From Oegoconia quadripuncta (Eukaryota > Arthropoda > Insecta > Lepidoptera > Autostichidae): DNA of 64,000 nucleotides. Position 1 is the first letter of the stretch, and each line of letters begins with the position of its first letter. The notes beneath the pieces were generated by a model. The model did no database searches. It saw only the letters and a program-made list of their open reading frames with translations, and was not told the origin of the DNA. A program made the translations under genes and the position numbers. Shown piece after piece: positions 1 through 64,000 of the stretch. The stretch is from positions 19,422,414 through 19,486,413 of the forward strand of contig OX438749.1 in assembly GCA_949316235.1 (NCBI GenBank), written 5' to 3'.

Positions 1-71
1 AATAGTTAAAAAGTTGTTAAGAAAAGTAACATTTAAGAAGAGCATTTAAGTGCTCCAAACAACGTTGCATG

Positions 72-459
72 TACCGGATGAGTTTTTTACCGTAAGGAAA
101 AAATAGGGTATATTAGGTAAGTAAAATAGAAGGTATTGCCATATAGGTAGTTTACTTTTTTATTTTTTTTAAAACCATAAAATATAATAAATCGCTGTGT
201 CATTTGACGGTCGCGTTTGTAGCCTATTGCACATAATTACATCATTAAATTAATGAATTAAAAATACTTGGAGAATATACGAGTTCCAATTAAAATTCGC
301 ATAATAGGAACCCTAGGAATCCCGCCAGTCGCATATCAATCTCCGGCAGGAGTGTCGTCGATGAAGGTTTAAAAAAAAAAATACCTATGCCAATACCTTC
401 TATTTCACTTACCTAATATGCCCTATTTTTTTCCTTACGGTAAAAAAACTCATCCGGTA
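72..459. mobile_element. TA-flanked MITE with ~77-bp terminal inverted repeats
   Basis: The left end (from TACCGGATGAG at 72) and the right end (to CTCATCCGGTA at 459) are near-perfect inverted repeats of about 77 bp with only a few mismatches. Both outer ends begin with TA followed by CCGGATGAG, which fits a TA target duplication as made by Tc1/mariner-type transposases. The roughly 230-bp interior is AT-rich and has no ORF, so this is a non-autonomous element. A half copy of the terminal repeat lies at 54187. Part of the interior (about 262-310) recurs at about 34436-34495. Confidence 0.75.
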
Positions 460-599
460 TAAATAAATATTTCGGACACTTACACTACCCAAACTAAGCA
501 TAGATTGTGCAATGCAAAGCACACTTAAAACAAATAAAGATATTCTATTCTATTCTATGGATACTAGATAACGGATAAACATAATATTTATATGAACAT
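460..599. other. Spacer with a short TTCTA repeat
   Basis: AT-rich spacer. A TTCTA-type microsatellite of about three units lies near 541-557 and may be the tail of a lost retroelement. Nothing else is recognisable. Confidence 0.4.
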
Positions 600-720
600 A
601 CATGATTTGGGAATAAATGTTCGTAGGTACTTATTCATCACATAAACATTTACCCCTCGTGAGATTCGAACCCGAAACCATTGGTATCGATAGAGTTTTC
701 CACTACATCAATCGGTCGTC
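600..720 (-). mobile_element. SINE-A copy, decayed
   Basis: The reverse strand carries the SINE-A head: a B-box-like GGTTCGAATCTC (plus-strand gattcgaacc near 663) and the tRNA-like start that reads ACGAC on the minus strand near 720. It is more diverged than the copies at 41241 or 59207 and its 3' half is barely recognisable. Confidence 0.5.
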
Positions 721-1152
721 AATTATACATGAATACTTAACGTCACAACCTTTATCCCAAATGGGGTGGTCAGAGACATCCAAAACTTTAATACTTGAAA
801 CTACATCCACGGTTCACCTTCGAAATATACATAAATGAAGCGCCGTTAAAACTTGCAAATTTTTTGATGTATTTTGGAGGAAAGTCCCATAGTCGCCTTT
901 TACGACACCCACGGGAAGAGACGGGTTAACTGTATTCTTTTTACGTGCCGATACCACACAACACTAATTAAGTAATATGAGGTAGATTGAGGCCAATAAT
1001 AACGAAAAAGTACATGTTTATGAAATCTAAGGTTCTTCCTCAGAATACAGAACAAACCAGAAGCCGCATAGTTCATAATTTCAAACCGTATTCTTCTTCT
1101 TCTTATTTTTGAGGATGGCAACCAGTCAACCTCACTGTCGAGGGACATTACT
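721..1152. other. Repeat-derived spacer left of the BEL element
   Basis: Bases about 885-950 (GTCGCCTTTTACGACACCC and following) resemble a sequence often seen at the 3' end of lepidopteran LINEs; a shorter relative sits near 58010. Short ORFs here have no recognisable domain. Confidence 0.35.
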
Positions 1153-1157
1153 GCCAG
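1153..1157. repeat. Target duplication GCCAG, left copy
   Basis: GCCAG directly abuts the outer end of the 3' LTR and is repeated at 7504-7508 next to the 5' LTR. A 5-bp duplication fits BEL/Pao integration. Confidence 0.85.
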
Positions 1158-1434
1158 TATCGACGATAGCTAAGAGCGGTGCGCTGGTGGAAGAAATAAC
1201 TACTCGTTTTCGTATAGACTGTGTTTTAATATTAATAAAATAAAGAAAATATATAGAGAAAGCAACTAAAGCAAAAACCGAAACGCAAAGATGCCAAAAA
1301 TTATGTGTTGTCAATTTAGAATTTGCTCGTTCTTAAAAAGTAAATATGAACATTGGTGGCCAGTTATAGGCCTCCCTAATCAACCTCCACGCTCTTCGCG
1401 TGGTCTGCGGTATCCACGGCCTCCATCGCTGACA
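1158..1434 (-). repeat. BEL/Pao 3' LTR
   Basis: 277 bp, starting TGTCAG on the minus strand and ending TCGATA rather than the usual CA. It appears identical to 7227-7503 at a constant offset of 6069 bases. The gag-pol stop codon lies inside it. Confidence 0.9.
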
Positions 1435-4400
1435 TTCCCCTCTCCGTTGAACCGCCTATCATGGCCGTTGGTTCAGGAGAATGGACAGGTAGCGGTACAA
1501 CTCTTCTAAGAGGCCGTCGAAAAATTCCCCCTTTAGTGAGGACGTCTACCACTCGTATGACTCCATCTTTTCCAGGTAAAGTTGCGATTATGCGCCCCAT
1601 AGGCCATACGTTCCGGGGTAAGTTGGGATCAGCAACGACGACTATATCTCCGACAGTGCAATCTTTATCGTTGTGTTTTGCTGTGAAGTGATGTTGGCGA
1701 AGAGTGGGAAGATATTCTTCGACCCATCTCGACCAGAAAGCATCCGCTAAGCTTTGTACTCTTCGCCATTCTTTCCGGCCAACGTACTCCGGCTCGGAAT
1801 TGCACATTTGTGTAGCTCCAGAAGCGCTTCCAAGTAAAAAATGGAACGGCGTTAAAGCTTCTTTGTCTTCTGTGCCGGTTTGGACATAGGTAAGTGGTCT
1901 TGAATTCACAATATTCTCAACTTCGGCGAGAAGTGTCTGAAGAGTGGGTTCTTTCGGGGATTTCTCCTTCAACACGGTCGCCAGAGCCCTCTTTACGGTC
2001 CCGATTAATCTCTCCCAGGATCCGGCCATTGATGGCGATGCTGGTGGTAAGTACTTCCACACAATCATCAGATTCGTTGCGAACGCTCTGGTGGCCCCCT
2101 CCATTTCCAAACGGGCACGCTTCAAATCGTTGTCGGCTCCATGGAAGGCCGTCGCATTGACACTCGTGATAGTTGACGGACAACCTCTCCTTGCGATGAA
2201 GCGTCGAAGCCCCAATATCGCTGCGTCTGCTGATAAATTCTGTATGAGCTCTAAGTGAACCGCTCTCGTCGTCAAGCACGTGAATAAGGCAACCCATCTC
2301 TTCTCGTTCCGCCGACCGATCGTCACCAGCATAGGACCAAAATAATCCAAACCTACATGTGTGAATGGACGTGTATGGTGATCAAGTCGTTCGGCAGGTA
2401 GAGCACCTTCTAATGGTATGGGAGCAACGGCGCGACGAATTCTACAGAGTTGACAGCTATGCGCCACAGAGCGTACGACATTACGGAGGCCGATAACCCA
2501 GAAAACTCTACGACATTCATTTAACACAGTTTCATTGTGGGCATGACCGAACCGTTCATGAAGATGCTGGATTAGCAATCGAACAATTCGGTTATTCCCA
2601 GGTAGGATGAGAGGACGTTTCACAATGTCAGTATGCGCGACATTATCAATCCGTCCTCCTAACCTTAACAACTGATTATCGTCTAAAAAAGGGTTCAGCA
2701 ACTTTAGTTTGCTGCTAGCTGGCAAAGGATTACCGCTTCGTAAGCAAGCCAGAACTGTTGAAAATTCTTTGTGCTGTACACTACGCCAAACTAGCAATTC
2801 TGCGAAACGTAAATCCTCTGCAGTCAAAGGTAAAATCGCGTCAGCAATATGGGTTTTCCTTACTTTCCCAATGAGAGAATTACAAAATTTACGCACTATC
2901 GCTGTACTCCGCAGGAAAGTTAACCATTTACTAAAACGGCTAGCTTCGGGAATGATCGGCACAAGATGCTCGGAAACCTGAGTGAGGAGGACGGTCTTTC
3001 TCATCTCTCCGGGCGTATCGATAACAAAAGACCCCGTTTCATCGCTGGGCCAATCGTTCTCCGAAAATAAGAAAGACGGACCACTTAACCATCTACCTAA
3101 AGGATTCTTAGACCCCTTAAATAATTTGGTTGCATCGTCTGCTACATTCAAGGCGCTGGGCACCCACCGCCACTCTTCCCTATGGGTCAACTCTGTTATT
3201 TCGCCAACGCGGTGGGCAACAAACGGTTTGAACGAGCGTACGTCTGCCTGAATCCAGGCGAGCGTCGTTTTTGAATCAGACCAAAAAACGCGACGATGTA
3301 TAATTTTCCGGTGGGCTTTACATATTGTATCAGCAAGGCGAGCAGCCAAAAGAGCTCCCTGTAGTTCGAGCCTTGGAATCGAAATTGGCTTGTTTGGAGC
3401 TACACGCGCCTTACTGGACACCATCGACAAAACCACGTGATTGCTTTGGTATATGACCCTCCAGTAAGCAACGGCAGCATAAGCAACCTCGCTCGCGTCT
3501 GAAAAAACGTGAAGTTCCAGTCGCTCGATTACGCCAGAAGAAAAGTAACATCGTGGCACTTGCAGACTTCGTATATCCACAAGTGCCTCGTACCACCCCC
3601 TCCACTGGCGAGAGTCGTCGACTGGAAGCGGCTCATCCCAAGTCTTTACGGTCCGCCAGGTTTGCTGAAACAGTATTCTTCCGTGAATAGTAAAAGGAGA
3701 GAGTAAGCCCAACGGATCAAAAATCTTCATTAAATCGCTCAAAACTTTTCGCTTAGTAAGCGTGGCGCTTTCGCTCACTTCGCGCCTAAATACAAAAACA
3801 TCTGTTGTTGGAATCCAAAACATTCCTAAAATTTTTAAGCCAGTGTCGGTAACGTTAAGATGAACGTCCATTGGAGAATTTTTGTGTAACTGAGGGGGAA
3901 TTAATTTCAGGGCTTCAGGACGATTGGACACCCAACTACACATTTCAAAACCACATTTTCCATGGATATTGAAAATATTGTAAGCTAATTCAGCTGCTTT
4001 ATCAACGTCATCTACACTTCCCAAGTAATCGTCCTCTATTATTTCCTTCGCTGCGTCTGGGAATTCAAGTTCGAATTCTTTGGCATTTTTATTTTTAATA
4101 AATAAGGCCGAACACGGTGATGAAGCAGCGCCGAAAATGACAGAGGACATCCTATATTCTCTGACTGCGGTAGATGGGTTACTGTCTCGCCACAAATATC
4201 TTTGGAAATCCCTATCCTCGTCTCTAATTTTAATTTGAGAAAACATCTCCCTGATATCTCCCGTTAAAGCTATTTGTCCCTCTCTAAATCTAAATAAAAT
4301 TTCTAGTAAAGAATTAAGCAAGTCTGGGCCAGGTAATAACAAATCATTCAAACAAATTCCTCCCGACTTTGCTGCGGCATCATGCACAATTCTCAGCTTC

Positions 4401-7180
4401 CCTGGCTTTGCAGGATGGGTTACGCCGAAATGCGGTAAATACCACCTAAGTACTGAAGATTCAACATGAAAAAGATCACTACATACTTCTGCGTAACCCT
4501 TCTGTACATATGCGGCGATATTTACCTGATACAAATTTAAATATTTATTATCTCTCGCACACTTCCTCTCAAGACTTTTAAGCCGTGAAAAAGCATGATT
4601 GTAACTATTTGGAATCACTTTATTATCATAACGCCACAGTAAACCAACTTCGAAACGGCCATTTGGTAAACGTCGCGAAGTTTCTTCTAAAATACGTAAA
4701 GCGCGTTTCTCCGTTTCAGTGTACGGTGACGTTTTCTCAATACCTAGAGACTCGAGTTTGTAATGCTCCTTGATAAGACTTTCTAGCCTAGAGTCCTCAA
4801 CTGACACATGATGGGTGCGCAAAATGTTTTTCTTCGTGCAACCACCATACAGAACCCATCCCAAAGTTGTATTGGCTGCAACGGGTTCAGACGGTTTCCC
4901 TGTTCGATACTCGCTCGACATTAACAAATGCCAGTTGTTTACCCCAATCAAAATCTTCGGAGATGCATCTTTGTACGAGATTAAATCAAGGAGATCAGAA
5001 ACGTGCGGTAATGTATCTATTTTATTTATTAATACAGACTGATTTTTAAAAAGATTTAAATCAGAAACCGTGCGTGCACTATGGACAGTGAAAATGTCAG
5101 ATCGATGTTTTCCTTTCACCTGAAATGTCACTGTCTTTGAAAAAATATTCTGACGGTCGCCTGTCACACCATGTAAACAAATTTTATTTAAAGGACCTTC
5201 CAAGCCTACTTGTGCCGCTAAATCAGCATCAACCAGGGTTGCTGTGGATCCATCGTCGAGCAGAGCGAACGTGTCCACATTTCCATCAGGTCCAAAAATT
5301 GTGACAGGCACCATTTTCAAGAAAGCTTGCTGACTTGTATCTAAACTATAACTCTGCTCTACTACCCGAGGAGAGGTAACGCCCTCCTCGGTTACACTAG
5401 AGAGGGCCTGCGAGGAGGTACCGGACTGACAAGACGTGTTATGGACATGAATTGTGCTATCCGCGGTGTCTTTTTGTTTTGAGAAACCAGAGTTATGCAG
5501 TAGCCTATGATGCGGTTTTCTACAATTGTCTTGACCACATGATCTTGCCTTACAATTCCGCCAATCATGCTTAGATATTTTTAAACAATTACGACATATT
5601 TTACGTTTAAGTACCCAGTTCCATCTGTCATCGACTTTAAGTGTTTTGAAACTATCACAAATTTTGATTGTGTGGTTTCCGGAACAATACAAGCATGTGG
5701 GTTGATCAGTGGTGTCTGTAGTGCGTACTATCTCTTGAATTCGGACTTTGTTATGATTATTCTGTGAATGAGAGGGATGAACGTTTATTGTGTGAGGCGA
5801 TAGGGTTACCGCATCTGGCATTCCATATTTTATAGTACGACAGGCTTCTCTTTCCAGAAACTGTGCGAGAAGCTCCACCCTCGGTGTGCGCCCGTCATCA
5901 TTCTCTGCACCATAATCAATCCACCGAGCATGAAGTAACGGCGACAGCTTGGACACAACAAAAAAATATAAATCGGGAGAATAAATATATGAAAACTCCC
6001 TCATGAATTTTATTGTAGATATACAATTTTTTAATTTACAAGCAAATATATTCAAGTCGTTAGAACCTCGTCCTAACCTAGGCAAGGCTTTAATTATACC
6101 TATCTCGTAGGCTATAATATTTTCTGGCCTCGCGAAGCGTAATTCAAGGCTACGAATAATAGACGAGGGATCATCAGCTGTTGCTAATAATGAAGCGACA
6201 GCTGCCCTGGCCTCCCCTCGGATTGCGACACGCAATCTCCCAAGATTATCACTGCTGGAAAAAGCTGTATTAGTGTCGTCATATGCACGTTTGAATACAA
6301 TCCACTCATGAATATTTCCAGAGAAGGAGGGTAAATCTACCTGTTTGGTTTTAAATGTGGTTAATTGCCTCTCTGTTAGTGTAGCGATTGCATTTGCAAG
6401 GGCATTAATGTCATTACCAGCATTAGATAAAGGAGGCACTTCCACGTGTGATGGCTCACGTACCAGTGGCTGCGCTAGCTGCTGAGCCGCGAGAATAGGC
6501 TGGCCCTTGAATAGAAAATCGTTGGTGTTATCCCCAAGCCAGCTTGTAACACGATTAAAAGATAAATGATCTTCATTATATGGGATTGGCTGAGACGGCG
6601 GTTCCGCTTGTAAACACGGTAGGTTTCTATCACCGCCAGACTCGCCTAACTCTTTATCGATTCCCATCTGCTTAGGCAACACTCCAGTGTAGAGTGCAGA
6701 CCAAGATGATCTCTCAACACGCTGTTTCGTGTTGTTGTTAAAAAGGATACTTTTCTCACCAAATCCTGCGACATTTAATCGTACTTGCGGTTTTGCGACG
6801 GTGGTGTGAGGGTCCGGGAGAGTGGTGGGGCGTGGACTCGTATTTCGATGCAAATTTTGTGTATACATCGCTGCGCTCGTCGACGGTTGTTCTATCACGT
6901 TGACTTCCTCTGCCCCAAAATCACTAACGCTCTTGCGAGCTCCGCACTCCTCCTCTTCGTACAAAGCGGCCATTTCCGCCTCATACTCCGCCTGTGCCAC
7001 TCTCTTCTTACTTTGTAACGTACGCCGGTCGAGCTCTGCCTCTGCTTCTTCAAACTCGGCAAGCTGACGAATATGTCGAGCTTCCGCTAACTTTCTCCGC
7101 GATATTACGCTGGAGGCAGAGCTCCGACCCGACACAGTAGAAGCAAGTTCATTTTCCTTCGCCTTCGAACGAGTAATCAT
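1376..7180 (-). CDS. BEL/Pao Gag-Pol polyprotein (integrase active site altered)
   Basis: One uninterrupted frame of about 1,934 residues. The first ATG is at 7180-7178; three upstream in-frame codons (from GTG at 7189) are also open. Order: gag with a charged coiled N-terminus; Cys/His knuckles starting near residue 495 (CLYCSGNH, then CRNCLKISKHDWRNC); aspartic protease with LLDDGST near 640; reverse transcriptase with EDDYLGS near 1050, where the DD pair is kept but the usual aromatic residue before it is not; RNase H with FSDAS near 1230; integrase with an HHCC-type zinc region (CQLC) and catalytic core. In the core the motif that normally reads SDNGTNF in this family is SVNATAF, so the second catalytic aspartate is valine (codon GTC at 2161-2159). 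The first Asp (GLDYFGP) and the Glu region (GSWERL) remain. The frame ends with TAG inside the 3' LTR. The protein should assemble particles and copy RNA in the cytoplasm, but by family knowledge it should not integrate without help. Confidence 0.9.
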   Translation of the reverse strand: MITRSKAKENELASTVSGRSSASSVISRRKLAEARHIRQLAEFEEAEAELDRRTLQSKKRVAQAEYEAEMAALYEEEECGARKSVSDFGAEEVNVIEQPSTSAAMYTQNLHRNTSPRPTTLPDPHTTVAKPQVRLNVAGFGEKSILFNNNTKQRVERSSWSALYTGVLPKQMGIDKELGESGGDRNLPCLQAEPPSQPIPYNEDHLSFNRVTSWLGDNTNDFLFKGQPILAAQQLAQPLVREPSHVEVPPLSNAGNDINALANAIATLTERQLTTFKTKQVDLPSFSGNIHEWIVFKRAYDDTNTAFSSSDNLGRLRVAIRGEARAAVASLLATADDPSSIIRSLELRFARPENIIAYEIGIIKALPRLGRGSNDLNIFACKLKNCISTIKFMREFSYIYSPDLYFFVVSKLSPLLHARWIDYGAENDDGRTPRVELLAQFLEREACRTIKYGMPDAVTLSPHTINVHPSHSQNNHNKVRIQEIVRTTDTTDQPTCLYCSGNHTIKICDSFKTLKVDDRWNWVLKRKICRNCLKISKHDWRNCKARSCGQDNCRKPHHRLLHNSGFSKQKDTADSTIHVHNTSCQSGTSSQALSSVTEEGVTSPRVVEQSYSLDTSQQAFLKMVPVTIFGPDGNVDTFALLDDGSTATLVDADLAAQVGLEGPLNKICLHGVTGDRQNIFSKTVTFQVKGKHRSDIFTVHSARTVSDLNLFKNQSVLINKIDTLPHVSDLLDLISYKDASPKILIGVNNWHLLMSSEYRTGKPSEPVAANTTLGWVLYGGCTKKNILRTHHVSVEDSRLESLIKEHYKLESLGIEKTSPYTETEKRALRILEETSRRLPNGRFEVGLLWRYDNKVIPNSYNHAFSRLKSLERKCARDNKYLNLYQVNIAAYVQKGYAEVCSDLFHVESSVLRWYLPHFGVTHPAKPGKLRIVHDAAAKSGGICLNDLLLPGPDLLNSLLEILFRFREGQIALTGDIREMFSQIKIRDEDRDFQRYLWRDSNPSTAVREYRMSSVIFGAASSPCSALFIKNKNAKEFELEFPDAAKEIIEDDYLGSVDDVDKAAELAYNIFNIHGKCGFEMCSWVSNRPEALKLIPPQLHKNSPMDVHLNVTDTGLKILGMFWIPTTDVFVFRREVSESATLTKRKVLSDLMKIFDPLGLLSPFTIHGRILFQQTWRTVKTWDEPLPVDDSRQWRGWYEALVDIRSLQVPRCYFSSGVIERLELHVFSDASEVAYAAVAYWRVIYQSNHVVLSMVSSKARVAPNKPISIPRLELQGALLAARLADTICKAHRKIIHRRVFWSDSKTTLAWIQADVRSFKPFVAHRVGEITELTHREEWRWVPSALNVADDATKLFKGSKNPLGRWLSGPSFLFSENDWPSDETGSFVIDTPGEMRKTVLLTQVSEHLVPIIPEASRFSKWLTFLRSTAIVRKFCNSLIGKVRKTHIADAILPLTAEDLRFAELLVWRSVQHKEFSTVLACLRSGNPLPASSKLKLLNPFLDDNQLLRLGGRIDNVAHTDIVKRPLILPGNNRIVRLLIQHLHERFGHAHNETVLNECRRVFWVIGLRNVVRSVAHSCQLCRIRRAVAPIPLEGALPAERLDHHTRPFTHVGLDYFGPMLVTIGRRNEKRWVALFTCLTTRAVHLELIQNLSADAAILGLRRFIARRGCPSTITSVNATAFHGADNDLKRARLEMEGATRAFATNLMIVWKYLPPASPSMAGSWERLIGTVKRALATVLKEKSPKEPTLQTLLAEVENIVNSRPLTYVQTGTEDKEALTPFHFLLGSASGATQMCNSEPEYVGRKEWRRVQSLADAFWSRWVEEYLPTLRQHHFTAKHNDKDCTVGDIVVVADPNLPRNVWPMGRIIATLPGKDGVIRVVDVLTKGGIFRRPLRRVVPLPVHSPEPTAMIGGSTERGMSAMEAVDTADHAKSVEVD

Positions 7181-7207
7181 CTCCTCCACGAGATTAAAAA
7201 TTTAAAA

Positions 7208-7223
7208 CGGTAAGAAAGGACCA
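7208..7223 (-). promoter_or_regulatory. Putative BEL primer-binding site
   Basis: Directly after the 5' LTR the minus strand reads TTTTGGTCCTTTCTTACCG. The TGG three bases in is typical of a tRNA 3'-CCA primer site. I cannot name the tRNA. Confidence 0.55.
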
Positions 7224-7226
7224 AAA

Positions 7227-7503
7227 TATCGACGATAGCTAAGAGCGGTGCGCTGGTGGAAGAAATAACTACTCGTTTTCGTATAGACTGTGTTTTAATA
7301 TTAATAAAATAAAGAAAATATATAGAGAAAGCAACTAAAGCAAAAACCGAAACGCAAAGATGCCAAAAATTATGTGTTGTCAATTTAGAATTTGCTCGTT
7401 CTTAAAAAGTAAATATGAACATTGGTGGCCAGTTATAGGCCTCCCTAATCAACCTCCACGCTCTTCGCGTGGTCTGCGGTATCCACGGCCTCCATCGCTG
7501 ACA
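7227..7503 (-). repeat. BEL/Pao 5' LTR
   Basis: 277 bp, matching 1158-1434. It contains a TATA-like stretch (minus-strand TCTATATATTTT, about 7316-7329). Only about 46 bases separate the LTR from the first ATG, so the leader is short. Confidence 0.9.
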
Positions 7504-8507
7504 GCCAGTTTCGAGTGAAAAATGTTATTTCTCTTATTTCTTAGTTTATAAGTCAGTCTCAGTCAAAACATGTAATTCGTCGTATACTTGGCGTATACAG
7601 AGTCTAGTCACGGTCAAGTCATTCTTCAGTAAAGTGGCAGAATGCTTTACAAAAGATTTTGGCGGCTTCTTGTGGGAACCCGAAAGCTCCGTTACGCACT
7701 TTAATTTACACTTCCCTTCACTTGTACACCACCACTAACTTTTGCTGCATAATATCCTGCCATTATTAAGTTTCAAAAGTCAGAATACATAAATTATAAG
7801 AATTATAAAGAAAATTGCAACTTCACTCGCCGAGATCCCACCAAAAAGCCTCGTATAACGAGCAATTACTCTCATCGTATCTGTCAAGGGCGTGTAACAT
7901 TAATAATCAAGCTTTTTGGACTTATTTTATTGACCAATCCACTAAATATTAAGAGCAATTTTTTTGTTTTCTTTTTTCATTCAATTTATAACATGGCTTT
8001 CGCGTTTCTTGGTTTTTAATTGCTTTTATTATTATTCCTAAGTGTGATTCATAATAAAAAAGTATAGGCATAAAAAAATCATAATTTTTGTGTATAGTAA
8101 TTCTAGCGTGCAATACCGTACTGACCGTGTGTTCATTTTACAATACCCACGTGTGAAATGTACTCATGGCGAAAACCCACTGTATTATTAATTTTTAAGT
8201 CATTATACTGATTACATATTATGTCCTCTATACTTGATACTTAGTTTAAAATATTACATTTAGTATCAAACGGGCGAATTACTGTGATCGCGTGCACAAG
8301 GTTCACAAATCATAACAGAAAAATGTGCGATGAATGCAGCATAGTAAAAACTACGTGCGCAAAGGCATACTTCGACTCTAACGATTTATTATAAGGTATT
8401 TTACTTTTTCATTTTATTCTTTACAAAGAGTTTAATGTTAGGTAGATAATAATGTCAATTTAGTAACATGTTAAGTAAAGATGTCGCCCAAGGAAGTAAG
8501 GCAGGGG
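7504..8507. other. AT-rich spacer
   Basis: Begins with the right GCCAG duplication (7504-7508). A stretch near 7525-7560 (TTATTTCTCTTATTTCTTA) recurs near 35845-35880, so part is repeat-derived. No ORF with a recognisable domain and no gene signal seen. Confidence 0.5.
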
Positions 8508-8645
8508 TGACTGGCTTGTCTATCTTATCTTCAACTATAGTAACACAACAATGATAGCGTTCCTGCTTGGCGGCAGATTTAGATAAGATGGTAAATGCAA
8601 CCATCAACATTTAAAACACAGGACCACCAACCAAACCGAACAACC
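8508..8645 (-). mobile_element. SINE-B fragment
   Basis: The minus-strand middle of SINE-B (GATAAGATAG region, TTGGCGGCAGATTTAGATAA) followed by a diverged piece of the CGGTTTGGTTGGTGG region. Both ends are missing. Confidence 0.6.
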
Positions 8646-9084
8646 ACGTAGTGATTCGTAAAGCCTACGTTATTTACATTAGCACATGGGCTACATGGCA
8701 TTTTCTTATTTTTTAATAATAACTTTATTTCTCTCATAACAACTAAATTTGCTCGCTTTGCTCGCCCACCTTGCTGCCGCCATAATCTTCTATTAGGTTG
8801 ACATGTACACATAGAGAAATGAAACCCTATTTAATTGAACATTTGGTAAACAATAAACAACTAAAGGAATATTACGCAAACTGAAACATTCTGCTACTTG
8901 AAAGTTGGCATTTTAAAAAGTTATTTTTGAAAAGCAGACCAAACGTGCAGTTGGTAACTGTGAGGTTGGGAAATAAAACAAAATTATATGATAAGTTGGC
9001 AAATGATTATTCGGCGAAATAAAATTCGGCAAATGAAAATCTAACAATTTTCGGCGAGAGGACAGAGAACCATAAAAACCTTTA
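8646..9084. other. Spacer, nothing recognised
   Basis: AT-rich, no repeat family assigned. The short minus-strand ORFs here are of low-complexity composition. Confidence 0.4.
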
Positions 9085-9252
9085 TATAAAATCAAAGTCT
9101 GATTTTAAAAGAGCAACCCTTCCAGTTTCTTGCTTGTTCTTCTCAGGGGAAAATTGCATTTTGAACAAGCAGTAGCTTAAAAAATGTAAAATTGACTATT
9201 TTATATGTACTCTGTGTACCTACAAAATAAAGCATTTTTGACTTTGACTTTG
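9085..9252 (+). mobile_element. LINE 3' end with GACTTT tail
   Basis: The segment AAAGAGCAACCCTTCCAGTTT through ACAAAATAAAGCATTTTTGACTTTGACTTT has an AATAAA-type signal followed by a short repeated tail, typical of a 5'-truncated LINE. Related copies lie at 32100 (minus), 52990 (minus) and 62190 (plus). Confidence 0.6.
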
Positions 9253-9714
9253 CAATCGAATTCTAAAACTGTTGGGCAGTGCCGTTCGCTCCGATGACTT
9301 CTCAATTGATGTATTGGGATAAATTTGCGACCTCTGGATTCTGGTGGAAACCAATTCGGATACTTTCGTTTTTTTTTTAATTTTTATCGATTGCATTTTT
9401 CTTCGAGTGTATTTATGTATGTATTAATGTATACTCCTCATCCTGTAACCTAAACGACTTCACCGATTTCAAAGTGCATGTTGTCGTTAGATTCGTCTTG
9501 GTAACCAGAGCAAAGAACTTGAAGCGCGCGGCTTGCCCGGAGTGTCATAGGATACATTTCATAGTAAAAAATCCAACATGGCGTCCGCTAAATACAAAAT
9601 ATGTTGTCGGATTGGTTTTTAAATACTTCAATAGTTATTTATCAATTTTTTTTATTTATCAATATTTACGTGATGTGGTCATTACTCCACCGACAAGAAG
9701 AGCCATAACTCTTA
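9253..9714. other. Spacer with dispersed repeat pieces
   Basis: Bases about 9455-9500 (ACTTCACCGATTTCAAAGTGCA) match in inverted form a segment near 61000-61030. Bases about 9575-9610 (ATGGCGTCCGCTAAATACAA) match in inverted form 60640-60675. Both are fragments of unnamed dispersed families. Confidence 0.45.
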
Positions 9715-10134
9715 ATCTAACTTCTAACTAACATTATAAATGCGAAAGTTTGGATGTTTGTTTGTTTGTTTATTTGTGTTTATTTGTTGGTTTGTTTGTT
9801 GCGGCGAAAAGGAGGAACGGATTTGGATGACATTTGGTATATACCCTTTTTTTTGTCGAGGGGAAACGTTTTACGCGTTCAACCCGCCGCCGACGGGGAT
9901 CAGCGGCGGGGATATGTGGGACTCCCCACTCCAGATAGGAGCGATCCTACCCACTAAAACCCCCCCGGCGACCTTCCTCGGCAGTAGGGAGCACCTGGGA
10001 ACGCATAAGGTAGAAATATACCCTAGATTGATACATAGGATATTTATCCCGATAAATGAGTAGTTCCCGCGGGATTAACAAATTTCCGCGATAAAGTTAT
10101 TCTCCGCAGGCGAAGCCGCGGGCGGAAAGCCAGT
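9715..10134 (+). mobile_element. Helitron-like non-autonomous element, interrupted
   Basis: The start TCTAACTAACATTATAAATG, the body ACGGATTTGGATGA and the end GAAGCCGCGGGCGGAAAGC define a family also seen at 43515, 49071, 50281, 56148 and 58317. The best copy (58317-58554) ends in a GC-rich stem followed by CTAG and T, as Helitron 3' ends do; this copy has CCAG instead. It is split by a LINE fragment at about 9844-10010. Confidence 0.5.
9844..10010 (-). mobile_element. R1-like LINE 3' fragment nested in the Helitron-like element
   Basis: A run of T (the poly-A end in minus orientation) is followed by GTCGAGGGGAAACG and CCGCCGACGGGGATCAGCGG. This matches the 3' part of the larger LINE fragment at 41421-42059. 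The GC-rich block interrupts the AT-rich host repeat exactly at its GGTATATA/AGGTAGAA junction. Confidence 0.65.
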
Positions 10135-10567
10135 GAAAAATATAATTGAAAACATAAATTAAAGAACAAGATATTTACACCGTAGACTGGTTTATCTGTT
10201 CTCACTGATCGGTTTATATGTATTATGTACGGAACCTAACCCCACGCACCCAACTCACCACCAATCCTATTTAATCCTTAATAAATCACATAGTTGCCTT
10301 TTACGTCGGGAAACGATAGCCTACATATACTTAAGAACCGCCTGGCAACATAGTATCACATTTCACATAAAACGTAAGTGATTCAATGCTCATATTTCTC
10401 ATAAGTACAACAGTCCCGAGCGTTCCCGCATTACTTTCATAGTTAGTTCTAGATCACATACCAACGGTTGCCAAGGTCTATGTTACACTGGCTATGTGAC
10501 ACACTGCTAGAGTGTTCATTGTACATTTACATATAAAACAATAATTCGTATTATATGATGACTTTTG
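10135..10567. other. Spacer, nothing recognised
   Basis: AT-rich unique-looking sequence without a plausible ORF. Confidence 0.4.
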
Positions 10568-10900
10568 ACGACCGATTGGTGTAGTGGATAGTGACCACGT
10601 TAGGGTTTACGATTCGGAGGTCGCGGTTCGATCCCCAGCGGGGTACATGTTTAAGTACTCGGTTTGGTTGGTGGTAGGGCGTTTTAAATATCCGCCTGGC
10701 TAGCTACCACCATCTTATCTAAATTTGCCGCCAAGCAACAATGTTAATAGCATTGTTGTGTTCCGGTTGTCAGAGATAAGATAGCCAGTCCCCAAATGTG
10801 TTGGGGTTTCCGGGTCAGTACACTTCCACCTTCGACCTCATCTTCACTTAACATCAGGTGTGATTGAGGTCAAGTACCAACCCGTTGTGCATAAAAAAAA
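10568..10900 (+). mobile_element. SINE-B copy with a different tRNA-like head
   Basis: SINE-B is defined here by GGTTCGATCCCCAGCGGGGT (B box), GTTTGGTTGGTGGTAGGGC, a middle containing CAGAGATAAGATAGCCAGTC, and a 3' end ATCAGGTGTGATTGAGGTCA followed by GTGCATAAAAAA. This copy is full length, but its head reads GACCGATTGGTGTAGTGGAT. That is closer to the SINE-A head than to the usual SINE-B head (CGCCTCCGTGGCTCAATG). Confidence 0.8.
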
Positions 10901-11593
10901 TTAACATTCCCGGGTGTCTCGTACAAGGCGTACAATGCGACCATGTGACTGTACAGATTTGCAGGTTTTAACAGCGATGGGCTCACCTTCGAATAATTTG
11001 TCGAAACGAGCCGGTTTTTATCAAACATTGCTACGAAATATCTTTCGAATACAAGTTTTTAGAGCTTCTTATGTTCAGCCGTTTCTGCGCTACAATGCAA
11101 CAGACAGATACTTAGCCATACATAGGCTTTGAGCTTATAACACCCTTCTTTTTCTGTCGGGGGTTAAAAATAAATGTTCTCGTCCGTATGTCCCATAACG
11201 GTCAGGCGACAAGAGTTAATATGCCCGATACATAGTGGAATCCTGATAGCTGGTATAATGTCCAGGACTAGGGATTTTTTACTGGCGTTCCTCGTAAAAC
11301 ACTAACGGCCTTAAACAAGTATTCAAGAAGGGCTTAACAGTTGTTTTAAGTGTGGTTACATACATTCACGTATAACGTTAAAACATTGTTGGATAGCTGT
11401 ATTTATCTTTTAGACACTATTTAATTAAGCATGTTTATTTTCTGCACAACGACAAGATGAAAGATTGTTCAATGGCAAGCAAGCAAACAAACACCGCTTT
11501 AAAGCTTAAAATATAAAGAAGATCCATTGTTAACCCTCAACGCAATAACTATTTAAGTATTTAAAATCCAAAAAACCCAACAACGTATTTTGT
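10901..11593. other. Spacer with repeat debris
   Basis: Bases 10905-11175 include CTGTCGGGGGTTAAAAATAA near 11155, part of a dispersed lepidopteran-type repeat whose relatives here include GGGCAGTCGGG at 43075 and GGACAGTCGGG at 61075. No gene seen. Confidence 0.35.
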
Positions 11594-11720
11594 CGCCCGG
11601 GTCGCGAAGTGAGAGTGGGATAGTTGTATATTTCGTCTAAGCGAATGAGCAGGACAAATATTAACTCGCGCGAAAATGTCATGCTACTAGTGCAGGTATC
11701 AAGACGAATCTAACGACACC
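11594..11720 (+). repeat. MITE family M3, copy 1
   Basis: Shares GTGGGATAGTTGTATATTTCG, GAGCAGGACAAATATTA and TGTCATGCTACTAGTGC with the segments at 33816 (inverted) and 48233. The copy at 48233 cleanly interrupts a SINE, which shows the unit is a mobile element of about 128 bp. Confidence 0.6.
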
Positions 11721-11850
11721 ATTCACTCCGACTTAGTCTACAGAATGCGCCAAAGGAACGGACATACACTTGAAAAACATTCCTTTCTTGGGCAGTCGGT
11801 TTTTTTTTCCAAATAGTTCTTACCTATGTTTTCTAAATTGGTAATTTATA
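11721..11850. other. Short spacer with repeat debris
   Basis: Contains TCTTGGGCAGTCGG near 11788, another piece of the dispersed GCAGTCGG family. Nothing else seen. Confidence 0.3.
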
Positions 11851-12027
11851 GTTTTTTTTTTATGCACGACGGGTTCGTACTTTACCTCAATCACACCTGA
11901 TGTTAAGTGAATATGAGATCGAAGGTGTAAGCGTACTGACCCGGAAACCCCAACACATTTGGCGGACTGGCTATCCTATCTCTGACAACCGGAACACAAC
12001 AATGCTATGAACATTGCTGCTTGGCAT
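11851..12027 (-). mobile_element. SINE-B, 5'-truncated
   Basis: Minus-strand copy of the 3' half only: a poly-T run (the A tail), the CAATCACACCTGATGTTAAG region and the AGATAAGATAG region, ending abruptly at TTGGCA. Confidence 0.75.
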
Positions 12028-12980
12028 TTCATGAAATATTTACAGTAAACTACAATTATATGACCTTATTGATAAAAGCTATTTTTTCCAAGGAACTTTT
12101 GCGCGTACGAACCGCACGGTACCCATACAAACTTTCATGTCCAAATTTTTCGAAATAAATAAACCCATTATAATGAAACTTTATAAGCATATAAAAAGTT
12201 TGTAGAGAGTATTTTTGAAAAAGAGTAGAAATATCTAAATTATTGTGGTTTTCAGTATTCCATAGTAACAGATAAATACATAATAGCTTTGACATGAAAG
12301 TAAAGTTTTTATTGTATATAAAAAATTTATTACATAAAGGACTATTATAATATAATTATAATATAAAAGCCAAAACTCTCACAAACACTACCCCAACCTG
12401 ATTTGATTTGAAAAAGGTATTGCTAAAATCTAGACGCCCGAGGCACCAAAGCAAGCCTAACTTTATGACCTGAGAAATCGAAGAATGCGATCTTTATGCA
12501 TCCAATGTGTAGTTTATGTGTACTGACCGCTTTATTTCTCACCACGCTACATTAATTGGTGCTAGGGATGTACTTGAATGGAAACCGATACCATTGTAAC
12601 CGAAATTCTCCGGTTGGAGATAATATTATTAAAAAAATAGATGATAATCATAAACTGTATATTACTGCGTGTGGACTAGGTAGTTGAAACAACCAAAATG
12701 GTACTACTTCGTTGGTGCTAAAACGGGAGTTGGTACCAAAATGGGGACTCGGTCACACACCGACTTCGTCGCGAACTGTCGTATCAAACGCTGATTTATG
12801 TTATAAAGAAATGCATCACTCGAGAATTTCAAATTATTGATAAAAACGGTCGCTTTTTTTTATAACCGTGAATTCTGGAAAATAACCCCCTATCAAATCT
12901 ATTTATGTATAATTTATAATTAGCTTTTAAGCTTGTCGAGTGCAGTCAAAGCGATTTTATTTATTTTGTAATTAAAAGAA
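12028..12980. other. AT-rich spacer with a dispersed repeat
   Basis: Bases about 12640-12890 (AAAATGGTACTACTTCGTTG, ACCGACTTCGTCGCGAACTG) are related to 40917-41060, and their right part to 50195-50275. Base-rich AT runs occur near 12320-12365. No gene seen. Confidence 0.4.
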
Positions 12981-13245
12981 ATCTTAATTTAACTAATGAA
13001 GGCGCCAACGGAAGGATTAACAGTTAATTTACAGTAATTGATTAAAAAACCTACTTATACTTATTACTACATTTCGGTTGATCGGTATCGGACCGGACGG
13101 AAAATAGGGTATATTCCTTAGTAATCTTAATTTATCCAATGAAGGCGCCAACGGAAGGAATATACCCTCTTAACAGTTAATTTACAATAATTGATTGAAA
13201 AACCTAGTTATACTTATTACTACATTTCGGTTAGTCGGTATCGGA
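12981..13245 (+). repeat. Two-copy tandem duplication, ~143-bp offset
   Basis: ATCTTAATTTAACTAATGAAGGCGCC to TCGGTATCGGA (12981-13095) is repeated at 13124-13245 with few changes. The second unit also contains a short inverted pair, AGGGTATATTCCTT (13106-13119) and its complement (13155-13168). Confidence 0.75.
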
Positions 13246-13700
13246 TTTCAGATTCGGTACCAATAATGGTGTTGAAACCGAAATGCGACATCTCTAACAC
13301 CTAACAGACGGTGTGCGAAATTAAATTAATATCAATGGTGAACGACCGTGTTTCTAAACGGTTATGGGCGGTGAGAATCAAAGAGTTGTTTGTATATGGT
13401 CGTGCCTTAACCGTAACTGATTTAACTACCCCATTGTCCAATATCACTAAATCATTCACTAATATCGTTAAATCACTCACTATCAATTACACATATCATT
13501 AGCCAACACTGTCCACTACTGGACATGTGGCTGTTGAACTTTATGGCTATGAACCATTGAGCTAGCGTTCACTACCTACCGACCTTTAAAACACCTGCAG
13601 GAAAAGCTTCCATCGGGTCACGATCTGGAGTGGCCCGTATGGAAGTCAGTCAATAGACTACTTACCGGAGTCGGTGGATGCCGCACATGTCAAGTGGCTT
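13246..13700. other. Spacer, nothing recognised
   Basis: Overlapping short ORFs on both strands near 13300-13500 show no domain. Likely non-coding. Confidence 0.35.
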
Positions 13701-14038
13701 AACCGCCTCCGTAGCTCAATGTAAACAATGGGGTGGTTTATGATTCTGAGGTCGCGGGTTCGATCACCAGCGGGTGCATGTTTAGTACTCGGTTTGGTTG
13801 GTGCTAGGGCATTTTAATTGTCCGCCTGGCTAGCTACCACCATATTATCTAAATCTGCCGATAAACAGCAATGTTAATAGAGTTGTTGTGGGCCGGTTGT
13901 CAGAGATAAGATAGCCAGTCCCCCAAATAGTTAGGATGGGGTTTTTTCGGGTTAGTACACTGCCTCCTTTGGCCTCATCTTCACTTAACATCAGGTGTGA
14001 TTGAGATCAAGTGGTAACCCGCTGTGCATAAAAAAAGA
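13701..14038 (+). mobile_element. SINE-B, full length
   Basis: Carries the usual SINE-B head: CCGCCTCCGTAGCTCAATG serves as the A-box region and GGGTTCGATC as the B box. It ends in GTGCATAAAAAAAG. A fold-back element follows within about 15 bases. Confidence 0.85.
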
Positions 14039-14052
14039 AAGTATTGCTACAC

Positions 14053-14272
14053 GAACGACTTTTTTCACAGTTTAAATGCTTGTCATTGTTTTATTATTTA
14101 GTAATAAAGGCCGTTCCTAAAATTATAGTAGGTTAAAGGTGTGGTGGTCCGACACGCACTTAGCCGGTTTTTGTAAACATCGAATTTATAATAATCACCT
14201 CATTGTATTTGCGCAATATAATTACTAAATAATAAAACAATGACAAGCATTTAAACTGTGCAAAAAATTATG
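14053..14272. mobile_element. Fold-back MITE next to SINE-B
   Basis: Left arm about 14056-14106 (GACTTTTTTCACAGTTTAAA ... TTATTTAGTAAT) and right arm about 14221-14268 (ATTACTAAATAATAAAACAA ... CTGTGCAAAAAA) are inverted repeats of about 50 bp. The spacer holds GGTCCGACACGCACTTAGCC. A second copy at 47283-47470 keeps only one arm. Confidence 0.7.
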
Positions 14273-15129
14273 TCTTACCAAACACATTGTTTCTTGACCG
14301 TCGTGGCGTTTAAACAGAGATGCACTCAGGCGTAGTGGTGGGACATTTCTAAAACATTTCCTTAAAGCTGAAACTTCAGGTAATGTGTCCGTCACGTATT
14401 GTCACGCATTTGTCCGGCGCACTGTCAATGTCATCTAGAATATTTAATAAGTTACCTAATTACGTTAAAAACGAAGCGAAATTCATACAATTATTAACAC
14501 AACTATTAATTAAAAAATGCTATTACACAATAAATGATACATGATCGACAATTTTAAAAATATAATAATAATTAAATAACATAAATAAATAATAATATAA
14601 TAAAAATAAATAACATATGTGAATAATAATATAAATAAATTGCATAAATAAATAATAATATAATGCAAATAAATATACTATTAATAATTAATTTAAAGGA
14701 AAATAATAATATAATTCGAATACAATGGTAAAAATACATATGATGTACACTAACAATAGATTAATTATCTAGCTAGTAATTGTGAATAATGAATTAAGAA
14801 CCTATTCTTAATACAGTACCTAATAAATAATTATTTCAATTAGTGCATGCTACTCTCTCATGTTGATGTGCCTTCATAAGGTCCTTTTTGATATAGTACA
14901 CCATAATAACATTAAAACAAAACATAAGGAATGCAATAAATGATTTGAGTTTGAGTTTAGTAATTAATGATTGTCCTAAGCAAATTTAAAACTTTCTTAC
15001 TTTCAAAAATTAAGGCAAAAAAGTTATTAACACTTTCGCGGACACTAAACGCTTGTAGACGTAATAACAATAAAACCTCTATTGTGTCTGGCTCACTGTC
15101 CGTGAAAGTGTATAAAAAAATCTGCATGA
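14273..15129. other. AT-rich low-complexity spacer
   Basis: About 14560-14720 is a run of ATAATAATATAAATAAAT-like sequence. Overlapping antisense ORFs at 14957-15226 span the LTR border and are judged spurious. Confidence 0.5.
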
Positions 15130-15133
15130 ATCT
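15130..15133. repeat. Target duplication ATCT, left copy
   Basis: ATCT precedes the 5' LTR and is repeated at 32082-32085 after the 3' LTR. A 4-bp duplication fits errantivirus/gypsy integration. Confidence 0.85.
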
Positions 15134-15354
15134 AGTTACCAAGCCGTAAGGCCTGGTATTAGCTGACGCTGCACCCGGAATCGAGGCTACACGCACCGAC
15201 TTATTGCTAGTATTGTCTTTATGCATTTCTGATGTACCATTTATTATTTTTGAATGTAATCAGTCTCATAACAGCTCTCTTTGAGTAAACATTATCTTTT
15301 GTCATTAAATTAGTCTTTTTTAAAAACCCTTTTTCCGACCGCCAATACGTAACT
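15134..15354 (+). repeat. Errantivirus 5' LTR
   Basis: 221 bp, matching 31861-32081. No TATA box is evident. TCAGTC at 15260-15265 fits the initiator type used by TATA-less gypsy-group LTRs; the 3' LTR has TCAGCC at that place. Confidence 0.9.
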
Positions 15355-15364
15355 GGCGCAGTCG
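15354..15364 (+). promoter_or_regulatory. Errantivirus primer-binding site
   Basis: TGGCGCAGTCG starts at the last T of the LTR. From memory this matches the serine-tRNA primer site of the 17.6/297/TED-type insect elements. Confidence 0.7.
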
Positions 15365-15555
15365 ATATTCTCGCGGTACACCTGAAAACTTTCTACAATC
15401 GAGAGTTGGCGCGGTATATCTCTCTATCGCGCCGGGTGAAGAAAGAAGCAGTCTACAAGCACGAAGTAGCTGGCAGCCGCGAAGGAACCTCTCCCCAACT
15501 GGCGGTCACCTTTGGAGCTTGGAGTCCGGAGAATTGGAATCCACGCTGCAGCTGT

Positions 15556-15590
15556 ATGAGACCCGATCAGGAAATGCAAACACTACTGTG
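15556..15590 (+). other. Possible leader exon for spliced env mRNA
   Basis: Two in-frame ATGs (15556 and 15574) precede a good splice donor, GTG/GTGAGC, with the intron starting at 15591. The frame runs to a stop just beyond the donor, so unspliced it codes only a short peptide. The exon ends in phase 2. An acceptor at 30177/30178 (TTGTTCCAG) has the matching phase for the env frame. Splicing of env from a 5' leader is known for gypsy-type errantiviruses; its use here is inferred. Confidence 0.5.
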
Positions 15591-15748
15591 GTGAGCACTC
15601 GTTCATTTACCAAGTTCCTTTGCTCTATTTCCTATCGTATAGTTTAGACACCTTATTTACATACTTAAGTACCACGTGTGTCCGTCTGTACGCTATTATC
15701 GCTATAGATTTGTCCTTGTCAATTTCCGAGGCACAGGCTCACGTAACA

Positions 15749-16734
15749 ATGTCGGAATCAGATTTCAAAACATTGTCCGACTTAATGCCGCGTTACGATG
15801 GCAATCCGAAACTATTGAATATGTTTATTTCTGATGTAGATAATTTATTACAGCTGTTCGATATTAAAGAGCCATTATCGCACTTAGTAGTATGCCTTAT
15901 AAAAAGTAGGCTTTGCGGAAATGCGCTCGATGCCCTTGCATATGAAAAAGCCCTCCTTAGTTGGGATCAAATTAAGAATGCATTAGTACGTCGTTTGGGC
16001 GACCCTCGCAATGAGATCCAGGTGATGCAGGACCTCACACGCGCTCGACGTCTTAAGTCCGAGGACTCTGAAGCGTACGGAAAACGTTTACGCGAAATTT
16101 TAGAAACTCTGTACTCGGTAGGTAACAATTCGGATAAGTCTTACTATGAGCAAATGGTTATCGAGCAGTACGTAAACCAGTTAGAGTTTCACGTGTCGTT
16201 GGGCGTTCGTATTACAAGGCCAATGACCTTAGAAGGCGCTATCATTGCTGCTCGGCAGGAGGAAGCAAGACTCGCTTGTAATCCCCCACCTGGAATGGTT
16301 CAAAATAAGCCGAAGGTCGATACAATTAGAAGTAATAACTTCCCTCGTTCATCAGGCCCCTTTAATACTAATAATGCGCAACCTCATTTCTCACAAAATT
16401 GCCAACCACAATTTTTGCAAAATGTACAACCCCAATCTAGCTGGCCGGCAGAACAACGTCAGCCGAGACAACCAATGCTACCATGGCACCAAAAACCAAA
16501 CCAAGGTAATTTTAGAAGTAATAATAATTCTGGCACATTTAGGAATTCCGGGAACTTCAGACAACAGAATATACCGTTCAACTCTGGCAACCAAGCCCAG
16601 AAAAACTCCACTGATGTCACCATGCGGTCAGTAGCCAAGCCGCAAACGCCTAACTTTGGGCAGGACCTATTTTGCATGCCTCAGGAGCAGCAGCCTTTCT
16701 CGAACCCTGTACCACAGGAGTTCCACGCTGACGG
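15749..16734 (+). pseudogene. gag: Errantivirus gag, 5' part, split by a LINE
   Basis: The frame is open from 15620, but the likely start is ATG 15749. The product begins MSESDFKTLSDLMPRYDGNP and continues through a helical capsid-like region (SWDQIKNALVRRLGDPRNE) typical of errantivirus Gag, then a Gln/Asn/Pro-rich tail without zinc knuckles. At 16735 the frame enters the tail of the inserted LINE and stops at 16789, so its last 17 or so residues are LINE-derived. The remaining native gag codons resume at 26382. Gag would form the particle core; this copy should yield a slightly truncated, foreign-ended version and cannot reach pol by frameshifting. Confidence 0.8.
16728..16734. repeat. Target duplication CTGACGG, left copy
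   Basis: Repeated at 26375-26381. The two copies sit in the same gag frame, so they mark the LINE insertion point. Confidence 0.75.
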
Positions 16735-17051
16735 CGGCGATTATAAGAATAATTATAAGAATAAGAATAATTTATTTAACCACAGGTAAAATTCAGTAGT
16801 TTACAACCGGTAAAATTTTGTAATATTAATTAGAATCTCTAAAAGTACGTTCCCAGCCGATGCTCATGCTAAGCATTAAAAATACTTGTGTTATAAGCAT
16901 CAGCTGCCAACTCCTCAATGGACTCCTAAATTTACATTAATAGAACAAAATCTAAGCAAACCTGTGTTTGTTATCGCCTGTGTGTGAGGGAGATATTAAA
17001 TTTTATGTGTATAGTGTAAGTGCTTGAAAGGGTCTACGTGCGCGTGGGTGT

Positions 17052-17057
17052 ATGTAT

Positions 17058-17128
<71 letters not shown>

Positions 17129-17158
17129 TGTGTGTGTGTGTGTGCGTGTGCGTGTGTG
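17052..17158 (+). repeat. (TG)n microsatellite in the LINE 3' UTR
   Basis: About 107 bp of almost pure TG, with a few A and C interruptions at the right end. It lies between the LINE tail and the inner LTR. The ORFs it creates on both strands are artefacts. Confidence 0.95.
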
Positions 17159-17195
17159 AGCCACGAGAAATTACTATTACTTTTGTATTATATTG

Positions 17196-17199
17196 TATA
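17196..17199. repeat. Target duplication TATA, left copy
   Basis: TATA abuts the inner 5' LTR and recurs at 22560-22563. The site is TA-rich, so the exact length could be misjudged by a base. Confidence 0.7.
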
Positions 17200-17558
17200 T
17201 GTCGGCGGTAGTTAAAGAAAGTCATCGCATGCACCCGAGCTACGTCACTTCGAGCAAGACGACACGTCAATCGTGCGTTTACGTGTTCGCAGAACGTGCA
17301 TCGAGCGGGGGCGACCTTTCACTTTGCTATAAAAGCGACACTCCGGCCGGTCTGGCATTCATTCTTCCACCAACTCGGTGCACGGACTGTAGTCTTGCTC
17401 TTACTTGTTTGTGAATTATTATTTGTTAATTAATTAAATTAAATAATCGTAATTAGTGAATTACTTTATGAAGCGAATAATTATTTTGTTAAATAAAAAT
17501 TACCCTTCTTTGAAACCGAACTACGCTGGTTTTAATTATGGACGGCCCTGCTCCTACA
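17200..17558 (+). repeat. Mdg3-like 5' LTR
   Basis: Contains TATAAAAG at 17328-17335, a plausible start region about 25-30 bases downstream, and AATAAA at 17492-17497. The gag start codon lies within its last 21 bases. Confidence 0.92.
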
Positions 17559-19598
17559 TCAGAAGTGGGATCGGAACATCAGCCCACAGATGACGCACCA
17601 AGGTCAGGAGTAGCCGCTCAGATGGCTTTGTTTTCTGCTAGCATGGAGAATATCTTTAGAAGAATGGCCGATGAGATAATGAAACCTTCCACATCATCAT
17701 CTTCTTCTATTTCACTGATTAAGTTTGATCCTGATGACCCGGATGTGGACATAGAAGGGTGGATTAATTTAACAGAACTGGTGATAAAAACCAAAAAGTT
17801 AGAAGGAGTGGACTTACTTTTAGCGGTAAGCAATGCTCTAAAGGGACCAGCTGCTAGTTGTTTAACTAAAATCAGCCATAGCGATATTTCGTGGACCAAT
17901 ATAAAAGATGTGCTTGTGTCCAAATTTTCAAAGCCTATGACAATGCAAGACCACTTTGACAAGATCATTAAATTTCAATTTCTGAAAGAAGAAGAAGCTT
18001 CCCAAGCAGGTTTACGTTTATGGCAGTTAATAGAAAAGATTCCCAACGCTGAATTACCGGAGAACGTTATAACTGGTTTCACCGTCTCCGTCCTGTCTCA
18101 CTGCAACGACGTCATCAGGCGCGAGTTAAACGCTACTATTATCACTAATAAGACGCAGCTGTTTCGCATTCTTCGAGGAGTCACGCTGAAAAGGAAGTCA
18201 AACGATACTGATATAACAGAACCCGAACCAAAGAAGCCTCGCATATCTATCCCAAACCAATTTCGAGGCAACTGCCATTACTGCGGAAGGATTGGCCACC
18301 GAGGCAGTGAGTGTCGAGACAAAATTCGCGCTAGAATATCTACAAACCAATCATCTAAGCTGGAAATACAGAAAGAAAAGCCTACTGTTACCTGTTATGT
18401 CTGTGGTGAGCCGGGACACGTCGCCTCGTCCTGCCCTGCACGTCGTGAAAAGACGAAAACTCCAACTAGCACCAAAGAAGTTAACCTGTGCACAAAGGCT
18501 GCGCGGGGTACCTTGGAGGTTGAAGGTAACAATATCGCATTTATCTTCGATTCTGGATCTGAGTGTAGTCTAGTTAAGGAAAGTCAGTCCCACTTGCTAG
18601 GTGGGAAAAGGTCTCATGATTTAATTAAGATGGTCGGTATTGGTTATAGTAGCATCGAAAGTTTTATGCAGATCACGTGCACCGTTTTCATTCAAAACAT
18701 CCCAATGGCTATAACTTTCCATGTGATTCCAGATGACTGTATGAGAGAAAACATCTTGCTGGGTCGAGATGTGTTAGATTCTGGAATATCTGTTAGGATC
18801 AGTAACGAGTCTTTAGTGTTCGAACAGAAGCTAAATAAATCTTCTTCGAAAAATTGTGCCTTTTTAGAACTTGATTCAATTGATACAGATCTAACCGGTC
18901 TCGACAAAGTTAAGTTATTGTCAATTCTGAACAAGTATTCCAACTGTTTTATACAAGATCTCCCAAAAACACGAATCAAAACAGGTGAGCTGATAATAAA
19001 ACTTGTAGAGCCCAACAAACTTGTTCAAAGACGCCCTTATAGATTATCTCCAGGAGAACTCGAAACGGTCGATAAGAAGGTGAAGGAACTATTAGATGCC
19101 AACATTATTCGCGAAAGTTCATCTCCTTATTCCAGCCCCATACTGCTAGTGAAAAAGAAAGACGGCAGCGAGCGCTTGTGTGTAGATTACAGGGAGTTAA
19201 ATAATAATACCGTGCATGATAGTTATCCTCTACCATTGATTAGCGATCAGATAGACAAACTTAATGGGGCTCACTATTTTTCCAATGTTGACATGGTTTC
19301 TGGTTTCCATCAGCTTCCAGTTCATGAAGATTCCATTCAACTAACAGCCTTTGTTACACCAAGAGGACATTATGAATATCTCGCAATGCCCTTTGGGCTT
19401 AGGAATGCCCCTCAGGTGTTTCAAAGAGCAATCAATACCGCTCTTCGACCCCTGGACGATAATAAAATCCTAGTATACCTCGACGACGTCCTCTCTACAT
19501 CCACTACTGTAGACGAGGGCTTATCCCGTTTAGATAAATTGCTCGAAAGGTTGTCCGATTGTGGATTTTCGTTTAACTTCAACAAATGTAAATCATGA
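17538..19598 (+). CDS. Gag-protease-RT part of the Mdg3-like polyprotein, frame broken
   Basis: 686 residues from ATG 17538, which lies inside the 5' LTR. Gag is followed by two CX2CX4HX4C zinc knuckles (CHYCGRIGHRGSEC near 246 and CYVCGEPGHVASSC near 286), a protease with FDSGSE (Asp near 338), and RT with the YLDD motif at 647-650. The frame ends TGA at 19596-19598. The next frame opens at an ATG overlapping that stop (ATGA) and continues the RT thumb, so gag and pol were probably one ORF before a one-base change. Whether a -1 shift could occur here is unknown; I see no strong slippery heptamer. It encodes the structural proteins and the first part of the replication enzyme of this element. 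Confidence 0.85.
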   Translation: MDGPAPTSEVGSEHQPTDDAPRSGVAAQMALFSASMENIFRRMADEIMKPSTSSSSSISLIKFDPDDPDVDIEGWINLTELVIKTKKLEGVDLLLAVSNALKGPAASCLTKISHSDISWTNIKDVLVSKFSKPMTMQDHFDKIIKFQFLKEEEASQAGLRLWQLIEKIPNAELPENVITGFTVSVLSHCNDVIRRELNATIITNKTQLFRILRGVTLKRKSNDTDITEPEPKKPRISIPNQFRGNCHYCGRIGHRGSECRDKIRARISTNQSSKLEIQKEKPTVTCYVCGEPGHVASSCPARREKTKTPTSTKEVNLCTKAARGTLEVEGNNIAFIFDSGSECSLVKESQSHLLGGKRSHDLIKMVGIGYSSIESFMQITCTVFIQNIPMAITFHVIPDDCMRENILLGRDVLDSGISVRISNESLVFEQKLNKSSSKNCAFLELDSIDTDLTGLDKVKLLSILNKYSNCFIQDLPKTRIKTGELIIKLVEPNKLVQRRPYRLSPGELETVDKKVKELLDANIIRESSSPYSSPILLVKKKDGSERLCVDYRELNNNTVHDSYPLPLISDQIDKLNGAHYFSNVDMVSGFHQLPVHEDSIQLTAFVTPRGHYEYLAMPFGLRNAPQVFQRAINTALRPLDDNKILVYLDDVLSTSTTVDEGLSRLDKLLERLSDCGFSFNFNKCKS
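17559..17577 (+). promoter_or_regulatory. tRNA-Leu-type primer-binding site inside gag
   Basis: TCAGAAGTGGGATCGGAAC begins right after the LTR. It closely fits the complement of a leucine tRNA acceptor/T-arm region, starting a few bases in from the CCA end. It also encodes Gag residues 8-14. Confidence 0.6.
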
Positions 19599-21829
19599 AA
19601 AACAAGGTCGAATATCTCGGTTTTGTTGTTAGTGAAGGTGAAGTAAGACCCAACCCAAAGAAAATTGAAGCCTTAGCAAAAGTATCTACGCCAACCACTG
19701 TCACTCAGGTAAGACAATTAATTGGTTTAGCGTCCTATTTCCGACAGTTTATTCCCGATTTTTCCCGGCTTATAAAACCCTTATATCCTTTAACAAAAGG
19801 GCATGGCAAAATCAAATGGACTTCAGAGCATGATAAGATCCACAAAACTTTGATAAAATTTTTAACTAATGAACCCCTTTTGAAAATCTTTGATCCCGCT
19901 CTGCCCATTGAAATTCATACTGACGCAAGTTCCGATGGCTATGGGGCCGTATTAATCCAGAAAAACGGAAACACTTCTCAGGTTGTAGCATATTTTAGCC
20001 AGCGAACGAAAGATGCAGAAAGTCGTTATCATTCCTACGAGTTGGAAACTTTAGCAGTCGTCCGTGCCGTGGAACACTTCCGTCATTATATTTACGGTCG
20101 GCAATTCAAAGTCTTTACAGATTGCAATTCACTGAAGGCCTCATATCTGAAGAAGGATTTAACCCCTAGGGTTCACCGATGGTGGGCAATCCTCCAAGCC
20201 TATAATTTCGAAATTGTTTACAAGGAAGGTAGAAGCATGGCGCATGCAGATTTTTTATCCCGAAATCCGATTGCTGGTAATGAGCCTATTTTAGAGTCAA
20301 AATTAAAGACGGAACCTAGAGTCATCAACTTCAACGAGTTGCAGAGGAATTGGCTTTTAGTTGAACAGCAGCGAGATCCTGAACTAACGGAAATTATTTC
20401 AAAACTTCGGTCAAATGATTTACCAGAAGAAATTTCTCGAACCTACGATATTAGGCAAGGAATATTGTACCGTAAGATAGAACGCAGGAGGATGACTAGT
20501 TGGTTGCCAATTGTTCCTCGATCCCTTGTATGGAGTTTAATCAATCATATCCATAATGAGATCAAACATTTAGGTTATGATAAAACCCTAGAAAAGCTTT
20601 ATGAAATGTTTTGGTTTCCTAATATGGCAAAATTTGTCAAAAAGTTCACAGATTCTTGTCTAATCTGCAAAACATCAAAGGGATCGTCGGGAGCACAACA
20701 GGTTCGCTTACATCCAATTCCTAAGTCTGCTATACCGTGGTACACTATCCACATGGACATATCTGGAAAGTTAAGTGGTAAGAGTGAAAGGCGCGAGTAC
20801 TGCTCAGTTTTGATTGACTCTTTCACTAAATTTGTGCTCCTGGAGTATACTCCTTCTCTAAGTGCATCCAATGCTGTCATTGCATTAAGAAAAGCGATTA
20901 ATCACTTCGGGGCACCCAAACGCATTATCGCAGATCGGGGTCGTTCTTATGATAGTACCGAGTTCAAAGACTTTTGCAGAGAAAACAATATTGAGCTACA
21001 CTTGATTGCTACAGGTTCTTCCAGGGCAAACGGACAGGTGGAACGCGTTATGCGTACTCTGAAGAGCATGCTTACCATAAGCGAAAACAGCTCTAATGAC
21101 ATTTGGCAGGACCAGTTAGGTGAAATACAGCTAGCTCTTAACAGTACACGTTGTCGGGTAACGGGATTTTCGCCTTTAGAACTAATGTTTGGTATTCGAG
21201 GGAATTCCTTAGGTATAGCCAGGGTCTCCCCCATAACTTCAGAGACAACTAGGCTAGACCTTGAGCAGGCCAGATTGAGCGCATCCAGCAATATGCAAAG
21301 GTTAGCACAAGCAGAAGTTCCACATTTTAACAGAGGAAAAGCCGCAGTAAAACGATTCGCCGTGGGTGACTTCGTTTTCGTGAAATGCGAGGAAAGACAC
21401 CAAACAAAGCTCGATCGAAAGTACAAAGGTCCATTTCAAATAACTAGAGTTCTCGAAAATGACAGGTATGAACTAAAGCATGTTAATGGTACTAACAGAG
21501 TTTTCAAGTATGCTCACGAAAATCTAAGGCAAGTACCGAGTGGTCAAACTGGGTTTTTGGAAGTAGTAGAAAACTACAGTGACAGTGATGACACTGTGTC
21601 GGCGGAAAATTCAGAGGAATCTGCTGAAAACGCACAGGGAATTTCGCAAAACGACGATATTGCTCCTAATGTCCTACCAAGTTTAGACAATATTTCTATT
21701 CCTCATTATCCCAATAATGATGAGACTATATCCAATACCTCCGAAACTTTATCTGCTGATTCCGAAACACTATCTGCCGGATCCGATACTCTATCGGCCG
21801 AAAGCTTAGAGATGGAAGAATTGCCTTAA
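19595..21829 (+). CDS. RT end, RNase H and integrase of the Mdg3-like element
   Basis: 744 residues. It starts in the RT thumb/connection (YLGFVVSEGEVRPNPKK), then RNase H (IHTDASSDGYGAVL near 110), a zinc-binding integrase N-terminus ending CLICKTSKG, and a catalytic core with Asp 388, Asp 447 and Glu 483, i.e. D58D35E. A chromoless C-terminal region (VGDFVFVKCEERHQTKLDRK) is followed by an acidic Ser/Thr-rich tail. All integrase catalytic residues are kept. The ATG at 19595 may not be a real start; the frame is most simply the continuation of the upstream ORF. Confidence 0.85.
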   Translation: MKNKVEYLGFVVSEGEVRPNPKKIEALAKVSTPTTVTQVRQLIGLASYFRQFIPDFSRLIKPLYPLTKGHGKIKWTSEHDKIHKTLIKFLTNEPLLKIFDPALPIEIHTDASSDGYGAVLIQKNGNTSQVVAYFSQRTKDAESRYHSYELETLAVVRAVEHFRHYIYGRQFKVFTDCNSLKASYLKKDLTPRVHRWWAILQAYNFEIVYKEGRSMAHADFLSRNPIAGNEPILESKLKTEPRVINFNELQRNWLLVEQQRDPELTEIISKLRSNDLPEEISRTYDIRQGILYRKIERRRMTSWLPIVPRSLVWSLINHIHNEIKHLGYDKTLEKLYEMFWFPNMAKFVKKFTDSCLICKTSKGSSGAQQVRLHPIPKSAIPWYTIHMDISGKLSGKSERREYCSVLIDSFTKFVLLEYTPSLSASNAVIALRKAINHFGAPKRIIADRGRSYDSTEFKDFCRENNIELHLIATGSSRANGQVERVMRTLKSMLTISENSSNDIWQDQLGEIQLALNSTRCRVTGFSPLELMFGIRGNSLGIARVSPITSETTRLDLEQARLSASSNMQRLAQAEVPHFNRGKAAVKRFAVGDFVFVKCEERHQTKLDRKYKGPFQITRVLENDRYELKHVNGTNRVFKYAHENLRQVPSGQTGFLEVVENYSDSDDTVSAENSEESAENAQGISQNDDIAPNVLPSLDNISIPHYPNNDETISNTSETLSADSETLSAGSDTLSAESLEMEELP

Positions 21830-21910
21830 TTATGGTTATGATTCTTTTTCTCCCCTGATTATCCGTTAAAAATTTTGCCATAATGTACGTAGGTATGTCG
21901 CTGCAGTGAC

Positions 21911-22086
21911 TTCTGAAGGGACATTAATTGTCTGGACCATGCTTATTCTGAAAGGATATTGTCCGTCTGGATCAGACACCATTCTGAAGGGGCCTATTTT
22001 GCATGGACCAGCATAATACTAAAGGGGCCTGAGGTCCGGTCTAGTAACGATCTATATGAAGGGCACTTTATGCCGGACCTGAATAG
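21911..22086 (+). repeat. Five degenerate ~35-bp repeats in the element's 3' UTR
   Basis: Units begin near 21911, 21946, 21982, 22017 and 22053. Each has a TCTGAAGGG-like start and a GTCTGGACCA-like end. Spacing is a regular 35-36 bases although the units have diverged. Confidence 0.75.
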
Positions 22087-22200
22087 TTCATTGAAATTCT
22101 GATTGTCAGGGTGGACGAACTAATGATAAAATATCTCTTACCTGCAGATTGATGACTGAGCTGGGGCGCGTGCGAGGACACACGCTTGTCAGTCTGGCCG

Positions 22201-22559
22201 TGTCGGCGGTAGTTAAAGAAAGTCATCGCATGCACCCGAGCTACGTCACTTCGAGCAAGACGACAGGTCAATCGTGCGTTTACGTGTTCGCAGAACGTGC
22301 ATCGAGCGGGGGCGACCTTTCACTTTGCTATAAAAGCGACACTCCGGCCGGTCTGGCATTCATTCTTCCACCAACTCGGTGCACGGACTGTAGTCTTGCT
22401 CTTACTTGTTTGTGAATTATTATTTGTTAATTAATTAAATTAAATAATCGTAATTAGTGAATTACTTTATAAAGCGAATAATTATTTTGTTAAATAAAAA
22501 TTACCCTTCTTTGAAACCGAACTACGCCGGTTTTAATTATGGACGGCCCTGCTCCTACA
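22201..22559 (+). repeat. Mdg3-like 3' LTR
   Basis: 359 bp at a constant offset of 5001 from the 5' LTR. TATAAAAG at 22329-22336 and AATAAA at 22493-22498. Its end again carries the gag ATG (22539), which here runs only a few codons into LINE sequence before a stop. Confidence 0.92.
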
Positions 22560-22622
22560 TATATATACATATAGTGATATATAAATATTTTTATATTAGG
22601 TAAATAAGAGGTAAGTCTACAG

Positions 22623-25562
22623 TCAGGTTATGTTTAAAAGTAAATTTTCAGTTTCCTCGTAGGAAAGAGTGACTAACCAATTATTAATAACTCCTTTGCA
22701 CTGCTTTTTATTTAGTGGGAAGATTGCAAGAAGTTCATTTACTTTGTTATATAGTCTCGGACCTTGATAACACAAAAACCGGTGTGCAAAAGAGGTTCTA
22801 AATAATTTCCGAGGACAGACGTTGTGATCAAGGCGCTTAGTTGCTGATAAATGGTCTACTGTGTAGTACAACGATGAGTGTTGTTTTGTTATGGTAAGTA
22901 ATATGTATAATTGTCTGACCGTTAAAACTTGTGTTATGTTATACAATGTAATTGTGGGGAAGGTGTATGGTTTAAATAGGCATACTTTTAGTAAGATCCT
23001 TTGAGCTCGTTCGACTAGGATTATGTTTGTTTTTGCAGCTCCGCCCCAACAGGTAATTCCATACGAGATAACTGACTGGCAAAGTGAAAGATAGACCTGT
23101 CTCACGATTCCACCTGCAGCGACATGCCTCAGTTGCTTAAAGATATATATTAGTTTCCTAATTCTTTTTGAAAGCTGTAGTATATGTTCCTCGAAATTCA
23201 AATTCTTATCAATGATTAACCCTAAGTATTTTACATAGTGCGTACACTGTATAGGTGGGCATTGGCACAAGCCCATTAATGGATTCGTACAACTATGTGC
23301 CAAGATATTTCGGTTCAAGTTTAGGGGAAATGAGGGGTTTCTGATTGCAAACGGGATAAATTTTGTTTTATCTGGATTCAAAGTTAAAGAATTCGCAGCA
23401 AGCCAATGGCATACTCTATTGAATCCTATTTGAGCTTGTAGGAACACAACCTCCCAGCTATCGGCTACAAAGGTGAGAGTGGTATCATCTGCGTAAGAAA
23501 TTATTTCACAGCCCTCTATATGGAGGTTACACAGATCATTTAAGTAACATAAAAATAGGGTGGGACCAAGAATACTACCCTGTGGTATTCCATAAGAGGC
23601 TGTTGTTTCATCACTGATAACGTCATCGATATTGACGCATTGCGTTCTATTTGTGAGATAATTTTGAAATAGTTGAAGTTGAAGACCCCTAATACCTAGT
23701 TTTTCTAATTTATTTAACAAGATGGGAATAGAAACTGTGTCAAAAGCCTTTGCAAGGTCTAAGAATATAGAAATACACTTTTTTTTATTGTCAAGAGCTC
23801 GCACTATTATATCCGTATATCTGTGAAGGGCATCTTCAGTTGATTTACCTGTTCGGAATCCAAACTGCTTGTTTGATAATAGATTATTACTTTCAAGGTA
23901 GTTGGTTAGCCTATTGTTAATTATTCTTTCAAAAACTTTGGATATGGTAGGTAAAATTGAAATGGGTCTGTAATTATTTACACAGCTTCTATCCCCAGCC
24001 TTGTGTATAGGTCTTAAGATTGATTTCTTCATGGAATTCGGAAAAATTCCTTGGTTCAGGCAGCAATTTACTATATGATGGAGGGGGGATGTAATTTTAT
24101 CTTTTACAGCTTTCAGAATTTTCGCACTAATGCCATCTATGCCAACCGCACAGTCTGATCGAAGCCCAAGTATCGCATGTTCAATTTCCTCATTCGTGGA
24201 GTCAAAAAGCACAAAGGATTCTCTCCTGGACGTGTGATTATCTCTGTTATCGCACATAAAAGGTATTCCTGTTGGAATTTTTCCTGCGAGATTTTTTCCT
24301 ACGTTGGCAAAAAAGGTGTTGACATGATTAACAGATTCTGTATGTGAGTCGGATATTGTTAGTAGTTCGGTGGGGCTGTTTTTGTTCTTTTTAAGATTCG
24401 TGATATCTTTTATGGCAGTCCATAATTTTTTATTATTATTACCGGCAGATCTAATTAACTCTGCATCGTACCTTCTCTTTGTTTTTTTGATTAAGTTTGT
24501 ACAAAAATTTCTGTATCGTCTGTATGTTGTTTTTAATATATTATTATCCGGGTCCAGCCTTAAATGTCTATGCATCCTATCCCTATTTCGAAGGCAGCGA
24601 AGAAGTCCTTGAGTCATCCAAGGTTTTGTAGTGACTTGACTACATGGAATTTTAACGGGTAAAGAGTTATTTTTAATTACTTTAAGCAATAACTCAGACA
24701 GACAGCTCAGGGCAGACTCCGGGTCGGGTATTGCATAAATTTTCTGTAAATCTTCCTGATCAAAATCTGTTTTTAGACGCTCAAAGTTTATTTTACACCT
24801 ATATTTATTTTTATAAAAATCAGATTTATACTCATTATCCATACTAAGTAGTGTCGCCTTATGATCGGTGATTGTGGTCTGGATAATACAGCTGACGCAT
24901 TTTAATTTAGTTTTAATAGCTAAATGGTCTAGGCAACTTACATTCGTTGTTAGCTCATCGTAGACCAACAACAGACCCTCATAGTTGAGCATGTCTATAT
25001 AATCCGGGGCATACCTATCGGCGCTTGTTTTGGCTATATTTATGTTAATGTCGCCCACCAAGATAATGTTTTTGTAATTTTTTAATTTTAATAAGTGTGA
25101 CTGTAAAGAATTAATAAAATTTGTGGGATTTGGAAAGCAGTGTGGTCGGTATATTGCGATGATCACCGTATCCGTACCCAATTTTATAATTAGAGAAGTT
25201 GCATCAGAGATGTCAGGCTCCTGTACTGAAACTAAAATATTAGCTCTAGTATAAACGACCACTCCGTCGTTTTGATTGTAATTATTACAAGTACTATGGT
25301 GTGAGTAGCCGTCCAATACAGGTAATCTGCCAGCACATGATAACCAACACTCTGTCAAAACAATTATGTCGCACTGTAACTTTATTCTTGTTAAAAGCGC
25401 ACTTAGTTCATTAAAATTGCGTTTTATACTACGGATGTTTTGATGCAATACATTAATCCGAGTTCCCAGGTTGTGAATTAAGGTATGACATTTTTCCGCA
25501 TCACATTCAAATAGTTCCGCGACACAGAATTGATCTATGTTATTGTGTACTAGGTTGTCCAC
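22623..25562 (-). CDS. LINE ORF2: AP endonuclease and reverse transcriptase
   Basis: 979 residues from ATG 25562, uninterrupted. Residues about 35-250 form an apurinic-type endonuclease (HQNIRSI, VLTECWL, LVGDININ, and ITDHKA). Residues about 480-760 form the RT, with NYRPISILP, FLDLAKAFDTV, GIPQGSILGP and the catalytic YADD at 690-693. No RNase H and no gag-like knuckle follow, as in CR1-type LINEs. The enzyme would nick target DNA and reverse transcribe its own RNA from the 3' end. The spacing to the preceding ORF1 stop is about 575 bases, which is long. ORF2 looks intact although this copy lost most of ORF1. Confidence 0.9.
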   Translation of the reverse strand: MDNLVHNNIDQFCVAELFECDAEKCHTLIHNLGTRINVLHQNIRSIKRNFNELSALLTRIKLQCDIIVLTECWLSCAGRLPVLDGYSHHSTCNNYNQNDGVVVYTRANILVSVQEPDISDATSLIIKLGTDTVIIAIYRPHCFPNPTNFINSLQSHLLKLKNYKNIILVGDININIAKTSADRYAPDYIDMLNYEGLLLVYDELTTNVSCLDHLAIKTKLKCVSCIIQTTITDHKATLLSMDNEYKSDFYKNKYRCKINFERLKTDFDQEDLQKIYAIPDPESALSCLSELLLKVIKNNSLPVKIPCSQVTTKPWMTQGLLRCLRNRDRMHRHLRLDPDNNILKTTYRRYRNFCTNLIKKTKRRYDAELIRSAGNNNKKLWTAIKDITNLKKNKNSPTELLTISDSHTESVNHVNTFFANVGKNLAGKIPTGIPFMCDNRDNHTSRRESFVLFDSTNEEIEHAILGLRSDCAVGIDGISAKILKAVKDKITSPLHHIVNCCLNQGIFPNSMKKSILRPIHKAGDRSCVNNYRPISILPTISKVFERIINNRLTNYLESNNLLSNKQFGFRTGKSTEDALHRYTDIIVRALDNKKKCISIFLDLAKAFDTVSIPILLNKLEKLGIRGLQLQLFQNYLTNRTQCVNIDDVISDETTASYGIPQGSILGPTLFLCYLNDLCNLHIEGCEIISYADDTTLTFVADSWEVVFLQAQIGFNRVCHWLAANSLTLNPDKTKFIPFAIRNPSFPLNLNRNILAHSCTNPLMGLCQCPPIQCTHYVKYLGLIIDKNLNFEEHILQLSKRIRKLIYIFKQLRHVAAGGIVRQVYLSLCQSVISYGITCWGGAAKTNIILVERAQRILLKVCLFKPYTFPTITLYNITQVLTVRQLYILLTITKQHSSLYYTVDHLSATKRLDHNVCPRKLFRTSFAHRFLCYQGPRLYNKVNELLAIFPLNKKQCKGVINNWLVTLSYEETENLLLNIT

Positions 25563-26116
25563 TTTAATTGTATATTTAATAGGTGAGCTATCCTATAGGT
25601 ATAGGGGGAGACGCTGCCGCGAGGACGGATTGTTGTGTGAATCATCGTAATAGGTAGAACTTCATAGTTTTTATGGTTGCGTTGAGGTGTCACGGGACAA
25701 GTAGTATTGCAATATGCATTGTGCCGATATGACGTCTTACTTTGTTTGAAGATCGAATCAGCCGATGATTTACTATGTAATCGAGAAATAATAAGGCACA
25801 GTAAAATTAGGTGTATGTATAATTGATCGTATAGGTGTATAGTATGAATTAACCGTGGACAAATATATGCGAAATTGTTTTTATCTTTATTTAAAGTGTG
25901 GTGTGTGTGCGGTGGCCAGGGATTTGGCACATATAATTGATGTATACTGTGATGGTATATACTTAATATATGTGTATGTAGGATTTGCATTTTATGGGTA
26001 AGTAATAGTGAAGAGTAGATTAATTTCGTGGAATTTGAGTAGTAAGGTTTGTCGTGCGTGGATTTGAAATAAGAATATTTTTGCATGCAATTATACAATT
26101 CAAAAAATAGCAACAA
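25550..26116 (-). CDS. Uncertain ORF in the LINE inter-ORF region
   Basis: 188 codons open between the ORF1 stop (26138) and the ORF2 start, overlapping ORF2 by 13 bases in another frame. The product is rich in His, Tyr, Ile and Thr with no domain I know. It may simply be an AT-rich non-coding spacer that lacks stops. Confidence 0.2.
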   Translation of the reverse strand: MLLFFELYNCMQKYSYFKSTHDKPYYSNSTKLIYSSLLLTHKMQILHTHILSIYHHSIHQLYVPNPWPPHTHHTLNKDKNNFAYICPRLIHTIHLYDQLYIHLILLCLIISRLHSKSSADSIFKQSKTSYRHNAYCNTTCPVTPQRNHKNYEVLPITMIHTTIRPRGSVSPYTYRIAHLLNIQLKWTT

Positions 26117-26137
26117 ATAAGTTAACGGTAAAAAAAG

Positions 26138-26326
26138 TCACGCTAATGTAGATTGTCCAATCTTATCAAAGTCATGTTCACTATTTATACATATCGCAGG
26201 GTCACCTTGTTTCTTACGTAGGTAGATTTTGCCGTGCGAGGTCCAGCAGTAGGTATATTCGTTCAGTTTAGCAAACTCTCTGGCCGAAAAGAACAATTTT
26301 TTGGCTTTTTGACGATTGTTCCTACC
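26138..26326 (-). pseudogene. LINE ORF1 C-terminal remnant (baculovirus FP-C-like domain)
   Basis: About 62 codons ending TGA at 26138, with an in-frame stop upstream at 26327. It contains LFFSAREFAKLNEYTYCW and KIYLRKKQGDPAICI. This alternation of a basic helix, an aromatic Y-x-Y-x-W run and a K-I-x-x-R-K strand resembles the C-terminal domain shared by baculovirus FP25K and many insect LINE ORF1 proteins (remembered, not searched). The upstream coiled-coil part is absent because the LINE is truncated at 26374. Confidence 0.55.
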
Positions 26327-26374
26327 TTAACTACCAAGGTGACACAACATACGACACAACACGCGCCCCCGAGA

Positions 26375-26381
26375 CTGACGG
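26375..26381. repeat. Target duplication CTGACGG, right copy
   Basis: Partner of 16728-16734. It shares the gag reading frame with the left copy. Confidence 0.75.
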
Positions 26382-29300
26382 AAGCTTCACGCAGGATTTT
26401 CCCGAGGCAGTGAACGAAAGCGACCACAGTTAGTTAAGCTAAATAATCACCATAAAGACCACTTACCATATATTGAAATTCCTGAATTCCATGGCAAATT
26501 TTTGATCGATACGGGCGCCTCCCGGTCTATGCTTTCCCCAAGTGCAATTTATGGAACGCCTCTTGAAAATTACGTCACGTATGAACCTTTCGAAGTAAAG
26601 ACAGCCCACGCACGATCAACCCATAATTTTGTTGCCCAGTTACCACTGCCCCCACTATTCAACAGCGACTTGACTCATAAGTTTTTACTTTTTGACTTTG
26701 ACCCTAAATATAAAGGCCTTATAGGCCTCGACTTGTTAAAGAACATGTCCAGTAACATAGACCTAAAAAACAAAGTTCTATGTACGTCATCGGCCGATAT
26801 CCCCATACATTTTGACCACCCTACCCGACAACTTATCATTGACCCCCGACACGAAAAGCTCGTTTTAGTAAAAACTCATTTTGCTGATGGGATCTACCTA
26901 CAAGAAGAACATGTTTGGTCTCCCTCAATAATTTCCCCTGCTGCCGTTGTTACCGTTAAAAATGGTGTATTCCATACTACTGTCCGAAACCTTACAAACA
27001 AAAAAAGAACATTCTCCAACACCGAGCTTTTTCACTTAGAGCCCTACTCGAAAGACCTTGATACGTGTGAATTAAATTCTATACAAATCGACAAAGCACT
27101 GGATGAAGAACTTTGTGAAAATTTGAAGAATATTCGCACGGATCAGCTGAATGAGGAGGAAAAACGTGAGCTTAAGAAGCTGTGCTACAATTATAGAAAC
27201 CTGTTCTATTCTGAGAACATACCCCTCACGTTTACTCACGCCGTCAAACATGAATTACGTTTGCGGGATAATACCCCTATATTTGTACGTAGCTACCGAC
27301 AACCCCCTCAGCAGCGTGCCGAAATTAAAAACCAAATTGATGGCCTTCTCAAACAAGGAATTATCCGCGAAAGCATATCCCCTTGGTCCTGTCCGGTACA
27401 CATTGTACCCAAGAAACCAGATGCCTTAGGGAAAGTAAAATGGCGGCTAGTCATTGACTACCGGCGACTTAACGACAGAATAGTGGAAGACAAATATCCC
27501 CTCCCCAACATATATGACATCCTTGATAGGGTAGGACGTGCCCAATATTTTACAACCCTTGATTTAGCTAGTGGATATCATCAAGTCGAAATGCACCCTG
27601 ACGACATCGAAAAAACAGCATTTTCCACAGAAAGAGGGCACTATGAGTTCACAAGAATGCCTTTTGGACTGAAAAATGCTCCGAGCACTTTTCAAAGGCT
27701 GATGGACCATATCCTAAGGGGTATAGATAACGTCTTTACTTATCTCGATGATGTTATAATCGTTTCCACCTCACTACAGCAACACCTGGAGAAAATTAAA
27801 GAGGTGTTTGAGAGATTTAAGACCCACAATTTAAAAATCCAACTAGCAAAGTCAGAATTTTTGAAAAAACAAGTCAATTTCTTAGGACATGAACTGACAT
27901 CCGAAGGTCTCAAGCCGAACTCCGATAAGACCAAAGCCGTCCTGAACTTCCCAGTGCCTGTCACCCATAAAGATGTCAAAGCCTTTCTAGGTTTAGTAGG
28001 GTACTACAGGAAGTTTATACGAGACTTTGCTAAACTGACGAAACCACTGACCGAATGCCTCAAGAAAGGCAGACGAGTAACCCACTCTCCCGAATTCTTA
28101 GAAGCGGTGGAAAAATGTAAACTACTCCTCACAAACAGTCCAATACTACAATACCCTGACTTCGATAAGCCCTTCATACTGACCACAGATGCCTCTGACG
28201 TCGCCCTTGGTGCTGTACTATCCCAAGGTACAGTTGGCTCCGATAAACCCATAGCTTTTGCCTCACGCACGCTCTCGGACTCCGAAACTCGTTACTCCAC
28301 TATTGAAAAGGAGTTACTAGCCATTATATGGGCAATTAAGTACTTTCGACCTTATCTGTATGGCCGTAAGTTCGTCATTTACACTGACCACCGCCCACTC
28401 ACTTGGTTGATGTCCTTGAAAGATCCCGACTCTAAACTAACCCGTTGGCGTCTCCGCTTAGCAGAGTACGACTATACAGTTATCTATAAGAAGGGCAAAC
28501 AGAATACCAACGCCGACGCGCTATCCAGAGCCAAAATCTTTCACAATAGCATTGAGTCCCTTGTAGTCAATCTCGATGACAACGAAGATGATGATATAAT
28601 TAACCGCATCTTCGAGACTGCCCGCAGAGAAGCCGAAGACACTGAGACAAACCAACCCCCACCCCCTAACGATGACTTAATGTCCGACGACCAGCACGAG
28701 AATGAGACAAATGACGTAATAACTTTACCTCCAACAGTTGACACTAGACCAGCTAGTATTACCACTGCTGGACCCAGTCAATTAATTTCAACCAATCACA
28801 CACAAGCTGACAACCAGAACCCTGGTATACCCATCACTTCCGATGCTATAGATAGACAATTGAAGCAATTCTATATCCGCTCTACCCCTGGATCAGAGTA
28901 TAGAGTAGATGACAGATCCACGAACTCAAGGGTAGTTATCAAAGATGTTTTTATCCCCATTAACAACACAGAGCAGGAGATAGTACGCTTCTTAAAAGAA
29001 CACACAATAGCGGACCGCATTTTCCATTGTTATTTTTATAGCGAAGATCTCTATTTAGCCTTCTCCAGAGTGTACACCTCTGTTTTCAATGATCGAGGCC
29101 CTAAACTGTACAGATGTACATCCAGAGTAACCCTAGTAGAGAACAAAACGGAACAAACAGATATAATTAAAAAATTCCATGAAGGTAAGAGAGTACACAG
29201 GGGTATCCAGGAAACCTACAAGCAAATCCAGAGGCACTATCATTGGCCTAATATGTTACTAAGGGTCCAAGCCTACGTAAATCAATGCGAAGTGTGCCTG

Positions 29301-30224
29301 CAAGGAAAATACGAGCGGAACCCTTTGAGACCCCCCCTAGCCGTTACAGAAACCCCTACAAAACCCATGGAGCACCTTTTCATGGACTTATATTCCACCG
29401 GAGGCGCTACTTTCTTAACAACAGTAGATAACTTCTCGAAATTTGCCCAAGCCATTCCCATAACCGCATCTAGCAGTATACACGTAGCGGACGCTTTACT
29501 ACAAGTTTTCTCGGTACTTGGTCTACCTAATAAAATAACGACTGATTCGGATACTAAATTCGATAATGACGTCATCAAAGAGATTTGTGCTTCCCATAAC
29601 ATACACATACATTTTACTACCCCATACAACCCTAACTCCAACTCCCCTGTAGAACGATTCCATTCGACTATAGGTGAAATTATACGACTGCAGAGACTTA
29701 CTAATAAAGATGACACTCTACAAACACTTATGAAATACTCCTTAATTGCATACAATAACACTATCCATTCAGCAACAGGCTATACCCCTCGGGAGCTCCT
29801 ATTTGGTCATACCGAATCCAGAAACCCTTTAGAAATCTATTATCCTCGCGAATTCTACCAAGACTACGTGAATAAACATCGCACCAATGCTACAGCAGTG
29901 CAGGAATGCGTAGCAGCTAACATGTCTACTAACAAGGACCAAGTCATCGCCAGACGAAATCAGGAAGCCGAGTCAGTCCAGCTTAAGGTAGGTGAAATTG
30001 TCTTTAAACAAGTAGCCAAAACAGCGAGGAATGATAAAACGAAACCGGTATTCAAGGGCCCGTATAAAATCATCCATCTACACCCTAATAACGTAGCAGA
30101 GATCATAGGAAGTCACCCTAATGCCAAATCAATACGCGTCCACTTTAGACTTTTAAGACGACCTCATCTTGTTCCAGGTCAGTCTTCGCAGGAACCTTCT
30201 TGCTCTTCGCAGCAGGTACCATGA
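26379..30224 (+). CDS. pol: Errantivirus Pol: protease, RT, RNase H, integrase
   Basis: Open frame of about 1,280 codons, normally reached by -1 frameshifting from gag. Residue numbers here count from 26502. Protease with LIDTGAS at the start; RT with YLDD at 414-417; RNase H with TTDAS near 563; HHCC integrase zinc region near 898-925 (CEVCLQGK); integrase core with Asp 962, Asp 1015 and Glu 1051, a regular D52D35E. A C-terminal region with FKGPYKIIHLHPNN follows. All catalytic residues expected of a Ty3/gypsy Pol are present and there is no stop or frameshift. Translation from this locus is doubtful because gag is split 9.6 kb upstream. The end overlaps the env frame. Confidence 0.9.
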   Translation, partial: RKLHAGFSRGSERKRPQLVKLNNHHKDHLPYIEIPEFHGKFLIDTGASRSMLSPSAIYGTPLENYVTYEPFEVKTAHARSTHNFVAQLPLPPLFNSDLTHKFLLFDFDPKYKGLIGLDLLKNMSSNIDLKNKVLCTSSADIPIHFDHPTRQLIIDPRHEKLVLVKTHFADGIYLQEEHVWSPSIISPAAVVTVKNGVFHTTVRNLTNKKRTFSNTELFHLEPYSKDLDTCELNSIQIDKALDEELCENLKNIRTDQLNEEEKRELKKLCYNYRNLFYSENIPLTFTHAVKHELRLRDNTPIFVRSYRQPPQQRAEIKNQIDGLLKQGIIRESISPWSCPVHIVPKKPDALGKVKWRLVIDYRRLNDRIVEDKYPLPNIYDILDRVGRAQYFTTLDLASGYHQVEMHPDDIEKTAFSTERGHYEFTRMPFGLKNAPSTFQRLMDHILRGIDNVFTYLDDVIIVSTSLQQHLEKIKEVFERFKTHNLKIQLAKSEFLKKQVNFLGHELTSEGLKPNSDKTKAVLNFPVPVTHKDVKAFLGLVGYYRKFIRDFAKLTKPLTECLKKGRRVTHSPEFLEAVEKCKLLLTNSPILQYPDFDKPFILTTDASDVALGAVLSQGTVGSDKPIAFASRTLSDSETRYSTIEKELLAIIWAIKYFRPYLYGRKFVIYTDHRPLTWLMSLKDPDSKLTRWRLRLAEYDYTVIYKKGKQNTNADALSRAKIFHNSIESLVVNLDDNEDDDIINRIFETARREAEDTETNQPPPPNDDLMSDDQHENETNDVITLPPTVDTRPASITTAGPSQLISTNHTQADNQNPGIPITSDAIDRQLKQFYIRSTPGSEYRVDDRSTNSRVVIKDVFIPINNTEQEIVRFLKEHTIADRIFHCYFYSEDLYLAFSRVYTSVFNDRGPKLYRCTSRVTLVENKTEQTDIIKKFHEGKRVHRGIQETYKQIQRHYHWPNMLLRVQAYVNQCEVCLQGKYERNPLRPPLAVTETPTKPMEHLFMDLYSTGGATFLTTVDNFSKFAQAIPITASSSIHVADALLQVFSVLGLPNKITTDSDTKFDNDVIKEICASHNIHIHFTTPYNPNSNSPVERFHSTIGEIIRLQRLTNKDDTLQTLMKYSLIAYNNTIHSATGYTPRELLFGHTESRNPLEIYYPREFYQDYVNKHRTNATAVQECVAANMSTNKDQVIARRNQEAESVQLKVGEIVFKQVAKTARNDKTKPVFKGPYKIIHLHPNNVAEIIGSHPNAKSIRVHFRLLRRPHLVPGQSSQEPSCSSQQVP
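26382..26433 (+). pseudogene. gag: Errantivirus gag, displaced 3' end
   Basis: Acidic final codons of gag (SFTQDFPEAVNESDHS) ending TAG at 26431-26433, in frame with 16734 once the insertion is discounted. It overlaps the open pol frame by about 52 bases in the -1 relation, as expected for errantiviruses. No canonical slippery heptamer is obvious; a T-rich GAT-TTT-CCC near 26394 is the only candidate. Confidence 0.65.
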
Positions 30225-31876
30225 CCGTAACCCGAGTAGATTCCTCTTCCGGAACCCTTTTACTAAAACAAGGGAAAATCCTCCAACAAGTCGATACTTC
30301 CAGTCTTATATGTGTTTATAACATTTCAGAAATACAAGTAACTTCTCTTAAACTATTAGAGTTATTTATTAGAACTGAAGCTATCGAAGCTCAAACGACA
30401 CCTGAAGTTCAGCATAATACATATAAAGAACAAATATCCCATACATTTAAAATAATCGATAGTAAGATAGCTTTTTTATTACCTCATACTAGAGCCAGAC
30501 GAGGATTAGTTAATGGTTTAGGATCAGTAGTGAAAGCTATAACTGGAAATCTCGATAACGACGACGCAGTCAAGATGGAAGAAGAACTGCATAAGCTTCG
30601 ACATCGTGTAGTCGAAGTTTCCACACAGCAGAAAAGCTCTGTAGTTCTAGCAGAAAAAACTATCTCCGATTTCAGCAAAAATTTACAAATTATAGTCGCA
30701 AACCAACAAAAGCTAGGAGCTGCATTGTTAAACACTACAGCTTCTTCTAAACTGGCTTTCACCCAATTACACTTTTTAGATATTTACGTCCAATTAGATT
30801 TTAGTTTGCAAATAATTTTAGATACTTTAATGTTGTTAGAAGACGCAATTACTTTCTCTCAGATTAGTATTATGCACGCCAGCATAATTAGCCCCCAAAA
30901 TTTAGTACACGAATTGATACAGCTACAGAATAACTTCTCTTTGGTGCCCGTGACTGATATTAATATTAATAATATTCATATAATCGAGCGATCTATAGAC
31001 GTTAAAGCGTATAGTACAGCACAGACGCTAACGTTCATTTTAGAAATACCATCCGTTTCCACCTCTTCATACGATTTAGTTCACATTTACTCCATACCTA
31101 ATCCTGCCAATCTTACCATCATTCCTAAATCCAAATTCCTCATACTTGGTAGTGATGAGTTCGCTTACTTGCAAGATCCATGTCGAGAGATTACGGACTC
31201 CCTGCAACTGTGCAAACACCTCGAGACAAAACCAATCAAGGAAGCACAAGACTGTTTGCTGTCCCTTCTAAATCATCAAGACGCCAACTGCACATACGCT
31301 AAGATGAATATACGTACAGGAAAAATCCAGAAGCTCACCCCTAGCAGCTGGCTCATCATCTCTCCGCGGGATGAACTCCTTAGATCATTCTGCAACCTGA
31401 AGACTGACTACAAACGCATATCAGGCGTACATATAATCTCACTCTCAGAGCACTGTCACGCACAAGTTATGAACCGAACCCTGACGTCACATAGTCCTAC
31501 GCTGTACATACATGACGTCATACCATTACCGCCGGAGCAAGTGTTGCCCTCCAGCAATGTACAGTACAACCTACAACTAGAAGATGTGCCTTTAGACGAT
31601 ATACACCAACTCGTAAACAGGTTAGAGATGAGAATCGACTCCGACAACGATGAAGATTGGACACCCATTTCTGCCACACCCAGTTGGCCGACCCTGTTGA
31701 TATATATGATCGGCGGTGCCATCCTCTCCTGGAAACTATATCAATGCTGGAACGGGAGAAAACAATTTAAGACCCAGACAACATCGAGCGCTTCAGAGAC
31801 ACCAACCCCCTGCAAACCCATTGGAAGCTGCGGAGCACGCTTCTATCTTAAGGAGGGAGGAGTTACCAAGCCGTAA
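30178..31876 (+). CDS. env: Errantivirus envelope glycoprotein
   Basis: The frame is open from 30149 and overlaps the end of pol; there is no in-frame ATG near the acceptor at 30178, and the first ATG in frame is 30221. Residue numbers count from 30200. A furin-type RARR (98-101) is followed by a Gly-rich hydrophobic stretch GLVNGLGSV like a fusion peptide, then heptad-rich helix (MEEELHKLRHRVVEV), a Cys-containing middle, a membrane anchor near 497-513 (LLIYMIGGAILSW) and a cytoplasmic tail of about 40 residues ending in the LTR. This is the layout of insect errantivirus/baculovirus F-like fusion proteins. A hydrophobic leader-like stretch lies just after the acceptor, so a signal peptide probably needs the spliced leader exon. 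No inactivating change seen. Confidence 0.85.
31850..31860 (+). promoter_or_regulatory. Errantivirus polypurine tract
   Basis: AAGGAGGGAGG directly abuts the 3' LTR; it is the expected primer site for plus-strand synthesis and lies inside env. Confidence 0.85.
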
Positions 31877-32081
31877 GGCCTGGTATTAGCTGACGCTGCA
31901 CCCGGAATCGAGGCTACACGCACCGACTTATTGCTAGTATTGTCTTTATGCATTTCTGATGTACAATTTATTATTTTTGAATGTAATCAGCCTCATAACA
32001 GCTCTCTTTGAGTAAACATTATCTTTTGTCATTAAATTAGTCTTTTTTAAAAACCCTTTTTCCGACCGCCAATACGTAACT
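31861..32081 (+). repeat. Errantivirus 3' LTR
   Basis: 221 bp. It differs from the 5' LTR at about 31972 (GTACAATT against GTACCATT) and about 31989 (CAGCC against CAGTC). The env stop codon lies inside it. Confidence 0.92.
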
Positions 32082-32099
32082 ATCTGTATCACGGAAATT

Positions 32100-32255
32100 T
32101 CGTATTCAAAGTCAAACTCAAAAATGCTTTATTTTGTAGGTTCACAGGGTACACTAAAAAATAGTCAAGATTTTTTTAAGCTACTCCTGGTCCAAAAGGC
32201 TATTTTCCCCTAAGAAGAATAATCAAGAAACTCGAGGGTTTGCTTCTATTTAAAC
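32100..32255 (-). mobile_element. LINE 3' end, GACTTT-tail family
   Basis: Inverted relative of 9085-9252: AAGTCAAACTCAAAAATGC, TTTATTTTGTAGGTTCACAG, then CCCCTAAGAAGAATAATCAA. It is immediately right of the errantivirus, so the errantivirus may have landed in or beside it. Confidence 0.55.
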
Positions 32256-33197
32256 AGGTCTTGGGATTTTCAAGAGCAGGGTGAATAGGCATCTACTGAG
32301 ATCGCGTGCTTCATCTTCGACCACTTCGTCTGTCAGGTGAGAGTGTGGTCGAATGGGTATCCAGATAATCATAACAAAAATGTTTTTATATTACAAAAAG
32401 GTTTTTATATTTCATTATTGATTGTGAAATAGCCTGGCATACGAACTAATTAGATTTCATTATCGTTTACCTCAATAATTTGTTAACCTCGCGAGTTTTC
32501 TTAATTTTTAATCATAAATGTAATGTCTAAATGCGGTGCTGCCATGTAGTCAAAGATGTAACTGTATTTTTAATTAAAATTTATCGGTGGTAATTTGTTT
32601 ATAGCTACGTAATGATTTGCTACTTTGTATTGATACTTAGTGATTGTATCATCTGCTCCAGCGTATAGTTGCAATTTTTTTAAGCTTATGGTAATGGTAC
32701 AGTCAGTATCGAAATTATTTTACGAAGTCATTTGCACTTTTAGAGTTCTAAGTCAATTACATACAATAAATATTGAGTCTTTACCTATGATGTTGGAGTT
32801 TTTTTTCTTCGTTAATCATATGTACCAATTCCTGCGATTTTCAAAGCTATAAGTATCCAAATTTGTTTTTTATTTAAAAAATGGAATATTATTTCAAGGT
32901 TTCATTATGAAATATTTTTTAATTTCTGGGCTAAATCACATAATAAAAAAAATTTGAACAGAGGTCTTTTCTAAAAAAAAATCAAAAATGTTTGTATGGA
33001 GAAAACAGTCTTAATGAAGTTCTTCATACAAAACGCCAATTTCATAGGTAAGGACCTAATATATGAATTATGAATTTATGGGACTATATATATTTTTTTT
33101 GACTATTTCGGCACAAATTTTTGAAATACAAATTGTAATCATAGGTAAAACATATTCTGCGTATGAGAAGGACTCCAGCAATATATTACGCTAGAAA
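32256..33197. other. AT-rich spacer
   Basis: No repeat family or plausible gene recognised; poly-A and poly-T runs are common (e.g. 32945, 32975). Bases near 32265-32340 recur at 39465-39540 (AGAGCAGGGTGAATAGGCAT-type), a further dispersed repeat. Confidence 0.4.
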
Positions 33198-33231
33198 ATT
33201 TGATGATTAACTTAAGAGTTAATCATCAAAT
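33198..33231. repeat. Perfect 15-bp hairpin
   Basis: ATTTGATGATTAACT, loop TAAG, then its exact complement. No flanking coding context suggests a terminator role. Confidence 0.8.
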
Positions 33232-33815
33232 AGTTTAAATAAAATAGTTTAAGAACTATAATGGCACTAATTCTGTTGTCAAAATCTAAGACAACATGTG
33301 TTTATATCCAACCGACACTTCATTAGTACAACGCCATCTATTATTAATGTGGAAAACTTCGTTCCTTCTCAAGCTGTCATTCTGAAAACCACTCATTAAG
33401 AATCCACTTTGTATTGATTCAAAGCTCTGATCTAAAAATATACTATACTTATTTCTATCGAATTTTAACAGACTTTTTCTATATTCCAAGAATAGTTTTC
33501 GAGTAACAAAACACCAATCTAACATCACAATGGGTTCTAATAAAGTTTTAATTTGAATCTAATCGAATCCAGCCCGCAATAAATCTGTCGGGCAACTATA
33601 GTAACAAGTGAGACAAAAAGAAATAACACGACTTATAATGGCTCATGGTAGTGGCCGAAATTCCTTGATGACTTGTACTTTCTGGTCCACTGGCTTTTGC
33701 CCAACAGACGATAATTTAACAGAGGTTTTTCTTTTAAGTGTTCAGCATCTACCATGGCGACTAGACACCACCTCAATTTATTACAGCAAATATTGACGTA
33801 AACAAATGAAATCTG
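33232..33815. other. Spacer, nothing recognised
   Basis: Short ORFs on both strands, none with a domain. Confidence 0.35.
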
Positions 33816-33961
33816 CACTAGCAGCATGATAGGCGCGATAAACATTAATATCGCGCGAGATTGTATTTGTCCTGCTCATTCGCTTGAACGAAATATACAA
33901 CTATCCCACTCTCACTCCTACGTTGCGCGCGATAAATGATGTCATGCTACAGGGGCTGGTA
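33816..33961 (-). repeat. MITE family M3, copy 2
   Basis: Inverted relative to the copies at 11594 and 48233. Its ends, GCACTAGCAGCATGATAGGC and the complement of ATGATGTCATGCTACAGGGGC, are imperfect inverted repeats. Confidence 0.65.
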
Positions 33962-35264
33962 TAATTGTGGAAAATAGGGTAGCAAAGCTAAACAGGGTAC
34001 TGGCCAATAATTCCGCCTCCTCACCCTTCCCACTGCAACTCATATAGTCAACAGTCGCACTCGTCACGGCGTCTGCTGAAGGTAGACGGTACCCTATGTA
34101 ACTATATTGCTACCTTGGGCGTCAAACTAATTAAAGGAGGTAATAGGGTGTGCAAGTGGAAAAATAATGTTCCCTCAGCAAATGGAAGTGTAGTCAATGA
34201 AGTGCAAAGCGCCATTAAGGCCATCCCTATGACAAGGAGTCCAGTGAAGCACGACCTCTTGACATTCGTATACAAGGTTATATTTTGTATAACATAAAGT
34301 CGAACCACCCCAATTAGATCATATATTTTGTAATCAATATGGCTAGAAAAAATAAAATCATAACAAAGCATTGTTGCGAATTCAGTTAATGTTATGTTTC
34401 CGCTTTAATTTAATTAAAAAACAATTAATTATATAAATAAAAAAAACTTGGAGAAAATATGAGTTCCAGATAAATTTCGCATGATAGCACGGATACGACA
34501 TTTTGCATACAAGGTTACTTTTGATAGTAAAACATGATAAAAGTTACTTTTAATTTATTTGACTACAAAATAAAGTACAAAAAGGCTGACATGACAGTGT
34601 AGATACAGAAGCAGATGCACGTCCCTGAAATAATAAACGGCTGTGGCTTCCCGTCTTACCCGCCACCCCTTCTTGCCCCTCCCTATCTACCCGCCTTCTG
34701 GCAATGAGATAGAGGCCTACCACCTGGTGCAAATTTCACATAATATGCAACAATACCTTTAAGTACCTACAGTAAGCTCTTTATTATCGAAATATGAAAA
34801 CCTTTATAATCTGTAATTGAAAATCTATACATGTAAAAACAGTTTTATACTCTATATAATTTTCTTTAGTAGAATTAAAGTATAATTACAGAGTTGATCA
34901 GTAATAGCTATCTTCGCTAACATCAGTTAGTTTATTGGATGAAATAATTTATCTGTTGTATATTCACAGGTGGTAGATAACGATTAAAGAATTAACTTCC
35001 ATTCGATGTGAGAAAGTCTACGTTATTGATGTTTTTTAAAAAAAACATGCCTGCTAATTCGAGCATTATTTTGAGCAACCTTCTTCGAGAAATGCTGTAG
35101 GTACGTCAAATAAATGCGAGCAGCGGCCGGCAAAGTTGCATAGAAATCCTCATCTGCCGTGTTTAGCGACCTAATAAATTACTATGAAAACTCATATCTG
35201 ACGTGTAATTTAAAAATGGAACTATAACTATTCTTTTACTTACTTTCGAGCTAGTGGTAGTTTA
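33962..35264. other. Spacer with a piece of the 72-459 MITE family
   Basis: Bases about 34436-34495 (AAACTTGGAGAAAATATGAG) match the interior of the MITE at 72-459. The rest, including ORFs near 34115-34371 and a pyrimidine-rich patch at 34650-34720, is unassigned. Confidence 0.4.
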
Positions 35265-35347
35265 AAAAACAAATGACGTTCATAAGTGCATATTGTATTG
35301 CCTACATGAATAAATGATTTTCATTTCATTTCATTTCATTTCATTTA
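35265..35347 (+). mobile_element. LINE 3' end with ATTTC tail
   Basis: AAATGACGTTCATAAGTGCA through CATGAATAAATGATTTTC is followed by about five TTTCA units. The polyadenylation-like AATAAA before a pentanucleotide tail is LINE-like. Confidence 0.55.
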
Positions 35348-35523
35348 CTATGAAACATGGCAACCACGGAGGTAACTATCGATGGTTTTCAAATTTCGAA
35401 CTGGTTTGCAAATAGAAAGCCGTTTGACGAAAAAAAAACAAATGAATATTTTGGCGCGTGAAAAATTATTGTTGTTCTTCATTGATTTTGTTTGGAATAT
35501 AATTGTGTTGATAATTTGACAAT
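35348..35523. other. Possible 5' flank of the exon-like ORF
   Basis: Unique-looking sequence between a LINE tail and the ATG at 35524. No TATA box that I would rely on. Confidence 0.3.
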
Positions 35524-35693
35524 ATGAGTACAAACGAAGCAAGTGAGTGTGATGAACATACTTTGATGTCACCTGAAATTCAAAAGGCGGCAAAAGCCGT
35601 TACTGACAACTTGTTGCCGCCAAAATCAAAAGAAAAATATTTGAAAACCTATGGAAATTTCGTTCGATGGAAGAATGAAAATGTGCTACATAG
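35524..35693 (+). pseudogene. Exon-like ORF resembling the N-terminus of tyrosine-recombinase (Crypton-like) proteins
   Basis: ATG at 35524 opens a frame of 61 codons. The first 56 or so read as a protein start: acidic leader, then IQKAAKAVTDNLLPPKSKEK and YLKTYGNFVRWKNEN. The pattern of a basic PKSKEKY segment and an aromatic FxxWK is what I recall from the SAM-like core-binding domain of insect Crypton/DUF3504-type recombinase proteins. A splice-donor-like TAG/GTACTA at 35693/35694 ends it in phase 2. No further exon is found downstream in the window. It could be an orphan exon, a retro-fragment, or the first exon of a gene whose remainder was lost. Confidence 0.4.
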
Positions 35694-35999
35694 GTACTAC
35701 TTAATTTGAATTTCCGCGCATTTTCTGAGAAAAGTACTATACAAACTTTGGCCGTAACAAAACATTGGTGAACTTACGTATGTATTTATTATTATTATTC
35801 ACTCCCCCCCCGGAGAAGGCAAAGGGATCTAAGCCCATACAGCTATATCTTATTTCTCTTATTTCTTACATTTATTAGTCAGTCTAATAAAAAGATAAAT
35901 TTCCTTTAATCTACACATGTTATTAAGTATATGTATCTATTTGAGTACCTATACTGCATTTGAATACACATATACCTGCGTGACATTATTCACTGATGC
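35694..35999. other. Spacer
   Basis: TTATTATTATT and C-rich short runs near 35790-35810. The block at 35845-35880 recurs near 7525. No second exon seen. Confidence 0.35.
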
Positions 36000-36266
36000 G
36001 CACAGTAAAATATGCTTGTCTGGTTGTTCTCTTTTGTACCAGTGTCTCCTCGTGGGTAATAGCTGAAAATCAGTGTTTTGCTCTCTGAGCAATTATATAC
36101 ACTGAGCTATGACCCATTTGTACGGCTGTAGCACACACATACCTACTCTAGTGTATCCTGATGTTACTTTTATGAATTGTTATATTAATATGTTTATCCA
36201 ATTGCTTTGGAACTTATGGTATGTGTGTGACTGGAGATACAAATAAACGATCTATCTATCTATTAA
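36000..36266 (+). mobile_element. Retroelement 3' end with TCTA tail, copy 1
   Basis: Contains TAGCTGAAAATCAGTGTTTT, AATAAACGA and a TCTATCTATC tail. The copy at 51410-51665 shares the same order of motifs. Confidence 0.55.
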
Positions 36267-36562
36267 GAAAGAAAGAAAAAAGAAGTCGGTTAATTAAACT
36301 AATACAACATATAACATTCTTTCATTATAAATTAATAGCACATTACACTAAACATACCATAGATTTATTAAGATTGAACCAATTTGGGTTCATAATAAAT
36401 GACTAACAAACTGGAACCATTAAACAACTATGACGTAGAACCATAAACTATTCACATAAGAATTGGAGTGAAGTTCGCAGCCGTCACAGTATATCAAATA
36501 AACAGTATTACAACTACATTTAGCTACAGATTTCAATCACCGCTGAACGAACATGTCTATAA
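36267..36562. other. Spacer
   Basis: GAAA-rich short run then AT-rich sequence; nothing recognised. Confidence 0.35.
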
Positions 36563-36823
36563 ATAAATGAATATAAATATTTTTGCACATACATACAGGG
36601 CCATCTAGTTCCACATTAAACAACTTGTATTATAGATACCAGATGGTTGACAAACTACACACAGAAACAAATTGTAAATAAATACATATATAAATGAAAA
36701 ACATCCATAACTCGGGAACACATGTCTGCATTCCTCATACAAACATATGCCCCTAGCGGGATTCGAACCCACGACCTATTGGTATAGCAGCAGAGTTTCT
36801 AACCACTACATCAAACAGGTCGT
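36563..36823 (-). mobile_element. SINE-A copy
   Basis: Minus strand. The 3' domain (CCATCTAGTTCC, CCAGATGGTTG) is at the left and the B box (GGGATTCGAACCCACGACC on plus) at 36758-36778. Confidence 0.8.
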
Positions 36824-37403
36824 TAAGCTGATAATCTATAGTCAGTTTCTCGGCGACTTTGTTACAACAAGGGATTATACTAAAGATGATAGAAACATCT
36901 TCACCTAGGCAAACGCCAACTGAAGAGAGTGTCTTACGTACATAGCGTTGCGATCCTTACCCCAAATGGAGTCGTCAGAAATATCCCGATCATAAGCGCT
37001 TAGGTATTGTTAAAACAATAGCCATAGATACTACAATAAATCTCGCTTGCTCGGTTTCCCAGATAGTGGCAGACATATGAACTAGATGTGTGGGTAAAAT
37101 TAGCATATACTTAAGTAATTAATATACTAACACCTCTGTGTGCTAGCCTGTATTTAAAAAAATATTGATTTACATTTTTATTTAATTTTAAAGGTCAGTG
37201 GAAATTCGGAAAATTAAATGTTCTTACTTCATTCATTTGCTCATGATCTTAGATCTGTTGTTAACTTACTGTTTGCATTAATTTACTATGCGCAGGACGA
37301 AATTTTTGACACTTTCAATAATCAAACTGTATATCTGTACGATAAACATAAATATTATTAGTGCGATGTGTGAATTTGTACAAGTCGAGTCTTATCTGTG
37401 CTA
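36824..37403. other. Spacer left of piggyBac
   Basis: No feature supported. Confidence 0.35.
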
Positions 37404-37407
37404 TTAA
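37404..37407. repeat. TTAA target duplication, left
   Basis: TTAA followed by CCC; its partner, GGG then TTAA, is at 39218-39221. This is the signature of piggyBac transposition. Confidence 0.85.
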
Positions 37408-39217
37408 CCCATTTACGGCGACTGATCGTTATAACGATCAGAAAAATATATTAAAAGTAGCCTCAATTAAAAAATATTAACAAGCGGAAATATCTGGTTC
37501 TTTATTTGCAAATCATCGCAGTGATCATTTGACAGTGTTTTAGCGTACACATGGTTATCTTATTATCTTAATTTTGAAGTGTTCTAGTGTTTTAATTTAT
37601 ATCGGCGGAATAAACTTTCATTATGTCTTCAAAGCGGTAAGTTTTTACGAATTTTCATAAGCTATATAGTTATTTTATGCATGTTTTTTATAAATTTACT
37701 ACCTATCCAATGCATCTAAGAAATAAAGTTATAACCTTTTACTATTTTTCTAAAAAATAAATGACGATACTTTTGATGATCGTTAAAACGATCGGTAGTA
37801 ATTTGGGGATGTATTTTCAACTTCCAGGCCCAGAAATAACAAACCACTGTCTCTCAATGAAATAATCGACGAATTGGAACAATTAGATGATGATGACCCA
37901 TCGCCAAGAAATATAACCATAATACCGCCGGACAACGTAAATGCTGATATCACTGATGAAGATTCTGGTGATGAAGAGTTTGTAACTTTGAACAATCTTC
38001 CAGGTTTGATAAAGATCTTATATAAAATGTTTAAATTCATCGTATGTTGAGTTATTCTCATATATTATTATTTTTTCATCTAGGTTCAACTAACTAGGTT
38101 TCAACTAAGAGCTCCTGCGGAGATAGAATATATGTCTCCGATAGTGACAACTACAATGAACCCTTGTCTTCTTTAGCAACGACAACGAAGGCGAGTCACC
38201 GAAGAACTGCTTGTTGAAGAAGATCATCAACCAGAGCCATCTTCATCCAATTCAACTCCGGTTATCAGCAGTTCGTCAGCCGTTCCATTTGTTGATCCCA
38301 CCATATCAAAAAATCAAAAATACACTTGGAGAAATCGCCATAATCCAAGAGATCGACTACAATGGCAAGAAAACCATGGACCAAAATATCTGCAAACACC
38401 CTTGTATTACTTCGAATGTATGTTTGATGACGGCGTTATCGAATTATTGGTCAAATATACAAACACTTACGCAGTTCAAAAGAATAAAGTTGGTAATGTG
38501 ACAACCAGTGAAATGAAATGTTTTCTGGCCATACTTCTTTACAGTGGATATATCGTAGTACCCCGAAGATATATGTATTGGGAAAAATATTCAGACACTG
38601 ATTTCAGTCTAATATATAACGCCATGTCAAGGGACAGATTTACATTTATCATGACACATCTCCACTGCTGTGATAATGCTCAAATAACTACCGATAGTGA
38701 TAAATTTGCAAAGTTGAGGCCACTATTTGATATGCTGAATGAAATATTCTTGAATATTCTTGTATAATTCGTGAAACTTCACGGTATGATAGAATTGATC
38801 ATATAGTAGAGTACAATGACTCCCAGCTTCGATGTTCGCTTTGCAAGAAAAATACAAAATTCACGTGTCAAAAATGTAAAATCCATTTGCACCCTAAAAC
38901 ATGTTTTGTAACTTATCATACTCCTACATAGAGCCCTTTAGTTAAGTAATAGTTTCCATTAACACAATAAAGCCTTTTCCGTAATAAAACAGTTTTTATT
39001 TATTATAATACAGGATATAATTGATAAACTGATACTTGTATGAACGTTAACCTACCCGCCTATTACTACTGATCGTTAAAAAGACCCTCATTTTCCGAGC
39101 TTTCCAGAAAACCTAGAATTTTTATTTTTGTTTTCCCTGTTAACTATATGTATTAAAGTAACAACATCAAAAAATTACGACGATACGAGGCAAAAAATAG
39201 TTTCAGTAAGAACTGGG
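37408..39217 (+). mobile_element. piggyBac-family element, internally deleted
   Basis: 1,810 bp between TTAA sites, with ends CCCA... and ...TGGG. A perfect 20-bp palindrome CTGATCGTTATAACGATCAG (37422-37441) lies near the left end; ACTGATCGTTA recurs near the right end (39067) and GATCGTTAAAACGATCGG at 37779, which look like subterminal binding repeats. The transposase inside lacks its catalytic core, so this copy could only move with a transposase supplied elsewhere. Confidence 0.85.
37623..38931 (+). pseudogene. piggyBac transposase relic with intron-like structure and deleted core
   Basis: ATG 37623 opens a five-codon exon ending at GTAAGT (37637). An acceptor CTTCCAG precedes a second exon 37828-38003, acidic and of piggyBac-derived N-terminal type (LSLNEIIDELEQLDDDD, ITDEDSGDEEF), ending NNLP before a GT donor. 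The next segment, up to about 38200, has stops and frame changes. A long open stretch 38402-38767 then encodes the start of the transposase domain (KCFLAILLYSGYIVVPRRYM, MSRDRFTFIMTHLHCCDN). At about 38745-38765 the sequence AATATTCTTG is doubled and the protein jumps in another frame to a C-terminal Cys-rich zinc domain (LRCSLCKKNTKFTCQKC, HLHPKTCF), ending TAG at 38931. The DDE/D core between these points is missing. Confidence 0.75.
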
Positions 39218-39221
39218 TTAA

Positions 39222-39816
39222 GGGGATAGTAAGAGTATATGTTTAAAAATAATATTCCCCTTACGGCTTCGTCGCCGCATTTTCTCGTGCGCATTATATT
39301 GCATAGTACATTCATAAAGTCACGTCCATTTTCCGTAGGAGAAGACAGAGATCACATACTTCCACGTGTTCCGATCCAGATACACTCGGTTCATTCCCTC
39401 ATATAAAATTGGTCATGCATACTTCAAACCATCCACTCCCAAGATAATCGCATTTTTAGGATATTCAAAAGCAGAGTGAATAGGCCTTTACTGGAATCGC
39501 GTGCTTCATCTTCGACTACATCGTCGATTACCATTAGGTGAGACTATGGTCAAATGTGTATAAAATTAATCATAAAAAAGAAAAATCGCCAAAACATGGA
39601 ACAATCGCTCCACTTGTTAAATTTATTCCAGGTCGCGTTAAGTCGATTGGCTAAATTAAAAAAAATATACGAAATCGGTTAATATCGCGTAATAAACATT
39701 CAAAAAATATAATGAACAGTAGCATTGAGAACCTCCTGATTTTTTTAAAGACGGGTAAAAATTGCTATTTAATCGAAAGATCGGAGCTCTCGTATTATAT
39801 TCGATATCTATCGATA
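39222..39816. other. Spacer right of piggyBac
   Basis: Bases 39465-39540 recur near 32265-32340. Otherwise nothing recognised. Confidence 0.4.
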
Positions 39817-40060
39817 TTTGACAACCTGTTTGCGGTCGGCGGACAAATGTCGCGGGTTCGAATCCCATTAAGGATTTATCTTATTTTTCTAAGATGAATA
39901 CGGATACGTCTAGGTACCTGAGTTCTGGACGTGTTCATTTATAATATGTCTCTATTTACCAAAAAAATGTATTTATGTAGCATAGCAACCATCTTTAATC
40001 CATAACTAGATACAATGGAACTATGGCGCTGTGTGTATATCCAAGGATATGAATTTATTA
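39817..40060 (+). mobile_element. SINE-A copy, diverged
   Basis: CGCGGGTTCGAATCCCATT at 39851, then the GTACCTGAGTT and GTATTTATGTAGCATAGCAA blocks, and CTATGGCGCTGTGTGTATAT at the 3' end. Confidence 0.75.
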
Positions 40061-41240
40061 CTTCAGTCACTCACACTCATAAAGTTTTAAGAGAGTTTCT
40101 AAAAAAACTCAATCTATCAATCAAGTATGCTTTAATGCACAACAAATACGGATAAACTTTACATACAATTGTATATAAATAAAAACTATTCTAGAGTGTT
40201 CGAAAAACGCCCTCTAGGTTACATTGTAACAGACAGACATGTTTCTAGTTTAACTGTAACGGTACGCCAATTAGGATCGTGCCAGCCTTGAGAGAAAACA
40301 CACACATTTTATACAATTTGAAAATTGCATGTCTGGCGCATGCAGCCAACACTTCACACTTTATCTTCTTGTTATAATTTAATGCCATGAAATATCACGG
40401 AATTACGTTGCTTTTTTACATTTCGTTATTAAAACTGACAGATCGATCTAGATTCCGTCAGACCGACCACCGTGGCGTGTTGGAGTTGACATGAAACGCT
40501 GTTTAAACGCTTATCAAGTGAGAGTTGGGACACGCGACCAGTGTTCTGTAATCTACTTTATGAGTATTCGGAGACTTCATACAAACTTTGATCATCATTT
40601 TTGACTAACAAAATCAATCAGAATGAAATTTAGTAAGGACAACAAACACATTGATTGATGGACAACAAACACAAATAATTTTGAAGCGATATATTATTAT
40701 ATCAAGTGTAATATTTAATTATTGTGCAATAAAGTGTACTTGATTGATTGGTTGATTGAAATAACAAGTATTTACAAACCAAGAAACCCTTAAGCATATT
40801 TTGTGTTTTAGAGGCGCCATATAGGACTTTTTACCATATACCGTATTCAGTAACCGTATTTGATTCTAATGAAAATCGGTTACGCCGTTTCGACGATATC
40901 TAGCATAGACCATAGACTTATTTACGTGTATGGACCGGGTCGTTGACATAATCAAAATGGCACCACTTTATTGGTGTTAAAACGCGAATTTGGGACCAAT
41001 GGGTACTCAGTCATAGACCGACGTCGATCAGGAACTGTCGTATAAAATGCTGATTTATTTCTAAAAAAATGTATCACTTACATTTTACATACAAATTATA
41101 CGAGTATCTGTTAAGTATAACAAGCTAAAGTTAACTCATATATGTAAGGTCACACACAGTCACACACAACACACATACAAACACACCCACTCACACATAA
41201 ACACACTCATCCTGTCCATCCTGTCCATCCATCCATTTAC
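40061..41240. other. Spacer with repeat debris
   Basis: About 40715-40765 ends in AATAAAGTGTACTTGATTGA with a TTGA-type tail (LINE-like). Bases 40917-41060 match 12640-12800. About 41150-41206 is rich in ACACAC and CTGTCCATCC repeats follow at 41210-41230. No gene seen. Confidence 0.45.
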
Positions 41241-42168
41241 GACCTGTTTGGTGTAGTGGTTAGCAAATCTGACCACTATACCAAAAGGTTGCGGGTTCGA
41301 ATCTCGCTAGGGCCATATGTTTGTGTGATGAATACGAACATGTGTACCCGAGTTATGGATTTTTCATTTATAATAGGTATTTATTTACAAAAAAATGAAT
41401 TTATGTATTATATCAACCATTTTTCTTTTCTTTTTTTTTGACGGGGGGAAAACACATTTACGCGTTCGACCCGCCGCTGACGGGGGTCAGCGGCGAGGAT
41501 ATGTGGGAATCACCGCTCCAGACGGGAGCGGTCCTACCCACTAAAAACCCCCCGGTGTTCCTCCGCGCGCACCGAAACGGCGTGGCCACGGGTACCCCTC
41601 GGTAATCGTCCGCAGCCACGCCAGCGCGGCGCCCGCCGCCAGGACAACGGCGGCGGCGTGCCCTCCTATAGGCTGGAGCAGGGAGGAATCTCCTGGTCCT
41701 GACTCCCCCGAGTCACCACCCAGCCTCGCTAGGTAGGGGGGAGAAGGTGGGCATACGCCCTTCTCCGGGTCCCAGTGCGTCTGCGGCGGATGGGATGAGA
41801 GGAGGGATCGGCCTCCCTCTCTCTCTCCGCCACCTTTTTCCACCGCTTTCCACGACCTCTCGTCGCCGACCATAGCCTTGACTATGGCCGGCAAGGAGAG
41901 ATCGTCCCCTACCGCTGCGACGAGGTCGCGGCGCTCCCCTGCCCAGGCTGGGCATTCCTCAAGGGTGTGCTGCGCCGTGTCCTCGTGGCAGCCACAGTGG
42001 TGGCACTCGTCGGTCTCTTCCCGTCCGGCGATCCGGTGCAGGTATCTCCCGAAGCAGCCATGTATTATATCAACCATCTGGTATCCACAACCCAAGCATA
42101 TAGTTGCTTACTGTGGAACTAGATGGCGCTGTATGTCTAAGGATATTTTTATTTATTTATTTATTATT
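41241..42168 (+). mobile_element. SINE-A, full length, interrupted by a LINE fragment
   Basis: Reference copy. The head GACCTGTTTGGTGTAGTGGT (A-box region) and B box GCGGGTTCGAATCTCGC form a tRNA-like promoter. A conserved body follows (GTACCCGAGTTATGGAT, TTATTTACAAAAAAATGA), then GTATTATATCAACCATCTGG and the 3' domain AGATGGCGCTGTATGTC with a short ATTT tail. It is split at 41421-42059 with an 18-bp duplication. Ten copies of this family lie in the window. Confidence 0.9.
41421..42059 (-). pseudogene. 5'-truncated R1-like LINE, C-terminal zinc domain and 3' end
   Basis: 639 bp on the minus strand, flanked by 18-bp copies of ATGTATTATATCAACCAT (41403-41420 and 42060-42077). From the 5' break it encodes GCFGRYLHRIAGREETDE and the CHHCGCHEDTAQHTLEEC zinc motif that ends R1/TRAS-group ORF2 proteins, followed by a helix (LVAAVGDDLSLPAIV), then GC-rich 3' UTR and an A-rich tail (T-run at 41421-41439 on plus). 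The base composition, far more GC-rich than the surroundings, shows it is foreign to the host SINE. It is dead on arrival by 5' truncation. The later part of the open frame, Pro/Gly-rich, is probably UTR. Confidence 0.85.
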
Positions 42169-42179
42169 AATATCCATTA

Positions 42180-42640
42180 CCATTGGCACTTAAAGGCCTT
42201 ACACTTTTGCTTTATATTATTTTGTTTTTGTTTACTGATAAAAAATGTAATATGGAAGAGCGGGACTAACACAAATAAACTTTACTTACAAGTAGCCCCA
42301 ACACTGGATATTGTAAAAATTTTATCTAGTCAATTGTATTTTTGTTTTGATATTGTAATTTTCTATTGCACTTTAAAAGATTGTGAGTACATACTAAGAT
42401 GGTCCACTTCTAAAGGGGCTACCGTAACTGATAACACGGCATACCGAACCCTAATAATGCAAAAACGAGTGTTGGGTCTGTCTTTTTTCCACACTAACTG
42501 GTCCCAGGGTCAATGTCTCGGCCGAATTCCACGATTGCCTCCAACTGGTCGTTCTTATACAATCTGTTGCTATGCAATTATAGGAGCTAATTTATTCTCT
42601 TTTCTCCTTTTTTGTGGTACATGCGAGTAGCAGAAAAAAA
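42180..42640 (+). pseudogene. Possible decayed LINE RT C-terminus
   Basis: The open frame contains NTAYRTLIMQKRVLGLSF and later RIPRLPPTGRSYTIC, which recalls the QKRA/V...LP end of CR1/Jockey-type RTs. The match is loose and the N-terminal part is unrecognisable. Confidence 0.3.
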
Positions 42641-43097
42641 CTAAATACTCTATGGTGTTCCAGCCGATCTATCTACCATCTATTCGTAGACTGAAGTGAA
42701 CACAGAATCCCCAGGATCTTATAAACCCAAAGTAAACGAACTAATAGAATGTAACGTAGCGTGGTCTGCGTCCCTTCCATTTCACCTATCTGAAGGAGAA
42801 AGTGGAAAGGAAATAGAAAAGAAAGAGATGGATTATTATTATCAGATATTACAGACCAACCTTCCTCCAATTATAACCTCCGACGAAAAAATAAGGCTAT
42901 TATAAATTTTAAGCCTATCTTACGAGTCCGTAGCACCAACATATGAGAACAGATTTTTGGAAATAGTATTTTCATTTTCGAAAGATGGTGTTTGGGAGAT
43001 GGATCTTAGCCATGTTTGATGGAAAACGGTTCAGCCGTTTCAAAGATTATTATTATTAAAAAACATTACCTTCTTGGGCAGTCGGGTATAAATCTTT
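42641..43097. other. Spacer with two unassigned short ORFs
   Basis: A 69-codon plus ORF (42696-42905) and a 65-codon minus ORF cover each other; neither is recognisable. Bases 42990-43080 belong to the GGGCAGTCGGG dispersed family. Confidence 0.3.
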
Positions 43098-43325
43098 ACC
43101 GCTTTTGTGGCGTAATCGGAGGGTCGCGGGTTGGATCCCAAGCTTATCTAAGTCTGGCGCCCAGCAGCAATGTTAATAGCATGTTATGTTCCGGTTGTCA
43201 GAGATAAGATAGCCAGTTCCCCAATATTGGGGTTTCCGGGTTAGTACGCTTCCACCTATAGCCTCATTTTCACTTAACATCAATGGTGATTGAGTTCAAG
43301 AGCTAACTCGTCGTGCACAAAAAAA
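43098..43325 (+). mobile_element. SINE-B with internal deletion
   Basis: The head and a B-box relic (GGGTTGGATCCC) join directly to CTTATCTAAGTCTGGCGCCC, skipping about 100 bases of the family consensus. The 3' end is complete. Confidence 0.75.
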
Positions 43326-43514
43326 GAAAATCTGCAAGGTTCTTATTGCATTCACAGTTGTGTTAGCTTTGCGCGGCCAACTTACACTGGTAGGTAGCGT
43401 TATGATCGTCGTGCTGTCGACTGTACCATGATACAGAAAACAAATGAATGAATGGTTTATTGTCCAAGGAACCACAAAAACAGTTTGAAACAACAAGACA
43501 GAAAATGCAGCGTT

Positions 43515-43706
43515 GAATAACTTTATCGCGGAAATTTGTTTAAACCGCAGGAACTACACACTCCATCGGGATAAAAAATATCCTATGTCTTAATCCAGGG
43601 TATTTTCCACCTATATACCAAATTTCATCCAAATTCGTTCATCCGTTTCGCCGTGATTGAGCACCAAACAAATAAACAAACATCCATTTATAATATTAGT
43701 TAGATA
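43515..43706 (-). mobile_element. Helitron-like fragment
   Basis: Minus-strand body ACTTTATCGCGGAAATTTGT to CATCCATTTATAATATTAG. The Helitron-like 3' stem is missing. Confidence 0.5.
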
Positions 43707-43733
43707 CGGGACAATCCTTCAAAGATAATAATA

Positions 43734-43999
43734 ATAATAAATATCCTTAGACACTACACAGCGCCATCTAGTTCCATAGTAAGCAACTACAGGCTTATGT
43801 TGTGGGTACCAAATGGTTGATATACTACATAAATACATTTTTTTTTGTAAATAAATACTTATTATAAATGAAAACATCCATAACTCGGGTACACATGTCC
43901 GTATTCATCACACAAACATATGCCCCTAGCAGGATTCGAACCTGCAACCTTTTTGGTACAGTGGTCAGAGTTGCTAACCACTACACTAAACAGGTCGTC
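43734..43999 (-). mobile_element. SINE-A copy
   Basis: Complete in minus orientation, from an ATAATAATAA tail to the GACCTGTTTAGTGTAGTGGT head. Confidence 0.88.
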
Positions 44000-44040
44000 A
44001 TATCGATAGATGATCGTTATTCTCAACATTGACTTTTGTA

Positions 44041-44453
44041 TACAGGGTGAATTTTAATTCGTGTAATTCCGTTTACTGGTGACTCGACTCCCGCTTACGA
44101 ACAACTTTCCGCAAAATCAAAAAGTATCAAAAAATATTTTCGTTACTCATACAAAGTAAATCATTCTGAAACCACCTTTAATATGGAAGTTCAACAATTT
44201 TCGGCGGAATTTGGCTGTGGTTCCTAGTGGAGTTTAGTTGTTTTCAATCAGGAGTCAGTCATTAGCCAAAATTTGTTAAGACTTTCATAGAAATTGTTGG
44301 AATTCCAAACATGGTTTCATAACGGTTTACTTTGTATGGGTAATTGAAATTTTTTTAACCGAATTCAAATATAGTTCCATGGGGAAAGTTATTCGTAATC
44401 AAGTTTGGCGTAACCAGTTAATAGGAGTTACATGAATTCAAATTCGACCTGTA
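44041..44453. mobile_element. MITE with ~40-bp inverted repeats, TA flanks
   Basis: Left end TACAGGGTGAATTTTAATTC and the complement of the right end, TACAGGTCGAATTTGAATTC, continue to match through GTGTAATTCC.../ATGTAACTCC... and ACTGGT/ACTGGT. TA at each border and CAGG ends suggest a mariner-type non-autonomous element. The interior has no ORF. Confidence 0.7.
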
Positions 44454-44482
44454 TAATTACACTGTAAAAAATTGTCTCTAAT

Positions 44483-44719
44483 TAAAATAAATAAATATCC
44501 TTGGACATACACACAGCGCCATCTAGTTCCACACCAAGCAACTGGGCTTGTATTTTGGATACCAGATGGTTGATTTATTATATTATGAAAACATCCACAA
44601 CCTAACTCGGGTACATGTGACCGTATTCATCATACAAACATTTGCCCCTAGCGGGATTCCAATCTGCGACCATTTGATATCAGAGTCAGAGTTTCTAACC
44701 ATTACACCAAATAGGTCGT
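44483..44719 (-). mobile_element. SINE-A copy
   Basis: Minus strand, with the body slightly shortened between the 3' domain and the TAACTCGGGTACATG block. Confidence 0.82.
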
Positions 44720-45850
44720 ACAAAAACTAGGTCTACTATAAATCTGTCTTCGACTTTATACAGATTTATTTAATAGAAACCGACTGCGATACATTGTTGA
44801 TAACAAAAAAGATGCAGAAGATACATAAATACGATACACAGCGTCACGACCTTTATCCGGTATGGGGTGGTCAGGGATATGCCAAACATAAGCGTTATTA
44901 GGGTAAAACAAAATAAAGTTTAATGCTCGAAACAACATCCAGCATATACATAATGGACATCTATTACAGGCTTGTACATATTAACAAAATAAAGATAAAC
45001 AACATAACAGTCTTATGGAGTCAAATCCAGGACCTCCACATCCATAGCCCAAAAAGAAACCTCTATACCAATGACTCACTTGTAAAGTGTACAAAAAAGG
45101 AATCCCTACCACATTAATTAATTTAGCAAAATCAAAGAGTTCTGTCACCACCTACGTGCCTAAACAATTTCGCGTGCATTTTAATTGGTTGGTTAATACA
45201 TATTCATGGGGCCGCGATTGTCGCTAATGACTCTTCGAGTACGTGTTAATTAGTTGGGTTTATAATGGTGGAATTAATAGTGAGGTAACTACAGGGTGCT
45301 GTACAGTCGACGTCACGATCGTGACAGTACCAGCATAGAGGAATAACACTACCCGAAGTACCAGTATAAGGTGGCCGCGAGATGTGAACGCGAGACCGAG
45401 CGACAATCGTTTAGCGGCCGCATGTACGACAACTGCCGTAGTAACATGTAACAATATTTTTCATTACTCATACTCGGAAAGTAGGTCTGAAGTTGCCTAA
45501 AGAGCGAATTGAAAATAATACTTTTCAGCCCTAAGGAGAATCTTTTTCAACTGACAGCTGTTAAATTTAAAAAAAAAGTAGTTCTAAGCCGGGTAATTAT
45601 AAGGCCGGTCGAAAAAAAAAACATAATAGGCGGGAAAGCGGCAATCCGATCTTCATTTGTTTTTTCGAGTTGCAGAGTTTTGTTTATACTTCCGTATAGC
45701 AGAGCTTTGTATTAACTCGTGTTTTTATTTTTACTTTCCTTGTATTCGTAATGAAAAACACAATGTTTACCTTGCGTCACTACTTACTTAGTCCCGAAAC
45801 GGGGTTTGGCGCCCGAGCGCAGCGAGCTACTTTCATCCCTAGGACAACAA
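44720..45850. other. Spacer
   Basis: Several 60-68-codon ORFs on both strands, none recognisable. Bases near 45560-45680 look unique. No regulatory structure identified. Confidence 0.35.
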
Positions 45851-45992
45851 TGGTGTCGATTCGGATGTCCACTGACTAAACTAAAACCAGTTTTAAAGTA
45901 GTACTCTCTCTTTGTCCCTGGAACAGTATGATGCGACGGCACCACTCCAAAACTGGTTTTAGTTTAGTTGGTGTACATCCGAATCAACACCA
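45851..45992. mobile_element. Short palindromic MITE
   Basis: 142 bp. Left arm TGGTGTCGATTCGGATGTCC...AACCAGTTTT (45851-45894) pairs with right arm AAAACTGGTTTTAGTTTAG...CAACACCA. The loop holds ACGGCACCACTCC. A half copy of the right arm, in the opposite orientation, lies at 47169-47245. Confidence 0.75.
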
Positions 45993-46217
45993 ATGTATAC
46001 TATTAAACAGTTAGGATAAGGGGGTAAACATCTAATGAAGTCTAAAGGAATCGAGTTACCATAATTTACTAAAAAATTGTACGTGATACCGCTGCTGCAA
46101 TTCGGTCGTTACCAGCAAAGAAAATGTAAACCTAGCAACACGAAACCAACTCAAAAAAGCAGAAGGTTCTAAGTTTGTCTGTATGTATATGTTTATGTAT
46201 GTTCACACATATATGTA
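45993..46217. other. Short spacer
   Basis: TATGTATATGTTTATGTATG run at 46180-46215; otherwise unremarkable. Confidence 0.35.
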
Positions 46218-46457
46218 TGTTTGGTTGGTGGTAGGGCATTTTAAATGCCCGCCTGGCTAGCTACCACAATCTTATCTAAATCTGCCGCCAAGCAGCGATG
46301 TTAATAGCATTGTTGTGTAGCGGTTGTCAGAGATAAGATAGCCAGTCCCCCAAATGTGTTGGGGTTTCCGGGTTAGTACGCTTCCACCTTTGACTTCATC
46401 TTCACTTAACATCAGGTGTGATTGGGATCAAGTGCAAACCCATTATGCATAAAAAAA
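46218..46457 (+). mobile_element. SINE-B lacking the tRNA-like head
   Basis: Starts at GTTTGGTTGGTGGTAGGGC; the rest is complete and close to consensus, ending ATGCATAAAAAAAATC. Confidence 0.82.
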
Positions 46458-47168
46458 ATCATTTTTATTTTATTTTTATTTACCTACTAGGGACAATAAA
46501 CATATTTACAATGTGTATAACTTAAGCAAGATAGTAACATAAAACGGTATATGTGAATGTAAAACCAGCAGCATTATAAATAAAAAAAAATTATATTAAA
46601 ACTTGCCTGTAATTCAAAACTGTCATGAAACAGAAACTATATGCAGCGTTCAAGAAAGTGGTTTGACGGAATTTGCAGTAGTAAGTAATCTTTTTAATTT
46701 ATTTTTTATATGTAACCGGGTTTTTGGTTATTAAATACTGATGTTTTAAAATCAAAATGGAAAGGATTTCCATCGAATTAATTACTTACTTAATTAGCAG
46801 CCTCCTCAACAAACAAATGGAGAGAAAGGGTTATAAACGTTTTACCGTAAAATTTTAATTCAGTTGTCTTAATTAAAAACAAACATATAGTAGTGCTATA
46901 AAACTATATTGCTATAACTGAACGAACCTAATAAAGACAACCGTTTTAAATGTTTTAATGTGATCATGTCGTAAATAAAATGGTATTAAAATGAATACAT
47001 TTGATAAAACACTAAACGACCAATCACTGTCAATCATTCACAATTAAAACATAAAAGCGAAACGGTTATAAATAAAATGACTAATTTTCCTATTTAATTG
47101 TCTATAATAAATAACCTTCTAACAGAGGAGTACAAATAGAAGCCAATCTTAGCGATGTTTGACAGATA
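46458..47168. other. AT-rich spacer
   Basis: No gene or known repeat. Confidence 0.4.
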
Positions 47169-47245
47169 ATGGTGTCGATTCGGATGTACACCAACTAAAT
47201 TAAACTAAAACCAGTTTTGGAGTGGTGCCGTCGCATCGTACTGTT
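47169..47245 (-). mobile_element. Half of the 45851 MITE
   Basis: TGGTGTCGATTCGGATGTAC through GTGGTGCCGTCGCATCGTAC, broken at a poly-T run that begins a SINE-B tail. Confidence 0.65.
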
Positions 47246-47470
47246 TTTTTTTATGCACAAAGGGTTGGTAGTTGATCTAGCCAGGCCTTTAAAATTATAG
47301 GAAATTAAAATTCTATCCTTACTGGACTACACTGCGCGTGGTCCGATACGCACTTATCCGGCTTTTGTAAACATCGAATTTAAAATAATCACCTCATTGT
47401 ATTTTCACAATATAATTACTAAATAATAAAACAATGACAACCATTTAAACTGTGCAAAAAAGTCGTCCGA
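47246..47470 (-). mobile_element. SINE-B tail joined to one-armed fold-back MITE
   Basis: 47246-47282 is a SINE-B 3' tail in minus orientation. 47283-47470 is the fold-back family of 14053-14272, keeping the interior (GGTCCGATACGCACTTATCC) and one arm (47415-47468). It is followed by another SINE-B at 47480. Confidence 0.6.
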
Positions 47471-47479
47471 GTAGCCCCA

Positions 47480-47803
47480 CTTTATTTTTATGCTTCACTT
47501 CACCTCAATCACACCTGATGTTAAGTGAAGATGAGACCGATGGAGGCAGCGTACTAACCCGGAAAACCCCATCCTATTTGGGGGACTGGCTATCTTATCT
47601 CTGAAAACCGGCACACAACAACGCTATTAACATTGCTGCTTGGCGGCAGATTTAGATAAGATGGTGGTAGCTAGCCAGGCGGACATTTTAAATGCTCTAC
47701 TACCAACCAAACCTAAATACTTAAATATGTACCCCGCTGGGGATCGAACCCGTGACCTCCGAATCGTAAACCCAATGTTGTTTACATTGAGCCACGGAGG
47801 CGG
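47480..47803 (-). mobile_element. SINE-B, full length
   Basis: Minus strand, with the head CCGCCTCCGTGGCTCAATG at 47785-47803 and a B box at 47736. The A tail is short and mixed. Confidence 0.88.
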
Positions 47804-48068
47804 AGGAGGAGGAGGTTGAATACCTCGTCACATTACAAACCATGGCCAGGCCAATTAAGTAGTAAGAAGGGTTTTTTTTATTGGTGTTTGACAATGCTTC
47901 GTTGTTTATTATTACACAAACGGAGTAATCGATTTAGTGATGGAATACACCTCACGTAGACATCGGGTCAAGCCGATTCAAACATGCCGCCGTCCTCCTC
48001 CCGCCCCAGTATGCCGTTAATCTTTGCGATGGAACTGAATTTTGCAGCACACGAGTCAGACGACATGT
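47804..48068. other. Spacer
   Basis: GGAGGAGGAGG microsatellite at 47803-47815; a C-rich patch near 47985-48010. Nothing recognised. Confidence 0.35.
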
Positions 48069-48421
48069 TTACATGTTTGGTTAGAGACCCTGACGTCTAG
48101 AGGTCGCGGGATCGAATCCCGCTAGAGACATGTATTTGTTTGAGTACGGACATGTGTACCTGTGTTATGGATGTCTACATTTTATGTACGAATTTACAAA
48201 AAAAATTACATGTTTGGCATAACAACCATCTGCCCCCGTAGCATGACATCGAGAGAGTGGCATAGTTGTATATTTCGTCCATATAAATGAACAGGACAAA
48301 TATTATCTCATGCAACATAAACGTTTATCGCGCCTGTCATGCTCCTTGTGCTTGCATCGATATCCATAATACACGCCTAGTTGCTTAGTGTGAAACTAGA
48401 TGGCGCTGTGTGTATGTCCCA
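48069..48421 (+). mobile_element. SINE-A interrupted by MITE M3
   Basis: Head and B box (GTCGCGGGATCGAATCCCGC) at 48108-48128. The body runs to CAACCATCTG at 48232, then resumes at TATCCATAATAC (48361) after a 128-bp insertion. The 3' domain AGATGGCGCTGTGTGTATGT ends it. Confidence 0.82.
48233..48360 (+). mobile_element. MITE family M3, copy 3, nested
   Basis: 128 bp breaking SINE-A exactly at CTG/(G)TATCC, which gives the best view of this family's borders. Starts CCCCCGTAGCATGACATCG and ends near TTATCGCGCCTGTCATGCTC...GCATCGA. Confidence 0.75.
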
Positions 48422-49070
48422 AAAAAAATCCGCAATGGCTTATTCTCAACAAAAAATTCGTATAAAACTGTCACTACTCAGATCTGCGAATGTGAGGCCA
48501 TTGACCCTGAAATTCGCAAATTTCGAGGATCTGCCAAAAGCTCGACGATACGCAAAAACTGCATCAGCTACCTGCATCACGTCTGCAGATCCCAGCGGGC
48601 ACTGTCACGGGCCAGTTACACTAAATAGTTACCGACTTTGCAGCACAAAGACCCCATCAGTTCTGATGTCAAAGACATCAGCTTCGAGACGAGAGCAACG
48701 CATTCGTGCGTGACACGACACGATTTTTAGGGATCCATTTGTAAAATAATACTACGGTAGTATTGGCCTTCAATTAGACAAAAACGAAAATGTTATCATT
48801 CATTTTTGTCGCTAAGCAAAAAATGTAACTATCACCTTATTGGTAGCAAAACTTATGACCTTTAATTGTAGAGCCACACCTCTTGCATCAGTAAATTTAA
48901 TTGATATTTAGCTACAGTTAGGTAGCTATATATACTTGTAGATACAATAGGAGAAAAGTGCATTTGCAGGCTCTGCTCAAACAATTAAGATTTTCAAGAA
49001 TTTATCTATATAGCTTTGATAACGGTTATTTTCAAGATTATAAAAAATGGAAATGTGGATGGAATGGAAG
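48422..49070. other. Spacer with an unassigned 110-codon ORF
   Basis: 48381-48713 is open on plus (partly SINE), with a second overlapping frame also open for 72 codons. The 48430-48720 stretch is less AT-rich than its neighbours, but neither product is recognisable. It could be part of an unknown element. Confidence 0.25.
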
Positions 49071-49275
49071 TGGAATAACTTTATCGAGGAAAGTTTTTAT
49101 TCCCGTGGGAACTACTCACTTTATAGGAAAAAAAATATCCTATGTCTTAATTCAGGGTATGTTCTACCCATTTACCAAATTTCATCCAAATCCGTTCATT
49201 CGTTTCGCCGTAATTGAGCAATAAACAAACAAACATCCAAACTTTCGCATTTATAATATTATAGTTAGATTAGAT
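49071..49275 (-). mobile_element. Helitron-like fragment
   Basis: ATAACTTTATCGAGGAAAG, GTGGGAACTACTCACTTTAT and the complement of GCGAAAGTTTGGATGTTTG. The 5' terminus is followed by a TTAGATTAGATTAGA run. Confidence 0.55.
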
Positions 49276-49840
49276 TAGATAATTAGCTTTTAGACTTTTC
49301 CAATGCAGGTCAGAGCAATATTTTTAATTTATGCAATATTTAAAAAGATATCTTAATTTATCGGGCATCACAGGACGGAATAAGCCCTCTTAAAATAGGC
49401 CCTCAAATCATGATAAAAACTGGACACACACACATACAAATTTGTGAAATACAAACACCCGTCGTTTTTCAGTGGGGATAAAATATATACACGGAACCAT
49501 TGCTCAGTGTACAAGTCGCTCTTCACCAACTTTTTATTTATATTCTATCGATTTTTTCAATCAATACGATTCTGAGAATCGTGTCGATCGTTCGGTTCTG
49601 TGTAGTGAAAGATCTGTTTCGGTGGTGCAAACTTTTTGCTGGCACATACCGAGAATATTAATTTAAAGGCACTACTTTTTTAATGAAACTAACAGACTAG
49701 TGAAACCGGGATCATAGAGGGTTTATTCTATCCAGTGACGCCCTTATTGGATAAATTGAGACTTCTTTTTAAATACAGAATAAATCAAAAATATTGTTCG
49801 GAACTGCACTGGAAAAGTCATAAATAATACTTCAATATCT
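49276..49840. other. Spacer
   Basis: Contains GTCGTTTTTCAGTGGGGATA near 49460, matching CGTCGTTTTTCGTCGAGGGT near 63065, a dispersed repeat end. No gene. Confidence 0.35.
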
Positions 49841-50178
49841 TTTTTGTTTTTTTTTATGCACAACGGGTTTCTACTTGACCTCAATCACACCTGATGTTAA
49901 GTGAAGATGAGGTCGAAGGTGGAAGCGTATTGACCCGGAAACCCCAACACATTTGGGGGACTGGCTATCTTATCTTTGACAACCGGAACACAACAATGCT
50001 ATTAACATTGCTGATTGGCGGCAGATTTAGATAAGATGGTGGTAGCTAGACAGGCGGACATTTCAAATACCCTGCCACCAATCAAACCGAGTACTTAAAC
50101 AAGTACCCCGCTGGGGATCGAACCCGCGACCTCTGAATCGTAAACCCAATGTTGTTTACATTGAGCCACGGAGGCGGT
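49841..50178 (-). mobile_element. SINE-B, full length
   Basis: Minus strand, close to consensus at head, body and tail; one of the least diverged copies. Confidence 0.9.
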
Positions 50179-50360
50179 TAAGCTTTAATAGCGGTTATTT
50201 TCGAAAATTTCATATTATCGATAAAAGCAGACACTTTTTTTATTATCATGGATTCTTGTAAATAACCTTCATGAAAGCTACTAGCTTTCCGCCCGTGGAA
50301 TAGCTTTATCACGGATATGTTTCATTTATTTATCCTGCGGGAACTACTCACTTTATCGGC
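50179..50360 (-). mobile_element. Repeat fragment joined to a Helitron-like 3' end
   Basis: 50195-50275 is related to 12800-12890. At 50281 ACTAGCTTTCCGCCCGTGG is the minus-strand Helitron-like end (CTAG then T), followed by about 75 bp of its body with a deletion. Confidence 0.5.
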
Positions 50361-50489
50361 ATTTACTCACTCGAGAAGCCTTTAGGCTAATAATATGTAA
50401 TTCCTAAATAGCTTAATAGACAATTAATAATGTGTCTATCATTAGTATCATCACGTATATGGTTACCACATCCAAATACATCATCATCA

Positions 50490-50611
50490 TCCTCATTTCT
50501 GATTCGATCCCGCAGGGAGACACCGAGCATAGCTCTCTCCATTGCCCTTTGTGTGATCTTGAGCCTTCTTATGAGGCCCATAGTGTGCGACCACAGCGAC
50601 AACACCCTCAC
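50490..50611 (-). pseudogene. RTE-type LINE RT fragment
   Basis: MGLIRRLKITQRAMERAMLG and VSLRDRIRNE form the well-known C-terminal stretch of insect RTE-like RTs. It is followed by an Asp-rich run from a microsatellite (TCATCATCATCCTC on plus) and then loses similarity. Upstream sequence to about 50690 may belong but is degraded. Confidence 0.7.
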
Positions 50612-51409
50612 AAAGTAACATCGCGTTCATTATTTAACTCACATCTCGTTATGTTTTGGATAAATTGCTTGGCCCTCAACGAGGCCACCCCGGACTCATA
50701 CTCTTTTCTCCCTTGATTAAGTGCTGGCATGTATCAGGCTGTGTGGTCAACCATACACGTAATGATACTAATGACAGACAGAGTACACTAACAAAGTAAC
50801 ATCGCCTTCATTATTTAAGTCACATCTCGTCATGTTATGGATAAGTTGCTTAAAAAAGAAGTAGATTTATGGAAATCCTATTAATTGGTTTATAGTTCCT
50901 TATACGGATGACAAAACAAGTTGTGACGTGTCTTGTTTAGAATCCTATACAGGGTGTTTATAATTAGCTTTGGAGTGACGTGAATGATTTTTTTATGATA
51001 AAGAGGACGAACAGGCTGACGGCCCACCTGACGGGAAGTGCTAGTCACCGGTTGTAAATGTCCGGAAAACCACGGGAATCGCGTTGTAGGTAATAGACGA
51101 TAGTCAGCCACGCAGTCGCACTTACTATTCCTTTTTATCCTATCTAAATTTTCTTTTAAGATGCGAATTAAAGCATATCTGCTAGAAATACAAAAGATGA
51201 ATATTCCGAAAGCATTTGCAACATTTCGAATAGCTCAGCGGTAACTGCTCACAGACATCTTGATTCGTTCGCGTTGTGGGTATTTAGTTAATTATGTTAA
51301 GCCTACTTTTGATTATTATTATTTTATACGAGTATCATTATGATCCATACAATTACTATATACAACATAATCTTTATAGAATACGCACTTATTGTAATTG
51401 AAAATTTTT
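50612..51409. other. Spacer with LINE/SINE 3' debris
   Basis: 50985-51085 (AAGAGGACGAACAGGCTGAC, GACGGGAAGTGCTAGTCACC) resembles a common lepidopteran retroelement end. A degenerate tRNA-like AATAGCTCAGCGGTAACTGC occurs near 51228. Confidence 0.4.
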
Positions 51410-51665
51410 GTACTGGTACCCTACACTCGCTTTCTCTCGAATGGCACTAGCTGAAAATCAGTTTCTTACCGCTATAGGTGAGGATCCACACTGAGCGATG
51501 GACCACTCTATTTAACAGTTGTACTTAATTTTAGTTTTTATTTATATTACTGTGAAATAAGGCTACATTTCGTAAGAATAACACCAAGCAGAATGATTGT
51601 TGCGTCGAATATTTTTGTATGTGTTTCTTTAATATGCAAATAAACGTTTTATCTATCTATCTTTT
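51410..51665 (+). mobile_element. Retroelement 3' end with TCTA tail, copy 2
   Basis: Shares CTAGCTGAAAATCAGT, CACACTGAGCGATGGACC-type and AATAAACGTTTTATCTATCT blocks with 36000-36266. Confidence 0.55.
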
Positions 51666-52290
51666 CTATTAGCAAGGTTAAGCAACGTGGTCAATTCTGA
51701 TGGGTGATTACAAGTGGGTCATACCAGTTAGCGTGTTTCCGTGTGGAAGGTATAATCTGTCCCGGTAGATTTCAATTGAAAGTAGTCAGATCAATTCCGT
51801 AGCATATAGGAGCCCACCCTTGGTCCACGGTGGGTGTGGACCTTGATGTAAGTCGTAGAGGGAGATATGGTATTTGGAACAACTAAAATATGAGGTCCAC
51901 CGAACCTTCGTCTAAACCACATTCACACAATAAATAACTTCTATTTAAGACAAATACAGCAAAGATTTCTTTGCTCCAGTCCATACCCAATTATCCGCGA
52001 ACAATGTTTGTTTAACTTTGCATTTGTACACCCTGTGTGTACAAACTAATACATTCTTAGCACGTATGCTTACCTTAATTAAGTCCTGCTTAAATGGCTT
52101 TATCTTGATGTTACTTAACTGATCTAATCTGATAGTTAAAAACATAGTGAACTAGGCTTAAAAAGGTGCAATAGTTTTGTTATGGAGATGTCGGACTTTT
52201 TTATTCTTTTAGAGCAGTAATTTTTAAATGTCACTTCTGTATGCGAGACGTTCTGTATAGGTCCAACAAAAGTTAAACATTCAAGACATA
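51666..52290. other. Spacer
   Basis: No supported feature. Confidence 0.35.
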
Positions 52291-52553
52291 TTGACTGGTG
52301 TTTGGTATAGTGGTTAGAAACACTGACTGCTATACTAATAGGTCGCGGGTTCGAATCCCGCCAGGGGCATATGTTTGTATAATGAATACGAACGCACAAT
52401 ATGTACCCGAGTTATGAATGTTTTCTTTTATATGTGTATTTATTTACAACAAAAAATATATTTGTGTAGTATATTAACCATCCATCCATAATACAAGCCT
52501 AGTTGCATAGTGTGGAGTTAGATGGCGTTGAGTGTATGTGCAAAGATATTTAT
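52291..52553 (+). mobile_element. SINE-A, full length
   Basis: B box GCGGGTTCGAATCCCGCC at 52344. The 3' domain is slightly diverged (AGATGGCGTTGAGTGTATG). Confidence 0.87.
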
Positions 52554-52985
52554 GGCGTTGAAGCGGTCTGCATTCAGCGATTTCCCGCTACATTTATCAA
52601 GTTGTCTCTCGGCAGTCGGGTAAAAAGAAATTCGGAGGAATAGCGAACCTCCTCCTTTATAAAAATAGATTTATTCCTTGAACCCATACCAATTGCAAGT
52701 CTATCTGCACAAAACCATCGGTTACATCCTGCATCAATTCAAACCAATCCATCGTGTTACGTGGCTGATCGAGATTAGTGAGCAATTTACATGTTTGCGG
52801 CCGTACAACCGTTCTATAGTACAGATAGCATCAAAGTGATGTTAACAGCAAAATCAAAAGTAAGAGAAAGTAGCCTAAATCATATTTCAGTAAAGTGGAA
52901 TTAAACTACACGTACCAAAACTATTTTTAATATTTATTAGTGTTTAAGTTTGTTTTAGTTCTCTAACTAACCCTATGGTTGAAGG
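52554..52985. other. Spacer
   Basis: TCTCGGCAGTCGGGTAAAAAG near 52608 marks another end of the GCAGTCGGG family. Otherwise nothing. Confidence 0.35.
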
Positions 52986-52989
52986 AAGA

Positions 52990-53185
52990 TCAACTCAAAT
53001 CAAATCAAATCAAATCAAATCACAAATGCTTTATTTTGTAGGTACACAGGGTACACTTAAAATAGTCAGATTTTACATTTTTAAAGCTACTGCTTGTTCG
53101 AAAGGTAATTTTCCCCTGAGAAGAACAAGCAAGAAACTGAAGAGGTTGCTCTTCTTAATAAGTTTCTGTTTTATAGTATCTTCAA
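52990..53185 (-). mobile_element. LINE 3' end with CAAAT tail
   Basis: About six CAAAT units (the tail, inverted), then ATGCTTTATTTTGTAGGTAC and CCCCTGAGAAGAACAAGCAA. Related to 9085-9252 and 32100-32255. Confidence 0.65.
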
Positions 53186-53824
53186 ATTTATTGAAAGGAA
53201 GATTTTGTATATTAATAGGAACCTTATTGAAAAAGCGTTATACATAACCCTTTGAATGAATTACTGACTTATCGGAGGCGACTCATGTGCCCTGCAAGTT
53301 TATCTTTCCTAGAAATCCCTCTATATATGGGATTAGTCAGCCGTAGTACTCATGTGTCTTTGTAAAATTAATGTTTTTTTGTACAATAAAGCGTTAAAAA
53401 AAACTCAAAAGATACAAATAACTATAAATTGAAAATTTAGAAAACTCCCGATTAAACAAATGATTATATCACCCAAATAGACCAAGACAAGTACTCGTAT
53501 GTTAAAAGCTAAATATCAATTAAAATTAAGAAAACCCTCATCATCTCAGCCCGTAAACATCCCACAGGGATATAGGCCTTTCTTCGCATAATGAGGGAGT
53601 ATGGGCCATAGTCCACCCACACTAGCCCAATGCGGGTTGAATGAAAATGAAAATGAAGAAATGAAAAAAGTTTATTTTCGACTTTAGTAGGTATAAACTA
53701 TAGACTAAGGTTGGGATCTCCTATTAAGTGTACAGGTATACTTGTGCCAGGAGGGCCCGCTCTTCCATATCTAAATGTTACATTGAAAATAATGTTGGTT
53801 AGGTTAAAAAATAGATGTTTTTAT
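53186..53824. other. Spacer with three dispersed repeat fragments
   Basis: 53340-53400 ends in GTACAATAAAGCG plus A-run (retroelement tail). 53420-53540 (AAAATTTAGAAAACTCCCGA, CAAATGATTATATCACCC) recurs at 57620 and 62745. 53555-53645 (CCCGTAAACATCCCACAGGG) recurs inverted at 55900-55995 and is an RTE-type 3' end. Confidence 0.45.
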
Positions 53825-54035
53825 ATGTGTATGTGTGTGTGTGTGTGTGTATGTGTGAAGAAGACTTCACAATGTTTCCTCACGATGTTTTCCTTCACCG
53901 TTTAAAAGCAGTAGGATAAATGCGCATAAGTAATTAAATTAAATTTAAAAATCATTGGTACATGGCCTGCCTGGAAATCGAACCCGGACCCTCAAATTGA
54001 GAGACCGCGTCTTAACCGCTGAGCCACCGACACGA
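53825..54035 (-). mobile_element. tRNA-derived SINE head, third family (SINE-C), with TG repeat
   Basis: On minus, GTGTCGGTGGCTCAGCGGTT (A-box region) and GGGTTCGATTTCCAGGC (B box) lie at 53970-54035, followed by a body with CACCGTTTAAAAGCAG in inverted form. A (TG)n run sits at 53825-53857. Confidence 0.65.
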
Positions 54036-54186
54036 AAGAAAACCCGAAGTCTATGATATCATCGATATACACCAATAAAAGCTATCTTCGAAACGGCTTC
54101 ACCGATTTTCATGGAACGTGGCTAAGAACCTGTCCTCGTTTAGTATTTAATATAAAAAAACCGCACTCAATTCGAACTATGTATTA

Positions 54187-54275
54187 TACCGGATGAGTTT
54201 TTTTAAAGTATGTAAAAAAATAGGGCATATTAGGTAAGTGAAATAGAAGTTATTGGCATAGGTAGGTTATTTTTT
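54187..54275 (+). mobile_element. Single terminal repeat of the 72-459 MITE
   Basis: TACCGGATGAGTTTTTTT, ATAGGGCATATTAGGTAAGT and GAAATAGAAG match the TIR. No matching inverted end is found nearby, so this is a half element. Confidence 0.7.
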
Positions 54276-55895
54276 TTTCAAAAACGCCCGCCTACGCCCA
54301 AAATACCTACATAAATGACAATAACCTAACGCTAACATATATTTTATTAAATATTTGTTGAATGGTACTTCCGTTATGTACCATCCTATGTTATACCCAA
54401 AACCAAGCAAATTAACTATTTCATTTGAATTCAACCCGTTCTCCTTTATAATCAGTTAACACCTTTTCTCTGACTTAGACAAACTTAGGTACCCAAGATT
54501 TAAACTTTTATATTAGGATTATCCTTTTATGAAGGAAGATGTAAATGCTATCATGTCTGTTGTCTACTTAGTGCTATTATAAAAAGTTACTTTAATCCAA
54601 TTATCTATGTCTGTGACACTGGTGCCACCTGTCCACCGCTGGACAGTTTTAAAAATAGAAATTCTAAGTATAATAGAGTGACATAAATACTTCATATTTT
54701 GCGGGTAATGATATTCTTTAATAATACCTAGCGTAGTAATTCATCAATAGTAATTGCTCTTTAATTATTCCATAGCAGCGGTATTTTATTAAAGTTGAGA
54801 ATTAAAGATAATATTTTATATAAAAAAAAAACAATATATTTACTATTTCTTTTATCTAGGCATAGCTGTCCCTTGCCCTATACAGTTACTATGTTAATTA
54901 TGTGACTATACTAGTAAGCGACACTAGCAATCTCTACCGGAGGACAGAGGAAACTATCCTGGCAGTGCTGGCTGCAATATCGTAATACATTTTACATTAC
55001 AACTAAATATCATTGTAAAGAACGTAATATCGTTCAAAATACTTCACACATATTTAAGTTTCCAATAGGCATATTACGTACGGAACCCACAGTTCTTGAT
55101 TCTAACCCGCGCTTGACCGTCTCTTTAAGCTTTGACAGTAGATCGACTAACAATAAAGTGAATCACGGTTCCATTCTCTAATTCCAGTAAGGATACACTT
55201 TTAACTTCCTATATATTTTTTTTTAATCTTATTTATCATATGATTAAGCCGGCTTAAAATTAAAACAATGTTACTTAAACTTTAGGTTTGACATTAAAAC
55301 AAACAAAATAAAAAATTATAATGTCATTCTAATCTAATGTAAACTTGTAGAACAGTAATGTTTAAAAGTTTTTTTTGTAATGTTCAAATCTAAGTTTCAG
55401 TGAGTGTATGATGAAACTTAAAAATCTATCACTATATTTGATAGTGAACCCTGAGCTTAAAATTTGATGGAAAAAGAAGAGGAGATCCCCGTAGAGCACC
55501 GAGTTTCTTTTAAGAGATCCAACCTTGGTTGTTCGTTGATTTTACACAATGGCCGTGATTTTTTGCAAATGGATAGAGTACCTGTCACTGATAGAATAAA
55601 TAGTTTCTAACAAATCGGTAGCTTGCCTGAGATATAGTATAGGTATTTAGTAATAAAACATAGACTATTAGATTAAAAGTACAACTGTGAATTTCATTGC
55701 ATCGGAGAATATACTCGTACTTAGAACGCCTGTAACTATTTTCAAAAGAAAAGCGATCAATAACTTCTTTATATTTATGAAAACTTTCATCGAGGATAAA
55801 TACCACGACTCAATAAACGGTTTAAAAAAAATATAAAGTAGCCACTAATTAAGTTTTCGAGTATTTGTATGTATGTTTTTGAATTTGGCAACCCG
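54276..55895. other. AT-rich spacer
   Basis: About 1.6 kb without a recognised repeat or ORF of interest. This is the longest stretch in the right half with no identified element. Confidence 0.45.
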
Positions 55896-55899
55896 AATT

Positions 55900-55995
55900 G
55901 AGCTAGCGTGGTGTACTATGACCCATAATCCCTCATATACGAGGGAAGGCCTATATCCCTACAGTGGGATGTTTACGAGTTGATGATGATGATGT
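55900..55995 (-). mobile_element. RTE-type LINE 3' end with GATGAT tail
   Basis: AGGCCTATATCCCTACAGTGGGATG then TTTACGAGTTGATGATGATGATG. The trinucleotide tail is typical of RTE-type elements. Confidence 0.55.
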
Positions 55996-56147
55996 TTACG
56001 GCATCTTAGCATGGTAACTTTAATTAAATATTAGTAGGTTTTGTAACTAAATACCTATACTATACCTAAAGCAAGCTACAGAATGGTTAAAGTTTTTATT
56101 CTATTGAGATAGTCTCCTCTATCCCATATTTTGCGTTTTTTGAGTGG

Positions 56148-56362
56148 CACAACTTTATCGCGGAAATTTGTTTATCGCGCGGGAACTACTCACAAAATAT
56201 CCTATGTTTTAATCCAGGGTATGTTCTATCCTATGTACCAAATTTCATGCCATTTCATTCAGCTGTTTCGCCGTGGTTGAGCAACAAACAAACAAATAAA
56301 TAAACAAACAAACAAACAAACAAACAAACATCCAAACTTTCGCATTTTTAATATTAGTTAGA
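56148..56362 (-). mobile_element. Helitron-like fragment
   Basis: ACTTTATCGCGGAAATTTGT at the left, a long AAACAAAC run at 56283-56330, and the complement of TAATATTAAAAATGCGAAAG at the right. Confidence 0.55.
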
Positions 56363-56814
56363 CAAAACCCTAAAAGTACCAAATTATTCATCTCTGAATT
56401 CCCTCAAAATCTTCCAGTTTTGCCTACATCTTTACTTCAGAGGCATAGCATTAGAGATTGTCAGATAGTAACACACTTAAGTAGGTGTATGACCACCCAC
56501 AATAATTGTGCCGAGTTAGATCGCTTCAGGGCAGTATTAATCTCCCTTATCCAGTACATACTTGTGTCTTGTATCACCCCAGGAAAGCCTTGGGGTTAAT
56601 CGCCAGTTTCAAACGTTTTCCACGTTATAAAGTAGGCAGATAATTTATGTCTGTACGTACACAGTGTAAGTTATGTTAAAGCAAACTGATGCCTTTATGA
56701 TGAATGACATGATAAGTGGTTGGGCGAGACACATTCCGAATTCTACTTAAGGGGCGATTAGACTTCACGTAGCTTTAGGCCGCAGTACGAGTATTCTCTT
56801 TGTCTGAACTAATC
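56363..56814. other. Spacer
   Basis: No supported feature. Confidence 0.35.
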
Positions 56815-56993
56815 TTCAGCCTCATCTTCACTTAACATCAGGTGAGACTGAGGGCAAGTGTTAACTCGTTGTACATAAAAAGTCTAGGGATGAAGATAAA
56901 TCTAACGATACCTTGCACTTCAAAATCGGTCAAGCTGTATAGGCTATATGAGGTGACATATAAATACATACATACATACATACATACATACAT
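56815..56993 (+). repeat. SINE-B tail, dispersed repeat piece and CATA microsatellite
   Basis: 56815-56881 is only the SINE-B 3' end (CATCTTCACTTAACATCAGG to GTACATAAAAA). 56885-56955 matches 60990-61030. 56960-56993 is (CATA)8 or so. Confidence 0.65.
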
Positions 56994-57002
56994 AATATCA
57001 CA

Positions 57003-57361
57003 TTTAACCGCCTTCGTGACTCAATGTGAACAATATGGGGTTTACGTATCGAAGGTTGCGGTTTCGATCCCCAGTGGGGTACATGTTTAGTACTAGGTTT
57101 GGTTGGTAGAAGAGCATTTTAAATATGTCTGCCTGACTAGCTACCACATATTATCTAAAATCTGCCGCCAAATAGCAATGTTAATGGCATTGTTGTGTTC
57201 CGGTTGTCAGAGATAGCCAGTTCCCCAAATAGATGGGGTTTACGGGTTAGAACACCCTTCTGTTCTGTGGTTAGAACGCTTCCACCTTCGGCCTCATCTT
57301 TACTTAACATCTGTGATTCACTGTGTGATTGAGGCCAAGTGTAAACCCGTTGTGCATAAAA
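57003..57361 (+). mobile_element. SINE-B, full length with a short internal insertion
   Basis: Head ACCGCCTTCGTGACTCAATG, B box GGTTTCGATCCCCAG. The region near 57255-57285 is partly doubled (GGGTTAGAACACC, GGTTAGAACGC). Confidence 0.82.
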
Positions 57362-58316
57362 ATATCACATACGGAACTGATGCTAGTATGTCTCGAAAAC
57401 ACAACTTGTTCATACAAAAAAAAATATACACTTTATATATAACGGGTAAGCGCAGCTCAATCAAAAATCTGAGTTAGAAGCGTTCAATGTAACTAACTTA
57501 TTTAGTTGACTGTCTATCTTAACTCAATCGGAACACATTTTGCTGCTTGGTGGCAGACTTAAGTTGGTGCTAGCTAGCCAGGCGAATACTTAAAAATGCC
57601 ATTTTCCAACCATATCGAGTTTAACTTAAAAATTTAGAAATCCCCCGAGGAAACAAATGATTTAGATGTCTAAGAACCACCGCCAGAAAACTTGTTTTCA
57701 AGTAAAAAAAGACCGCATCTAAATCGGTTTACCCGTTCAAGATAACGGTGCTACAGACAAACACACACACATATAGCTATCATACTTATAATATACCACT
57801 TTTTGCGTTAAATAATAAATTATATAATTACAATTAAGAGTTTTGGGGAGACCTTTGCCCAGCAGTGGGACAAGATAGGCTAATAAAAAAAAATATAATC
57901 TAACAACATTACGTGAGAATAATATTTTACGAAATATACAGAAATGCAAACGTGACAGGGAGTGAGCCCATCGCCGTTGAAACGTGCAAGTCCATAGATG
58001 TTTTTAGTGGAAAGTCCCTTAGGCGCCTTTTTATAGTAATGGTCTATAAATATCAATCCACCAGTATTAAGTTACCATATCAATTGACATACATACATGA
58101 GTTTTATAGATAGGGGAATGATATTTTTGATATGAAATTATCTCTTTGAATCGGAATTATCTGCTTAGTATTAAATTAATTATGTTGCACCTGCTTAAAC
58201 CTGTATATGTACCCTATATTGGAAGTATTTACGTCATCATCAGTTCAACAGTTTGCTACTAAACTAGGGCTATTCGTCGAACTTTCTGTTATCGAATTGA
58301 CGGTGGTTCAGGATAT
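57362..58316. other. Spacer with fragments
   Basis: 57545-57622 is a decayed minus SINE-B middle. 57620-57780 is the AAATTTAGAAATCCCC repeat. 57830-57890 (GGGGAGACCTTTGCCCAGCA) is an RTE-type 3' end. Near 58007 GGAAAGTCCCTTAGGCGCC recalls 876-900. No gene. Confidence 0.45.
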
Positions 58317-58554
58317 CACGAATTATAAATGCGAAAGTTTGGATGTTTGTTGATTTATTTGTTTGTTTGTTTGTTGCTCAATCACGGCGAAACAGATGAA
58401 CGGATTTGGATGAAATTTGGTATATAGGTAGAACATAACCTGGATTAAGACTAAGCATATTTTTTATCCCGATAAAGTGAGTAGTTCCCGCGGGATAAAC
58501 AAATTTCCGCGATAAAGTTATTCCACGCAGGCGAAGCCACGGGCGGAAAGCTAG
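58317..58554 (+). mobile_element. Helitron-like element, best copy
   Basis: From AATTATAAATGCGAAAGTTT to GCCACGGGCGGAAAGCTAG, then T. The last 20 bases can form a GC stem before CTAG, the reason for suspecting a Helitron. No Rep/helicase gene is present. Confidence 0.55.
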
Positions 58555-59206
58555 TAAATAATAAGACAACACTCTGATAGATGCATATGAGCTTTTCCTA
58601 GTATGCGTTAAATTGCAGTTCCACTTTAATTACGATTTAAAACCTTAGGATTACCACTTCGCGTTCTTGATTATTAACTATAGCAGTTGCTACCGTTACA
58701 TTTTATTTACGTTCATAACTGAAATAATTAATTATATCGCTCGAAGAATAAGAATTGCCATTCAGTGAGGTAATATAGACCGCTACTTGGGCACTCCACA
58801 CGGACCTATCCGGTGCCACCTTCTAAAGTAAGTGATGAGTAGACACAGGCTCGTGTTTAGTTACTCTCGTAATTTATTAAAATCTTTTATTTAGTTTTCA
58901 ATGTGTCCGTTTCAAAATTTTTATATACAAACTTGTATATAATTTGTAAGGTTCGGGACTATCTTATCTCAAACAACCGGAACACAACAATTTTATCAAC
59001 ATTGCTGAAAATATTCTATGATTGACACAATATATTGTGAGTGTACACTCACAATATATTTTTGAAATCAAATCCGTCTAAAATTTTGAATATGTTTTCT
59101 TTATACTATTGTCCTCAATTATTGTTGATTACGTATTAAGAATATAGGGGAAACCTATAATTGGATGATGTTCAAATTTGTGTATCATTGTTCATGATGG
59201 CTTATA
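58555..59206. other. Spacer with a SINE-B scrap
   Basis: 58950-59008 (CTATCTTATCTCAAACAACC, ACACAACAATTTTATCAACA) is a short SINE-B middle piece. A nearly perfect repeat CTCACAATATATT occurs around 59025-59055. Confidence 0.4.
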
Positions 59207-59484
59207 AATAATAATAATAAATAAATATCCTTAGACATACACACAGCGCCATCTAGTTCCATAGTAAGCAACTATAGGCTTGTGTTGTGGATACCAGATG
59301 GTTGATATACTACAAACACATATTCTTTTTTTTGTAAATAAATACTTATTATAAATGAAAATATCCATAACTCGGGTACACATGTCCGTATTCATCACAC
59401 AAACATTATGCCCCTAGCGGGATTCGAACCCGCACCTTTTGGTATAGTTGTCAGAGTTGCTAACCACTACACCAAACAGATCGT
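59207..59484 (-). mobile_element. SINE-A, full length
   Basis: Minus strand, one of the closest to consensus, with an ATAATAATAAATAAATA tail. Confidence 0.88.
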
Positions 59485-59579
59485 CAAATAATAACTTCAA
59501 AATAAAATACTCTTTAGTTATCATCATCACCATCAGATTTAAGAGTCATGCTCTTATCGGCACGTCGTGCCGTAAGACG

Positions 59580-60124
59580 TCGTAAGACGTGAACGTCGAC
59601 GGGACCAGTTGTGTCTAGTAATCTGTAAAACTGCCCTTTTCAGAAATAGCATTTTTGCCATGGCTCCAATTATATACAACAAGATACCTAAATGTATTAG
59701 AGATTCGGGCGATTTAAACATATTTAAGAACGTATTATATAAATTTTTAATCGATAAAACATATTATACTATCAAAGAATTTTTGAATGACAAATTCGTA
59801 TAAATGGTTCTGGCTAGATTACGGATAATTAAAAAGTTCAAATTTGACTATCGTTGCTATATAAAGATTTTATATTTTTGTTGCCATGTACATACCTACC
59901 TAATTATAATATGACATGACAACATTATTAATATGACATAAATGATTTAATACAACTTTTCCATCTTTGGTGTACCTAGTTTAAGTAATTAGTATAATAG
60001 TATGTAGAAAAATTGTTTTGTATGCCAATGTGCGGATCACAGCGCTCTGTCAGTTTTCTATGTAACATCACTTTATTGTATTTTACCTGTGTATCACAAA
60101 TAAATTATTTGATTGATTGATTGA
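59580..60124 (+). pseudogene. 5'-truncated LINE, ORF2 C-terminus and 3' UTR
   Basis: The frame 59609-59803 contains FRNSIFAMAPIIYNKIPK and DLNIFKNVLYKFLIDK, the standard C-terminal end of CR1/Jockey-type RTs (x-FRNSF-x-A-P-x-x-YN-x-LP). The 3' UTR follows to AATAAATTATTTGATTGATT with a TGAT tail. Everything upstream of the last 60 or so codons is absent. Confidence 0.75.
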
Positions 60125-60677
60125 TCGGTGGAGATATAGCGCAGTAGTATACTCGTATATTTAGTTATAGCGCATCGAAAAACCGTAATATCTCCAAAAC
60201 CATAAATATGTAAGGTAGGTAATCGTATGGAACCTCTATACAGTTTTTATGTATTATCAACGGCAAGATCAAAATCAAAATCAAAATCAAAATCTATTAT
60301 GTTGTATCTGTATGTCTTTTTTTCTTGTGTGCAATAAATGATAAATAAATAAATAAATAAATAAAGAACTGTATAATAACTATTTATGATAAAAACTATC
60401 TCGCGCTCCATTTCCCAATCATCGCTGAGCCAGTGTAGGTAACTAGGGAAGGTATTTACGTCGCTAGTGATGAAAAACGTTGTCAGTTCCACCACGGCGA
60501 TTTTAATAGAACTAGTGTGAATACACGTCTTATTGTCACATAACCATAATGGCGCCTCATAAAATGATTTTTTACTGGCTCGAGTAATTTATAGAAATAT
60601 ACAAGATTTTGCGAGAATAATAATAAACCAAAAAACCCGACGGAATATTTTGTATTTTGCGGACGCCATGTTGAATA
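60125..60677. other. Spacer with microsatellites and a dispersed repeat
   Basis: 60269-60293 is (ATCAAA)n. 60315-60365 has an AATAAATGATAAATAAATAA tail (retroelement end, plus). 60600-60680 matches 9575-9610 inverted. Confidence 0.45.
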
Positions 60678-60948
60678 TATAAATAGATAAATAAATATCC
60701 TTAGACACACATAGCGCCATCTAGTTCCACAGTAAGCAACTATAGGCTTGTGTAGTGTATACCAGATGGTTGATATACTACATAAATACATTTTTTTGTA
60801 AATAAATACTTATTATAAATGAAAACATCCATAACTCGGGTACACATATCCGTATTCATCACACAAACATGTGCCCCTAGCGGGATTCGAACCCGTGACC
60901 TTTTGGTATAGCAACAGAGTTTCGAACCACTACACCAAACAGGTCGTC
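60678..60948 (-). mobile_element. SINE-A, full length
   Basis: Minus strand. B box on plus GGGATTCGAACCCGTGACC at 60881. Close to consensus. Confidence 0.88.
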
Positions 60949-61724
60949 TAATTTGATATGTGATATATGACACTCCGGGTACCAAGACGAATATAACAAA
61001 ACCTTGCACTTTGAAATCGGTCAAGCCGTTTAGACTGAATACATACACTCACAAACCATTACCCTCCTTCCTTGGACAGTCGGGTAAAAAATGTAACGTT
61101 TTCAAATGACAATTTTATCCTACAAAAATGATTATTGACTCGGTTTCATTTAACTTTTTCTGTGATTTTTTTTTATGTTTTAACCAATTACGTATTTAGA
61201 TAGACCCTGCCTAAGATTAAACGATCTCTAACTCGGTTAAGCGTATAATGTAAATATCTAATTACATTTATGATTTTGAAGCCGCTTTATGGCTCGTCCA
61301 TAAGAGCCACACAAGCGGCTTAGAACGGTGAACCTAATAAAACACAAGTACTAATTTTGTAGTTTATGTTTAATAGAATATGTATAATTAATAATATTGC
61401 GCCGTAAATCTGTCATGGGTGAGTTAGTGATTGTATTAAACTAATAATAATTCAGAGGCAAAAGATATAATTTAAGTTGTATATTATTGTTTTTTTTTCT
61501 ATTGTAGACCTAAGGAGGACGACTGAATTTTAGAAATGGTTTTTATTTTCGACAACTGGTATTTACGAGCTATTTCTTAGCTATTCAAATGGTTATGTAT
61601 ACGTTTCTTCAATAAGGTTGCCGTATACAAAACCTTCCTTCCAATAAATAGATATTAGATAGATACTATAAAACAGCAACTTATTAAGAAAGTATAACTT
61701 ATCAGATAATTTGGATTCACACAA
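60949..61724. other. Spacer
   Basis: 60970-61095 carries the ACCAAGACGAATATAACAAA and GGACAGTCGGGTAAAAAATG pieces. Nothing gene-like after that. Confidence 0.4.
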
Positions 61725-62070
61725 TATGATAGAGAAAGATTAGAAGCATTTGAAGTGTTGTGTTGGCGAAGAATGGAGAGAATAAGCTGGATGGTAAGAA
61801 AGAGCAATGAGGAGGTCCTGCAGATGGTTAATGAGAAGATAATGTTTTTGAAGATTATTGGAAACAGAAGGGAAAAGATGTTGGTTCATCTGATACGACA
61901 CGACATTTTATCAAGAACATCATTGAAGGAAAAGTGGAAAGGAAGAGGAAAAGAGATTCTAGGTATATACATGATACAAATAAAAAAAAGTAAATGCCGT
62001 GTCGTATCAGGAAGTCAAAGAAAAGGTGAAATGTAGAGAAGTGTGGAAAGGACTCCACCGACAAGAGCAT
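61725..62070 (+). pseudogene. RTE/endonuclease-RT-type LINE C-terminus, decayed
   Basis: MLCWRRMERISWMVRKSNEE and VLQMVNEKIMFLKII correspond to the CWRRMEKISWxDRVRNEEVL stretch that ends many insect non-LTR RTs. The frame later shifts: a second piece (REVWKGLHRQEHSSE) is in another frame after 62005. No 3' tail could be fixed. Confidence 0.7.
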
Positions 62071-62189
62071 AGCTCTGAAATATAAGAGAGAAGAATATAT
62101 AACCAACTCGTCAGCATTCCAGGCTATAGTGAAATAAATGTTTCCTTTTGTAATTATTGTTGCTATTGTTATTTTATATTTAAACCCTT

Positions 62190-62300
62190 TTTTGTTAAAG
62201 AGCAACCCTTAGAGTTTCTTTCTTATTTTTCTTAGAGTAAAATTGCATATTGAATAAGCAGTGGTGGTACTTACTTTAAAAATGTGAAATAAAGAATTTC
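62190..62300 (+). mobile_element. LINE 3' end, GACTTT-tail family, decayed
   Basis: AAAGAGCAACCCTTAGAGTT through AAAATTGCATATTGAATAAG and GTGAAATAAAG; a diverged relative of 9085-9252. Confidence 0.5.
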
Positions 62301-64000
62301 CCGTTCCTTCTTTCACCATGGAGTCACCGCATCAAAAAATGCCCATGACATTTGCGTCTACATTTTGAAATATCTTTCCTATGTCACCCTTCCATATCCT
62401 ACAATACAAAATGATAAACTATCTACTAAGTTTCGCCCTCGACTCCACCTATATAGGTTTTTTCCTGGGGTAAAAGTAACATAGTTGTCCTCCGCCCCTT
62501 CAACTTATTCTTGTACAAAAAAATAAGTAATTCTGACGCTCTTTAACAACGCGAGGGAAGGACAAACAAAGAAGAAATTTAAAATACTGGAAAATAATAA
62601 TATGTTATAAATTTTGTTATACGATATTTATTTTCGTTAAAATTGGAATAATAATAATACAATTAGTGTTTTTCTTAAAGAAAAATAAGTAAATAAATTG
62701 TATACACACATAGGTATACACAATAAAAATAATTTCGTCATAAACTAAAAATTTAGAAAATTCCTTAGGAAACAAATGATTATATTATCCAAATAAAGTA
62801 AATAGACAGTGTTAAATGGTGGCGGAAAGATAATATTAAATATATTAAAATGGAAAATGTATAAAACCTCGAAATACTATCCCAAAATAGTCAAAAATCT
62901 GTGTTTAAATTTAAATATCTTCCGAATTACTAATTTTCATCAAACATGACTAAGAACTTGTCTCACAGTTTAGTCTTTAATATAAAAAACCGAACTCAAA
63001 TCAGACTGCGCATTACTAACATACAAACACTTATACACACAACGCCGTCAAATACAAAACCCGTCGTTTTTCGTCGAGGGTTAGAAATAGTTCTAATTCA
63101 AGTTTCCTAGCAGTTAATGATTCATATCAACATTTTAGGATACCGTACCTCAAAATTTAAAAAATCAACTCTTAAAGGATCGCTTTTTTATCCGTCTGTC
63201 TTTATGTCAAGGACCTTTTTTCAAAAAAGGTATCAAGGCCCCATACCGCTGTAAAAAATTTCATTAATTTTTCACACTTAAAGTTCCGCTCACTTACATC
63301 ATCAAGCCCATACAGTACTTCCCGATGATCTACAATCTTGAAATTTTACACGAAAGGAGGTCTTATAGCACAAGTGAAGGAATAAATACGAAAATTATTC
63401 ATTTCCAGTCCTGTATGGAATTATTACGAGACAAACATTATTTGCGGGTTATCGTCGTGAAAATAATTAATAATTAATTTAAGTTTGTCGATTTAAAAAG
63501 TTTGTCAATGTGATGGTGTGAATGTCATCGCACAAATTCTACACGCACTTGACCATCATTTTTACAAAAACAAATTGTAGAAATTTTCCTGAAAGAATTT
63601 GCTCATATTTCGAAATGTGTACTGTAATAAGTAGTACTGTAATAAGTAATTTGTCAAACAAAGAAGAAAAAGACAAAACCACGAAGTGTCCAATAGAAGC
63701 TGTAAACGAACGGGGAAATGTACGCTCAAAATTATTCAAACTAACTAGACCGGATGACCGAGGAATTCGACGACATGTTCAAAATTGAATTTCGCCGCCT
63801 GGTGATCAATTTTGACACAGTTTATAAACGGTTCTAACAGATTGAACTTTGTACAAGTGAATGAATGAGTGTGAAAATTTTCTTTATGCATGCAATGCGT
63901 ATTCACTACGAGCTCAAACTAGTAATGTATTTTGAAAACGTTCCTAAAGAAAAATATTTTTACCCCTTATGCAGACAATTACAGTACACAGGATTAGTAA
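62301..64000. other. Spacer with dispersed repeat debris and one unassigned ORF
   Basis: 62745-62850 is the AAATTTAGAAAATTCC repeat; 62930-63040 and 63065-63085 are ends of the GCAGTCGGG/GTCGTTTTTCG families. 63140-63410 (GGATACCGTACCTCAAAATT, TTTTATCCGTCTGTCTTTAT) looks like another common lepidopteran repeat. An 88-codon plus ORF (63522-63788) with a basic C-terminus (LFKLTRPDDRGIRRH) is unrecognised and may be chance. Confidence 0.35.

What the first reader, a model, noticed from the sequence alone, without database searches (positions are those of the whole stretch)
15134..32081. Three-generation nest: errantivirus > LINE > Mdg3-like LTR element, each with its own target duplication
ATCT flanks the outer element, CTGACGG flanks the LINE, TATA flanks the inner LTR element. 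The LINE breaks gag in frame; the inner element breaks the LINE's 3' UTR. Pol, env, LINE ORF2 and most of the inner polyprotein are still open, so all three events are recent and the order is certain.
Basis: seen in the sequence. Interest (0 to 1): 0.75.

Follow-up and report, generated by a model that had tools for sequence, protein, structure and literature searches.

The report
Three jumping genes nested inside one
A retrovirus-like insect jumping gene was interrupted by a second jumping gene, which was itself interrupted by a third; each left its usual short footprint, so this is a clean but ordinary record of successive insertions.

Summary
The nest is real. An env-bearing Ty3/gypsy provirus (15134-32081, LTRs 219/221 identical, duplication ATCT) contains an antisense LINE (16735-26374, duplication CTGACGG). 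The LINE contains a second Ty3/gypsy element (17200-22559, LTRs 356/359 identical, duplication TATA).

Gag is hit near its end: 328 codons remain and, if the phase continues, about 17 are cut off; the start of the pol frame lies wholly beyond the LINE. The inner polyprotein is broken by a frameshift in RT. 'Mdg3-like' could not be tested. 'Order is certain' is slightly too strong: a LINE already carrying the inner element could have been copied in whole. The LINE duplication alone is the weakest (about 4% by chance when tied to the LINE tail).

The own genome could not be searched, so empty sites, other copies and polymorphism are untested. Verdict: an ordinary, well-preserved TE nest, probably in a moth or butterfly genome.

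The parts
15130..15133 (.). left copy of the outer 4-bp target duplication (ATCT)
   Evidence: sequence
15134..15354 (+). 5' LTR of the outer errantivirus-type element (221 bp)
   Evidence: 219/221 identical to 31861-32081
15355..15370 (+). start of the presumed primer binding site (tRNA-Ser type by recall, not tested)
   Evidence: sequence next to the LTR end
15749..16734 (+). gag, 328 codons up to the LINE; weak Ty3_capsid match below cut-off (17.2 vs 29.1 bits); as it stands the frame runs on into the LINE to a stop ending at 16789
16728..16734 (.). left copy of the LINE target duplication (CTGACGG)
16735..17195 (-). LINE 3' end: 5-nt filler CGGCG (16735-16739), 12-nt tandem tail, AATAAA, and a (GT)n stretch 17044-17158 within the presumed 3' UTR
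   Evidence: no second LINE copy to compare
17196..17199 (.). left copy of the inner target duplication (TATA)
17200..17558 (+). 5' LTR of the inner Ty3/gypsy element (359 bp)
   Evidence: 356/359 identical to 22201-22559
17538..19598 (+). inner gag-protease-RT frame (first ATG inside the LTR; CCHC knuckle and RVT_1 above cut-off, protease matches below cut-off), ends in a frameshift inside RT
19592..21829 (+). inner RT end, RNase H and integrase frame
22201..22559 (+). 3' LTR of the inner element
22560..22563 (.). right copy of the inner target duplication (TATA)
22623..25592 (-). LINE ORF2 frame, 989 residues stop to stop, APE-type endonuclease (just below cut-off) plus RT; no ATG before codon 201
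26141..26326 (-). remnant of the LINE's ORF1: Baculo_FP_2nd domain (E 9.4e-13); nothing else of an ORF1 was recognised
26375..26381 (.). right copy of the LINE target duplication (CTGACGG)
26377..26433 (+). presumed end of the gag frame on the right side of the LINE (frame chosen by phase with the left side); overlaps the start of the pol frame
26379..30224 (+). errantivirus pol, open (RT, RNase H, integrase above cut-off; protease match below cut-off)
30149..31876 (+). errantivirus env (Baculo_F), open; first ATG 30221; frame runs through the polypurine tract into the 3' LTR
31861..32081 (+). 3' LTR of the outer element
32082..32085 (.). right copy of the outer target duplication (ATCT)

Best explanation
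Three successive, independent retrotransposition events. First, an env-bearing Ty3/gypsy provirus (errantivirus type) integrated at ATCT by its integrase. Second, a LINE of a kind common in Lepidoptera inserted antisense near the 3' end of gag by target-primed reverse transcription, leaving a 7-bp duplication, a 5-nt filler at its 3' junction and a 5' end truncated in ORF1. Third, a Ty3/gypsy element without a recognised env integrated at a TA-rich site just behind the LINE's ORF2. Shown: LTR ends, duplications, frames, domains, LTR identities. Inferred: the mechanisms, taken from established knowledge of these families; the exact LINE ends; and the order, from the nesting. This provirus copy should not make Gag-Pol, because the gag and pol frames are separated by 9.6 kb (inference); the env frame is untouched. 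No host function is implied.
For: LTR pairs and duplications. Domain content in Ty3/gypsy order, and Baculo_F env with E 9.4e-21. 61 env relatives at E up to 1e-3 (7992 best candidates scored), of 12 with an organism name 11 from Lepidoptera and 1 from a mosquito. The env frame runs through the polypurine tract into the 3' LTR, and the corresponding C-terminal [KR]EG[GR]V is kept in 8 of 8 aligned relatives (8 chosen of 61), which supports the 3' LTR boundary from outside. LINE ORF2 aligns end to end with 10 relatives (of 120 listed) at 45-54% identity. Baculo_FP_2nd remnant near the 5' end. The left CTGACGG copy lies 5 nt from the LINE tail, chance 3.8%.
Against: The LINE boundaries are not checked against another copy of the same LINE. 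The right-hand gag frame is identified only by its phase; that frame, and one of the two others, is also open for the 30 codons left of the right CTGACGG copy, so a junction slightly elsewhere is not excluded. The raw chance of some shared 7-mer near the junctions is 15.5%. The gag capsid match and the protease matches of both LTR elements are below Pfam's cut-offs. No typical polypurine tract is seen before the inner 3' LTR. No empty site, second copy or read data could be examined.
Confidence: 0.9

Rival explanations
1. The LINE already carried the inner LTR element when it was copied into the provirus, so layers two and three arrived in one event.
For: LINEs move by copying, the ORF2 frame lies upstream of the inner element, and the inner and outer LTR divergences are indistinguishable (0.84% and 0.90%).
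Against: The cDNA would have been 9.6 kb, about twice the LINE part alone; the LINE is already 5'-truncated in ORF1, as expected of limited processivity (inference).
Confidence: 0.05
2. The nest is an assembly chimera.
For: No reads could be examined.
Against: Target duplications at all three levels, on element ends that the LTR repeats define for two of them; a misjoin would not make these.
Confidence: 0.02
3. The LINE insertion was not a clean 7-bp duplication event: the right junction lies some tens of bases to the left of the right CTGACGG, and that match is chance.
For: Unconstrained 7-mer sharing 15.5%, 3.8% when tied to the LINE tail; the gag-phase frame is also open in the 30 codons read left of the right copy; LINE homology is shown only up to about 26311.
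Against: Left copy 5 nt from the LINE tail; only 1 shared 7-mer in the whole junction comparison, and it is GC-rich in a window of 38% GC.
Confidence: 0.08

Closest known systems
Errantiviruses / insect endogenous retroviruses (gypsy group with F-type env), as treated in PMC12992720 and PMC13172572 (passages seen)
   Same: LTRs, gag, Ty3-order pol, F-type env, 4-bp target duplication (the last by recall)
   Different: gag interrupted by a LINE; named relatives found are nearly all lepidopteran (11 of 12); tRNA primer not tested
LINEs of Lepidoptera with APE endonuclease and RT (Jockey superfamily in the sense of PMC4120745, passages seen; clade not tested)
   Same: endonuclease-RT ORF2, short tandem 3' tail, 5' truncation; ORF2 close to lepidopteran proteins
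   Different: ORF1 remnant with a Baculo_FP_2nd domain; ORF2 frame without an early ATG
Ty3/gypsy elements from Lepidoptera (proteins of Trichoplusia, Helicoverpa, Parnassius, Anticarsia, Arctia; two hits there are from an ant)
   Same: gag-protease-RT in one frame, CCHC knuckle, RNase H then integrase
   Different: this copy has a frameshift in RT and no obvious polypurine tract; Mdg3 membership untested
Nested retrotransposons of the silkworm W chromosome (Abe et al. 2000; seen only as a reference-list entry)
   Same: by its title, retroelements nested in a lepidopteran
   Different: original paper not read; chromosome of this window unknown

Membership tests
Errantivirus (env-bearing gypsy) | long terminal repeats with a 4-bp target duplication | tested here: met
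Errantivirus (env-bearing gypsy) | pol in Ty3/gypsy order with integrase last | tested here: met
   (RVT_1, RNase H, H2C2, rve above cut-off; protease below); best PDB match Ty3 Gag-Pol
Errantivirus (env-bearing gypsy) | F-type env after pol | tested here: met
   PF12259 Baculo_F E 9.4e-21
Errantivirus (env-bearing gypsy) | gag with pol in an overlapping second frame | tested here: inconclusive
   pol frame opens at 26379; the frame in phase with left gag ends at 26431-26433, but it is chosen by phase; gag is interrupted; capsid match below cut-off
Errantivirus (env-bearing gypsy) | specific tRNA primer site | not tested
   sequence seen; tRNA identity is recall only
Jockey-superfamily LINE | APE-type endonuclease plus RT in ORF2 | tested here: met
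   RVT_1 E 1.6e-36; Exo_endo_phos E 4.1e-5 at 23.9 bits, just below its 24.5 cut-off; some relatives carry both as precomputed domains, among them P0001 and P0002, many only RVT_1
Jockey-superfamily LINE | clade by RT tree with named references | not testable with these tools
   no named reference sequences at hand
Mdg3 clade of Ty3/gypsy | clade by RT/integrase tree with named references | not testable with these tools
   Pfam and PDB matches give only Ty3/gypsy
Mdg3 clade of Ty3/gypsy | tRNA-Leu primer site | not tested
   sequence seen, tRNA match recalled only; a Culex survey reports tRNA-Leu or tRNA-Ser for Mag-lineage elements (PMC3286476, passages), so it would not decide

The most novel reading that the evidence does not exclude
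The provirus survives as an env-only locus. env mRNA of gypsy-type elements is spliced (recalled), so the LINE and inner element could lie inside the env intron and leave Env expressible from the 5' LTR although Gag-Pol is lost. A hint: the env frame is open upstream of its first ATG, and one annotated relative (P0124) aligns there with its own N-terminus. A listing of 12 AG dinucleotides in 30090-30235 decided nothing.
Probability: 0.04. Interest if true: 0.5.

Novelty: new member of a known kind. Interest (0 to 1): 0.18.

Why it matters
It is a clear worked example of three copying events recorded in one place, usable to check TE dating. The outer LTRs start 16.7 kb apart, beyond the 1-15 kb spacing used in the one lepidopteran ERV survey seen here (PMC6085415, passage), so nests of this kind would be missed by such a screen. 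It opens no new question of principle.

Tried and rejected
Related loci in viral contigs for env, LINE ORF2 and the inner gag-RT piece: none confirmed. tRNA genes and Rfam families in the window: none at the tools' thresholds. Other copies of seven pieces of the nest within the window: none at E 1e-5, apart from the LTR partners. Empty site of the outer element: the host flanks were laid side by side, but nothing was at hand to compare with. Mdg3 assignment: dropped for lack of named references. Full-length LINE: rejected. Dating one layer against another by LTR divergence: no resolution (95% intervals 0.11-3.3% and 0.17-2.4%).
Full report
Observation. The outer LTRs, 15134-15354 and 31861-32081, differ at 2 of 221 sites and are flanked by ATCT. 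The inner LTRs, 17200-17558 and 22201-22559, differ at 3 of 359 sites and are flanked by TATA. The LINE stretch 16735-26374 is flanked by CTGACGG, a word found 6 times on the + strand of the window and twice between 16000 and 27000. Two random places of the window share a 4-base flanking word in 0.52% and a 7-base word in 0.015% of 200,000 trials. For the LINE, whose ends are not defined by repeats, the fair figures are 15.5% for any shared 7-mer between the two junction stretches and 3.8% (3744 of 99119) when the left copy must end within 6 nt of the LINE tail. A figure of 1.3% with a gag-phase condition is not used: the right-hand gag frame was itself picked by that phase.

Outer element. 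Pfam finds RVT_1, RNase H, H2C2 and rve above their cut-offs in Ty3/gypsy order and Baculo_F in env (E 9.4e-21). The gag piece matches Ty3_capsid only weakly (17.2 against 29.1 bits), and the protease match is below cut-off too (19.7 against 28.2). The best PDB match of the integrase-side half of pol is Ty3 Gag-Pol. Env has 61 relatives with E up to 1e-3 among the 7992 candidates scored; 12 carry an organism name, 11 of them Lepidoptera and one a mosquito (orders by common knowledge). The env frame crosses the polypurine tract (read by eye) into the 3' LTR, and the C-terminal [KR]EG[GR]V coded there is kept in 8 of 8 aligned relatives, chosen from the 61, which supports the LTR boundary from outside. 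The gag frame is open from its ATG at 15749 for 328 codons to the LINE, then runs 18 residues into it to a stop ending at 16789. On the right side the frame in the same phase ends at 26431-26433, while the pol frame opens at 26379. If that phase is the true one, about 17 gag codons are cut off and the gag/pol overlap lies entirely beyond the LINE. No relative's gag was available to check this.

LINE. It lies antisense. ORF2 (22623-25592) is an open frame with RT (E 1.6e-36) and an APE-type endonuclease match just below its cut-off (23.9 against 24.5 bits). Of 449 relatives among 7996 scored candidates the best 120 were listed; the 8 listed with an organism name are Lepidoptera. Ten relatives, chosen from these, align end to end at 45-54% identity. 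The first ATG in the frame is codon 201, whereas the 10 relatives as annotated begin with Met near the frame start. Upstream, 26141-26326 codes for a Baculo_FP_2nd domain (E 9.4e-13), taken as the C-terminal part of an ORF1 (inference); nothing more of an ORF1 was recognised, so the copy is read as 5'-truncated. Its 3' end shows AATAAA, a short tandem tail, and five bases (CGGCG) between tail and duplication, which fits target-primed reverse transcription with a small filler (inference). The stretch behind ORF2 holds a (GT)n run, 17044-17158. No second copy was available to confirm that all of 16735-17195 is LINE.

Inner element. CCHC knuckle, RT, RNase H and integrase domains are above cut-off; two protease matches are below it. 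No env domain was found in the two frames scanned, and only 371 nt lie between the end of the pol frame and the 3' LTR. The frame changes between 19592 and 19598 inside RT; relatives P0182 and P0184 read straight through this region, so this copy is broken there. Of 17 relatives among 7994 scored candidates, 10 carry an organism name, 8 from Lepidoptera and 2 from an ant. Its leading PDB matches are 4ol8 (an RT/RNase H) and Ty3 Gag-Pol, 7q5b. Mdg3 membership was not testable here. The primer site by itself would not settle it, since a Culex survey reports tRNA-Leu or tRNA-Ser sites for Mag-lineage elements (PMC3286476, passages).

Age and order. The 95% Poisson intervals for LTR divergence are 0.11-3.3% (outer) and 0.17-2.4% (inner). 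With the rate quoted in the silkworm ERV survey (15.6e-9 per year, PMC6085415, passage) the point values give about 0.29 and 0.27 million years (my arithmetic); with 2.9e-9 per generation (recalled) 1.57 and 1.45 million generations. The two LTR ages cannot be told apart. The nesting gives the order, with one reservation: a LINE that already held the inner element could in principle have been copied in as a 9.6-kb unit. The 5' truncation makes that unlikely (inference).

Setting. The window holds other elements, among them an apparently complete BEL/Pao element with identical LTRs. The host is probably a lepidopteran (inferred from the protein relatives). Nested retroelements in Lepidoptera are not new: a title on nested elements of the silkworm W chromosome was seen in two reference lists, not read. 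Literature searches were made; apart from the passages cited, only their listings were seen. I make no claim that anything is absent from print.

Limits. Other copies, empty sites, polymorphism and read support therefore remain untested.

Verdict. A correct and well-seen observation of an ordinary kind of event.

Noticed in passing
1158-7503: Apparently complete BEL/Pao element on the minus strand: 277-bp LTRs with 0 differences, GCCAG on both sides (1153-1157, 7504-7508), one open frame of 1941 residues with Peptidase_A17, DUF5641, DUF1759 and Integrase_H2C2. Its age was not tested against the nest.
   Followed up: partly
32099-32254: The host DNA starting 13 nt right of the outer duplication matches 9104-9260 (83%) and 53010-53150 (81%), and the next stretch matches 39456-39579 (77%): the provirus sits beside a dispersed repeat; the left flank (14700-15129) has no such match.
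   Followed up: partly
15030-15111: Host flank left of the outer element holds an inverted repeat of about 15 bp with one mismatch, by eye, around about 50 nt; no other copy in the window at E 1e-3.
   Followed up: partly
22150-22200: No typical polypurine tract before the inner 3' LTR; unexplained.
   Followed up: no
26141-26326: LINE ORF1 remnant carries a domain named after the baculovirus FP protein (Baculo_FP_2nd); the word 'baculovirus' does not occur in the main text of a paper on Jockey-superfamily ORF1s (PMC4120745).
   Followed up: partly
38177-38764: Fragment of a DDE_Tnp_1_7 transposase (E 8e-33), piggyBac-like by recall.
   Followed up: no
10625-14267 and 43216-50177: Families of short dispersed repeats, direct and inverted, some with a tRNA-like look by eye; ARAGORN found no tRNA gene.
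   Followed up: no
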